Shown piece by piece: positions 1-32,647 of a stretch of DNA of 32,647 nucleotides. Made by a program: the position numbers and the translations under genes. Location of the stretch: the IMG/VR virus record IMGVR_UViG_3300045742_000129, positions 1 to 32,647 of that record, one strand, 5' to 3'. Source of the stretch: a virus. The first letter of the stretch is position 1. Each line of letters starts with the position of its first letter. The notes beneath the pieces were generated by a model. It ran no database searches. It saw only the letters and a program-made list of their open reading frames with translations, and was not told where the DNA came from.

Positions 1-6
1 CGCGTC

Positions 7-231
7 GTGATCGATGAGGGCTGGATGATCGGCTGGTTCGCCAACGCCATCATGGCGGGAGTGGACAGCGTGAAGCGGTGTGAGGAGGCCGAGCGACTCG
101 TCGCTGAGGGCATCATCGCCTTTGACCTCACCCGCCAGTACGTCGGGGGTGACGTGCTCCCCAGCCACGATGGTTGGTCCCATCACGACTGGTGCCAGAA
201 GGCGGAGAGGTTCCTCCGTGACCCGGCCTGA
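7..231 (+). CDS. hypothetical protein, possibly 5'-truncated
   Basis: A 74-codon reading frame from GTG at position 7. The frame is open to the window edge, so the true start may lie outside. I do not recognise the family. The product is small and soluble, rich in Trp, His and acidic residues, with no membrane segment or metal motif. Its last 14 bases overlap the next gene, whose Shine-Dalgarno sequence lies inside this frame, so the two are probably translationally coupled. Confidence is limited by the missing upstream context. Confidence 0.5.
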   Translation: MIDEGWMIGWFANAIMAGVDSVKRCEEAERLVAEGIIAFDLTRQYVGGDVLPSHDGWSHHDWCQKAERFLRDPA

Positions 232-631
232 CGAGACGCCCGAACTCATCGAGAAGCGCAAGATGTACGTCGTCGTGCGCGGCGATCTGCCGTCCGGCCT
301 GCGCGCCGCTCAGGCTGGCCATGCTGTGGCCGAAGCCTGCCTACGGATGCCCAACACCGCCGACCTCTGGCACACCGATGAGGACGGCAACTACCTCATC
401 ATCTTGGAGGTGGACGACGAGAAAGCGCTGCTCGACGCGTACCACCTTGTCAAGTCCTACGACATCCGCCGGGAGTTGTTCCGTGAGCCGGATCTCTCCC
501 TGGAAGCGACGGCCTTCGCCTGCCTCCCTTCCCCCGAGTTGAACCACGTCCTCTCCCACCTCCCACTCGCCTACACCAAGCGCCGCTGGGGCGCTCGGTT
601 GCGCCGCTACTTCGGAGTGATGCCGTCATGA
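218..631 (+). CDS. Pth2-like peptidyl-tRNA hydrolase
   Basis: 137 residues, starting at GTG 218 behind GGAGAGG with a 7-base spacer. An in-frame ATG upstream at 80 has no such signal and would overlap the previous gene heavily. Residues 16-40 (MYVVVRGDLPSG, then AAQAGHAVAEA) match the Pth2 core of VVR-DL followed by AAQ--HA. Residues 60-100 give the second strand and an FREPDL-LEATAFA segment where the family has its substrate-binding end. Pth2 enzymes release peptides from drop-off peptidyl-tRNA and recycle the tRNA. The length fits this small family (about 115-140 residues). In a phage with at least 34 tRNA genes and RNA repair enzymes a tRNA recycling role is coherent. The family call is fairly sure; activity is inferred. 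The stop overlaps the next start (ATGA). Confidence 0.75.
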   Translation: MTRPDETPELIEKRKMYVVVRGDLPSGLRAAQAGHAVAEACLRMPNTADLWHTDEDGNYLIILEVDDEKALLDAYHLVKSYDIRRELFREPDLSLEATAFACLPSPELNHVLSHLPLAYTKRRWGARLRRYFGVMPS

Positions 632-1344
632 CCCTCGTTCAGCCCTGCTGCGCCGACTTCGGCGACTCACCCATGGAGTCTCCCGTCACGGTGACCTACA
701 TCGACGCCCCTGAGTCCTGGGAGGGCGTGGCCGCCGTGGTCAACTCGATGCGCTACTCCCTTGAGGGTCAGGGGTTCGCCATGACCTCAGTGGTTGGTGG
801 CATCGCAGAGGGCGGCGGCCTTCAACTCACTGCCGAGTTGGAGACGCTTGATCCGTGCCCGGCCAAGAAGCGCGAGGTCAGGCAACTCACCGATCGGCTC
901 GCCCATTCCCGCGAGGGCGTGGTGGAGATGTTGCTGCCCGAGCGCCCTCAGTGGGTCAACGATGACAAGTTCATGCAGGGCGCCTATGCCGAGTGGGGCC
1001 GCATCGCCAACGTGCTCTCGGGCCGCATCAAGCGCGACGGACCGAAGTTCACGGCCAAGATCGAGAAGGTCACGGTTACCCCGCTGGACGAGGCGGGTGC
1101 GCCAATCCCCCAGCACCTCACTTTCGAGGAGCACGCCTTGATCCAAGCGCTTGGCGATTGCGCTTCCGCCTACTCCACCAAGGTGGTCGGCGACAACGAT
1201 CGAACACGAGAGCACGACATCAACGAGTTCGTGGGCCACATCCACGACCTGCAGGCTCGGGTCATGATGCAGGCCGCTGCCCGCCTGTACCCGGACAAGT
1301 ACCGTCTCGCTGGCGGGACCCTCGCTGAAACCAAGAACTCATGA
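628..1344 (+). CDS. hypothetical protein
   Basis: 238 residues, starting at the ATGA overlap with the Pth2-like gene. I do not recognise a named family. The C-terminal third (about residues 195-232) is a predicted helical stretch with EHDINEFVGHIHDLQ and a following AAARLYPDKYRL segment. I have a general impression of this pattern from actinophage proteins of unknown function, but cannot name a function. No membrane segment, nucleotide-binding loop or zinc motif is visible. It sits in a run of genes overlapping by 4 bases (628 and 1341), so it is surely co-expressed with Pth2 and the SLOG protein. Confidence 0.65.
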   Translation: MTLVQPCCADFGDSPMESPVTVTYIDAPESWEGVAAVVNSMRYSLEGQGFAMTSVVGGIAEGGGLQLTAELETLDPCPAKKREVRQLTDRLAHSREGVVEMLLPERPQWVNDDKFMQGAYAEWGRIANVLSGRIKRDGPKFTAKIEKVTVTPLDEAGAPIPQHLTFEEHALIQALGDCASAYSTKVVGDNDRTREHDINEFVGHIHDLQARVMMQAAARLYPDKYRLAGGTLAETKNS

Positions 1345-1742
1345 GGCTCCTCGTTTGCGGCTCGCGCTTCTGGACCAACCGCGGTCACTTCGGTCTGGTG
1401 ATGCGAGGCTTCCTCGATCGCTACGGCTCCGACTTCGAGATCATCGAGGGATGCGCTCGTGGTGCCGACCAGATGGCGGAGAGGTTCGCCGAGCAGTTCA
1501 ACATCCCCGTTCAGCACTTCCCGGCGCGCTGGGACGACTATGGCCCCGCTGAGCGCTGGCGTGCTGGTCACGACCGGAACCGGGCGATGCTCGAACAGGG
1601 CAAGCCCGACATGGTGGTGGCCTTCAAGAGCGACCTCGACCCCAAGTTGTCCAAGGGCGGCACCGAGAACATGGTGAAGATCGCTCGTCAGTCTGGGGTC
1701 CGAGTCATGGTCGTAGCCGACGGAGCAGATCTACTACCGTAG
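1341..1742 (+). CDS. SLOG-domain protein (YspA/DUF2493-like)
   Basis: 133 residues, ATG inside a 4-base overlap with the upstream gene. The N-terminus MRLLVCGSR, the central IIEGCARGADQMAE and the following aromatic-rich WDDYG---RWRAGHDRNRAM are the signature of the YspA-like SLOG (Rossmann) proteins. These are thought to bind nucleotides or nucleotide-derived ligands. The length is normal for the family. Phages often carry one, but its role is not settled; a link to NAD- or nucleotide-based signalling or defence is inference. Its tandem stop (TAGTAG) forms part of a small perfect hairpin, CTACTA-CCG-TAGTAG, at 1731-1745. Confidence 0.8.
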   Translation: MRLLVCGSRFWTNRGHFGLVMRGFLDRYGSDFEIIEGCARGADQMAERFAEQFNIPVQHFPARWDDYGPAERWRAGHDRNRAMLEQGKPDMVVAFKSDLDPKLSKGGTENMVKIARQSGVRVMVVADGADLLP

Positions 1743-1778
1743 TAGCGACTCGACACCTGCGGCCGACGGATCTAATCG

Positions 1779-2873
1779 ATGGCTTACCCCGCCAAGGAAA
1801 TCCCACCACGAAAGACGGTCCGTCGGGGCCGTTCACCCATGCAGCGTCGAGTCCCGGCTGGGCAGGTGTCCGTGTCTGAGAAGGCGAAGAATGGTTTCGG
1901 TCCTGGCGGCAAGTTCAAGGTCTTGGCCCACACCCATCTCTACCCGCCGAACCACAACGCTGGCGCCGAGTGGATGCTCCATGCGTTGCTCCGCTACGGG
2001 CACGAGGTGCGTGGCTGGGACGTGCAGGTCATCACCGACCATCTCCCGGCGCGCTCCGACGAGTTCCAAGGGATCAAGGTCCGCCACGATCGGAATATCA
2101 ACAATCTGACGGTCGAGTATCGATTCTCCAACGCGATCATCACGCACCTCGATTGCACCAAGAAGGCGGTGCAGTTGGCGGCGCGCGCCGGACGCCCCGT
2201 GGTGCATCTGATCCACAACGACTCGCAGTTGGCCTTCCACAAGGTACAGCCGAACCAGTGTGCGCTCGCTGTGTTCAACAGCCAATGGCTGCTTGATGCC
2301 GTGCAGTGGCCCGGCCGGAGCACGATCCTGCATCCTCCGACCAGGGTGGAGGACTACGCGATCGAACCTGATGAGGATGCCTCGATGGTGACGCTCCTCA
2401 ATCTCATGGCCGCTAAGGGGTCGGCGACGTTCTACGAACTGGCAAGGCGAAACCCGTCGATCGACTTCCTCGGCGTCAAGGGTTCTTACGGGGTCCAAGA
2501 ACTCCCCCTGACGAACTTGGCCAACGTCGAGATCATGGAGAACCAGGCTGATGTGTCCAAGGTCTATCGGCGCACCAAGGTGCTGCTGATGCCGAGCCAC
2601 TACGAGTCATGGGGTCGTGTCGCTGTCGAGGCGGCCTGCTCGGGCATTCCTTCGATCTGCGCCCCGACTCCTGGGTTGCGCGAGGCTGGTGTCGCTGCAG
2701 CCTTCTGTGACCCCGATGACTATGAGGCTTGGAGCAAGGCCCTGCGGCGCTTGGTGCGAGGCGAGAAGGCGTGGACGGAGGCGAGTGGGATGGCCAGGGA
2801 ACGGGCGTTGGAGTTGGACAAGTTGGTAGACCAGCAACTCGCCGAGACGGCCGAGATGATGGAGTCGCTGTGA
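1779..2873 (+). CDS. glycosyltransferase, GT4-like
   Basis: 364 residues with a GT-B layout. A basic tail (1-45) is followed by the N-terminal strand KVLAHTHLYPP and a Gly-containing loop NAGAEWMLHALL (60-71), typical of GT4 enzymes. The C-terminal domain has the EX7E-type motif MPSHYESWGRVAVEAACSGIP (271-291; E276, E284) and then APTPGLREAG, the nucleotide-sugar binding part. It should transfer a sugar from an NDP-sugar; the acceptor is unknown. It lies next to a sulfotransferase-like gene and a methyltransferase. That suggests a cassette decorating a phage or host surface polymer, DNA or a small molecule. The start ATG has no strong SD, but the frame and family length fit. Confidence 0.85.
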   Translation: MAYPAKEIPPRKTVRRGRSPMQRRVPAGQVSVSEKAKNGFGPGGKFKVLAHTHLYPPNHNAGAEWMLHALLRYGHEVRGWDVQVITDHLPARSDEFQGIKVRHDRNINNLTVEYRFSNAIITHLDCTKKAVQLAARAGRPVVHLIHNDSQLAFHKVQPNQCALAVFNSQWLLDAVQWPGRSTILHPPTRVEDYAIEPDEDASMVTLLNLMAAKGSATFYELARRNPSIDFLGVKGSYGVQELPLTNLANVEIMENQADVSKVYRRTKVLLMPSHYESWGRVAVEAACSGIPSICAPTPGLREAGVAAAFCDPDDYEAWSKALRRLVRGEKAWTEASGMARERALELDKLVDQQLAETAEMMESL

Positions 2874-3514
2874 CGAGCCATCGCTTCATCATCACCGGGG
2901 TGGGGCACTCGGGGACTGGATGGTGCTACAAGGCCATGAACTGGCTCGGGTACGCATGTGGTCACGAGTGGGTCTACAACTTCCGTCCTGAACACCGTTG
3001 GGCTGGACTCCGCGGCGACAGCGCGTGGCCAGCCGCCGTGCTGATCGATACCTTTCCGCCGGAGTGGCCCATCGCCCATCTCGTGCGTGACCCGATCAGG
3101 GTGATCACCTCTCTACACACGTCGGGTTTCACCAACCGCAAGTTGGAGAACACCCCGTACATGAAGTACGTCCGTGCTCGGCTCCCCGCCATGAACCAGA
3201 TCAGGGACGACCTGACGCGGGCTGTCGCCTTGGTGTGGATGTGGAACCGGGTGGTCGAGCAGAAGTCCGAGGGGCACTTCTCCCGGCGCTTTCGCATCGA
3301 GGACATCAGTACCGACCCTGAGGCGCTGGTGAGGTTCTCCACCTTCTTGACCGGCGTCGTACCGTCAACCAAGGTGGCAGAGGAAGTCTTGGAGATCATC
3401 CCTCGCAACTACAACACTCACCGGCGGGGGTCGGTCGTGTGGAGCAACTTGCCGGAGGGCATGTGGCGCGACCGGCTGGTTGAGATGACTCTTGAGTACG
3501 GCTACACGGCCTGA
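2870..3514 (+). CDS. sulfotransferase-like P-loop protein
   Basis: 214 residues from GTG 2870, which overlaps the glycosyltransferase stop (GTGA). The N-terminus RFIITGVGHSGTGW (5-18) is a PAPS-type P-loop as in sulfotransferases. LVRDPIRVITSLHTSGF (71-87) has the Arg and Ser/Thr spacing of the 3'-phosphate-binding segment (R73, S81). Members move sulfate from PAPS to a sugar, lipid or protein acceptor. It is somewhat short for the family, and the C-terminal part is not distinctive. Context between a glycosyltransferase and a methyltransferase favours modification of a glycan. Sulfotransferase-like kinases remain an alternative. Confidence 0.7.
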   Translation: MTSHRFIITGVGHSGTGWCYKAMNWLGYACGHEWVYNFRPEHRWAGLRGDSAWPAAVLIDTFPPEWPIAHLVRDPIRVITSLHTSGFTNRKLENTPYMKYVRARLPAMNQIRDDLTRAVALVWMWNRVVEQKSEGHFSRRFRIEDISTDPEALVRFSTFLTGVVPSTKVAEEVLEIIPRNYNTHRRGSVVWSNLPEGMWRDRLVEMTLEYGYTA

Positions 3515-3523
3515 GGAGGAATC

Positions 3524-4192
3524 GTGGACATCGATGACATCACCAAGGCATGGGACGAGGTGGGACGAACCGACAATGCTCAGCGGGCCATCCATCCGAC
3601 CGGGGGCATGACTCCCGCTGACTACGAGGCTTCGGGGCGCGCTCAGGCCCAGCAGGTCAGCGAACTCATGTGGACCTACTGCATTCCCCACGTCCCCGGC
3701 GAGCCGAGGGTCGCCGACTTCGGCTGCGGTGATGGTCGAGTGTTGAAGTACGTCGCTGAGGAGTTCTCTGATTCCTGGGGTGTTGATGCCTCATCGGCGA
3801 TGTTGGAGAAGTTGGTCGATCGGGTGCCGGGAGTGATGACGGTGCAGTCCGATGGCACCGACGGTGAACTCGATGACCTCGGCGCCGACTTCATCTACTC
3901 GCTGGCCGTGTTCATCCACCACGACATCGATGGAGGTCGAAGGTTGATTCGCGGTCTGGCGAATGCCGTCAACCCCGGAGGCTTCCTGGCCTTGCAGATC
4001 CCATGCTACGAGATTGCCCGTGAGCGCTCGGCGTGGAACGACGTGACCGTGTGGACTCCGAACCAACTCTTGTCTGCCATGAAGGTGGCTGGGTTGCAGC
4101 CCGTTGAGGTCCACACGTCCCCTGGGGAGTTCTCTTTCTCCAATGTGGGTGAGCACCACCACCGGATGCAGGTGTTCCGCAAGGGGGCCTAG
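3524..4192 (+). CDS. class I SAM-dependent methyltransferase
   Basis: 222 residues from GTG 3524, with GAGGAGGA just upstream. Motif I is VADFGCGDGR (63-72), followed by the acidic strand end WGVDAS (85-90) that binds the ribose, and a GADFIYSLAVFIHHD motif IV region. The class I methyltransferase call is secure; the substrate is not. A KAWDEVGR N-terminus and the helical HHDIDGGRRLIRGLANAVNPGGFL match small-molecule and sugar methyltransferases better than DNA ones (no DPPY or NPPY). It probably acts with the two genes before it. Its end overlaps the convergent whiB gene by 4 bases. Confidence 0.85.
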   Translation: MDIDDITKAWDEVGRTDNAQRAIHPTGGMTPADYEASGRAQAQQVSELMWTYCIPHVPGEPRVADFGCGDGRVLKYVAEEFSDSWGVDASSAMLEKLVDRVPGVMTVQSDGTDGELDDLGADFIYSLAVFIHHDIDGGRRLIRGLANAVNPGGFLALQIPCYEIARERSAWNDVTVWTPNQLLSAMKVAGLQPVEVHTSPGEFSFSNVGEHHHRMQVFRKGA

Positions 4193-4446
4193 TAGTCCCT
4201 TGCCCTGCGTCGGCGTGCTTCCCTGCGTCGCTCCTCTTGGTCGAGGCCGCCCCAGATGCCGAACCGTTCACCGTTGTGGATGGCTTCATCCAGGCAATCG
4301 CTTCGCACTTGGCAGTTGGCGCAGATCGCCTTGGCTTGGTTTGCTTGGACCTGAGAGCGCTCAGGGAAGAACAGGTGGATGTCCTCGCCTAGACAGGCTG
4401 CATCATCTCGCCAGTCACCGAGTTGCTTCGCTCTGCGCCCGGCCAT
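4189..4446 (-). CDS. WhiB-family iron-sulphur transcription factor (1)
   Basis: 85 residues with the four WhiB cysteines C18, C42, C45 and C51 (C-X23-C-X2-C-X5-C), the GIWGG turn at 63-67 and a basic Arg-rich tail (72-83). WhiB proteins bind a [4Fe-4S] cluster and usually act by contacting the host sigma factor region 4, so this gene may redirect host transcription. It is the last gene of a minus-strand operon starting at the promoter near 5572. It begins 3 bases after the preceding stop, with AAGGAATGAGGC ahead of the ATG. A second copy lies at 21226. The WhiB call is secure. Confidence 0.92.
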   Translation of the reverse strand: MAGRRAKQLGDWRDDAACLGEDIHLFFPERSQVQANQAKAICANCQVRSDCLDEAIHNGERFGIWGGLDQEERRREARRRRARDY

Positions 4447-4449
4447 GCC

Positions 4450-4764
4450 TCATTCCTTGCGCCGACAGGCGCAGTTGCCCTTGCAGCCACCACCGGAGGC
4501 CGGACCCCCGAGGGTCTGGACCGGGGCGCTCATGGCTACCAGCCGGGTGAACTGCTCGGTGAGTTCTGGCCAGACCGATTCGAGCACCGTGCGGATCACA
4601 CAGGTATCACACGAGCAGCCGTACCCCTCGTAGGACTCGTCATACAGATCCAAGAGAGCCTTCTTGGCGCGCTCCTCCCCGGCGCCGAGGGCGGTCCAGA
4701 ATGCGTCGTCCCACATAGGGTTGGCAAGGGCCTTGTTGAGTTCGGGGAGGTGTTCCTCGGTCAT
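4450..4764 (-). CDS. hypothetical Cys-rich protein
   Basis: 104 residues, taking the internal ATG at 4764; a longer frame to 4896 would overlap the upstream gene and has a composition unlike protein. The middle has GCSCDTCV and the C-terminus GGGCKGNCACRRKE, six cysteines likely to bind metal. The N-terminal half is helical and acidic. I do not recognise the family. It sits between a zinc-ribbon mini-protein and WhiB in the same operon. Confidence 0.6.
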   Translation of the reverse strand: MTEEHLPELNKALANPMWDDAFWTALGAGEERAKKALLDLYDESYEGYGCSCDTCVIRTVLESVWPELTEQFTRLVAMSAPVQTLGGPASGGGCKGNCACRRKE

Positions 4765-4787
4765 TGGTATCCCAGCGTAGTGGTGAG

Positions 4788-4934
4788 TCAGTCGGAGTAT
4801 GAAGCAGCATTGCGGCGAGCACCGGCGGCACAGTGACAGATAGCAGTGACGGTCACTTCGTCGCGACGCAACCCGGTTCCCCCGCAATCCTCGCAACGAG
4901 GCGTCTTGTCCTTACCCTTCTTCTTGGCTGCCAT
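4788..4934 (-). CDS. zinc-ribbon mini-protein
   Basis: 48 residues, starting at ATG 4934 with AGGGGCATC upstream. A Lys-rich N-terminus is followed by CEDCGGTGLRRDE and CHC, resembling half of a DnaJ-type or small zinc-ribbon repeat (CxxCGGTG). It probably binds one zinc and a nucleic acid or protein partner. No function can be assigned. A 63-base gap separates it from the upstream gene. Confidence 0.55.
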   Translation of the reverse strand: MAAKKKGKDKTPRCEDCGGTGLRRDEVTVTAICHCAAGARRNAASYSD

Positions 4935-4997
4935 GATGCCCCTAAGTGTGTCGGGGCGGACGGTACTATCAAGACCGTAGCAAGGCAAGGCTTTGCA

Positions 4998-5360
4998 TCA
5001 AGATAGGGTCGTGTGGTCCTCGTCCCAACCGCAGGCATCGATGGCCGATTCGATGACCGCTTGATGCTCGTTCGGGGGAAGGGGAACGGCCTCCACGTTG
5101 AGGGTGAGCCACTTGAGGGCTTCCCACAGTTGGTCGCGCTCGGCCAGCATCTCTTGGAAGTAGGGGTGCTCGATCACCTTCTCCACGACGCGACGGCAGG
5201 CTTCGCCTTCGTCCATGTCGAGGAAGTCGATCCCTGAGCCGTCTGGGCGCTCCACGACCACATCACCTTCGATGACAATGGGGGCGGAGCGGTCCTTGCT
5301 GAGATCCTGCAGGGTTGCGGCGATGGCGGCGATGCGATTGAAGTCAAGGGCCTCAGTCAT
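4998..5360 (-). CDS. hypothetical protein
   Basis: 120 residues from ATG 5360, overlapping the end of the upstream gene by 8 bases. It is acidic, mostly helical in character, and starts MTEALDFNRIAAIAATLQDL. A DFLDMDEGEACRRVVEKVIEHPYFQEMLAERDQ stretch looks like a coiled or packed helix. No catalytic motif or membrane segment is visible. I do not recognise it. Alternative upstream starts would extend it across the neighbouring gene and are unlikely. Confidence 0.6.
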   Translation of the reverse strand: MTEALDFNRIAAIAATLQDLSKDRSAPIVIEGDVVVERPDGSGIDFLDMDEGEACRRVVEKVIEHPYFQEMLAERDQLWEALKWLTLNVEAVPLPPNEHQAVIESAIDACGWDEDHTTLS

Positions 5361-5517
5361 CGAGGCGCCGGACCTGATAGGTGGGGACGCGCGTGACGGT
5401 GGTGCCGCGCACATTGATGCGGACCCCCTCGGCGACGACCTCGTAGTCACCGTCAGGAAGTCGGGTGAGTTGTGCCTGGGTGTAGAACTTGCTGGGGTCA
5501 TGATCGGCTGTCGTCAT
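5353..5517 (-). CDS. small hypothetical protein
   Basis: 54 residues. ATG 5517 is chosen because GAGAGGA lies 6 bases ahead of it; an ATG at 5553 falls inside the promoter. The product is a short beta-rich protein (LPDGDYEVVAEGVRINVRGTT) without known motifs. It is the first gene of the minus-strand operon that ends in whiB, behind the promoter at 5552-5572. Confidence 0.6.
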   Translation of the reverse strand: MTTADHDPSKFYTQAQLTRLPDGDYEVVAEGVRINVRGTTVTRVPTYQVRRLDD

Positions 5518-5551
5518 GCTGGCTCCTCTCGTCGTGGATAGGTAAGAGGGC

Positions 5552-5572
5552 ATGATACATGTTGGGTGTGAC
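5552..5572 (-). promoter_or_regulatory. phage promoter P1 (minus)
   Basis: Read on the minus strand: GTCACACC, 7 bases, TATCAT. Same architecture as about a dozen other sites in the window. It drives the 5517-4189 operon and is back-to-back with the plus-strand promoter at 5580, their 8-mers only 7 bases apart. Confidence 0.85.
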
Positions 5573-5579
5573 GAGGCCC

Positions 5580-5600
5580 GTCACACCCGCCGGGTAAGGT
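5580..5600 (+). promoter_or_regulatory. phage promoter P2 (leaderless)
   Basis: GTCACACC, 7 bases, TAAGGT. The ATG of the nuclease gene starts 6 bases after the -10-like hexamer, so the transcript would have no 5' leader. Confidence 0.88.
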
Positions 5601-5606
5601 ACCCCC

Positions 5607-6473
5607 ATGCCTGACGAGTCCGTTCGAGAACGCCGACTGCCGAAGGGTCTGTCTCCGTCCTCGATGGACCTGTACCACCAGTGCCCCAAGCGCTTCGAGG
5701 TGCAGAAGATCGATGGCGGCTACGAGCCATCAGGCGAGGCGGCCTTGCTCGGGACCTTCGTGCACCGCATCCTTGAGTTGCTGATGGAGCACCCCCCCGA
5801 GGAGCGCACCATCGACACGGCCAAGGAGTGCGCCAAGAAGGCGTGGCTCGAAACGGTGATCGAGCCGGACTTCGTTCTTCTCGACCTCACCGAAGATCAG
5901 AGGCGGGCCTTCCGCTGGTCAGGGTGGCACTCGGTCGAGAACTACTTCGCCATGGAGGACCCGACCCAGGTTGAGGTCGAGTCCACTGAGGAGTGGGTCG
6001 AGTGCACGATCGAGGGCGTCAACATGCGCGGCATCGTTGACCGCCTTGATCGCTTCGGCGATGACCTCGTGGTCACTGACTACAAGAACGGCAAGGTGCC
6101 CGACCCCAAGTACCGGGCTTCCAAGTGGGAGCAGTTGAACTTCTACGCCGCCATGATCGATGAGATCAAGGGCGAGCGTCCGGCGTCGGGACGCCTCATC
6201 TTCACCGCCCATTCCGAGATCCTTGATACGGAGTTCACTGACAAGTCGGTGGACAACATCGTGACCAAGGTCCGGGCGACGTGGACCGCCATCGAGGAGG
6301 ACTTCCAGGGCCGCGGCTTCAAGACCAAGACCGGCCCGCTGTGCGCTTGGTGCCCCGTGATGCCGACCTGCCCGCCAGGTGCGGCCGAGGTCACCATGAG
6401 GATGCGGAAGGGCCGCGTGCGTGAGGACGCCCCCGGCTACGCCATGATCAAGGCGATGCAGCAGGCAGGCTGA
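5607..6473 (+). CDS. PD-(D/E)XK nuclease, Cas4/RecB-like
   Basis: 288 residues, leaderless ATG. Motifs in order: C26 (LYHQCPKRF), GTFVH with H53, GIVDRLD with D145, VVTDYKNGK with D158 and K160, the QLNFY motif (Q177), and a C-terminal cysteine triad C246, C249, C255. One N-terminal plus three C-terminal cysteines is the layout of the [4Fe-4S] staple of Cas4 and AddB/RecB-type nucleases. It should process DNA ends during replication or recombination. It lies close to SSB and an HNH nuclease. All catalytic residues are present. The 3' end overlaps the convergent HNH gene by 26 bases. Confidence 0.88.
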   Translation: MPDESVRERRLPKGLSPSSMDLYHQCPKRFEVQKIDGGYEPSGEAALLGTFVHRILELLMEHPPEERTIDTAKECAKKAWLETVIEPDFVLLDLTEDQRRAFRWSGWHSVENYFAMEDPTQVEVESTEEWVECTIEGVNMRGIVDRLDRFGDDLVVTDYKNGKVPDPKYRASKWEQLNFYAAMIDEIKGERPASGRLIFTAHSEILDTEFTDKSVDNIVTKVRATWTAIEEDFQGRGFKTKTGPLCAWCPVMPTCPPGAAEVTMRMRKGRVREDAPGYAMIKAMQQAG

Positions 6474-6990
6474 TGTCGTTGCGCTTACCGAGGGCCTCGT
6501 AGTCCTCATCGCCCTCTCGAACAACGAGGCGCAAGATGCGTGCCTCGTCGGGGTTGTCCTCGACCCACCCGTTGCACGGGTTGCACGCTGGGACCAGATT
6601 GTCCGGGTTGCGAAGGCTCCCCCCAGCCGAGCGCTTGCGGAGTTCGTGCAGTCCTTGGATCGTGCCCATGCACCCCGTCGAGCCGTTGAGGCCGTGGCGG
6701 TGCAAGATCGGACCGATCTCGCACTTGCGCCCCTCTGCCTTCATGGCTTCGATCATGGGGATGCGCTCCTCGGTCATGAACCGCTGACGCTCGTCAGAGC
6801 GTGGGGCCAACTCGGTGGTTCGTTCCAACTCGGTAGTGCGTTCCAGTGCGGTGCCTCGATGCAGGTGCGCCGTTGAACGCAGGGGCGTCTTGGCGCGCAA
6901 TGGATCTCCCCGTTGGAGGGGGGAGGACGATTCAAGTCCCTTGCCTGGCTTGAGGCCCGTCTTGCGTCGCAGTGGTCCAGAGCGCTTCAC
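6448..6990 (-). CDS. HNH endonuclease
   Basis: 180 residues. A basic N-terminus with short repeats (two copies of LERTTEL, residues 49-61) is followed by an HNH domain. The paired cysteines are C90 and C107, then GLHELRKRS with H115, NPDNLVPACNPCN with N131, and C136/C139. This is the common phage HNH fold that binds zinc and a catalytic metal and nicks or cuts DNA. Near portal genes such nucleases often help packaging; here it sits at the end of the ssb-side operon, so its role could be packaging or homing. The ATGA overlap with the upstream zinc protein supports the start. Confidence 0.85.
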   Translation of the reverse strand: MKRSGPLRRKTGLKPGKGLESSSPLQRGDPLRAKTPLRSTAHLHRGTALERTTELERTTELAPRSDERQRFMTEERIPMIEAMKAEGRKCEIGPILHRHGLNGSTGCMGTIQGLHELRKRSAGGSLRNPDNLVPACNPCNGWVEDNPDEARILRLVVREGDEDYEALGKRNDISLPAASP

Positions 6991-7202
6991 CAGCGGTCCC
7001 TCGATCGTTGGCCGTGTGTCGCTTCATGCAGGGGCAAAGGGAACCAGCCCCGGTAGTCTCCGGTGTCCCGGTTCACCAGCATCTTCCATGTCTGGCCGCA
7101 GTGCTCGCAGAAGCACAACTCGGGGTCGAAGGTCATGCCGTAGGAGTGTGAGCAGTCCTTGACGGGCGGGATCTGGCCGCTACCGCGGCCTCGTCTACTC
7201 AC
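6987..7202 (-). CDS. small zinc-finger-like protein
   Basis: 71 residues, GTG start just downstream of the SSB terminator. CFCEHCGQTW (around 30-39) and upstream Cys/His residues suggest one zinc site; no function known. No SD is visible for the GTG, so an internal ATG at 7136 is an alternative. It overlaps the HNH gene start by 4 bases and is probably transcribed with it. Confidence 0.5.
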   Translation of the reverse strand: MSRRGRGSGQIPPVKDCSHSYGMTFDPELCFCEHCGQTWKMLVNRDTGDYRGWFPLPLHEATHGQRSRDRW

Positions 7203-7221
7203 AGTCCACGAAGAACCCTAG

Positions 7222-7255
7222 GGAAAGAGGAAAGGGGCGGACCGAAGTCCGCCCC
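7222..7255 (-). terminator. intrinsic terminator after ssb
   Basis: On the minus strand, a perfect 9-bp stem GGGGCGGAC / GTCCGCCCC closed by a TTCG tetraloop and followed by TTTCCTCTTT. It lies 14 bases after the ssb stop. It is the only textbook rho-independent terminator I see in the window. Confidence 0.9.
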
Positions 7256-7268
7256 CTGCTCCTCATTC

Positions 7269-7763
7269 CTAGAACGGCTCCTCGTTGGGGTCGTAGTCAG
7301 GCTCGGGCGCCTGTCCACGACGACCACCACCGCCGCCGCGACGGCTGCCGCCGTCACCGCTGCCACGACGGCCGCTACCACGAGACGAGGACTCATCGTC
7401 CCTCCGTTCATTCTTGGTGATCTGAGCGGTCGCCCACCGCAGGCTCGGACCAACGTCGTCAGCGACGACCTCGATCTTCGAGCGCTTCTCGCCAGTGTCC
7501 TTGTCGTCCCACTGGCGCCACTGCAGGCGACCATCCACGATCACTCGGTCACCCTTCTCGATGGTTTCAGCGACGTTCTCCGCGAGATCGCGCCAGGCGG
7601 TCACGTCGAAGAAGTTGGCTTCCTCCTGCCACTCGCCGTCCTGCTGCCAGCGGCGATTGACCGCCAGGCCGAAGTTGACGAGGGCCGCCCCCGAGTTCAT
7701 GAACCGAAGTTCTGGGTCCCGAGTGACGTTGCCGATGAGGGTGACGGTGTTTCCTGCTGCCAT
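7269..7763 (-). CDS. ssb: single-stranded DNA-binding protein
   Basis: 164 residues from ATG 7763 (CGGAG ahead). OB-fold residues 1-115 start MAAGNTVTLIGNVTRDPELRF, followed by the conserved FGLAVNRRW and FFDVTAWRDLAENVAETIEKGDRVIVDGRLQ. A Gly/Arg/Ser-rich linker (about 122-150) leads to an acidic tip ending NEEPF, like the SSB C-terminal tail that recruits repair proteins. Typical length. It protects ssDNA in phage replication and recombination, alongside RecA (30070) and the nuclease at 5607. The terminator just downstream and a promoter-like site upstream (7820-7840) suggest strong separate expression. Confidence 0.95.
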   Translation of the reverse strand: MAAGNTVTLIGNVTRDPELRFMNSGAALVNFGLAVNRRWQQDGEWQEEANFFDVTAWRDLAENVAETIEKGDRVIVDGRLQWRQWDDKDTGEKRSKIEVVADDVGPSLRWATAQITKNERRDDESSSRGSGRRGSGDGGSRRGGGGGRRGQAPEPDYDPNEEPF

Positions 7764-7819
7764 GGTATTTCTCCGTGATTGAGTGGTTCTGGTTATCGTC
7801 GGTGCATTCACCGTGACGG

Positions 7820-7840
7820 ACCATTCTAGCCCGTGGTGAC
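7820..7840 (-). promoter_or_regulatory. candidate phage promoter upstream of ssb
   Basis: Minus strand: GTCACCAC, 7 bases, AATGGT. It keeps the 8-7-6 spacing of the phage promoter with two changes in the 8-mer and one in the hexamer. It would give a leader of roughly 50 bases before ssb. Confidence 0.5.
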
Positions 7841-7856
7841 TGCTCCGGCGAACGTG

Positions 7857-8195
7857 TCAGAAGGGGTCGTCGGGACCGACGGGGGCCACTTCTGGGACGG
7901 GCTTCGAGAGTTCCCTCTCGAAGAAGTCGTTCATCTCGCGCCGTTCCAACTCGACATCGAGATCGAACTGAGCACGGGTCTTTCCGAGGTGGCGCAGGGT
8001 GTCATCCACCATCTCGCGCCACCACTCGGCAGCCTCCTCAAGCCCACCTGAGATCATGGCGGTGTTGATCACCATGATGCCGTAGGGGTGGGCGTTGGCC
8101 CGGAGGCACTCCTCGCAGTATGCAACGCTCATCGGGACGCCGGGGATGGCGGCGACGCCGATCTGCGGGTTGACCCCGCACACGTCACATGCCAT
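7857..8195 (-). CDS. hypothetical protein with N-terminal CxxC pairs
   Basis: 112 residues; the ATG overlaps the HIRAN gene stop by one base. It begins MACDVCGVNP and has YCEEC near residue 26-30, making one probable zinc knuckle. A long helical acidic/basic part follows. The C-terminus ends GPDDPF, resembling the SSB-tip-like acidic end. I do not know the family. Confidence 0.6.
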   Translation of the reverse strand: MACDVCGVNPQIGVAAIPGVPMSVAYCEECLRANAHPYGIMVINTAMISGGLEEAAEWWREMVDDTLRHLGKTRAQFDLDVELERREMNDFFERELSKPVPEVAPVGPDDPF

Positions 8196-8602
8196 CAGAA
8201 CGGCTCACCATCGTTAATGCGATCCAGCGTCAACTGCACGCCGGGGTTCTGAGGATGGTCCACGTTGATTGCCACCAGGGTGATCGTTGGCCGCCACGTC
8301 TCGCCGCCGTCGATGAGCGGCGCCAACTTCTCCGCGACGGTGCGAGGGAGGTGGCCGATCATGCCTTCGTCTCCGAGTGAGGGGACGTGGACTTCGATGG
8401 CGTTGGCGTCGAACTCGTTCTCGGGGTTGCGAATCAGCACCGCCGGGATCGGCTCAGGGGTCACATCGTCACCGAACTTCCCACCGGGTGCGGTGAGGTA
8501 GCGCTCGGCGGCGATCTCGTTGAGCCGGAACACGTTGGATGGGTAGCCCGTCACGAAGGTGACGCCGACGACCTTGGTCTTGAATCGATCAGGGAGCGCC
8601 AT
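8195..8602 (-). CDS. HIRAN-like domain protein
   Basis: 135 residues from ATG 8602, three bases after the upstream stop. KVVGVTFVTGYPSN, then VLIRNPENEFDANAIEVHVP, GMIGHLPRTVAEKLAPLI and a final beta strand fit the HIRAN domain. That domain has a conserved N--D-NAI core and the later IG-LP segment. HIRAN domains bind DNA, often 3' ends or stalled forks (as in HLTF). Here it is a stand-alone domain next to ssb and the nuclease cassette, so a DNA-end sensing role in phage repair is inferred. It ends GEPF, again an SSB-tip-like tail. Confidence 0.7.
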   Translation of the reverse strand: MALPDRFKTKVVGVTFVTGYPSNVFRLNEIAAERYLTAPGGKFGDDVTPEPIPAVLIRNPENEFDANAIEVHVPSLGDEGMIGHLPRTVAEKLAPLIDGGETWRPTITLVAINVDHPQNPGVQLTLDRINDGEPF

Positions 8603-8604
8603 GA

Positions 8605-9348
8605 TCAGATCCGAAACCAAGCGTCGATCTCAGCGAGATCTTCGTTGGTCCACTCGTTGGAGTCGGTGGGGATGCTCTGCTGGTCGCAGAACTCCTTGAA
8701 GTCGGTGGCGTCCTTGGTCGGCAGGTTCGCGACCTCCTGAGACAACTGCTCCCACAACTCGACGTTGAGGGCAGGCGCTTCCTCGACGGGGGCCTCGACG
8801 GGCGCTTCCTCGACGGGCGCTTCCTCGACGGGGGCCTCGTCCACGATCTCGGCATCGACCACCTCGTCATCAGAGTTGGCGGTGTGCTCGTCGTCGGTCA
8901 CGTCGTGGTCCACGTCGGGCTTGCCGTCGTCGTCGGCGTCGCGGCCACCGGCCTCGATCTCCAACGGCTTCTGCCCACCGGCTTCCAGGGCGACGCCGGA
9001 CCCGATGGCGGCCACCTCAGCGTTGCGCTGACGCCACAACACCAGGGCCTTGAGGTCCTTGAGGTCGTCGGGGTACCCGGCCTTCTTGAGAGCGCGACCC
9101 AGGGTCTTGGTGCAGGCCACCACCCAATCGTCGGGGTCCTTCCCGCGAGGGGCCTCCTTGTAGGCCACGATCGGCTCTTGGCCTGGGATGTTGAGCGTGC
9201 ACACGCAGAACATCCCCTTGCCGCCGTACTGATCGGGAATCCCGATCTCGGTCCCGGCCCTCAACTCGTAGTCGTGGGTGGCCATGGGGTGATCTTCCAG
9301 AAGAAGCCCCCAGCGAAGTCCGGGTGACGCGAATGTCTCGATGCCCAT
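8605..9348 (-). CDS. hypothetical acidic-repeat protein, possible recombination role
   Basis: 247 residues from ATG 9348 (AAGGAG ahead). Residues 23-115 form a compact domain with WVVACTKTLGRALKKAGYPDDLK (75-97). An acidic linker follows with a D-x-D-x-D-G-type segment (DADDDGKPDVD, 137-147) and a run of EAPVEEAPVEEAPVEAPVE (171-189). The C-terminus (196-247) is a small helical domain. The TK-LGRALKKAGY segment is loosely like the helix of phage single-strand annealing proteins (KALGRAL--AGY). With HIRAN and SSB next door this is a weak but reasonable guess. No confident family. Confidence 0.6.
   Translation of the reverse strand: MGIETFASPGLRWGLLLEDHPMATHDYELRAGTEIGIPDQYGGKGMFCVCTLNIPGQEPIVAYKEAPRGKDPDDWVVACTKTLGRALKKAGYPDDLKDLKALVLWRQRNAEVAAIGSGVALEAGGQKPLEIEAGGRDADDDGKPDVDHDVTDDEHTANSDDEVVDAEIVDEAPVEEAPVEEAPVEAPVEEAPALNVELWEQLSQEVANLPTKDATDFKEFCDQQSIPTDSNEWTNEDLAEIDAWFRI
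8776..8837 (-). repeat. in-frame GC-rich direct repeats (EAPVEE)
   Basis: Four imperfect 15-18 base units encoding EAPVE(E). The repeat lies inside the acidic linker of the 8605-9348 gene and is likely prone to length change. Confidence 0.8.
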
Positions 9349-9382
9349 GAAGTGCTCCTTGTCTGATCGAGGTTGGAGCAGT

Positions 9383-9403
9383 ACCTTACCCGCGGGGTGT
9401 GAC
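9383..9403 (-). promoter_or_regulatory. phage promoter P3 (minus)
   Basis: Minus strand: GTCACACC, 7 bases, TAAGGT, exact to the P2 sequence at both boxes. It feeds the 9348-to-7857 genes with a leader carrying an AAGGAG ribosome site. Confidence 0.87.
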
Positions 9404-9470
9404 GGCACCCTTCTCGGTCACGCTCGTGGAGGTGGGGTACGCTGTTGGAACCTATTGAGAGAGGTCCCTA

Positions 9471-11555
9471 GTGCCGCGTTCTGGTCCGCTTCGCCGAGTT
9501 GAACTGACCCAGGGGAGCAACTTGGCGAACTTCGCCATGCGCTCCCCCGCCGCATCCGCGCACGCCACCACTGCCGCCCTGACCAAGATCGGGGAGATCA
9601 AGTCCCTCTACGGTTCGGTCGAGGCGTGGCAGCGTGATGCCTTCGGGTACTACGAGATCATCGGCGAGGTAGGATACATCATCGGTGTGACGGCCAACAC
9701 CGTTGCCGCTTGCGACATCCGGCCGATCGAGGTGAGCAACGAGGTTGCCCCCGGTGGATGGAAGGTCACGAGCGACGAGCGCGTGCTCCGGGTCTGGGAC
9801 GCCCTGGAAGCCCCCCGTGGCGGCAAGCAGGAGTTGTATCGCAAGGCAGCGAACCATCTGCAGATCGCTGGGGAGTCCTACCTCGTCGGGTCTGACTTGA
9901 TGGACGAGTTCGGGCGTGAGGCTGGGATCGCCTGGGAGTTCCTCTCTCCCGAGGAGATCCGCGTGGAGGGTGGTGGCCGCACCGTCAAGCGCAACTACGG
10001 GGGATACGGCGGTCAGCAGATCGAGGAACTCGACCCCAAGAAGAACTACATCGCTCGGCTCTGGCGTTCAGACCCGCGGTTCGCCAACCGTCCCGACTGC
10101 GCCCTCAAGCACGTCCTGCCCATCTGTCGGGAGGTCGTGGTCCTCACGCAGTTGGTGGACGCTATCGCCAAGTCCCGCCTCTCGGCTGGGATCTTGTTCG
10201 TCCCCGACGAGATGTCCTTCGGCCCCTACGACGAAACCGAGGATGACAGCGACGACACCGATGACGTTGATCCGTTCACCGAGGAGTTGATCGATCACCT
10301 GACTGCCCCGGTGGAGGATCGCACTTCGGCCGCCTCGCTTGTCCCACTCATCCTGCGTGGTGCTGCCGACTTCGCCGACAAGGTGAAGTTGATCGATGTC
10401 GCTCGCGACTTGAATGTCCTCTACATGGATCTGCGCCAGGAGGCCATCGGTCGCCTGGCCACCGGCATGGACATCCCGCCGGAGATCATGACCGGCAAGG
10501 GTGGCCTGAACCACTGGACTGGCTACAACATCGATGCTGACTTCATCTCCAAGCACGTCGCCCCGCTCGGCGACATGCTGGCGGACTTCCTGACCACGGC
10601 CTACTTGCGGCCGATGCTGGTCGAGTTCGAGGGGATGACCGAGGACGAGGCGTCCGAGTATCGGCTCTACTTCGATGCCAGCCCGATCACCTCTCGCACC
10701 GACACCGGACCGAATGCTCGTGCGGCCTTCGATCGCCACGAACTCTCCCGCTTGGCCTACCTGCGCGAGAACGGCTTCGATGAGTCCGATGCCCCCACCG
10801 AGGAGGAGCGCCAAGAGCGCGACCTGCGGATGCTCATGGAGTCCGAGCCGATCATCTTCGGACCGCAGATCATGGGGATGCTCTACCCCGAGTTGGCTGG
10901 TGTCATCGACATCTGCGAGGTGGAGTGCGCTCCCACCGGCGGGGATTCGCTCATGCCGGATGCCGGTCAGGACACCGAGAACCCGTCCAACCTCCCAGCG
11001 CGAAAGAAGAACACCGGCCCGTCAACGCGGCCCGTCATCGACAACGAGACGGGACAGGACGAGCCTTCCCCGCGCGGCCCGGCGGGACCGCGCGCTGACG
11101 AGACGATCATCGATCGACTGGCGACCGGAGCCGACGCCGCCTTGGAGCGTGCCCTTGAGCGCGCCGGAAGTCGCATCCTCTCCAAGATGAGTGGACAGCA
11201 CATCTCGATGAAGGATCGGTTCCGCTCAACCTCCAAGGACCAGATCATCTCCGGGTTGAGTGAGGCCGAGATGTCTCAACTCGGCCTGTCCATGACCGAC
11301 CTGTTCGTCGGTGCTTGGGAGAACCTTGGTGTTCGGAGCAAGGGCTGGCTGAGGCAGCACTTCATCGAGCGTGGGTGCGACAGTCTCGTGGCCGACGAGA
11401 AGGCAGCCATGGTCGTGAACGCCTTGATCCCGCTCCTTGAGATCCGCGCCACTTCGGCGATGCAGCATCCGGTCGTCCTTGGCAACAACGGCCTGCGTAT
11501 CCCAACGGAGATGATCGAGCAGGCATTCGCTCAGCACGAGAGGATTCCAGAATGA
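9471..11555 (+). CDS. phage portal protein
   Basis: 694 residues from GTG 9471 (GAGAGAGG ahead). The core matches actinophage portals. It has an N-terminal helix with EAWQRDAFGYYEIIGEVGYIIG (51-72), a wing region with FLSPEEIRV (158-165), an R-W-P-type ARLWRSDPRFANRPD (195-209), and a later helix with IGRLATGMDIPPEIMTGKGGLNHWTGYNID. An acidic insertion (254-268) follows FVPDEMSF. The C-terminal 150 residues are an extra helical tail. The portal forms the dodecameric ring at the capsid vertex for DNA entry and exit. The terminase that normally precedes it is not in the window; the protease follows with an ATGA overlap. The upstream region has no copy of the early-type promoter in this direction. 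Confidence 0.88.
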   Translation: MPRSGPLRRVELTQGSNLANFAMRSPAASAHATTAALTKIGEIKSLYGSVEAWQRDAFGYYEIIGEVGYIIGVTANTVAACDIRPIEVSNEVAPGGWKVTSDERVLRVWDALEAPRGGKQELYRKAANHLQIAGESYLVGSDLMDEFGREAGIAWEFLSPEEIRVEGGGRTVKRNYGGYGGQQIEELDPKKNYIARLWRSDPRFANRPDCALKHVLPICREVVVLTQLVDAIAKSRLSAGILFVPDEMSFGPYDETEDDSDDTDDVDPFTEELIDHLTAPVEDRTSAASLVPLILRGAADFADKVKLIDVARDLNVLYMDLRQEAIGRLATGMDIPPEIMTGKGGLNHWTGYNIDADFISKHVAPLGDMLADFLTTAYLRPMLVEFEGMTEDEASEYRLYFDASPITSRTDTGPNARAAFDRHELSRLAYLRENGFDESDAPTEEERQERDLRMLMESEPIIFGPQIMGMLYPELAGVIDICEVECAPTGGDSLMPDAGQDTENPSNLPARKKNTGPSTRPVIDNETGQDEPSPRGPAGPRADETIIDRLATGADAALERALERAGSRILSKMSGQHISMKDRFRSTSKDQIISGLSEAEMSQLGLSMTDLFVGAWENLGVRSKGWLRQHFIERGCDSLVADEKAAMVVNALIPLLEIRATSAMQHPVVLGNNGLRIPTEMIEQAFAQHERIPE

Positions 11556-14500
11556 GCCCGTCCTGGCCCCCGCGCGGTATCGAGGCTGCTGCTCGTCGCC
11601 TCAAGGCTTCCTATGCTGCCGATCAACCCAACTTCTCCAACGGGATCATGGCGTGCGTGCGCCCCAATGAACCGGGGCGGTTCATCATTGAGGGCGGCAC
11701 CCCGGCCGACGATCTCCATGTGACGCTGGCGTACTTCGGCTCCATCGAGGATGACGAGTGGACCGAGAGCGCCCGCGAGCAGATCGCCGAAGTGATGTCG
11801 GCTGAGGTCGCTCGCGAGTTCGACCCGATCAACGGCGAGATCACCGCGGTCACCACCTTCGATCTTGCTGGGGAGGAGGAGCCGCCTCTCGTCCTACTCA
11901 TCGATGCCCCCGGCCTCGGCCGGATGCGCGATGCCCTGGTTCGTCGTGTCGATGCCTCTCTCGGCGAGGGCCAGGAGATCAAGAAGAACCACGACTTCAT
12001 GGCCCACATGACCCTGGCCTACGGGGCCACCGACGAGGAGATGGCCTTCGCCAAGAGCCTCGTTGGGGAGAAGGTTCGCTTCGATGCGGTCGAGTTGGTG
12101 TGGGGCGATGAGTCCTCGGTATGGCCCTTCGAGGGAAGTTCTGGTAGCCCGATCCCTGACTCTGGGGATGAGAACGGGCTACGATTTGGTGACACCTTCA
12201 CCGAGTTCGGCCCCGAGGAGGGTGACTCAATGCCTTACGAGATCGTGGAAGATCATCCTGACTGCGACGGCTACGGCGTCGTGAAGTCTGAGGACGACGA
12301 ACTGATGGGCTGCCATGAGTCCGAGGATGCTGCTCTCAAGCAGATCGCCGCGCTCGACGCCGCCGAGGCCGAGGATCAGGCGGACGACGAGGCTGAGGCC
12401 GCCGTTGACGCCGACCCGTTGGCCATCGTGATCGCTGACGAGTTGACCACCGAGGAGCGTCTCTCCGCGGTGGAGGAGTTCCTGGCTGCCCAGAAGGGCG
12501 GCTCAGGTGGTGGCGGGGCCGATGATGAGGATGGTCTGGACGAAGGACCTCCTGATGGCGTGATTGAGGATGCCGACAACGAGGGTGGCGAGGAGTTCGG
12601 CGCCATTGCCCCTCATGACACCCCGACGACCGATGCCCCTTGGGACGGACCCGCGGCCGAGAAGAACGTGCGCTCCGGTGAAGGCCGTTCCTACTTCGAC
12701 AACATCTACGCCTACTACGACGACGGCAAGGACGAGAGCGTCAAGGCGTCCTACCGCTTCATCCACCATGAGGTTGATGCAGAGGGTGCCCCTGGTGCCG
12801 CCAACCTGCGTGCCTGCTCGACTGGCATCGGCGTTCTCAACGGCGGACGCGGCGGGACCACCATCCCGGCCGACGCCAGGGAGGGTGTCTACCGGCACCT
12901 GGCCTCCCACCTGCGTGACGCCGACAAGGAGGCCCCCGAGTTGATGGGCGCCGACCCCGAGGAACTGGCGGACGCCTTGGAGGAGATGGCCAATGAGGCC
13001 GCTTCTTCGTTCAAGGCCCTGCCCTCCCACAGCAGCCCGACCGTCAACCCCCCCACCTTCGAGGGCTGGGATGGCAACGAGGTCAAGAAGCGCACCCGTT
13101 CGGGTGAAACCGAGTCGTACTACGGCAAGATCTACGCCTGGCGCGATTCTCAGGCCGACCCGACGAACAAGACCGCCTACAAGTTCCCGCACCACAACGT
13201 CAGCCCCGACGGAACCCCCGGCGCCGCTGTCATGTGGGCCGTTCACTCGGCCATCGCCGTGATCGATGACTCCACCATCCCGACGGGTGACTACCAGGGT
13301 GTCTACAACCACCTGGCCAAGCACCTCCGCGACGGTGGGATCGAGGACATCCCTGAGTTGGGAGAGGACAACGCATCCGTCGAGGAGGTCCGGGCCGCCA
13401 TCGCAAGTGTGCGGACCAAGTACCTCTCGATGGTCGAGGAGGCCGCCATGAGCGCCGCAGACATCTCTGGTGCCGATGACACCGCCCTCGTGGGCGAGGT
13501 CGTGCGCCGCTGGTTCGAGTCCGTCGCCGCCAACAAGGGCGTCGAGGCTGCCGAGGCCGAGGCCGAGGCCGAGGTTGAGTTCGCTGCTGACGAGGCAGCG
13601 ACCGACTGCCCCTGCCACAAGGGCGTGCTCGAAGATGGAGCCACTCACGCCGAGGGCTGCCCGTTCGCCCACCACGATGAGGACGAGATGGCCGAGGGCG
13701 ACGGAGAGGACGCCCCCGAGGTTGACGCCCCTGAGGACGAGGAAGATGTCGTTGGCGACTTCGCCAGCAATGACTACGAGTGGGAAGGCGTCCTCATCGT
13801 TGAGGGTCTGCCTTCCGGCGACGGACGCATGATCGATGAGGAGGCGCTGACCTGGCGTGACCTCCCGGTCCCGCTCATGCTGCAGACGATCAACGCTGCG
13901 GGGCATGACGGCGCCGTCATCGCTGGCTCGATCCACGAGATCGAGCGCAAGGGACACGAGATCATCGGACGCGGCAACTTCGACTCCGGCAAGGATGGCC
14001 AGGAGGCCAAGCGCCTGCTGACCGAGGGCACCATGCGTGGGGTGAGCGCCGACATCGATTCGGTGAGCGCTGAACTGCGTGGCCCTGATGGCGCCGACGT
14101 GGCGATGGAGGACATCATCTTCGGCGATCCGCCCGAGGGTGTCATGGAGGTCCTGACCGGCGGCCGCATCATGGGTGCCACGATGACCCCCTTCCCCGCG
14201 TTCCAAGAGGCTCAACTCCACGTCATCGGCACCGAGGCTCAGGCCGAGGATCTGGTGCTGGTTGCGTCTGGCTCCACCGCCAACGGCGAGGTCTGGCGCT
14301 TCACCAGCCCGTACCCCCTTGTGGCCCGTGGTCAGGAGCCGGTGGCCATCGATCACAGCCTGGTCGCTTCGGCTGCCAGCGCCACGGTCACCGAGTTGCC
14401 GGTCATCCCGGTGCACCCGCCGCTGGCGTGGTTCGCTGCTGAGGACGAGGAACTCGATCCCAACATGGCCTTCAAGGTGTTCCCGAACGGGCGCATCTAC

Positions 14501-15244
14501 GGCTTGGTCGCTCGCTGGGGAACCTGCCACATCGGCTTCGCCGACCGTTGCGTCCCCGTGCCGCGGCCCCACGATGGCTACGCCACCTTCCGCGGTGGGC
14601 ATGTTCTGACGGCTGAGGGAACGCTGGTCAGCACCGGACCCATCTACGCCGACACCGTGCACCCCAGCCTCAAGATGAGTGCCAGTGACGCTCAGGCGTT
14701 CTATGCTCACACGGGCTGCGCTCTGGGTGACGTGGTGCTCTACGAGGGCGAGTTCGGCATCCTGGCGGCTGGTGCCGTCAAGTCCGATGCCCCCATCGAG
14801 GCCGTCAACCGCCTCCGTGCGGCCGGAGTATCGCCTGACTGGCGGACCATCGATCGCAACCTTGAGATCGTTGGCCTCCTGTCGGTGAACGTCTCCGGCT
14901 TCCCGGTCAAGGCGCTTGCTGCCTCGGCTGGCGAGGGTGATGAGGACATCTTCAAGGACTCGATCAACCCGGTCGAGGGCGGCACCCCGCGCTACGCCTG
15001 GTCCGGCAAGGACGAGCAGTTCAATTCGCTCGTGGCCGCTGGATCGCTGGTTCCGTGCGCGACGTGCGGGCAGTCCTCGGTGAGCGATCAGACCGCTCTG
15101 GCCATCCTCGACCTGCTCAACAAGCAGCAGGCTCAGATCGATGAACTCACGACGGTCATCCGTCCGTACCGCATGGAGCAGATGGCGGCCAAGATGGCTG
15201 AACTCGGCTTCGGAGTGGCGTCGGACAGCATCAAGGAGTCCTGA
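11552..15244 (+). CDS. 2H phosphoesterase / head maturation protease fusion
   Basis: 1230 residues. Residues 50-192 are a 2H-phosphoesterase domain with the two His-x-Thr signatures H56-V-T58 and H152-M-T154. Residues 227-270 start MPYEIVEDHPDCDGYGVV, a small domain often attached to phage head proteins. Residues 371-458 and 511-596 are two related repeats (Y-F-HH, A-G-NL or AVMWAV, I-VYNHL--HLRD). Residues 742-895 are an HK97-type prohead protease with candidate catalytic H785 (AAGHDGAV) and S832 (GVSADID). Residues 955-1120 are the actinophage protease tail (AWFAAEDEELDP, WGTCHIGF, VNVSGFPVKAL). Acidic linkers join the parts. It should mature the procapsid. The 2H domain may act on cyclic-phosphate RNA or nucleotides. 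Unusually long for the family. Confidence 0.85.
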   Translation: MSPSWPPRGIEAAARRLKASYAADQPNFSNGIMACVRPNEPGRFIIEGGTPADDLHVTLAYFGSIEDDEWTESAREQIAEVMSAEVAREFDPINGEITAVTTFDLAGEEEPPLVLLIDAPGLGRMRDALVRRVDASLGEGQEIKKNHDFMAHMTLAYGATDEEMAFAKSLVGEKVRFDAVELVWGDESSVWPFEGSSGSPIPDSGDENGLRFGDTFTEFGPEEGDSMPYEIVEDHPDCDGYGVVKSEDDELMGCHESEDAALKQIAALDAAEAEDQADDEAEAAVDADPLAIVIADELTTEERLSAVEEFLAAQKGGSGGGGADDEDGLDEGPPDGVIEDADNEGGEEFGAIAPHDTPTTDAPWDGPAAEKNVRSGEGRSYFDNIYAYYDDGKDESVKASYRFIHHEVDAEGAPGAANLRACSTGIGVLNGGRGGTTIPADAREGVYRHLASHLRDADKEAPELMGADPEELADALEEMANEAASSFKALPSHSSPTVNPPTFEGWDGNEVKKRTRSGETESYYGKIYAWRDSQADPTNKTAYKFPHHNVSPDGTPGAAVMWAVHSAIAVIDDSTIPTGDYQGVYNHLAKHLRDGGIEDIPELGEDNASVEEVRAAIASVRTKYLSMVEEAAMSAADISGADDTALVGEVVRRWFESVAANKGVEAAEAEAEAEVEFAADEAATDCPCHKGVLEDGATHAEGCPFAHHDEDEMAEGDGEDAPEVDAPEDEEDVVGDFASNDYEWEGVLIVEGLPSGDGRMIDEEALTWRDLPVPLMLQTINAAGHDGAVIAGSIHEIERKGHEIIGRGNFDSGKDGQEAKRLLTEGTMRGVSADIDSVSAELRGPDGADVAMEDIIFGDPPEGVMEVLTGGRIMGATMTPFPAFQEAQLHVIGTEAQAEDLVLVASGSTANGEVWRFTSPYPLVARGQEPVAIDHSLVASAASATVTELPVIPVHPPLAWFAAEDEELDPNMAFKVFPNGRIYGLVARWGTCHIGFADRCVPVPRPHDGYATFRGGHVLTAEGTLVSTGPIYADTVHPSLKMSASDAQAFYAHTGCALGDVVLYEGEFGILAAGAVKSDAPIEAVNRLRAAGVSPDWRTIDRNLEIVGLLSVNVSGFPVKALAASAGEGDEDIFKDSINPVEGGTPRYAWSGKDEQFNSLVAAGSLVPCATCGQSSVSDQTALAILDLLNKQQAQIDELTTVIRPYRMEQMAAKMAELGFGVASDSIKES

Positions 15245-15296
15245 TCGTCTAATCTTGTAGGCGGAGCAGGGGCCATCCGACAAAGGAGGCTGACCC

Positions 15297-15629
15297 TTGG
15301 GACTCGCTGACGAGATCGAGGCATCACACACCAACCTGTACCGTCGTCATACGGCGGTGTGTAGCACGGGTCAGATCCTTGCGTACCTCCCAGATGAGGA
15401 CAAGCAGGCGTTGGAACGCCTGTTCTCCGACAGGCGCGTATTCGGCACGGCCATTGCTGAACTCCTGAATGCCTGGGGTCCCAAGATGTTTGTCGTTGCC
15501 GAGAAGATGAAGCAGGGCACCGAGGAGCGTCACGAGGCGGAGCACCTCGCTGAACTCTGCACCAACATCAAGAATCAGTCCGTCCAGCGGCACAGGACCG
15601 GAAAGTGCTTGTGTGGGCGTGAGGGCTGA
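15297..15629 (+). CDS. HTH DNA-binding protein
   Basis: 110 residues from TTG 15297, justified by AAAGGAGG 7 bases ahead. ILAYLPDEDKQALERLF and the C-terminal NQSVQRHRTGKCLCG match a small helix-turn-helix family frequent in actinophages. That family reads as an SxxTVxRHRxGxCxC-type recognition helix followed by a Cys pair. It probably binds phage DNA, for packaging or regulation. It starts 52 bases after the protease gene and overlaps the metallophosphoesterase gene by one base. Confidence 0.65.
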   Translation: MGLADEIEASHTNLYRRHTAVCSTGQILAYLPDEDKQALERLFSDRRVFGTAIAELLNAWGPKMFVVAEKMKQGTEERHEAEHLAELCTNIKNQSVQRHRTGKCLCGREG

Positions 15630-16876
15630 TGGCCGACGACGCCCTCAAGGGAGATGTCCCTCAACTCGGAATCGTCGCTGACGCCAACCGAGTGCAGGCT
15701 GAGGCCAAGGCCCGCTCGGTCAAGCACCCCAAGGGGTGGGAGCCGGGGGTTGCCTTCGACGGCGAAGTAGGGGTCCTCTCCACCGGGCCACGCTCCGTAG
15801 CCGCCCCTCCAAGCGACGACGATTGGCTTGATCTCCTGGCGATCTGGAATCTCGATCCCGAGAAGTACGAGGTGGACCCGGACCACAATCCCGAGTTCCG
15901 GGCCTGGGATGCCAATGTCGGCGGCGGCGCCGTCGAGCGCCTCTACTACTACAAGGCCAGGATCAGGCTACGCGGCGTCCGGTATGGCATCGACACCGAC
16001 GAGTTGCTCGATGGCATCCGCAAGTGGAAGCGGCTCAAGAACCTTCACCCGGTAGCCCCTCAGTCGCTCGTGATCCCCCTGTCAGATTGGCAGATCGGCA
16101 AGGGTGACGGCGACGGTGTGCGCGGCACGGTTGATCGCATCATGACTTCGTTCGATCGTCTTGAGGACGTGATCGACAACCTCAAGCGCTCCAAGGTCGG
16201 GTTGGAGTGCGTCTACTTCATGGGCCTTGGCGATCTCATCGAGCAGTGCACCGGCAACTACCCGGCTCAGGCATTCACCACCGAACTCAACCGCCGCGAG
16301 CAGTTGCGCCTCACCTATCGCTGCATGTTCGACGGCACGGCGCGCATCGCTCGCCGGATCGAGCGCATGGTGATCGGCGGCGTCGCGGGTAACCACGGCG
16401 AGAACCGACTCGACGGCAAGGCGTACACCACGCCGGGTGACAACGACGACCTACTGATCATCGAGATGGTCGCCAATGCGATGATGCAGAACGACGAAGC
16501 CTTCGGGCACGTCTCCTTCGTGATCCCTGAGGAGAAGTTGTGGGTGGTACTGGACATCTCTGGCGTCCCCGTCGGCTTCACTCATGGCCACCAGGCTGGC
16601 CGCGGCTCGACCCCTCAAGAGAAGCAGAAGCAATGGCTCAAGGACATGGCCTTCGGCGAGCACGACATCGGCTCAGCCAAGATCGTCGTCACGGGCCACT
16701 ACCACCACTTGTCAGTGATCGATCACGGTCCCAAGGTCCACATCCAGTGCCCCGCCATGGATGGCGGGTCGCAGTGGTGGGTCAACAAGACCGGATCTGA
16801 GTCCTCTGCAGGCACGGCGTGTTTCGTCGTATCATCGGAGTACCGGATGGGATTCGATCACCTGAGGGTGGTGTGA
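15629..16876 (+). CDS. calcineurin-like metallophosphoesterase (1)
   Basis: 415 residues. After a 140-residue N-terminal region come the metal motifs LSDWQIGKGDGD (151-162, D153), GLGDLIEQC (199-207), GVAGNHGEN (251-259), FTHGHQAG (317-324) and VTGHYHH (354-360). Q155 stands where the first motif usually has His. This type is frequent in actinophages near structural genes and may be a DNA or nucleotide phosphatase/nuclease. The substrate is unknown. Start supported by the one-base overlap at 15629. Confidence 0.85.
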   Translation: MADDALKGDVPQLGIVADANRVQAEAKARSVKHPKGWEPGVAFDGEVGVLSTGPRSVAAPPSDDDWLDLLAIWNLDPEKYEVDPDHNPEFRAWDANVGGGAVERLYYYKARIRLRGVRYGIDTDELLDGIRKWKRLKNLHPVAPQSLVIPLSDWQIGKGDGDGVRGTVDRIMTSFDRLEDVIDNLKRSKVGLECVYFMGLGDLIEQCTGNYPAQAFTTELNRREQLRLTYRCMFDGTARIARRIERMVIGGVAGNHGENRLDGKAYTTPGDNDDLLIIEMVANAMMQNDEAFGHVSFVIPEEKLWVVLDISGVPVGFTHGHQAGRGSTPQEKQKQWLKDMAFGEHDIGSAKIVVTGHYHHLSVIDHGPKVHIQCPAMDGGSQWWVNKTGSESSAGTACFVVSSEYRMGFDHLRVV

Positions 16877-17098
16877 ATGTGCCAGACCACGATCCAGCGA
16901 TACCTCGGCGACGACCGAGACTGGCGCGTGCTCGTGGTACTTGGGGGCTGCGTCTACGAGATCGTCGCGATCCTGAGTAGGAAGATTCCTACCATCACCT
17001 CCATTGCCCACCGGCTGCGGGTCCACCACGTCGGCCGCTTCGCTCTGTGGCTCCTATTCGGGTGGCTCATTGAGCATCTGTTCGGCGAGGGCCGCTGA
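16877..17098 (+). CDS. small membrane protein
   Basis: 73 residues; ATG directly after the previous stop. Two hydrophobic stretches, WRVLVVLGGCVYEIVAIL (16-33) and FALWLLFGWLIEHLF (55-69), with a basic stretch between. It could be a holin-like or other inner-membrane protein; no lysis partner is seen nearby. Confidence 0.6.
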   Translation: MCQTTIQRYLGDDRDWRVLVVLGGCVYEIVAILSRKIPTITSIAHRLRVHHVGRFALWLLFGWLIEHLFGEGR

Positions 17099-17289
17099 TG
17101 GTACCGTGTCTTGTCTGTGGCGCCGACTATGATCCGATCCGGTATCGGTGGTTGAGTCCGTGCTGCCACGCCAAGGACACCTGCTGCGAGGGTGAGCCAT
17201 GCCCCGCACCATCGAGAGGAGACACCGTTGCTGGAAGCCCTGATCGGAGTGAACGGGTACGGGGGAGCGGGAAAGGACACGCTGGCTGA
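17098..17289 (+). CDS. small Cys-rich protein
   Basis: 63 residues from the ATG overlapping the previous stop. CLVCGADY near the start and a CCHAKDTCCEGEPC cluster suggest a zinc site. The C-terminal 20 residues are encoded in the region overlapping the kinase gene (from 17228) and are less likely to be functional. Family unknown. Confidence 0.5.
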   Translation: MVPCLVCGADYDPIRYRWLSPCCHAKDTCCEGEPCPAPSRGDTVAGSPDRSERVRGSGKGHAG

Positions 17290-17818
17290 CCTGTTGGTGA
17301 CCCACTTCGGGTTCACCAAGATCGCGTTCGCTGACCCCATGCGCGACATGGCCGTGGCCATTGACCCGATCGTTGGCTACATCCCTGGCCCCGACGGTGA
17401 CGGCGAGTTCATCCGCTACACCGATGCCCTTGAGTTTCACGGCTACGACGAGGCCAAGGTGATGTATCCCGAGACGCGTCAGTTCCTTCAACGGCTGGGC
17501 ACCGACGGCGGCCGGGTCATCCTGGGTGACGACGTGTGGGTCAGGCCAGCCATGGAACGAGCGCAGGCCCACAGGCGCGTGGTGTTCTCCGACATGCGGT
17601 TCAAGAACGAGGCCGAGGCGGTGAAGGCTGCCGGTGGCCGCACGATTCGGGTCACGCGGCCTGGTGTCGGACCGGCCAACGATCACATCTCCGAGGTGGA
17701 CTTGGATGAGTGGGCCTTCGATCTGTTCGTCAACAACAACGGTCCCATCAATCAGATGATCGGCCGGTTGGAGCACTTCTTCGCTCGGCACTACACCAAG
17801 ATCCTGCGAACTACCTAG
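17228..17818 (+). CDS. deoxynucleoside monophosphate kinase
   Basis: 196 residues from TTG 17228, chosen for AGGAG upstream. A P-loop GYGGAGKDT (10-18) follows the first strand MLEALIGVN, then ADPMRDMA, a long acidic loop, ETRQFLQRLGTD and VVFSDMRFKNEAE with the family's DVRF-like motif. This is the T4 gp1-type dNMP kinase family seen in many phages. It phosphorylates dNMPs to dNDPs, including modified ones, for phage DNA synthesis. Full length. It is the last protein gene before the first tRNA array. Confidence 0.85.
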   Translation: MLEALIGVNGYGGAGKDTLADLLVTHFGFTKIAFADPMRDMAVAIDPIVGYIPGPDGDGEFIRYTDALEFHGYDEAKVMYPETRQFLQRLGTDGGRVILGDDVWVRPAMERAQAHRRVVFSDMRFKNEAEAVKAAGGRTIRVTRPGVGPANDHISEVDLDEWAFDLFVNNNGPINQMIGRLEHFFARHYTKILRTT

Positions 17819-17823
17819 CCGGT

Positions 17824-17844
17824 GTCACCCCCTGGTGCTAAGGT
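17824..17844 (+). promoter_or_regulatory. phage promoter P4, tRNA array 1
   Basis: GTCACCCC (one change from GTCACACC), 7 bases, TAAGGT. The leader ORF ATG is 7 bases after the hexamer, so the mRNA should be leaderless. Confidence 0.8.
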
Positions 17845-17851
17845 TGCATCC

Positions 17852-17902
17852 ATGAAGCGTTATCCCGTCTCCGAGGTCTATTCCTACTCATCGAGTAGTT
17901 GA
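17852..17902 (+). CDS. Tyr/Ser-rich leader peptide of tRNA array 1
   Basis: 16 residues: MKRYPVSEVYSYSSSS. It sits between promoter P4 and a tRNA-Tyr plus four tRNA-Ser genes. It contains TAT and TAC for tRNA-Tyr(GTA), AGT for Ser(GCT), TCG for Ser(CGA), TCC for Ser(GGA) and TCA for Ser(TGA). So there is a cognate codon for every tRNA of the array, packed in the last seven codons. A hairpin CTACTC-ATC-GAGTAG covers those codons. I infer a translated sensor or attenuation leader. The peptide itself is probably not a functional protein. No SD; initiation would be leaderless. Confidence 0.75.
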   Translation: MKRYPVSEVYSYSSSS

Positions 17903-17922
17903 GCGGGCGCGACGCGCGCCCG
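17884..17922 (+). promoter_or_regulatory. leader 1 hairpins (attenuator-like)
   Basis: Hairpin 1: CTACTC (17884-17889) with GAGTAG (17893-17898) over the Tyr/Ser codons. Hairpin 2: CGGGCGCG (17904-17911) with CGCGCCCG (17915-17922) just after the stop and 8 bases before the first tRNA. No T tract follows. Confidence 0.6.
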
Positions 17923-17930
17923 TGACTCAC

Positions 17931-18017
17931 GGGAGTGCGCCGGAGATGGTGAGCCGGGGCTGGCTGTAAACCAGTTGGCGATTGCCTGAGGGGGTTCGAG
18001 TCCCTCCACTCCCACCA
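17931..18017 (+). tRNA. tRNA-Tyr(GTA)
   Basis: Acceptor GGGAGTG/CACTCCC, anticodon loop CTGTAAA, long variable arm, A73 and encoded CCA. First gene of array 1, which holds only class II (long-arm) tRNAs. Confidence 0.95.
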
Positions 18018-18075
18018 CTTAGGTTCAGAGCGGAATTACTGCCCCCGCGGTGGTGAACCCGGTCCGAACCTAAGT
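18017..18075 (+). ncRNA. stem-closed spacer RNA (F)
   Basis: A perfect 10-bp stem, ACTTAGGTTC (18017-18026) with GAACCTAAGT (18066-18075), encloses 39 bases with a GCGG/CCGC inner helix. It fills the gap between tRNA-Tyr and tRNA-Ser(GCT) and starts on the last A of the tRNA-Tyr CCA. No cloverleaf can be drawn. Function unknown; processing signal or small structured RNA. Confidence 0.55.
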
Positions 18076-18078
18076 CAT

Positions 18079-18166
18079 GGAAGGTCAACCGGACAGGCGT
18101 GCCGGGTCGCCCTGCTAAGGCGAGCGCTCCCAAGGGGGTGGGGTTCAAGTCCTCGGCCTTCCGCCA
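18079..18166 (+). tRNA. tRNA-Ser(GCT)
   Basis: Acceptor GGAAGGT/GCCTTCC, anticodon stem TCGCC/GGCGA with loop CTGCTAA, long variable arm, G73, encoded CCA. Reads AGC/AGT. Confidence 0.95.
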
Positions 18167-18193
18167 CAGGATCTCGTTACGAGAAACTGTCAT

Positions 18194-18281
18194 GGAGAGT
18201 CAACCCGACAAGCGCACGGGCACCGCCTCGAAAGCGGTTGGCACTGAAAGGTGTGGGGTGCAAGTCCTCGGCTCTCCGCCA
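18194..18281 (+). tRNA. tRNA-Ser(CGA)
   Basis: Acceptor GGAGAGT/GCTCTCC, loop CTCGAAA, long variable arm, G73, CCA. Reads TCG. A small TCTCG-TTA-CGAGA hairpin precedes it. Confidence 0.95.
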
Positions 18282-18282
18282 A

Positions 18283-18372
18283 GGAAGGTCAACCGGGCAG
18301 GCGTACCGGCATCCGTTGGAAGCGGATTGGTTCCCGAGAGGGGATGGGGTTCAAGTCCTCGGCCTTCCGCCA
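18283..18372 (+). tRNA. tRNA-Ser(GGA)
   Basis: Acceptor GGAAGGT/GCCTTCC, loop TTGGAAG, long variable arm, G73, CCA. Reads TCC/TCT. Starts one base after the previous tRNA, so processing must cut between them. Confidence 0.95.
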
Positions 18373-18373
18373 A

Positions 18374-18459
18374 GGAGGGCGGCGCCCGTGGGGGCGAACG
18401 GGCCTTGAAAGCCCGGCCGGTCTAGGTGGCCGATGGTTCGACTCCATCGCCCTCCGCCA
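18374..18459 (+). tRNA. tRNA-Ser(TGA)
   Basis: Acceptor GGAGGGC/GCCCTCC, anticodon stem CGGGC/GCCCG with loop CTTGAAA, long variable arm, G73, CCA. Reads TCA. Its 3' 38 bases are antisense to the end of the zinc/HTH gene on the other strand. Confidence 0.95.
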
Positions 18460-18838
18460 TTGCCTTCTTGATGATGCGAGCGACGTAGGAGTAATCCATG
18501 CCCAACTCGGTGCCGATGGCACGGTAGGTGAGGCCCTGGCGACGGAGTTCGAGCATGACCTCGATGTCGTTGGCGGTCGTGCGGCGGTAGTCGCCCATCT
18601 CCTCCCCGGCCGCCTTGCGGCGGCGGTACTCCCGCATATAGGCCGCTTTCTCCGTGTCGGAGCGCGGCGCTGCCCTCTTGGGGGCCGCTTTCTCCGGGCG
18701 GGCGGCCTTAGTGGCCGCTTTCTTCGCCATGGCCTTCGTTCGTTTCTTCGTGTCGGCGGCGCACACTGAGCACTCGCATCCGTCACGACCGCGGCACTTG
18801 ATGTGGCGGAGGTCGAAGCAATTCTGGCACGTTGGCAT
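18422..18838 (-). CDS. zinc-finger plus HTH DNA-binding protein
   Basis: 138 residues from ATG 18838, leaderless from the promoter at 18847-18867; longer upstream frames run over the RNA ligase gene and are shadows. The N-terminus MPTCQNCFDL, CRGRDGC and CSVC hold several Cys pairs for zinc. A Lys/Ala-rich basic linker (about 36-62) and a MREYRRRKAAG segment follow. The end has an HTH, ELRRQGLTYRAIGTELGMDYSYVARIIK, like resolvase/sigma-type helices. Likely a DNA-binding regulator. Its last codons overlap tRNA-Ser(TGA) in antisense, so the two transcripts collide. Confidence 0.75.
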   Translation of the reverse strand: MPTCQNCFDLRHIKCRGRDGCECSVCAADTKKRTKAMAKKAATKAARPEKAAPKRAAPRSDTEKAAYMREYRRRKAAGEEMGDYRRTTANDIEVMLELRRQGLTYRAIGTELGMDYSYVARIIKKAMAEGDGVEPSAT

Positions 18839-18846
18839 GAAGGGCA

Positions 18847-18867
18847 ACAGTAGCAATCCCCTGTGAC
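18847..18867 (-). promoter_or_regulatory. phage promoter P5 (minus, leaderless)
   Basis: Minus strand: GTCACAGG, 7 bases, TACTGT; the ATG at 18838 is 8 bases downstream. It is back-to-back with P6. Confidence 0.7.
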
Positions 18868-18875
18868 GAATCCTC

Positions 18876-18896
18876 GTCACACCCATAGGGTATGGT
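18876..18896 (+). promoter_or_regulatory. phage promoter P6
   Basis: GTCACACC, 7 bases, TATGGT, full match. It feeds the RNA ligase gene, whose leader carries AAAGGAGG. Confidence 0.9.
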
Positions 18897-18922
18897 TCTT
18901 GCCCACGACGAAAGGAGGCACC

Positions 18923-20020
18923 ATGATCGACCTGCACGCGCTGTTCCATCCCAACGAGATCACCGAGGCGCTCGACCTGGGCCATCTGCTGTCCCAGACG
19001 CACCCCGAGTTCGATCTGACGATCTACAACTACTCGTCGCTGTGCCAGATCAGCCGTGCCTGGACTCCCGTGACCTCGGCGTGCCGTGGCCTCATCGTGG
19101 GTCCCGACAACAAGGTGATCGCACGGCCCTTCCCCAAGTTCTTCAACCACACCGAGACGGCCGTCCCCAAGTTCGCCCTGACTACTCCGCCCGTCGTGAC
19201 GGAGAAGATGGACGGGTCGTTGGGCGTGATCTACAAGCGCCCCGACGGTCGTTACGCCGTGTCCACCCGTGGCTCGTTCGCGAGCGATCAGGCCATCTGG
19301 GCCTCTGGTTGGCTGGCATCGATGATGCCCCTGTTCACCCAGCCTGATGGCGTGACCACCTTGGTCGAGATCATCTACCCCGAGAACCGGATCGTCGTGG
19401 ACTACGGCGACCGCGCGGAGTTGGTGTTGCTCGGCGCCATTGACATCGCCACCGGAGCGGACATCCCCCTGTGGGAGATCGACTGGTGGCCAGGCGCCCG
19501 CACCGAACAGCACGTCGGTCTTGGTGGCATGGATGAGGTGCATCGCCACATCATGGAATCGAACCGAGACGGCGATGAGGCCGAGGGCATCGTCGCTGTG
19601 TGGTACAAGCCTGGCCAGCCTTCGTTCCGGCTCAAGGTCAAGAGCACTGACTACGTTCGGCTCCACCGGATCATCACGGGCATCAACACCAAGCGCGTGT
19701 GGGAGGTGCTGGCCCAGGGCGGCGACTTCTACGACGTGCTCGATCGTGTCCCTGACGAGTTCTACGGCTGGGTGAAGGGTGTCATCGCGGATCTCCGCAA
19801 CCAGTACCAGGCGATCGAGGACGCTGCCTACGAGCAGTTTGCGATCATCTGCCTCAACACCGACGACGGCGACCGCAAGGGCTTCGCCGAGAAGGCCAAG
19901 AAGTCGCCCTACCCCGGCCTGATGTTCGCGTTGCTGGACGGCAAGAACATCGAGCCGACCATCTGGGCGATGATCAAGCCGAAGGCCGAGAAGCCGTTCG
20001 CCAACGGCGAGGAGGCGTGA
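18923..20020 (+). CDS. RNA ligase, T4 Rnl1-like
   Basis: 365 residues from ATG 18923 (AAAGGAGGCACC ahead). Nucleotidyltransferase motifs: R55 in CRGLIVG, motif I EKMDGSLG with the adenylated Lys95, a GAID strand near 171, motif IV EGIVAVW (221-227) and motif V RLKVKSTDY (236-244). The C-terminal 110 residues are the helical domain that gives Rnl1-type ligases substrate preference. It seals 3'-OH to 5'-phosphate RNA ends using ATP. With the Pnkp-like gene at 20318 it makes a complete T4-type tRNA repair pair, classically used against host anticodon nucleases. It lies directly behind tRNA array 1. Confidence 0.9.
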   Translation: MIDLHALFHPNEITEALDLGHLLSQTHPEFDLTIYNYSSLCQISRAWTPVTSACRGLIVGPDNKVIARPFPKFFNHTETAVPKFALTTPPVVTEKMDGSLGVIYKRPDGRYAVSTRGSFASDQAIWASGWLASMMPLFTQPDGVTTLVEIIYPENRIVVDYGDRAELVLLGAIDIATGADIPLWEIDWWPGARTEQHVGLGGMDEVHRHIMESNRDGDEAEGIVAVWYKPGQPSFRLKVKSTDYVRLHRIITGINTKRVWEVLAQGGDFYDVLDRVPDEFYGWVKGVIADLRNQYQAIEDAAYEQFAIICLNTDDGDRKGFAEKAKKSPYPGLMFALLDGKNIEPTIWAMIKPKAEKPFANGEEA

Positions 20021-20265
20021 TGGCCCTGTGGCTCTTGCACCCGAAGAAGCCATGGGGCGAGTGGGATGTCGTCAACGGATTCGTTGTCCGTGCTGGCTCC
20101 GAGGCGCAGGCCCGAGGAATCGCTCAGGCTCGCGCCGGAGATGAGAAGTGGTGGGGCCACTCTGGCGTTAAGGAGGCGTGGCTCTGCCCAGACACCACCA
20201 CCTGCGAGCGCCTCTCGGCGAATGGCGACCCTGGCGTCATCTTGCGGGACTTCCAGGGGGGTTGA
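20020..20265 (+). CDS. hypothetical protein
   Basis: 81 residues; ATG overlaps the ligase stop by one base.  It is rich in Trp (MALWLLHPKKPWGEWDVVNGFVV) with a RAGSEAQARGIAQARAGDE helix, and predicted alpha/beta. I have seen similar small phage proteins without function. No motif for catalysis. Co-transcribed with the ligase. Confidence 0.6.
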   Translation: MALWLLHPKKPWGEWDVVNGFVVRAGSEAQARGIAQARAGDEKWWGHSGVKEAWLCPDTTTCERLSANGDPGVILRDFQGG

Positions 20266-20268
20266 CAC

Positions 20269-20289
20269 GTCACACCGTTGTGCTACTAT
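20269..20289 (+). promoter_or_regulatory. phage promoter P7
   Basis: GTCACACC, 7 bases, TACTAT, with TTGACA just upstream (20262). Feeds the kinase-phosphatase gene, whose leader has GAGAGGAGG. Confidence 0.85.
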
Positions 20290-20317
20290 CACCGCACACG
20301 ACAGAGAGGAGGCCACC

Positions 20318-21175
20318 ATGGCCAAGTTGATTGCAACCCGAGGGCTGCCCGCATCGGGCAAGTCCACCTGGGCGTTGGCAAAGATTGCCAAGCGACCCGG
20401 CCAGACGATCCGCGTGAACCGCGATGACCTGCGCGCCTCAGTGCACGGCGGGGGCAAGTGGAGCAAGGCCAAGGAGCGCATCATCACGGTGATGCGTGAC
20501 GCCATGATCCACGAGGGCCTCGCGAGTGGCCTCACGGTCATCTCCGACGACACCAACTTGTCGCCGAAGGTGGTAGAGCACCTCCGCACGCTGGCCAAGG
20601 CCAACGGCGCCGAGTTCGAGATCGAGGACTTCACCGACGTGACGCCGGAGGAGTGCATCAAGCGCGACCTCGCTCGGGATCGAACCGTCGGCTCCGACGT
20701 GATCATGCGGATGTTCAACGACCACCTCAAGCCGGACACCACGGTGACGGTGGACGAGCGCCTTCCCAAGTGCATCATCGTGGACGTGGACGGCACGCTG
20801 GCCCTTCACGTCAGCCGCGGCCCCTTCGAGTACGAGAAGTGCTTGGAGGATGCTCCCAACCCTCGCGTGGTCGAGATCATCAAGATGCTCAAGGGCACCT
20901 ACGAGATCGTCGTCTGCTCGGGCCGCGAGGGCACCGAGCAGTGTCACGGCGACACGGTGGAGTGGCTGCACCGCCACGGCATTACCTACTCGGCCTTCTT
21001 CATCCGCCCCGAGGGCGACACGAGGAAGGACTCGATCATCAAGCGCGAGATCCTTGAGCGGGACATCCTCCCGCGCTGGAACCCCGTGCTGGTGGTTGAC
21101 GACCGTGATCAGGTCGTGAGGATGTGGCGTGACGCTGGCCTGCCGTGCTGGCAGGTTGCCGACGGCGCTTTCTGA
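20318..21175 (+). CDS. polynucleotide 5'-kinase / 3'-phosphatase (T4 Pnkp-like)
   Basis: 285 residues from ATG 20318. Kinase half: P-loop GLPASGKST (9-17), RDDLR (35-39, D36) and a lid with KRDLARDRTVG. Phosphatase half: DVDGTLA (156-162, HAD nucleophile), SGREGTEQ (201-208), a KDSIIKREI basic helix and VVDDRDQVVRMW (259-270). The domain order matches T4 polynucleotide kinase. It removes 2',3'-cyclic or 3'-phosphate and adds a 5'-phosphate at cut tRNA ends so the neighbouring ligase can seal them. Own promoter P7. A secure call. Confidence 0.93.
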   Translation: MAKLIATRGLPASGKSTWALAKIAKRPGQTIRVNRDDLRASVHGGGKWSKAKERIITVMRDAMIHEGLASGLTVISDDTNLSPKVVEHLRTLAKANGAEFEIEDFTDVTPEECIKRDLARDRTVGSDVIMRMFNDHLKPDTTVTVDERLPKCIIVDVDGTLALHVSRGPFEYEKCLEDAPNPRVVEIIKMLKGTYEIVVCSGREGTEQCHGDTVEWLHRHGITYSAFFIRPEGDTRKDSIIKREILERDILPRWNPVLVVDDRDQVVRMWRDAGLPCWQVADGAF

Positions 21176-21181
21176 GTGCGG

Positions 21182-21223
21182 CCCCCTGTTGTGGCGTTGT
21201 AGATCGACTGCTACAACAGGGGG
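21182..21223 (+). promoter_or_regulatory. long hairpin covering the whiB ribosome site
   Basis: 14-bp stem with one G-T pair: 21182-21195 pairs with 21210-21223, loop of 14 bases. The 3' arm contains the GGGGG that lies just ahead of the ATG at 21226. Folding would hide the ribosome site; it may also end the kinase transcript, though no T tract follows. Confidence 0.7.
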
Positions 21224-21225
21224 TC

Positions 21226-21474
21226 ATGCACCAAGAGGCTCCTGAGTGGCAAGCGTTCGCCAACTGTCTGGGCTGCGACCCAGAGTTGTTCTTCCCAGCG
21301 AGGGGTGAGTCCACCAAGGAAGCCAAGGCTGTGTGTGCTGGTTGCGAAGTGCGTCTCGAATGTCTCGCCGGACACCTCTACGAGAAGCATGGCATCTGGG
21401 GCGGCATGAGCGAGCGTGAGCGCAGGGTCCTGCGGAGGCAGCGCGCTCGTGGTGTCGCTGTGGTCGTTGGTTAG
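21226..21474 (+). CDS. WhiB-family iron-sulphur transcription factor (2)
   Basis: 82 residues from ATG 21226. Cluster cysteines are C14, C37, C40 and C46, the turn is GIWGG (56-60), and the tail RERRVLRRQRARG is basic. Like the first WhiB it should bind [4Fe-4S] and act on host transcription. An upstream in-frame GTG or ATG would place the start inside a strong hairpin. The hairpin in front of the gene suggests translational control. The end overlaps the convergent ATPase gene by 4 bases. Confidence 0.9.
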   Translation: MHQEAPEWQAFANCLGCDPELFFPARGESTKEAKAVCAGCEVRLECLAGHLYEKHGIWGGMSERERRVLRRQRARGVAVVVG

Positions 21475-22574
21475 CGCAGGAGGTCGTACAGACCCGCGAG
21501 CGTGAAGTCGTCGTGGCCCTCAGGGATCACCACTCCTCGTTCCTCGGCCCACTGCGAAGCACTCCCAGCATCGAAGGCCGGGAAGTGGATGTTGGCCATG
21601 CAGCGGCCCTTGCGCGCCAGCGCCGGGTTGAGGTCGTGCACCTCCACGTTGGTGGAGAGCAGGGTCATGATGTTGAGGCCCTGTCCGATGAGGCCGTCGC
21701 CGAGGTTGAGGAGTCGAGCGATCGACTGCCCCTTCGAGTCCTTCTGGCCGACGTTGATGAAGTCGTCGCCGTCCTCGATGATCAACAGACGCCAGTCGCG
21801 GTGCGAGTCATCGCCGAAGTCGAACTCATCGATGCCGTTGAACAGCACGGCGTTCATGTAGTTGGCGTCGCCGAAGAACTTGTCGGCGTCCGTGATGACG
21901 TTGGCTTCGCACCACGGTGCCCACTCCTTGATGAGTGCCAGGATCGATTGGGTCTTGCCGGTGCCGGGAGGTCCGTGGAACAGAGCCACCTTGCCTCCGG
22001 TGCCGGGGTCGTCGGTAGCCATGAGGGCATCGAGTTGGGCCGTCACCCCGGCGGGATAGTTGCCATGGATGTCGCCCCAGGTGTTGACCGTGATGTCGCG
22101 GCGGTAGGAGATGCCACCAGCCATGGGGTGGAACGACCAGAACTTGGCTGAGAGCGTCCCGTCGTTCGAGAATTGGTAGGGCGGCAGCAAGATCGAGAAG
22201 CCCTCGACCCAGCGATCGAGTGCCTCGGGGCTGTGGCCGCACACGATGAGGGACCACGAGTCATCCCACCGCTCCATGTAGCCGAGGGCCGGGCCGGACG
22301 GGTCCTTGAAGTTGATGATCGTCGCCTGGATGTGCCCGGAGGAGGTCTGGTTGGTGAGGGTGTGGTTGCGCCCGATCACCGAGGCCACGTCACCCCACTG
22401 CGCCGGGGACTCAGCGTGATGGGAGCGGATGTAGGGGAAGTCGGTGTTCATGGCCTTGCGCCAGAACATCTGCTCCGAGGCGCTCCCTGCGCTGACTCGG
22501 CCAGCATCGATACGAACATCGGAGAACCGCTGAACTCCGCGAGCGCTCTGGGCCATGGTCCGTCGCCGATTCAT
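21471..22574 (-). CDS. AAA ATPase (DUF5925-like)
   Basis: 367 residues if started at ATG 22574, where a TACCAT lies 7 bases ahead as in the leaderless genes; ATG 22556 or 22583 are alternatives. A 190-residue N-terminal region precedes the AAA core: Walker A GPPGTGKT (201-208), Walker B LLIIEDGD (263-270), a sensor LLSTN and an R-finger-like RKGRCMANIHFP region. The family is found in actinobacteria and their phages. It may remodel proteins or nucleic acids; substrate unknown. It reads opposite to its neighbours between two plus-strand promoters. Confidence 0.8.
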   Translation of the reverse strand: MNRRRTMAQSARGVQRFSDVRIDAGRVSAGSASEQMFWRKAMNTDFPYIRSHHAESPAQWGDVASVIGRNHTLTNQTSSGHIQATIINFKDPSGPALGYMERWDDSWSLIVCGHSPEALDRWVEGFSILLPPYQFSNDGTLSAKFWSFHPMAGGISYRRDITVNTWGDIHGNYPAGVTAQLDALMATDDPGTGGKVALFHGPPGTGKTQSILALIKEWAPWCEANVITDADKFFGDANYMNAVLFNGIDEFDFGDDSHRDWRLLIIEDGDDFINVGQKDSKGQSIARLLNLGDGLIGQGLNIMTLLSTNVEVHDLNPALARKGRCMANIHFPAFDAGSASQWAEERGVVIPEGHDDFTLAGLYDLLR

Positions 22575-22616
22575 GTGGACCATGGTAGCCGCGAGCGACA
22601 AACCACTTGACCCATC

Positions 22617-22637
22617 GTCACACCCTGGTGCTATGGT
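22617..22637 (+). promoter_or_regulatory. phage promoter P8, tRNA array 2
   Basis: GTCACACC, 7 bases, TATGGT. The leader ORF ATG is 7 bases after the hexamer. Confidence 0.92.
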
Positions 22638-22644
22638 GGTACTC

Positions 22645-22734
22645 ATGTTCAGGCCCACCGACTTCCGCGAACGAGATCAGCGCTCCCGCCGCTGGCGTCG
22701 CGAATCGCGGCCTGCTGAGCGACCTGAGCGCTAA
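22645..22734 (+). CDS. Arg/Glu-rich leader peptide of tRNA array 2
   Basis: 29 residues, leaderless from P8. Composition: 11 Arg, 4 Glu, 3 Pro, 2 Asp, 1 Trp, 2 Phe, 2 Ser and one each of Thr, Gln, Ala and Met. The array behind it encodes Glu, Asp, Glu, Trp, Arg, Arg, Pro, Arg, Arg. Cognate codons present: GAG, GAC/GAT, GAA, TGG, CGT/CGC/CGA, CGG, CCC/CCT and AGG. Only AGA, for Arg(TCT), is absent. Even the single rare AGG is matched by tRNA-Arg(CCT). I infer a sensor leader rather than a functional protein, although an Arg-rich RNA-binding peptide is conceivable. Confidence 0.75.
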   Translation: MFRPTDFRERDQRSRRWRRESRPAERPER

Positions 22735-22761
22735 CGCCCTCACCTGATTCCGGGTGCGGGC
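22679..22761 (+). promoter_or_regulatory. leader 2 hairpins (attenuator-like)
   Basis: AGCGCTC (22679-22685) pairs with GAGCGCT (22726-22732) across the second half of the leader ORF. GCCCTCACC (22736-22744) pairs with GGTGCGGGC (22753-22761), one mismatch, five bases before the first tRNA. Confidence 0.55.
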
Positions 22762-22766
22762 ATCAG

Positions 22767-22840
22767 CCCCCCGGAGACATAGGGTGCGTCGTCAGCCTCT
22801 CAAGTTGAAGAATCGGGTTCGAGTCCCGGCGGGGGGACCA
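22767..22840 (+). tRNA. tRNA-Glu(CTC)
   Basis: Acceptor CCCCCCG/CGGGGGG, anticodon stem TCAGC/GTTGA with loop CTCTCAA, T loop TTCGAGT, A73, CCA. Reads GAG. Confidence 0.88.
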
Positions 22841-22850
22841 CCAAGATCTA

Positions 22851-22925
22851 GGTCCATTGGTGAACCGGCTATCACATCGTCCTGTCGAGGCGAAGTAAGG
22901 GGTTCGACACCCCTATGGACCGCCA
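22851..22925 (+). tRNA. tRNA-Asp(GTC)
   Basis: Acceptor GGTCCAT/ATGGACC, anticodon loop CTGTCGA, T loop TTCGACA, G73, CCA. Confidence 0.93.
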
Positions 22926-22935
22926 TCCGAAACAA

Positions 22936-23007
22936 GCCCCCATGGTCGATGGGTTAAGACGCTGGCCTTTCAAGCCGGAGGACAGGGTTCGAGTCCCTGT
23001 GGGGGTG
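22936..23007 (+). tRNA. tRNA-Glu(TTC)
   Basis: Acceptor GCCCCCA/TGGGGGT with a G1-T72 wobble at the end, loop CTTTCAA, G73. CCA is not encoded (CTT follows), so it relies on CCA-adding enzyme. Reads GAA. Confidence 0.9.
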
Positions 23008-23008
23008 C

Positions 23009-23021
23009 TTGACAACTGAAT
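23009..23021 (+). promoter_or_regulatory. boxA-like element 1
   Basis: TTGACAACTGAAT, identical over 13 bases to the element at 27807 and close to the actinobacterial rRNA leader boxA (TTTGAGAACTCAATAG type). It lies between tRNA-Glu(TTC) and tRNA-Trp. Confidence 0.6.
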
Positions 23022-23024
23022 CGA

Positions 23025-23094
23025 AGGGCAGCCACGGGGTGGACGGGAGTCTCCAAAACTCCTAGGCAGGGTTCGAGTCCCTGTTGCCCTGCCA
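23025..23094 (+). tRNA. tRNA-Trp(CCA), short D arm
   Basis: Acceptor AGGGCAG/TTGCCCT, anticodon stem GGAGT/ACTCC with loop CTCCAAA, T loop TTCGAGT, G73, CCA. Only 14 bases separate the acceptor from the anticodon stem (about 19 is usual); the D arm is reduced to CCAC-GGG-GTGG. Confidence 0.88.
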
Positions 23095-23095
23095 A

Positions 23096-23171
23096 GCGCT
23101 CGTAGTGAAATGGACAATCACGCGGTCCTACGAAGGCCGAGTTCTGGGTTCGACCCCCAGCGAGCGCGCCA
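23096..23171 (+). tRNA. tRNA-Arg(ACG)
   Basis: Acceptor GCGCTCG/CGAGCGC, loop CTACGAA, G73, CCA. With A34 deaminated by host TadA it reads CGT, CGC and CGA. Confidence 0.93.
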
Positions 23172-23180
23172 ACAACATAT

Positions 23181-23252
23181 CCCCCGCTGGTGAAGTGGAG
23201 ATCACGGCGTCGTCCGAAGGCGCAGTCCCAGGTTCGATTCCTGGGCGGGGGG
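23181..23252 (+). tRNA. tRNA-Arg(CCG)
   Basis: Acceptor CCCCCGC/GCGGGGG, anticodon stem GCGTC/GGCGC with loop GTCCGAA, G73. CCA not encoded. Reads CGG. Confidence 0.88.
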
Positions 23253-23272
23253 CGCAAACACAAGAAACACAA

Positions 23273-23349
23273 CGGGATGTGGCTCAGTTTGGTAGAGCGC
23301 CGGTCTGGGGGACCGGAGATCGCGGGTTCAAATCCCGCCATCCCGACCA
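23273..23349 (+). tRNA. tRNA-Pro(GGG)
   Basis: Acceptor CGGGATG/CATCCCG, anticodon stem CCGGT/ACCGG with loop CTGGGGG, T loop TTCAAAT, A73, CCA. Reads CCC/CCT. Confidence 0.95.
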
Positions 23350-23352
23350 AGG

Positions 23353-23418
23353 GGTGCCCTGTCGGGGCGTCCGGGGACTTGCGAGTCTGATCAGCCGTAG
23401 GAATGATCCGGGCGCACC
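23353..23418 (+). ncRNA. stem-closed spacer RNA (H)
   Basis: GGTGCCC (23353-23359) can pair with GGGCGCACC (23410-23418) with a small bulge, enclosing hairpins GACT/AGTC and GATCA/TGATC. It lies right after tRNA-Pro(GGG). Weakest of the spacer structures. Confidence 0.35.
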
Positions 23419-23461
23419 GAGAGGGCGACCAACTACTAATCTGGGAGCAACTAGTAGCAAG

Positions 23462-23842
23462 TTAGGACTTGCGGTTCTTGCGTTCATGTAGGTACTCCCA
23501 GACGCGAGAGTCCTTGTCGAACAGGTGCTTGAGGAACCATGCGAAGAAGGCCACGATCCCACCAGCGATGACGACAGTCCAGACCGGAGACTGACCAGCG
23601 ACGTACTGGATGTTCTCGGTCAGGGTGTCCCCGCCGTCGTCGTTGATCAGGGCTGGCACCTCGATGGCGGCGAACCCGCCGATGGCGACCACGAGCCAGA
23701 CCACCCAGGCGGTGGTCCACTTCCCCCGAGGCTTGTCGCCTTCGGCCTCGGGCGGCTTCTTGGCCGTGTAGACCATGCGCCCGACGAATGCCCCGCCGCC
23801 GAGTAGCGCCAGGGTGAGCAGGGTTGTCGCGATCCAGTCCAT
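23462..23842 (-). CDS. small membrane protein
   Basis: 126 residues from ATG 23842 (TTG 23848 with AAGAGG ahead is the alternative). Three membrane segments: WIATTLLTLALLGGGAFVG (N-terminal), WVVWLVVAIGGFAAIEVPAL, and WTVVIAGGIVAFFAWFLKHLF. A charged loop and a basic C-tail (HERKNRKS) follow. No family recognised; holin-like size. It is encoded on the strand opposite to the tRNA genes that surround it, so array 2 transcripts for the last two Arg tRNAs would run antisense through it. Confidence 0.65.
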   Translation of the reverse strand: MDWIATTLLTLALLGGGAFVGRMVYTAKKPPEAEGDKPRGKWTTAWVVWLVVAIGGFAAIEVPALINDDGGDTLTENIQYVAGQSPVWTVVIAGGIVAFFAWFLKHLFDKDSRVWEYLHERKNRKS

Positions 23843-23859
23843 AGCCAAGAGTACCTCTT

Positions 23860-23931
23860 GCCCTCGCCGAAGGAGTCGGTCCAGCGTTTCCTAAACGCAG
23901 GTAGCAGGTTCGAGTCCTGCCGGGGGCGCCA
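23860..23931 (+). tRNA. tRNA-Arg(CCT), short D arm
   Basis: Acceptor GCCCTCG/CGGGGGC, anticodon helix GCGT/ACGC with loop TTCCTAA, G73, CCA. D region 16 bases (CCGA-AGGAG-TCGG). Reads AGG, the codon found once in leader 2. Confidence 0.85.
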
Positions 23932-23932
23932 A

Positions 23933-23998
23933 GCCCTATGTTGGAACCGGCAGGGTGTTCTAAACCCACGCCGCGGGGTTCGACTCCTCGATGGGGCG
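23933..23998 (+). tRNA. tRNA-Arg(TCT), minimal D arm
   Basis: Acceptor GCCCTAT/ATGGGGC, anticodon helix GGGT/ACCC with loop GTTCTAA, T arm CGGGG/CCTCG, G73, CCA not encoded. Only 12 bases between acceptor and anticodon stem, so no normal D arm can form. Reads AGA (and AGG by wobble). Confidence 0.78.
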
Positions 23999-23999
23999 C

Positions 24000-24020
24000 G
24001 TCATGGGCGTGGGGTACCAT
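24000..24020 (+). promoter_or_regulatory. phage promoter P9 (divergent form, leaderless)
   Basis: GTCATGGG, 7 bases, TACCAT; ATG 7 bases downstream. Only part of the 8-mer matches, but spacing and leaderless start are conserved. Confidence 0.6.
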
Positions 24021-24027
24021 CGATCTC

Positions 24028-24804
24028 ATGATCGGTGGCAATCAACACGTCATCCCCGACCTTGCCGAGCCGATCACTGCGTGGCGTTGCTGGATCGTCG
24101 GTGGGGATGAGGCGACCCCGATCTTGCGCTCCCCCAAGTCCGGCACCTCATGGCCCCCGGTAGGGGAGTGGGACTCCAAGGTCATTCGTGACCCGGATCG
24201 CAACTTCATCTCAGCGAAGTGTGATGAACGGTTCCGACCCAATCCCAACGTGTCCTGCTTGCATTGCCCGTCGCCAACCTCAGCGAACCACCACGGGGTG
24301 GGGTGTGGCATCTACGGCTACAAGACGATCGGCGACCTTGCTTGGGACTTCTCTCCCCCTGGACTCTCTCGCTATGACTCCACCGGCCAGAGCGGCTGGC
24401 ACTTCATCGTCTGGGGGAAGGTGCTGCTGTGGGGGAGTGTGTACGAGCACGACCATGGCTACCGAGCCGAGTTCGCTCGCATTGAGGAGATTGTATTGGT
24501 GCGTGGACTCTCCTTTCGGATCGGGATGGACCGGATCAAGCAGTTGGCCGAGTTCTACTCCGTCCCCATCACGATGATGCCTGAGAGCACTCGGTTGGAG
24601 ATCGAGGACTACTTCATCGAGCGATCAGTGGAGGAGTCCCAGAAGGTCGCGACGGCCATGCAGAAGTTCGGGGCCGACATGACCAAGGCATTCGAGCGCA
24701 TGGTGATCGAGATGAAGAAGTTCGCCACGGCCTTCAAGACCGTGGCGGCCGAGTTGGAGAAGTTGAGTCAGACCATCGATCGAGAGGACGAGGACGATGG
24801 GTGA
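24028..24804 (+). CDS. hypothetical protein with C-terminal coiled coil
   Basis: 258 residues from leaderless ATG 24028. The N-terminal domain has a Cys/His cluster (CLHCPSPTSANHHGVGCGIYGYK) and HFIVWGKVLLWGSVYEHDHGYRAEFARI. That reads like a family of actinobacterial and phage proteins of unknown function (cGI-a, then V-LWG-V-EH--GYRA-yA). The C-terminal 75 residues (about 180-250) are a long amphipathic helix, probably a coiled coil. No enzyme motif. Host-protein origin or regulator role possible. Confidence 0.65.
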   Translation: MIGGNQHVIPDLAEPITAWRCWIVGGDEATPILRSPKSGTSWPPVGEWDSKVIRDPDRNFISAKCDERFRPNPNVSCLHCPSPTSANHHGVGCGIYGYKTIGDLAWDFSPPGLSRYDSTGQSGWHFIVWGKVLLWGSVYEHDHGYRAEFARIEEIVLVRGLSFRIGMDRIKQLAEFYSVPITMMPESTRLEIEDYFIERSVEESQKVATAMQKFGADMTKAFERMVIEMKKFATAFKTVAAELEKLSQTIDREDEDDG

Positions 24805-24931
24805 GATCGGAGAGCCAGCACGCACTGAGCCATGGCAGGTCCCGGCCCCAGCACCCCGTGAGCCGGTGCGTGAGCCGTCCCCTGAGCCTCAACCCGAGCA
24901 GATCCCGCAGGAACAGCCGGTCCCCGTCTAG
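24797..24931 (+). CDS. small Pro/Glu-rich protein
   Basis: 44 residues, ATG overlapping the upstream gene by 8 bases, with GAGGACGAGG ahead. The sequence is a low-complexity run of Pro, Glu and Gln (AREPVREPSPEPQPEQ-like), probably unstructured. Small translationally coupled partner of the gene before it; function unknown. Ends 4 bases into the convergent gene. Confidence 0.5.
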   Translation: MGEIGEPARTEPWQVPAPAPREPVREPSPEPQPEQIPQEQPVPV

Positions 24932-25134
24932 GCGGCGCAGGTCGGGCAGTCGAGCGGATCGGAGGCGAACATCTCTTGTCGCACTGGTTCCGGCACGGGG
25001 TCGCGCATGGCGTTGGCCAGGTTCCCGAGCGCGTTGGCAACCATGACGATCCTGGCTAGGGACATGGGATCGGTCGGGTCGTTTGCGGCGGTCCAGAGTT
25101 CGGACGCGTGGTCGTCAAGAAGGGAAGCAATCAT
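24928..25134 (-). CDS. small hypothetical protein
   Basis: 68 residues from ATG 25134 with GAGG 9 bases ahead. Helical (MIASLLDDHASELWTAAND, ARIVMVANALGNLANAMRD) and ends DCPTCAA with a CxxC. A TATCAT lies further upstream at the right distance for a promoter, but without the 8-mer. No family known. Confidence 0.55.
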   Translation of the reverse strand: MIASLLDDHASELWTAANDPTDPMSLARIVMVANALGNLANAMRDPVPEPVRQEMFASDPLDCPTCAA

Positions 25135-25245
25135 GGTGATCGGCCTCGGGGGGATCGGGGCTAGACCTGAATGATAGTCGCGTTCCAGGGGGGCGGCGAA
25201 GTGACATGTGCCCGTTGGTGTCGATCAGGTACTACTCTTGTCGGC

Positions 25246-25551
25246 ATGTCGATCGACCATGGGTACACGGTGCTCGGGCTGGTAGAGGTTGCCGAACTGC
25301 TCGGCGTGGACAAGCGGACGCCCCACGCCTGGTTCTACCGCGACTTGATGCCTGAGCCAGATCACGAGTCAGTCAACGGCGGCCGGGCCTGGGACCGCGC
25401 GTCCATCGTCCGGTGGGCAGCGGTCACCGGACGGCTACCTGTTGAGTTGGCGCAGGAGGGCGTGGACCTCGCTGACGGCCCTCTGCCCATCCAGCGCGGA
25501 GGGCGCGAAGCGAAGGCGATGATCCAGAAGGAGAAGCACGGTGAGTCTTGA
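25246..25551 (+). CDS. MerR/excisionase-like HTH protein
   Basis: 101 residues from ATG 25246, leaderless: TACTCT lies 7 bases ahead. LGLVEVAELLGVDKRTPHAWFYRDLMPEPD (10-39) and GRAWDRASIVRWAAVTGRLP fit a winged HTH of the MerR/Xis type, binding DNA at direct repeats. Could be a phage regulator or recombination directionality factor; no integrase in the window. It overlaps the next gene by 11 bases. Confidence 0.7.
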   Translation: MSIDHGYTVLGLVEVAELLGVDKRTPHAWFYRDLMPEPDHESVNGGRAWDRASIVRWAAVTGRLPVELAQEGVDLADGPLPIQRGGREAKAMIQKEKHGES

Positions 25552-25906
25552 GCCGTTGGAGTTCATCATCATCTGCCTTGCGGCCTACCGGATCACTCGG
25601 TTCTTCGTGAAGGATGCCCTGTTGGGCTTCGGCCCCGACTCGGGGTCGCGACTCTCGGTGCGTGTTGATCACTTCGCCTACGACGAGAACGGCGAAGGCC
25701 GCTCTTGGTGGCGTGAGTACGTCGGTGACCTGCTTACCTGCACTTGGTGCCTGGGGTTCTGGATCAGCGCAGCGACCTACTTCATCTACCTCGGGGGAAC
25801 CGTCGGATGGGACGCCATCGGCGCTACCGATTGGACGGTGCATGGCGTCACGGTGTTCGCTGTCGCTGGCGTCCAGGGGTACATCAACACGCGGATGAAC
25901 GCGTAA
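25541..25906 (+). CDS. DUF1360 membrane protein
   Basis: 121 residues from GTG 25541 (AAGGAG ahead). An N-terminal hydrophobic helix (FIIICLAAYRITRFF), the signature LLTCTWCLGFWIS (around 64-76) and a third hydrophobic helix match the DUF1360 family (C-WC-GFW) of actinobacteria, Bacillus and phages. Function unknown; membrane location likely. Confidence 0.82.
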   Translation: MSLEPLEFIIICLAAYRITRFFVKDALLGFGPDSGSRLSVRVDHFAYDENGEGRSWWREYVGDLLTCTWCLGFWISAATYFIYLGGTVGWDAIGATDWTVHGVTVFAVAGVQGYINTRMNA

Positions 25907-25919
25907 CCCCTTCGGCCCC

Positions 25920-25940
25920 GTCACACCAGCACTGTATGGT
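25920..25940 (+). promoter_or_regulatory. phage promoter P10 (leaderless)
   Basis: GTCACACC, 7 bases, TATGGT; ATG 25947 is 6 bases downstream. Drives the RlaP-like and Thg1 genes. Confidence 0.92.
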
Positions 25941-25946
25941 GTGGCC

Positions 25947-26639
25947 ATGAACGTCATCCTCCAAGGGGTCGTCGGCTCCACTGCCTACGGCCTCGCTACC
26001 CCTGAGTCCGACATCGACCGCCTCGGCGTGTTCCAGGCCCGCACCTCTGAGTTGCTGGGCCTGCACCCGCCGAAGGAATCGCGCGTCGGCCACAACCCCG
26101 ACATCACCCACCACGAGTTGGGCAAGTTCGTCAAGTTGTGCCTGGCCAACAACCCCACGGTGATGGAGTTGCTGTGGCTCGATGAGTACGAGGTCATGAC
26201 TCGGAGGGGTGAGGATCTCATTGCCATCCGTGACCACTTCCTCTGCCAGCGCATCCGCAAGACCTACGGCGGCTACGCCACCCAGCAGAAGGAGCGTCTC
26301 AAGCGCCGAGAGGAGGACGAGCCTGGCGCCGGGTTCTCCTCGGACCTCAAGAAGCGAACCGAGAAGCACGGCCGCCACTGCCACCGCCTCATCCTGCAGG
26401 GCGCCTGGGCGCTTCGTCATGGCGTGTTGAGGGTACGGCTCTCGGAGTCCGAGGTGGACTACTGCCGCGCCGCCGGGCGCCTCGCCGCTTCCGATGTGGA
26501 CGCCTTCTGCGCCATGACCGATGAGGCCATGGAGGAGTTCGACGCCATCGAGTCGGACCTCCCCGAGAAGCCCGACGAGGCCATCGTTGAGCGTCTCCTG
26601 CTCATCGCCCGCACCACCGACATCGGCAGGGTCGGATGA
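25947..26639 (+). CDS. RlaP-like predicted nucleotidyltransferase (COG3541)
   Basis: 230 residues from ATG 25947; an upstream GTG at 25941 would lie directly on the -10 box. N-terminal pol-beta motif QGVVGSTAYGLATPESDIDRLGVF: GS at 10-11 and the metal Asp pair D22/D24. EVMTRRGEDLIAIRDHFLC and a C-terminal helical part follow. This COG3541/YcgL family is known from RNA ligase gene neighbourhoods (RlaP) as a predicted RNA end-modifying nucleotidyltransferase. Its coupling to thg1 (ATGA overlap) and the nearby ligase/Pnkp support a role in tRNA repair. Activity not known. Confidence 0.78.
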   Translation: MNVILQGVVGSTAYGLATPESDIDRLGVFQARTSELLGLHPPKESRVGHNPDITHHELGKFVKLCLANNPTVMELLWLDEYEVMTRRGEDLIAIRDHFLCQRIRKTYGGYATQQKERLKRREEDEPGAGFSSDLKKRTEKHGRHCHRLILQGAWALRHGVLRVRLSESEVDYCRAAGRLAASDVDAFCAMTDEAMEEFDAIESDLPEKPDEAIVERLLLIARTTDIGRVG

Positions 26640-27394
26640 AGGACGAACTCGGCGACCGCTTCAAGGCGATCGAGCACGCGTACCGTCCCGTTCTGCCTCG
26701 GCGCGGGTTCGCTGTCGTGCGCGTGGATGGGCGCGCCTTCCACAGTTGGACCAGGGGCTTGGACAAGCCGTTCTCTCCGCAGTTCATCACTGCGATGGAC
26801 GCCACCGCTCGGAAGTTGTGCGAGGGGTTCTCTGGCGCCTTGTGCGCCTATGTGCAGTCCGATGAGATCAGTCTCGTGCTCACCGACCTGATCGGCGAGA
26901 ACACCGAGCCTGAGTTCGGCTGGCGTCTCCCCAAGTTGATCTCGTTGGCCGCGTCCGAAGCGACCGCCGAGTTCAACCGGCACTGGTTCGATCGCTCTGT
27001 CGCTACCTTCGACGCTCGGGCCTTCCCCCTGGCGACCGTGGAGGACGTGGCCGACTACCTCCGGTGGCGGCAAGACGATGCTCGACGCAACGCTGTGTCG
27101 ATGCTGTCGCACCACTGGCTCGGCAAGAAGGCTGTGCACGGTGTTGGCACGCGCCAACGGGTTGACCTTCTGGCCGAGATGGGGGTCCTCGTGGACGAAC
27201 AGGACCGCGGCTTCACTCAGGGCCGCATCGCTCACCCCGAGAAGCGCATGGAGACGGTGACCTACACCCGGAAGGACGATGGCACCGAACACTCGATTGA
27301 GGCCGAGCGCACGCACTGGATCGTGGAGCCGTCCGAGTTCATCCGCAACTGGTTCTACGATCAGCACGCGGAGAGGTTCGCCGAAACCTCTTGA
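26636..27394 (+). CDS. tRNA-His guanylyltransferase-like protein (Thg1/TLP)
   Basis: 252 residues. RVDGRAFHSWTRGLDKPF (29-46, metal D31) and YVQSDEISLVL (72-82, D76 E77) are the Thg1 catalytic motifs. ATFDARAFPLATVEDVADYLRWRQDDARRNAVSMLSHH follows and is also diagnostic. Thg1-like proteins add nucleotides 3'-to-5' on tRNA 5' ends, either G-1 of tRNA-His or repair of damaged ends. In bacteria they act mainly as repair enzymes. Here it follows the RlaP-like gene with an ATGA overlap and precedes tRNA array 3. Secure family call; the substrate tRNA is open. Confidence 0.93.
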   Translation: MKDELGDRFKAIEHAYRPVLPRRGFAVVRVDGRAFHSWTRGLDKPFSPQFITAMDATARKLCEGFSGALCAYVQSDEISLVLTDLIGENTEPEFGWRLPKLISLAASEATAEFNRHWFDRSVATFDARAFPLATVEDVADYLRWRQDDARRNAVSMLSHHWLGKKAVHGVGTRQRVDLLAEMGVLVDEQDRGFTQGRIAHPEKRMETVTYTRKDDGTEHSIEAERTHWIVEPSEFIRNWFYDQHAERFAETS

Positions 27395-27400
27395 CCCCCC

Positions 27401-27421
27401 GTCACACCGAGGTGCTATGGT
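27401..27421 (+). promoter_or_regulatory. phage promoter P11, tRNA array 3
   Basis: GTCACACC, 7 bases, TATGGT, with TTGACC just upstream. Leader ORF begins 40 bases later behind its own SD. Confidence 0.92.
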
Positions 27422-27461
27422 GATTAGAGAACGCAACGATCGTCAGAGCCGGAGGTGACCC

Positions 27462-27548
27462 ATGCGAGCGTGTACGAGCATCACAACTGAGATGACCGGC
27501 GCCGCCATCGGGACGATCCTCGTAGGCTCCGGTCGATTTACCGGCTGA
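27462..27548 (+). CDS. leader peptide of tRNA array 3
   Basis: 28 residues with a strong ribosome site, GGAGGTGA 3 bases before ATG. This is the only array leader with an SD. Composition: 6 Thr, 5 Gly, 3 Ala, 3 Ile, 2 Met, and single Cys, Val and Phe make 22 of 28; the rest are Arg, Ser, Glu and Leu. The array encodes fMet, Ala, Ala, Gly, Gly, Phe, Val, Cys, Ile, Val, Met, Thr, Thr, Thr. Codons GCG, GCC, GGG, GGC/GGT, TTT, TGT, ATC, ATG and all four Thr codons occur. The one Val codon is GTA, not a perfect partner for the two Val tRNAs seen. Inferred sensor leader. Confidence 0.78.
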   Translation: MRACTSITTEMTGAAIGTILVGSGRFTG

Positions 27549-27563
27549 CGCTGGTAGCCCGGT
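27494..27563 (+). promoter_or_regulatory. leader 3 alternative pairing region
   Basis: Four arms: GACCGG (27494-27499), CCGGTC (27529-27534), ACCGG (27540-27544) and CCGGT (27559-27563). Arms 1:2 and 3:4 can form together, or 2:3 alone: the attenuator layout. Arm 4 ends two bases before tRNA-fMet. Confidence 0.6.
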
Positions 27564-27564
27564 T

Positions 27565-27640
27565 CGCGGCTGGGTGAAACGGTTTCCACGCCTGGCTCAT
27601 AACCAGGAGACATCGGGTTCAACTCCCGTAGCCGCCACCA
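27565..27640 (+). tRNA. tRNA-fMet(CAT)
   Basis: C1 faces C72 (mismatch), as initiator tRNAs lack a 1:72 pair; acceptor pairs GCGGCT/AGCCGC below it. Anticodon stem CCTGG/CCAGG with loop CTCATAA, T loop TTCAACT, A73, CCA. The three G-C pairs of the usual initiator stem are only partly present. Confidence 0.75.
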
Positions 27641-27643
27641 ACC

Positions 27644-27692
27644 TGGGTCCCGACCACTCCGAGCCGCGACGCTCGTGGGTGGCGGGAACCCA
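27644..27692 (+). ncRNA. stem-closed spacer RNA (G)
   Basis: TGGGTCCCG (27644-27652) pairs with CGGGAACCCA (27683-27692), one bulge, followed inside by CCAC/GTGG and GAGC/GCTC helices: a long imperfect hairpin between tRNA-fMet and tRNA-Ala(TGC). Confidence 0.45.
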
Positions 27693-27700
27693 TCTTCCCT

Positions 27701-27774
27701 GGGGCAGCATGTACCAAGGCTGGCGACAGTGCTTTGCAAGCACCGTGAGGTGGGTTCGATTCCCTCCTGCTCCA
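27701..27774 (+). tRNA. tRNA-Ala(TGC)
   Basis: Acceptor GGGGCAG/CTGCTCC with the Ala identity pair G3-T70, anticodon helix GTGC/GCAC with loop TTTGCAA, A73; CCA not encoded (CTG). Reads GCA/GCG. Confidence 0.92.
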
Positions 27775-27806
27775 CTGCAGCAAGATCACTTGCGAGCAAT
27801 CGATCA

Positions 27807-27819
27807 TTGACAACTGAAT
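27807..27819 (+). promoter_or_regulatory. boxA-like element 2
   Basis: TTGACAACTGAAT, followed by AGG, resembling rRNA leader boxA of actinobacteria. A GCAAG-ATCA-CTTGC hairpin lies 14 bases upstream (27780-27793), as boxB precedes boxA in rrn leaders. It overlaps the left arm of the inverted repeat. Confidence 0.65.
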
Positions 27820-27827
27820 AGGTCTAT
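27813..27827 (+). repeat. left arm of 15-bp inverted repeat around tRNAs
   Basis: ACTGAATAGGTCTAT, the exact reverse complement of 29331-29345. It lies 2 bases before tRNA-Ala(GGC). Confidence 0.9.
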
Positions 27828-27829
27828 AT

Positions 27830-27901
27830 GGGGCACGCGCGTTGGGTTCGCACCCGACCCTGGCAGGGTTGGTCCGCTCGGATCGTCACCGAGGTGCTCC
27901 A
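27830..27901 (+). tRNA. tRNA-Ala(GGC), unusual T loop
   Basis: Acceptor GGGGCAC/GTGCTCC with G3-T70, anticodon stem CGACC/GGTTG with loop CTGGCAG, T stem CTCGG/CCGAG. The T loop is ATCGTCA rather than TTCGANT. A73, CCA not encoded. Reads GCC/GCT. Slightly less certain because of the T loop. Confidence 0.72.
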
Positions 27902-27905
27902 CTGT

Positions 27906-28036
27906 GAAGAAGGCCGACGGACAAGGCTTTGGCCCGTGAGGTCATGCCGAAGGTGGGAGGTACTTGTGACCGCTCGTACCACCAGAAGTGCGACCAAGCC
28001 GGGGTGGGTAGCGAGTGGTCGAGTCCTTCTTCGCCA
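27906..28036 (+). ncRNA. tRNA-like RNA with CCA end, no cloverleaf (A)
   Basis: A perfect 7-bp acceptor-like stem GAAGAAG (27906-27912) / CTTCTTC (28026-28032) followed by G73-like G and CCA. The interior is 113 bases with helices GGTCA/TGACC, GGTAC/GTACC and CGACC/GGTCG, but no standard D, anticodon or T arm. It fills exactly the gap between tRNA-Ala(GGC) and tRNA-Gly(TCC) with 4 and 1 spare bases, as a tRNA would. Novel RNA or a disrupted tRNA. Confidence 0.5.
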
Positions 28037-28037
28037 T

Positions 28038-28112
28038 GCAGATGAAGCCGAACAGGTGAGGTACCAGGCTTCCACCCTGGGGAAGCGGGTTCGAGTCCCG
28101 CCATCTGCTCCA
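28038..28112 (+). tRNA. tRNA-Gly(TCC)
   Basis: Acceptor GCAGATG/CATCTGC, anticodon stem CCAGG/CCTGG with loop CTTCCAC, T loop TTCGAGT, T73, CCA. Reads GGA/GGG. Confidence 0.95.
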
Positions 28113-28113
28113 A

Positions 28114-28223
28114 CGACAGGGAGAACCGGACAGCCACCCCTCTGCTCAGTGTGCGAGCACGGGAAACGAGGCCGGACTAAAGATCCTGTCGGGGGCCATC
28201 GGCAGCACACCCCCGATGGCCCC
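28114..28223 (+). ncRNA. stem-closed spacer RNA plus strong hairpin (B)
   Basis: CGACAGG (28114-28120) pairs with CCTGTCG (28185-28191), enclosing 64 bases. An 11-bp perfect hairpin, 28192-28202 with 28213-28223 (GGGGCCATCGG arm), follows directly. No T tract follows, so not a standard terminator. Lies between two Gly tRNAs. Confidence 0.5.
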
Positions 28224-28228
28224 ACCTT

Positions 28229-28303
28229 GCGGCCAAGGTCTAGATGGCGAGACACCTGCTTGCCATGCAGGAGAGCGGAGTTCAAGTCTCCGTGGCCGCT
28301 CCA
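28229..28303 (+). tRNA. tRNA-Gly(GCC)
   Basis: Acceptor GCGGCCA/TGGCCGC, anticodon stem CCTGC/GCAGG with loop TTGCCAT, T73, CCA. Reads GGC/GGT. Confidence 0.95.
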
Positions 28304-28304
28304 A

Positions 28305-28382
28305 GTGCCTCAGGTGTCCGTTGGATCGGCACATCGGTTTGAAACGCCGAAGGGCTGGGTTCGAGTCCCAGGGGGCACACCA
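28305..28382 (+). tRNA. tRNA-Phe(GAA)
   Basis: Acceptor GTGCCTC/GGGGCAC, anticodon stem TCGGT/GCCGA with loop TTGAAAC, A73, CCA. Confidence 0.92.
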
Positions 28383-28385
28383 CCT

Positions 28386-28461
28386 GCACGGGTGGCCAAG
28401 ATGGAAAGGCACCTCTTTCACACAGAGGAAATCGTGGGTTCGAGTCCCACTCCGTGCACCA
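28386..28461 (+). tRNA. tRNA-Val(CAC)
   Basis: Acceptor GCACGGG/TCCGTGC (G7-T66), anticodon stem CCTCT/AGAGG with loop TTCACAC, A73, CCA. Reads GTG. Confidence 0.94.
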
Positions 28462-28462
28462 A

Positions 28463-28539
28463 GCGCCAGTGCCCGAGCGGCCAAAGGGGGCGGCCTGCAA
28501 AGCCGTAATTCGTGGGTTCAAATCCCACCTGGCGCTCCA
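28463..28539 (+). tRNA. tRNA-Cys(GCA)
   Basis: Acceptor GCGCCAG/CTGGCGC, anticodon helix CGGC/GCCG with loop CTGCAAA, T73 (as Cys tRNAs have), CCA. Confidence 0.95.
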
Positions 28540-28558
28540 ATCGAGAACTCCACCCGCT

Positions 28559-28684
28559 GGCACTCAGGGGTGACACACCACCAGCCAAGCGCTTGGTCGG
28601 TGGTCGAGTAACAGGGACCCAGGGCTACCCGTCGGTCGGCGCCGACCGACGGAGACGCTCCTGCTAGGAACCCTACTGAGTGCC
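28559..28684 (+). ncRNA. multi-helix spacer RNA (C)
   Basis: GGCACTCAG (28559-28567) pairs with CTGAGTGCC (28676-28684). Inside are ACCACC (28577-28582) / GGTGGT (28599-28604) capped by CCAAGCGCTTGG, and a perfect 24-base palindrome at 28629-28652 (arm CCGTCGGTCGGC). The 149-base gap between tRNA-Cys and tRNA-Ile holds no ORF or tRNA; this structure fills most of it. A folded RNA of unknown function is likely. Confidence 0.55.
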
Positions 28685-28688
28685 TCAA

Positions 28689-28763
28689 CCGCAGGTAGCA
28701 CGGTCTGGTTAGTGCGGCGTCCTGATACGGCGCTGGTCGTGGGTTCAAATCCCACCCTGCGGA
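28689..28763 (+). tRNA. tRNA-Ile(GAT)
   Basis: Acceptor CCGCAGG/CCTGCGG, anticodon stem GCGTC/GGCGC with loop CTGATAC, A73; CCA not encoded (CTA). Reads ATC/ATT. Confidence 0.92.
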
Positions 28764-28767
28764 CTAG

Positions 28768-28832
28768 CCCCGCTCGCGAGGGGTTGCTGCGAACGTGAGA
28801 TGCAGCGGGGACCGGGGGTTCGACCCCGGCAC
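28768..28832 (+). ncRNA. stem-closed spacer RNA (D)
   Basis: CCCCGCT (28768-28774) pairs with AGCGGGG (28804-28810), followed by A-CC, then a 6-bp hairpin CCGGGG-GTTCGA-CCCCGG. The GTTCGA looks like a T loop, but no acceptor can be paired with it. Its GGGGTTGCTGC segment recurs in RNA E. Between tRNA-Ile and tRNA-Val(GAC). Confidence 0.4.
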
Positions 28833-28870
28833 CCTGGGTGGGGACTCCGACGGGGGTCCACTCACGACAA

Positions 28871-28947
28871 CCACGAGTGGCCAAGTCCGGTAAGGCACCT
28901 CCATGACACGGAGGAAAGCGCAGGTTCAAATCCTGCCTCGTGGACCA
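28871..28947 (+). tRNA. tRNA-Val(GAC)
   Basis: Acceptor CCACGAG/CTCGTGG, anticodon stem CCTCC/GGAGG with loop ATGACAC, A73, CCA. Reads GTC/GTT. Confidence 0.93.
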
Positions 28948-28948
28948 T

Positions 28949-29023
28949 TGCGCTGAGGCCGATTGGCGAGGCAACTCCCTCATAAGGAGTCCGTAGAGGG
29001 TTCGATTCCCTCCGGCGCGACCA
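28949..29023 (+). tRNA. tRNA-Met(CAT) (or Ile2)
   Basis: Acceptor TGCGCTG/CGGCGCG with a T1-G72 wobble, anticodon stem ACTCC/GGAGT with loop CTCATAA, A73, CCA. CAT may be elongator Met or, if lysidinylated, Ile for ATA; the leader 3 codon set (internal ATG, no ATA) favours Met. Confidence 0.85.
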
Positions 29024-29024
29024 A

Positions 29025-29099
29025 GCACCCGAGGTGTAGATGGCGACACGCAGCCATGGTAAGGCTGAGAGCAGGGTTCAAGTCCCTGCGGGTGCTCCA
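29025..29099 (+). tRNA. tRNA-Thr(GGT)
   Basis: Acceptor GCACCCG/CGGGTGC, anticodon stem CAGCC/GGCTG with loop ATGGTAA, T73, CCA. Reads ACC/ACT. Confidence 0.94.
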
Positions 29100-29104
29100 A
29101 TCCA

Positions 29105-29179
29105 GTGAGGTGCCCCTAGCCGCGAGGCGGGGGTCGAGGGGGTTGCTGCAGCGGCCCCCGAGTTACGACACCTCACCCA
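29105..29179 (+). ncRNA. tRNA-like RNA with His-type end, no cloverleaf (E)
   Basis: GTGAGGTG (29105-29112) pairs fully with CACCTCAC (29169-29176), then CCA. Read as tRNA this is G-1 paired with C73 plus a 7-bp acceptor, the hallmark of tRNA-His. The interior has a GNRA-capped hairpin (CCCC, GCC-GCGA-GGC, GGGG) and a second GC hairpin (GGGGG with CCCCC) instead of D, anticodon and T arms; no GTG anticodon exists. It ends one base before tRNA-Thr(CGT). Confidence 0.5.
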
Positions 29180-29180
29180 T

Positions 29181-29251
29181 GCACCACCCTGACGGCAGGA
29201 CTCCTCATTCGTACCGAGGAAGGCGGGGTTCGAGTCCCCGGTGGTGCTCCA
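29181..29251 (+). tRNA. tRNA-Thr(CGT), short D arm
   Basis: Acceptor GCACCAC/GTGGTGC; the D stem CCTG-ACGG-CAGG follows at once, without bases 8-9. Anticodon loop TTCGTAC with an A31-C39 mismatch, T73, CCA. Reads ACG. Confidence 0.82.
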
Positions 29252-29252
29252 T

Positions 29253-29324
29253 GCCGCTGGCCGCAGACGGCGCGCCGCCCTTGTACCGCGGTTACCTCGG
29301 GATCGACACCCGGCGGCGGCTCCA
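29253..29324 (+). tRNA. tRNA-Thr(TGT), short D arm
   Basis: Acceptor GCCGCTG/CGGCGGC; D stem GCCG-CAGA-CGGC follows at once. Loop CTTGTAC with a C31-C39 mismatch, T loop ATCGACA (A54), T73, CCA. Reads ACA. Confidence 0.75.
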
Positions 29325-29330
29325 TCTCTG

Positions 29331-29345
29331 ATAGACCTATTCAGT
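29331..29345 (-). repeat. right arm of 15-bp inverted repeat around tRNAs
   Basis: ATAGACCTATTCAGT, exact complement of 27813-27827. It sits 7 bases after the last tRNA of the array and 23 bases before the release factor ATG. Confidence 0.9.
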
Positions 29346-29367
29346 AGTCCAGCCCAGAGGAGACATC

Positions 29368-30004
29368 ATGCGAGTTGAGATCCGTCCCGGTGAGGGAGGT
29401 GACGACGCCTACCGCTTCGCCAAGGAGTGTCTTTGACGCTTTCCAGGCAGCGGCACGCCGACGTGGGATCAAGTCCAGCGTCGATGACTCAACTCGCACC
29501 ATGATCATGGAGGTCGCTGACACCTCCTTCCTCGAACCCTTCGTCGGCACTCATCGGGTCCAGCGCATCCCCAAGCGGTCGAGCGCTCGGCACACCTCGA
29601 CGGCCACCGTGGCCATCCTTGACGCTTCGGCGATCGAGGTCGATCCTCTCGATGAGAGCGATCTGGCCGAGCGCTACACCCGCGGCTCAGGCAAGGGCGG
29701 CCAGCACCGCAACAAGACGGACTCGTGTGTCGTACTGACACACGTCCCCACGGGGATCGAGGCTCGTGTCGATGGTCGCAACCAATGGCAGAACCGCCAG
29801 GAGGCTCGTCGCGTCCTGGCGAAGCGAGTGGCCGCGGTCGAGGTCGAGGAGGCGTTGCATATCCGCAACGGAGAGCGCAACGGCCAGATCGACTCCGAGC
29901 GGTCGGCCAAGTCCTTCACGCACAACACCCAGCGCGACGAGGTGGTAGACCACTCCACCGGGCGCTCATGGCGCCTGCGTGACTTCGCCAAGGGCAAGTT
30001 CTGA
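29368..30004 (+). CDS. peptide chain release factor with +1 programmed frameshift
   Basis: Translated as 29368-29433 joined to 29435-30004, giving 211 residues. ATG 29368 has AGAGGAG ahead. Frame 0 gives [14 protein letters not shown] and six more residues, then stops at CTT-TGA. A +1 slip continues with [11 protein letters not shown]. The join restores a class I release factor from domain 2 onward: [11 protein letters not shown] (RF EIRAGTGGDEA), [17 protein letters not shown], the catalytic [11 protein letters not shown] (GGQ at 110-112) and [10 protein letters not shown]. Domain 1 is absent, as in PrfH-type factors. The decoding tripeptide position reads PKR (68-70) instead of PxT or SPF. 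It probably releases peptides from stalled or damaged ribosomes, and may regulate itself through the UGA. Confidence 0.88.
29422..29437 (+). other. prfB-type +1 frameshift site
   Basis: AAGGAG (29422-29427), TGT, CTT, TGA, C. The SD-like hexamer, 3-base spacing, CTT slip codon, TGA stop and following C copy the bacterial RF2 recoding site (AGGGGG TAT CTT TGA C). Confidence 0.92.
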
Positions 30005-30017
30005 GCCTCTGGTTGCC

Positions 30018-30038
30018 GTCACACCCGGCGGCTACGAT
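30018..30038 (+). promoter_or_regulatory. phage promoter P12
   Basis: GTCACACC, 7 bases, TACGAT. Feeds recA, whose leader carries GAAGGAG. Confidence 0.88.
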
Positions 30039-30069
30039 GGCCCTCCCTGTCCCACTTGAAGGAGCGCCC

Positions 30070-31098
30070 GTGGCGAAGAAGGAAAGCACCAAGCCTGCAG
30101 TTGGGGGCGGCCTCGACGCCGCCCTCACGCTGATCAACCGGCAGTACGGTGAGGGATCGATCTTCAACATGGGTGACGACTACCGGGTGGACATCGACAC
30201 GATCTCCACCGGAGCCTTCAACCTCGACGTGGCGCTCGATGCAGGCGGCCTTCCTCGCGGTCGCATCGTGGAGATCTACGGCCCGGAGTCCTCAGGCAAG
30301 ACCACGCTCGCCACCCACGTCATCGCTGAGGCTCAGAAGAAGGCCCTGACGTGTGCCTTCATCGACGTGGAGCACGCCCTCGACCCGACCTACGCCACGG
30401 CTATCGGCGTGGACATGGAGTCGCTGCTGGTGTCCCAGCCCGACACGGGCGAGGAGGCGTTGGAGATCACCGACATGCTGACCCGCTCCGGCGAGGTCGG
30501 CGTCATCGTCATCGACTCCGTGGCCGCCCTCGTGCCCCGCGCTGAGATCGAGGGCGAGATGGGTGACACCCATGTCGGCTTGCAGGCCCGCCTCATGAGC
30601 CAGGCGCTCCGCAAGTTGACCGGCTCGGCCTCCAAGACGCACACGCTCATCATCTTCATCAACCAGTTGCGCGAGAAGGTGGGCGTCCTCTACGGCTCCC
30701 CCGAGGTCACCCCTGGCGGGCGCGCCCTCAAGTTCTATGCCTCGGTGCGTCTCGACGTTCGGCGTCGCGACGCCATCAGCGAGGACGGCGAGAAGGTCGG
30801 CAATCTCACCAAGGTGAAGGTCGTCAAGAACAAGGTCGGCCGCCCCTTCCGTGAGGTGGAGTTCAACATCATCTACGGCAAGGGCATCGACTCCGACGTG
30901 TGCCTGATCGACCTCGCCGATGACCTCGGCGTGGTGAAGAAGTCCGGCGCCTGGTACTCGTTCAATGATGACCAACTCGGCCAGGGCAAGGTGAAGTCTG
31001 CGGAGTACCTCAAGGAGAACCCCGAGGTGCGCGAGGACATCAAGCGGTTCATCCACGCCGCTCTCAACGGCGGAGAACTTCCGGCGCCCGAGGAGTAG
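30070..31098 (+). CDS. recA: RecA recombinase
   Basis: 342 residues from GTG 30070 (GAAGGAG ahead). It contains [42 protein letters not shown] with Walker A at 71-79, the Walker B strand [24 protein letters not shown] and the L2-side [32 protein letters not shown]. The C-terminal domain is also complete, so it is full length. It catalyses strand exchange in phage repair and recombination with SSB. The sequence is divergent enough to be an old phage copy rather than a recent host gene, but that needs an alignment. Confidence 0.97.
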
Positions 31099-31107
31099 CC
31101 TCGCCCC

Positions 31108-31878
31108 ATGGCCAGGATGCTCGTACTCGGCGACACCCACGGCAATCTTGAGATCCTGCAGGGGGCCTGCCGCTTCGCCAAGAGAAACGACTGCGATCGC
31201 ATCGTGCAGGTCGGCGATTGGGGCTACGTCTCGCCCGGCAAGAAGGGCAACCGCCTCAATGCCGTCTCCCACAAGGTGCGCGAGTTCGGGCTGCAGATGT
31301 TCTTCCTCGACGGCAACCACGAGTGGTACGGGAAGATGGAGGAGTTGGGGATGGACCTCGACGCCACCGAGATGGTGGAGATCGCCGAGGCCGTCACCTA
31401 CCTGCCCCGCGGCCTGACCTGGGAGTGGGATGGCGTGACTTTCATGTCGCTCGGCGGCGCCTACTCCATCGATCAGGACGGCCTCTCCAAGTGGTTCGAC
31501 TATTGGCCCCAGGAGACACTCACCTACGCGCAGGGCCAGAGGGCCATCGACGCCGGGCACGTCGATGTGATGCTCACCCACGACGCCCCCGACGGCATCC
31601 GCGTGTTGGACGAGATGCTCGATCGGTCGAGCGATCACTGGCGTGACCTCATGGGGGCGAAGTGGCACTTCAAGCACAGGCCCCAGAGCCTCGCCCACCG
31701 GAAGTTCCTGCGGGCCGTCACCGACGAGGTGCAGCCTCGGGTGCTGATCCACGGCCACTACCACTGGCGCTACGAGGACGTGCTCCACGGCGATGACTAC
31801 GCCACGAAGATCATCGGTCTTGCCCACGACGGCGAGGGTCGCGACTCCTGGGTAGTCCTCGACACCGACGAGTTCTGA
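31108..31878 (+). CDS. calcineurin-like metallophosphoesterase (2)
   Basis: 256 residues from ATG 31108, 9 bases after recA. GDTHGN (8-13), VGDWG (35-39), DGNHEWY (68-74), a later LTHDAPDG and the C-terminal HGHYHWRYE provide all metal ligands. This is a stand-alone phosphoesterase of unknown substrate, related in fold but not closely to the one at 15629 (intact D-x-H here). Possible roles: nucleotide or RNA-end phosphatase linked to RNA repair, or DNA repair with RecA. SD weak. Confidence 0.87.
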   Translation: MARMLVLGDTHGNLEILQGACRFAKRNDCDRIVQVGDWGYVSPGKKGNRLNAVSHKVREFGLQMFFLDGNHEWYGKMEELGMDLDATEMVEIAEAVTYLPRGLTWEWDGVTFMSLGGAYSIDQDGLSKWFDYWPQETLTYAQGQRAIDAGHVDVMLTHDAPDGIRVLDEMLDRSSDHWRDLMGAKWHFKHRPQSLAHRKFLRAVTDEVQPRVLIHGHYHWRYEDVLHGDDYATKIIGLAHDGEGRDSWVVLDTDEF

Positions 31879-31895
31879 ATATCCCTTGCGCCCCC

Positions 31896-31916
31896 GTCAC
31901 ACCCGAGTGGTATGGT
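31896..31916 (+). promoter_or_regulatory. phage promoter P13, tRNA array 4
   Basis: GTCACACC, 7 bases, TATGGT; leader ATG 6 bases downstream (leaderless). Confidence 0.92.
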
Positions 31917-31922
31917 GGTCAC

Positions 31923-32009
31923 ATGTTCGCACGACTTCTATTGCTGCCAGGGCCTCATCAGGCCCCCGCTGCTCATCGAAAGCGGTCCCAACGACCGCCC
32001 AATCGTTGA
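31923..32009 (+). CDS. Leu/Pro-rich leader peptide of tRNA array 4
   Basis: 28 residues, leaderless. It opens MFARLLLLPGP; the four Leu codons are all different (CTT, CTA, TTG, CTG). Further on are 5 Pro in total, 2 Gln (CAG, CAA), 2 His, 1 Lys, 1 Asn, 5 Arg and 4 Ala. The array behind it starts Leu(CAG), Leu(GAG), Leu(CAA), Pro(CGG), Pro(TGG), Gln(CTG), and each has its cognate codon. The order Leu, Pro, Gln is broadly kept. CTA, CAA, CAT, AAG and AAT predict tRNAs Leu(TAG), Gln(TTG), His, Lys and Asn beyond the window. Inferred sensor leader. Confidence 0.78.
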   Translation: MFARLLLLPGPHQAPAAHRKRSQRPPNR

Positions 32010-32074
32010 GCAGTCCGGTAGCGAGTCGCGCACATTCGCTCCGGGCCTGGTGAGGCTTCTCTAGCCCCCAGGCC
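31950..32074 (+). promoter_or_regulatory. leader 4 alternative pairing region
   Basis: Arm 1 GGGCCT (31950-31955), arm 2 AGGCCC (31960-31965), arm 3 GGGCCTGG (32043-32050), arm 4 CCAGGCC (32068-32074). Arms 1:2 plus 3:4, or 2:3 (AGGCCC with 32043-32048), are mutually exclusive, as in attenuators. Arms 1 and 2 lie in the leader ORF just after the Leu codons. The 104 bases between leader stop and first tRNA hold only this structure. Confidence 0.62.
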
Positions 32075-32113
32075 GCTGTGTCCGAACACCACACCCTGCC
32101 TGGGAAACATCCT

Positions 32114-32200
32114 CCCCGGATGGCGGAACTGGCAGACGCACTGTCCTCAGAAGGCAGGGGCCGAAAGGCCGTGTGGGTTCAACTCCCACTCCGGGGACCA
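32114..32200 (+). tRNA. tRNA-Leu(CAG)
   Basis: Acceptor CCCCGGA/TCCGGGG, anticodon stem CTGTC/GGCAG with loop CTCAGAA, long variable arm, A73, CCA. Reads CTG. Confidence 0.95.
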
Positions 32201-32201
32201 A

Positions 32202-32287
32202 GTACCCGTGGTGGAACGGTAGACACGGCAGTCTGAGAGGCTGTTGACCGAGAGGTCGTGAGGGTTCGACTCCCTCCGGGTACACCA
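32202..32287 (+). tRNA. tRNA-Leu(GAG)
   Basis: Acceptor GTACCCG/CGGGTAC, anticodon stem GCAGT/GCTGT with loop CTGAGAG, long variable arm, A73, CCA. Reads CTC/CTT. Confidence 0.94.
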
Positions 32288-32288
32288 A

Positions 32289-32370
32289 GCCCGAGTGGCG
32301 GAACTGGCAGACGCGCCGGATTCAAGTCCCGGTGCCGAAAGGCGTGTGGGTTCGACTCCCACCTCGGGCA
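32289..32370 (+). tRNA. tRNA-Leu(CAA)
   Basis: Acceptor GCCCGAG/CTCGGGC, anticodon loop TTCAAGT with an A31-C39 mismatch, long variable arm, A73; CCA not encoded (CAA). Reads TTG. Confidence 0.9.
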
Positions 32371-32396
32371 CAACAGGAGAGAGATCAACAACACAA

Positions 32397-32474
32397 CGGG
32401 TAGGGGTGACGGCTTGGTTGCACGCCGCTTTCGGGAAGCGGAGGTCGCGGGTTCAAATCCCGCCTACCCGACCA
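32397..32474 (+). tRNA. tRNA-Pro(CGG)
   Basis: Acceptor CGGGTAG/CTACCCG, anticodon stem CCGCT/AGCGG with loop TTCGGGA, A73, CCA. Reads CCG. Confidence 0.95.
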
Positions 32475-32475
32475 G

Positions 32476-32550
32476 CGAGGAGGTGCCGGATGGTAAGGCA
32501 CTCGGTTTGGGACCGAGACTAAGCAGGTTCGATTCCTGTCTCCTCGACCA
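32476..32550 (+). tRNA. tRNA-Pro(TGG)
   Basis: Acceptor CGAGGAG/CTCCTCG, anticodon stem CTCGG/CCGAG with loop TTTGGGA, A73, CCA. Reads CCA. Confidence 0.95.
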
Positions 32551-32551
32551 A

Positions 32552-32563
32552 GTTCTTTGACAA
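32552..32563 (+). promoter_or_regulatory. boxA-like element 3
   Basis: GTTCTTTGACAA, close to the rRNA boxA form TGCTCTTTAACA and to the TTCTTTGA-AA form of Gram-positive bacteria. It sits between tRNA-Pro(TGG) and tRNA-Gln. Confidence 0.55.
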
Positions 32564-32577
32564 TCGAGATCATTCGT

Positions 32578-32647
32578 TCCGGGGTGGTGTAATTGGCAGT
32601 CACGCAACACTCTGAATGTTGAGGTCGGGGTTCGATCCCCTGCCCCG
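32578..32647 (+). tRNA. tRNA-Gln(CTG), cut by window edge
   Basis: Acceptor 5' strand TCCGGGG with CCCCG visible at the end of the window, anticodon stem CAACA/TGTTG with loop CTCTGAA, T arm CGGGG/CCCTG. The 3' end lies outside. Reads CAG. Confidence 0.88.

What the first reader, a model, noticed from the sequence alone, without database searches (positions are those of the whole stretch)
29368..30004. Phage release factor gene with a bacterial prfB-type +1 frameshift
Frame 0 starts at a well-placed ATG and encodes the conserved RF segment [11 protein letters not shown], then meets AAGGAG TGT CTT TGA C. Reading resumes in the +1 frame with the rest of a GGQ release factor. SD-like element, spacing, slip codon, stop and 3' base copy the RF2 autoregulation site. 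Such a site in a virus-encoded factor would let the phage sense slow termination at UGA, fitting the translation-sensing theme of the tRNA leaders.
Basis: partly seen in the sequence, partly recalled or inferred. Interest (0 to 1): 0.93.

Follow-up and report, generated by a model that had tools for sequence, protein, structure and literature searches.

The report
Phage release factors gated by stop codons
Many large phages, including this one from a probable actinobacterial host, carry a protein that ends translation, but its own gene is cut by a stop codon that ribosomes must slip past or read through, so the protein should be made only when ending translation is slow; bacteria are known to do this in one gene (prfB), and I found no report of it in phages.

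Summary
ATG 29368 opens a 22-codon frame ending AAGGAG-TGT-CTT-TGA-C (29422-29437). The +1 frame continues to 30004 and encodes the rest of a GGQ release factor (211 aa, domains 2-3 only, closest to RF1). It is neither an error nor unique: the five nearest relatives keep the site. Across viral contigs I classified 195 non-redundant relatives lacking domain 1: 75 need a +1 shift, all 75 with CTT directly before the stop; 111 have in-frame stop(s), mostly one UGA where RF1 has Trp; 9 are open. Controls: 78/78 bacterial prfA open. Shift sites carry a Shine-Dalgarno-like element in 85%, against 15% at random positions. Purifying selection acts on both sides of the stop. Unlike prfB, the shift stop can be UAG (14/75; prfB 0/8,164). 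The probable hosts, Actinomycetota, have lost the cassette from their own prfB. Best reading: a phage class-I release factor whose synthesis is gated by slow termination. No expression data exist.

The parts
29356..29362 (+). Shine-Dalgarno sequence AGAGGAG for the release-factor gene, 5 nt before the ATG
   Evidence: sequence
29368..29436 (+). Frame-0 ORF: N-terminal 22 residues (conserved VEIRPGEGG segment of RF domain 2), ended by TGA 29434-29436
   Evidence: dN/dS 0.08-0.21 against relatives
29422..29427 (+). Internal Shine-Dalgarno-like stimulator AAGGAG, 3 nt before the slip codon, the spacing described for prfB
29431..29437 (+). Slip site CTT TGA C: the P-site tRNA-Leu shifts from CUU to UUU, reading resumes at GAC 29435
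   Evidence: CTT before the stop in 75/75 shifted relatives
29435..30004 (+). +1-frame ORF: remainder of domain 2 and GGQ domain 3, terminal TGA 30002-30004
   Evidence: dN/dS 0.14-0.16
29558..29599 (+). Stop-codon recognition loop [14 protein letters not shown]: neither PxT (RF1) nor SPF (RF2), two residues shorter than in RF1
29696..29704 (+). GGQ catalytic motif
27565..29251 (+). Array of 13 tRNA genes directly upstream (last: tRNA-Thr CGT 29181-29251); the window holds 30 tRNAs
   Evidence: 9 of them also by Rfam
30070..31098 (+). Next gene downstream, recA (context)

Best explanation
The gene encodes a phage class-I peptide release factor without domain 1, closest to RF1. A stop codon inside its reading frame acts as a translational gate. 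In the window, ribosomes reaching CTT TGA C either terminate, giving a 22-residue dead product, or slip +1 on CTT with help from AAGGAG paired to the 16S rRNA, giving the 211-residue factor. Slow termination at UGA favours slipping, so the factor is made when release capacity is short, for example when phage translation titrates host RF2. Other members of the family gate the same gene by reading through an in-frame UGA, probably as Trp. Shown from sequence: the site, its conservation, its dependence on a specific slip codon and stimulator, and selection on both sides. Inferred: that frameshifting and readthrough occur in infected cells, that termination rate is what is sensed, and that the factor releases peptides at stop codons. 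For members with PxT and a UGA gate, the feedback would be indirect (the factor takes over UAA and frees RF2 for UGA). For members with UAG or UAA gates it could be direct.
For: Site identical in layout to prfB (prfB layout from PMC12421855). Relatives: 75/75 shifted genes have CTT before the stop although CTT makes up 1.1% of codons in these genes; after 70% identity clustering 56/56. SD-like pairing at the right spacing in 85% of shift sites against 15% at random positions and 3% at in-frame stops, p about 1e-30 against random positions. dN/dS 0.03-0.25 before and after the stop in close pairs. 186 of 195 members are interrupted; controls: 78/78 long bacterial prfA open, and 55 RF-1-domain-only phage genes without an internal stop. 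The tree needs 13 changes among shifted, in-frame-stop and open, with near neighbours recoding the same spot differently (L091/L404, L088/L106): the gate is kept while its mechanism changes. The contigs use UGA as a stop. A member read with UGA as Trp folds like ribosome-bound RF1, TM-score 0.83.
Against: No expression, proteomic or reporter data. In Mycobacterium smegmatis the Bacillus prfB cassette shifts only about 6.6% (PMC12421855), so output in an actinobacterial host may be low. PxT factors are not expected to read UGA, so simple self-feedback does not fit most UGA-gated members. Nine shift sites lack an SD-like element. Several open members branch early, so the gate is not universal.
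Confidence: 0.8

Rival explanations
1. Classical autoregulation exactly as in prfB: the phage factor itself reads the gating stop (UGA in the window) and limits its own synthesis.
For: Same cassette as prfB. UAG and UAA gates occur in a family with the RF1 motif PxT, where they would allow direct feedback. The window clade has lost PxT, so UGA reading is possible.
Against: Most UGA-gated members carry PxT and the RF1 glutamine (HRxQR), which predict UAA/UAG reading. The gate stop does not follow the recognition motif in the table.
Confidence: 0.3
2. Fixed set-point: the cassette only keeps a potentially harmful release factor at a constant low level and senses nothing.
For: RF2 overexpression is toxic in E. 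coli and B. subtilis (PMC12421855). Any weak recoding signal would do, which could explain the mixture of mechanisms.
Against: A weak start site would do the same more simply. Repeated placing of a stop codon in the gene points to termination itself as the sensed step, but does not prove it.
Confidence: 0.2
3. Two separate proteins: a short peptide and an independently started C-terminal protein, with no recoding.
For: The window's +1 frame holds TTG/GTG codons upstream of the site.
Against: L004, L006 and L018 have no start codon in the +1 frame upstream of the site. An ATG between the site and the conserved HRxQR motif exists in only 17/75 shifted and 6/111 in-frame-stop genes. The break lies inside a compact domain. 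Neither the invariant CTT nor the SD spacing is explained.
Confidence: 0.03
4. Sequencing error, pseudogene or changed genetic code.
For: Only that the gene is broken in one frame.
Against: Same break in many independent contigs and in published huge-phage genomes; low dN/dS; in the in-frame-stop contigs 39 of 156 long ORFs end in TGA and these ORFs hold 752 TGG codons.
Confidence: 0.01

Closest known systems
Bacterial prfB (RF2) autoregulatory +1 frameshift
   Same: SD-like element 3 nt before CTT, CTT TGA C, early position in a class-I release-factor gene
   Different: The gene is viral, encodes an RF1-like protein without domain 1, and the site lies inside domain 2. The stop may be UAG (14/75) or UAA (2/75); prfB has 98.6% TGA, 1.4% TAA and 0/8,164 TAG (PMC12421855). 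A sister group uses in-frame UGA. The cassette is absent from prfB of all 2,658 Actinomycetota surveyed (PMC12421855), the likely host phylum here.
Mimivirus/Megavirus class-I release factor (eRF1-like) with readthrough plus frameshift (PMC3521657)
   Same: A viral class-I release-factor gene interrupted by stops that are recoded; proposed autoregulation
   Different: Eukaryotic/archaeal eRF1-type protein in amoeba viruses, both events in one gene; here RF1-like phage genes use one or the other, with a bacterial SD-assisted cassette.
Release factor H (PrfH)
   Same: Lacks domain 1, GGQ factor, similar size
   Different: PrfH has GP instead of GG at the first-base contact, an SxY motif, and is always preceded by an rtcB-type gene (PMC1586002); the window protein has GG, lacks SxY, and follows tRNA genes. 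NCBIfam PrfH score 59 against a cut-off of 167.
RF1 (prfA)
   Same: Closest by profile and fold; most of the family keeps PxT
   Different: No domain 1, gene interrupted; the window clade lacks PxT; bacterial prfA has no programmed frameshift (PMC12421855; 78/78 open).

Membership tests
prfB-type +1 frameshift cassette | SD-like hexamer 3 nt before CTT, then TGA C | tested here: met
   AAGGAG-TGT-CTT-TGA-C at 29422-29437
prfB-type +1 frameshift cassette | Conserved in orthologues | tested here: met
   All six window-clade members and 75/75 shifted relatives keep CTT before the stop
prfB-type +1 frameshift cassette | Frameshifting occurs and responds to release-factor level | not testable with these tools
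   needs a reporter assay
RF2 (PrfB) | Best profile match is RF2, above cut-off | tested here: not met
   prfB 76 bits, cut-off 370; prfA 116-123 bits
RF2 (PrfB) | SPF recognition motif | tested here: not met
   [11 protein letters not shown]
RF1 (PrfA) | Best profile match is RF1, above cut-off | tested here: not met
   Best match is RF1 but 123 against a cut-off of 400 bits
RF1 (PrfA) | PxT motif | tested here: not met
   Absent in the window clade; present in most of the wider family
RF1 (PrfA) | N-terminal domain 1 | tested here: not met
   Protein starts at profile position 104 of PCRF and 108-116 of RF1
Class-I release factor (GGQ) | RF-1 domain with GGQ and PCRF domain above Pfam cut-offs | tested here: met
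Class-I release factor (GGQ) | Stop-codon-dependent peptide release | not testable with these tools
   needs an in vitro release assay
PrfH | No domain 1 | tested here: met
PrfH | Adjacent upstream rtcB-type gene and GP at the first-base contact | tested here: not met
   tRNA genes directly upstream; GG in PGEGGDDA
ArfB / RF-1-domain-only factors | No domain 2 | tested here: not met
   PCRF domain present; 55 such phage genes formed a separate, uninterrupted set

The most novel reading that the evidence does not exclude
Phages carry a widespread family of small class-I release factors whose synthesis is gated at an internal stop codon by several interchangeable recoding modes (+1 shift at CTT-UGA, CTT-UAG or CTT-UAA, or in-frame UGA read as Trp). 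It acts as a general sensor of termination capacity rather than an RF2 thermostat, and includes the in-frame UGA design once considered, but never found, for RF2 genes (PMC5009743).
Probability: 0.6. Interest if true: 0.95.

Novelty: new variant of a known kind. Interest (0 to 1): 0.9.

Why it matters
Recoding of release-factor genes was known from bacterial prfB and from amoeba giant viruses. A 2016 review (PMC5009743) stated that an early in-frame UGA in RF2 genes, and the UAG counterpart in RF1 genes, were unknown. This phage family supplies in-frame UGA interruptions and UAG-gated shifts in RF1-like genes. It gives natural pairs of near neighbours with different recoding modes at the same spot, so the question of what such a cassette senses (own product, RF2, or general termination) becomes directly testable. 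The window clade also places the cassette in phages of a phylum whose own prfB lost it and whose ribosomes use it poorly. Gene callers will truncate or miss these genes.

Tried and rejected
DNA-level search of named phages found nothing. A changed genetic code was rejected. Tests for stop suppression: CTA-anticodon tRNAs occur next to four members with two UGAs and in L121, one TCA-anticodon call in L273; no general association. No stable RNA structure downstream of the window site (z 0.08). The window part has uncertain domain packing (pTM 0.43). The in-frame-stop/shifted ratio is not a population estimate, because the profile queries were built from each type and each scan keeps only 80 loci. 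Hits in 'Listeria/Staphylococcus phage' records were not counted; the one such record inspected (L476, labelled Enterococcus phage) is a long uninterrupted RF1 and looks like bacterial contamination. Four apparent stops in the RF-1-domain-only control lie at the very start of the aligned stretch, before the likely start codon.

Full report
1. Observation. The finding is correct to the base. ATG 29368 has a good ribosome-binding site; frame 0 runs 22 codons to TGA 29434. The preceding bases AAGGAG-TGT-CTT and the following C reproduce the prfB cassette as described for 8,164 genomes in PMC12421855 (SD-like hexamer, three bases, CTTT, then C). The +1 frame runs uninterrupted from 29435 to 30004. 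Joined at the slip codon, the product is 211 aa with Pfam PCRF and RF-1 domains, GGQ present. By profile it is closest to RF1 but far below the RF1 cut-off, and domain 1 is missing.

2. Conservation in the nearest relatives. L001 (73%), L008 (71%), L002 (63%), L097 (52%) and L082 (51%) have the same ATG, the same number of codons before the site and CTT TGA C at the same place. L008 has a weaker stimulator (CAGGAC). Pairwise dN/dS is about 0.1-0.2 both before and after the stop. A sequencing error is excluded.

3. The family. Profile searches (genome contigs) and a three-frame HMM classification gave 195 non-redundant members without domain 1: 194 viral and L404 in a metagenome-assembled bacterial bin. 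75 need a +1 shift, 111 have stop(s) in the same frame, 9 are open. At 70% identity clustering: 56, 55 and 8 of 119. All 75 shifted genes have CTT directly before the stop. The stop is TGA in 59, TAG in 14, TAA in 2; the next base after TGA is C in 41 of 59. SD-like pairing is strong at spacings of 0-3 nt and falls off beyond 4 nt; 85% of sites pair at -5 kcal/mol or better, against 15% at random positions in the same genes and 3% at in-frame stops. Several published huge-phage genomes have the same designs: LR745208 carries CGGAGGGGT-CTT-TGAC; LR745206, LR756501, LR756502 and LR756504 carry in-frame TGA; LR756511 is open. The huge-phage paper PMC7162821 lists release factors 1 and 2 among phage genes; the passages I read do not mention recoding.

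4. The in-frame group. In most of these the only interruption is UGA preceded by a Gly codon at codon 36, exactly where RF1 has a conserved Trp, suggesting readthrough by tRNA-Trp (inference). Another set has UGA or UAG about 10 codons later, often followed by CTN, and one clade has two UGAs. These contigs are not recoded: their long ORFs hold 752 TGG codons, and 39 of 156 end in TGA. Read with UGA as Trp, a member is predicted to fold with pLDDT 88 and aligns to ribosome-bound RF1 at TM 0.83; the stop falls between a helix and a strand inside domain 2, so two separate products would not make a domain.

5. Tree. With bacterial RF1 as outgroup the viral rows form one supported group; 13 changes among shifted, in-frame and open are needed, and 13 changes of stop among shifted rows. 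Shifted and in-frame members are near neighbours at the same spot (L091/L404; L088/L106; L121 within an in-frame clade). In most of the family the slip codon sits one alignment column from the residue before the UGA of the main in-frame group (columns 39 and 38); in the window clade it lies about 15 codons earlier in the protein. A gate that is retained while its mechanism, stop and position change is the strongest evidence that an internal stop is what is selected. Support values are SH-aLRT from a quick search, and many inner branches are weak.

6. Controls. 78 of 78 long bacterial prfA genes fetched with the same profile are uninterrupted. 55 phage genes with the RF-1 domain only have no internal stop.

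7. Host and context. The window has two WhiB genes, three of five window-clade relatives have WhiB, and portal relatives are overwhelmingly actinophages, so the host is probably an actinobacterium. PMC12421855 reports no prfB frameshift in 2,658 Actinomycetota and only about 6.6% shifting in M. smegmatis with the Bacillus cassette. The window also has 30 tRNAs, a T4-type RNA ligase, polynucleotide kinase-phosphatase, Thg1, RlaP and a PTH2-type peptidyl-tRNA hydrolase: a translation and RNA-repair kit in which a termination factor fits. The 17 phage records tested each have one PF00472 match, the gene itself, although records may be fragments.

8. Mechanism and limits. Shown from sequence: site, conservation, invariant slip codon, stimulator, selection. 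Inferred: recoding in vivo, sensing of termination rate, release activity. Stop specificity is open: PxT predicts UAA/UAG reading for most of the family, while the window clade has a shorter loop (IPKG/IPKR...HTS) with neither PxT nor SPF. Direct feedback fits UAG/UAA gates; for UGA gates the factor may relieve RF2 indirectly through UAA, or may read UGA in an unrecognised way.

9. Novelty. The principle is known (prfB; Mimivirus/Megavirus class-I factor, PMC3521657). A phage family, gating of an RF1-like factor, UAG gates, and in-frame UGA in a bacterial-type release-factor gene were not found in the literature searched; PMC5009743 states that early in-frame UGA in RF2 genes and the UAG counterpart in RF1 genes were unknown. 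Only open-licence papers were searchable, so prior report elsewhere cannot be excluded.

Noticed in passing
L007, L011, L013, L019, L225-L308 and others (list): Release-factor genes of the same family with an in-frame UGA at the conserved RF1 Trp position (GGY TGA), in contigs that otherwise use UGA as stop: probable programmed UGA readthrough.
   Followed up: yes
L107, L331, L336, L339, L326, L330, L335, L329, L086, L138, L191, L378: A group with two in-frame UGAs in the same gene, the second often UGA-CTA or UGA-CTG; four of these loci (L326, L329, L331, L336) have a tRNA with CTA anticodon nearby.
   Followed up: partly
L014:2891-2965 and L094:1511-1587: A tRNA-Trp (CCA) gene lies directly before or after a release-factor gene with in-frame UGA.
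   Followed up: no
window 80-631, 18863-20020, 20066-21175, 25941-26639, 26636-27394: RNA-repair and tRNA kit: PTH2-type peptidyl-tRNA hydrolase, T4-type RNA ligase, polynucleotide kinase-phosphatase, RlaP, Thg1 (tRNA-His guanylyltransferase).
   Followed up: partly
window 4189-4446 (-) and 21145-21474 (+): Two WhiB transcription-factor genes, marking an actinobacterial host.
   Followed up: yes
window 29558-29599 and the window clade: Stop-codon recognition loop shortened by two residues, without PxT or SPF; specificity cannot be predicted.
   Followed up: partly
window 11552-15244: 1230-aa ORF with an N-terminal 2H phosphoesterase (2'-5' RNA ligase superfamily) domain directly after the portal-like gene.
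   Followed up: no
L097:915-1297: A tmRNA gene in a relative of the window phage, about 1.7 kb upstream of its gated release factor.
   Followed up: no
L003, L004, L005, L006, L089: tRNA-Lys genes (anticodons CTT/TTT) upstream of the gated release factor, the only tRNAs called in these loci.
   Followed up: no
Prevotella Lak phages, e.g. MK250029 333180-333836: A more distant release-factor homologue (26% identity) in these megaphages; not checked for recoding or type.
   Followed up: no

Follow-up and report, generated by a model that had tools for sequence, protein, structure and literature searches.

Short leader peptide genes spell out the amino acids of the tRNA arrays that they precede in a phage family and may serve as attenuators

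tRNA arrays, leader genes and promoter-like motifs in the window

The window analyzed here is the complete IMG/VR record IMGVR_UViG_3300045742_000129 (32,647 bases), whose 3' end falls within a tRNA-Gln gene. It carries 30 tRNA genes grouped in four arrays, and upstream of each array there is a short leader ORF behind a common promoter-like motif, GTCACACC-N7-TATGGTG. All of these features lie on the plus strand. For array 1, the motif (17824..17845, three mismatches) is followed by leader peptide gene 1 (17852..17902; MKRYPVSEVYSYSSSS, for Tyr and Ser) and by Tyr(gta), Ser(gct), Ser(gga) and Ser(tga) genes together with a Ser(cga)-like copy (array at 17931..18459; copy at approximately 18193-18281, called by no finder). 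For array 2, an exact copy of the motif (22617..22638) precedes leader peptide gene 2 (22645..22734; MFRPTDFRERDQRSRRWRRESRPAERPER, for Arg, Glu, Asp, Trp and Pro) and the genes for Glu(ctc), Asp(gtc), Glu(ttc), Trp(cca), Arg(acg), Arg(ccg) and Pro(ggg) (22767..23349). The motif is also exact at array 3 (27401..27422), where leader peptide gene 3 (27462..27548; MRACTSITTEMTGAAIGTILVGSGRFTG, for Met, Ala, Gly, Phe, Val, Cys, Ile and Thr) has the ribosome site GGAGGTGA and heads an array of Met, two Ala, two Gly, Phe, Val, Cys, Ile, Val, Met and two Thr genes (27565..29251). Leaders 1 to 3 are assigned by composition and placement tests. Finally, the exact motif at 31896..31917 is followed by leader peptide gene 4 (31923..32009; MFARLLLLPGPHQAPAAHRKRSQRPPNR, ATG at 31923 and TGA ending at 32009), which has counterparts in three related phages, and by array 4 with Leu(cag), Leu(gag), Leu(caa), Pro(cgg), Pro(tgg) and Gln(ctg), the last being cut by the record end (32114..32647).

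In total, six matches to the promoter-like motif were found in the window, compared with 0.04 expected. In leaders 1, 2 and 4, the ATG is located 6-7 nt downstream of the -10-like hexamer (TATGGT ends 6 nt before the ATG of leader 4), and because of this spacing the mRNAs of these three leaders are probably leaderless or nearly so. Outside the window, a search with the promoter pattern retrieved a single contig (L003), with no tRNA within the stretch examined.

Several genes between the arrays encode predicted RNA-repair functions, including an RNA ligase of the T4 Rnl1 type (RNA_lig_T4_1; 18923-20017), a polynucleotide kinase-phosphatase (HAD_PNKP; 20066-21172), an RlaP-like RNA-repair nucleotidyltransferase (25941-26636) and a Thg1-like protein (26636-27391). 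Judged by these predicted functions, the four genes are a tRNA-repair set. Just 3' of array 3 there is a gene whose product, a phage protein, contains an RF-1 domain (peptide release factor; 29375-30001). Weaker copies of the promoter-like motif, each with three mismatches, were observed at 18876-18897 and 25920-25941, close to the genes for the RNA ligase and RlaP, as would be expected if the repair genes and the arrays used one promoter class.

Forecast of unseen tRNA genes from leader 4

Leu, Pro, Gln, His, Asn and Lys account for 15 of the 27 residues of leader 4. When the set is restricted to Leu, Pro and Gln, leader 4 is equalled at 2 of 400 random places in the window; for the full set of six, P for this leader alone is about 4e-4 to 9e-4. 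As recorded in the preliminary description, the leader contains four consecutive and different Leu codons (CTT CTA TTG CTG), after which CCA, CCT, CAT, CAG, CCC, CAT, AAG, CAA, CCG, CCC and AAT appear among others, and the visible part of array 4 has three Leu, two Pro and one Gln gene in that order. A tRNA scan detected no His, Lys or Asn tRNA gene elsewhere in the window. On this basis it had been forecast that Leu(TAG), Gln(TTG), His(GTG), Lys(CTT) and Asn(GTT) genes should follow beyond the right edge of the record.

This forecast could be examined in three relatives of the window phage, which were found via the portal protein, the DNA pattern of leader 2 and phosphoesterase alignment. In IMGVR_UViG_3300037264_002101 (G003), array 4 consists of Leu(taa, cag, gag, caa), Pro(cgg, tgg), Gln(ctg, ttg), His(gtg), Asn(gtt) and Lys(ctt, ttt). 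In IMGVR_UViG_3300025310_000004 (G004, 171 kb), it consists of Leu(tag, cag, gag, caa), Pro(cgg, tgg), Gln(ctg), His(gtg), Gln(ttg), two Asn(gtt), two Lys(ctt) and Lys(ttt). The corresponding array of IMGVR_UViG_3300015360_000089 (G005; phosphoesterase 42% identical) comprises Leu(gag, caa, tag, taa), Pro(cgg, tgg), two Gln(ctg), His(gtg), Gln(ttg), Asn(gtt) and two Lys(ctt). Thus, the predicted Gln(TTG), His(GTG), Lys(CTT) and Asn(GTT) genes are present in all three relatives, and the predicted Leu(TAG) gene is found in G004 (as the first gene) and G005 (as the third) and is missing from G003. None of the three arrays contains an amino acid other than Leu, Pro, Gln, His, Asn and Lys. The leaders of these arrays, MSRLLLLPQPSKAKPGRHQPRLTGRPLNPQAQQG in G003, MYRLLPLLRPLKAKPGHQRPRHAARPLNPQQQG in G004 and METRPQLLARLLRQPLLAQRKHQPRPKSKPRNR in G005, draw 64%, 66% and 62% of their residues from the same six amino acids, all of which occur in each leader.

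The forecast of unseen tRNAs from leader 4 is therefore supported by the gene content of three related phages. It should be noted that the other arrays of the window leave only His, Lys and Asn uncovered, so that elimination would have yielded the same three if the phage has tRNAs for all 20 amino acids. Taken by itself, the forecast loses weight through this argument, but the relatives' leaders do not, and these divergent leaders are the stronger case. The distance between leader 4 and the first tRNA gene is 104 nt in the window versus 31-36 nt in the relatives, and this long gap may be the mark of a lost first Leu tRNA gene.

Other searches for relatives were less productive. The phosphoesterase, used as a single query against viral contigs, gave no matches. 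A degenerate leader 2 pattern retrieved three true relatives (one of them new) and four matches without tRNAs that were dismissed as chance. The leader 1 hairpin pattern had eight matches in genome contigs, none of them with a tRNA array.

Composition and codon usage of the leaders

Across four arrays and five phages, all amino acids of the own array are present in each of the 18 leaders. The share of cognate residues ranges from 53% to 81%, and in each case it is highest for the own array. In placement tests of 13 leader-array pairs, including mycobacteriophage and Caulobacter leaders, at most 5 of 400 random places equalled each leader. The background gene list for the composition tests contained one gene out of frame (a few stop letters in 5748), with negligible effect. 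Moreover, leader 2 of G005 (MEFMSLAERTEREERRDRRAPVAFWRPER) can barely be aligned with leader 2 of the window and has retained Glu, Asp, Arg, Trp and Pro. Leader composition, as judged from these comparisons, outlasts leader sequence. In the window family, leader content firmly tracks array content, and a leader can be used as an annotation rule that forecasts which tRNAs an array contains.

The match extends to codons. All ten Pro codons of leader 2 across the family are CCC or CCT, and the only Pro tRNA in array 2 is Pro(GGG), whereas 14 of the 22 Pro codons of leader 4 are CCA or CCG, with Pro(CGG) and Pro(TGG) in array 4 (p = 0.0013 for the contrast between leaders 2 and 4, the counts coming from homologous leaders). 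Between the window and G003, identical residues of leaders 1-3 use the same codon in 50 of 57 cases, compared with 71 of 133 in the phosphoesterase and 161 of 250 in RecA, both encoded by neighboring genes. This excess of codon conservation over the neighboring genes is absent from leader 4 in the same pair of phages.

Leaders upstream of tRNA arrays in isolated phages

We also carried out a blind scan for leaders upstream of tRNA arrays in isolated phages. Leaders were detected in Mycobacterium phage Lukilu (MFAFRLSLSSSLLS) and phage Phabba (MFALLSLSSSLRLS), in both cases before an array of one Ser and three Leu genes. In Caulobacter phage CcrRogue, the scan identified leader B (MFALSHLSLSTKAASPATLSLALLATAAKPSTKPTTSASHSTETH) before an array for Pro, Thr, Lys, Leu, His and Ala (plus a Ser-like gene); with Ser included, its cognate residues number 42 of 44 (P 8e-15). 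A tblastn search with leader B gave no match, not even to the phages that carry it and that were among the sequences searched, probably owing to low-complexity masking. A further CcrRogue leader, leader C (MSKSYRQFVQIQVVRNFRAGRSRMDDGGTFI), precedes a Phe, Val, Ile, Gln and Arg array whose first gene is Tyr-like. Leader C was found in 44 phages of Caulobacter and Brevundimonas, and in two Brevundimonas phages with this leader the first gene is annotated as tRNA-Tyr.

The phiCbK genome paper (PMC3556154) reports that Thr and Tyr tRNAs are missing from all the phages it describes and that tRNAs for Ala, Asn, His and Ser are confined to phages other than Rogue. ARAGORN identified Thr, His and Ala tRNA genes in CcrRogue, in agreement with leader B. 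In this phage, the leader thus pointed to tRNAs (Thr, His, Ala and Ser) that the paper counts as absent from it. tRNA-Ser-like genes of odd structure, in the window (18193-18281) and in L062 (approximately 7059-7320), are missed or scored low by ARAGORN and Rfam; the Ser codons in the leaders suggest that these genes are real.

For Myrna, DSS3_MAL1, Mildred21 and G006, the blind scan yielded no convincing leader, Mildred21 having one moderate match (P 1e-4). A match in Trina was rejected because it overlaps the rIIB gene. In addition, leader A of the Caulobacter phages (MTHLLTRYEREATGLDTTTA; L062:5047-5109, L065:2401-2463 and L066:2683-2745), located before Glu/Asp tRNAs, does not obey the composition rule, and the CcrKarma annotation places a terminator over it. 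The Rfam 'skipping-rope' RNA was observed just 3' of the first tRNA group in Caulobacter phages (L062:4703-4799 and L065:2057-2153).

Candidate switch structures

In the Caulobacter and Brevundimonas phages, intrinsic terminators with U-tracts are located between leaders and tRNAs, directly 5' of the tRNAs, and the CcrKarma record has a predicted terminator annotated before each of its three leader-headed arrays. Folding with a masked ribosome footprint in three phages predicted that, for leader B, an antiterminator holds the 5' arm of the terminator with P of about 0.74 when the ribosome is at nearly every codon from 2 to 35, and that this probability has mostly dropped to near 0 once the ribosome is at about codon 36 or beyond. 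In leader C, codons 17-21 supply the antiterminator strand; in the same kind of analysis, the antiterminator probability is near 1 with the ribosome at codons 2-13 and low at about codons 15-26. This strand also covaries with the terminator arm from G:C to A:U (CGGACGGGCC with GGCCCGTC). In BL9 and CcrSC the 3' arm is altered too; in Bajun it is unaltered and a G-U pair is left. Masked folding and covariation therefore predict that a stall on a cognate codon in leader B or C results in read-through. It is well supported by these predictions that terminator and antiterminator are mutually exclusive and dependent on ribosome position in the Caulobacter phages, as in a textbook attenuator. In equilibrium folding, the antiterminator of leader C is able to re-form with the ribosome at the stop codon, and termination after full translation of this leader thus requires kinetic arguments.

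In the window, a strand of leader 4 directly 3' of the Leu codons (GGGCCTCATCAGGCCC, 31950..31965, plus strand) could either fold on itself (31950-31955 with 31960-31965) or form a long-range helix of 16 bp with 32043-32058, part of which can pair locally instead (32044-32050 with 32068-32074). The arms at 31950, 31960, 32043 and 32068, which had been described as a four-arm competing structure, are indeed present and may have a regulatory action. Leader:pre-tRNA helices that are analogous and differ in sequence occur at leader 4 of G003, G004 and G005. In the window itself, the 16-bp helix is not significant against shuffles. Two further plus-strand hairpins were noted at this leader, one with arms at 31968-31975 and 32007-32014 (31968..32014), whose 3' arm overlaps the leader stop codon, and one terminator-like hairpin, GGCCTGG...CCAGGCC, without a U-tract (32044..32074).

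The search for intrinsic terminators (stem-loop with a T-run) between leader and tRNA found none in the window. In arrays 1, 2 and 4, a stable hairpin between the stop codon and the tRNA beats shuffles in most leaders; leader:gap pairing overall does not significantly exceed that of shuffles (Fisher 0.06 and 0.18). The distance from leader stop to first tRNA is 13-38 nt, except at leader 4 of the window, and the segment after the stop codon is often also complementary to the first tRNA at its 5' end. When a ribosome footprint was masked in equilibrium folding, the expected direction was seen in arrays 1 and 4 of some relatives and no switch in arrays 2 and 3, and no uniform thermodynamic switch across the window family emerged. 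Because there is neither a U-tract nor a uniform equilibrium switch, the switch step of the window phage is proposed by analogy: its ON/OFF logic would resemble that of the Caulobacter phages, acting through termination without a U-tract or through masking of the 5' end of the first tRNA.

Proposed mechanism and alternative explanations

We propose, with a probability of roughly 70%, that each leader provides the sensing part of a multivalent ribosome-mediated attenuator, which governs the downstream tRNA array and responds to tRNA shortage. A ribosome would translate the short leader, which spells codons read by the tRNAs of the array. If any such charged tRNA became scarce, as when host tRNAs are cleaved, degraded or uncharged during infection, the ribosome would stall, the RNA ahead of it would adopt the ON structure, and the array would be expressed. 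With plentiful tRNAs, the ribosome would reach the end of the leader, the OFF structure would form, and the array would be shut off. The outcome would be demand sensing with negative feedback. That such an attenuator operates in vivo is what we infer from these data. More generally, it seems somewhat more likely than not that self-indexed tRNA arrays exist in phages of unrelated hosts (Actinobacteria and Alphaproteobacteria). The leader of such an array would work as an OR gate that senses when tRNAs are depleted, as host anticodon nucleases might do, and would switch on just the array that replaces the lost tRNAs.

The same sensor might have an output other than termination in the actinophages, acting on how the first tRNA is matured or on how stable the precursor is. 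Here a post-stop segment (F) would have two alternative partners, a segment at the stop codon (E) and the first tRNA's 5' strand, and a ribosome at the stop codon would free F to mask that strand. We regard this as unlikely, yet it has several points in its favor: the short distance between stop codon and tRNA (13-38 nt, but 104 nt in window leader 4), the missing U-tract, the complementarity of F to the tRNA 5' end in leader 2 (GCCCC/GGGGC/GCCCC, p = 0.003) and leader 4 (p = 0.010) of G005, and a three-way competition that is also seen in Lukilu and Phabba. Against it, pairing with the tRNA 5' end is no better than in shuffles for many leaders, notably leader 3, and in array 2 this pairing appears whatever the ribosome position. 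A control of opposite sign, in which full translation of the leader is required so that an array is made only when its tRNAs already work, is quite improbable. The strong hairpins directly 3' of the stop codon could be opened by a terminating ribosome, and a ribosome at the stop might likewise shield the RNA from Rho; however, the Caulobacter leaders B and C predict read-through upon stalling, and such a sign makes poor sense for a sensor matched to its own products.

The two remaining alternatives concern the leaders themselves. That they are small functional peptides with an incidental composition is very improbable: Caulobacter phage annotations list leader B as a hypothetical protein, but composition is kept while the peptide sequence diverges, codon conservation exceeds peptide conservation, and the regulatory RNA overlaps the coding region. 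Single window leaders can be as weak as P ~1e-3 (leader 4), which would leave room for a match due to chance or to codon or GC bias, with the leaders being spurious ORFs. The 13 placement tests, the complete coverage in 18 of 18 leaders, the 42 of 44 cognate residues in CcrRogue and, above all, the relatives, in which the forecast tRNAs were found, refute this explanation, and we give it practically no credence.

Relation to known systems and to tRNA damage

Multivalent ribosome-mediated attenuators are well known from amino acid operons (ilvGMEDA and thrABC; trp, his, leu and phe). The phage leaders resemble them in that a short peptide is rich in codons for the regulated product, and the Caulobacter phages, according to our sequence tests, also share the mutually exclusive terminator and antiterminator whose choice is decided by ribosome position. 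They differ from them in that the targets are tRNA arrays instead of biosynthesis enzymes, that a leader lists up to eight amino acids, and that in the actinophages the output hairpin has no U-tract and lies directly against the first tRNA. T-box riboswitches also sense tRNA charging and control translation-related genes, and they differ in binding tRNA directly without translation. A T-box covariance model had no match in the window, where Rfam at the gathering threshold reported tRNAs only.

Phage tRNA arrays have been discussed as a counter-defence against tRNA-cleaving systems (PMC10264068, PMC11555353, PMC12409363). These arrays are of the same gene kind as those of the window, where tRNA-repair genes adjoin the arrays. 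The repair genes fit a phage that meets tRNA damage, and a sensor of tRNA shortage would suit such a phage. If arrays are indeed switched on by shortage of their own tRNAs, the regulation itself tells the purpose of an array. A word search of PMC10264068, PMC10865867 (tRNA-dependent lysogeny), PMC13015707 (a 2026 survey) and PMC3556154 (phiCbK genome) gave no mention of a leader peptide or attenuator for phage tRNA genes. No precedent for leader-controlled phage tRNA genes was found in the papers searched, which were open-access full texts, and absence from these is not proof of novelty. The attenuation reading can be tested in ordinary laboratory phages, such as Caulobacter phages phiCbK and CcrRogue and mycobacteriophage Lukilu.

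A tRNA with the anticodon CTA, classified as Pyl by ARAGORN, was also observed in G005 (L042:13351-13426, minus strand) and in phage Phabba (L058:8645-8715), and it is possibly an amber-reading tRNA.
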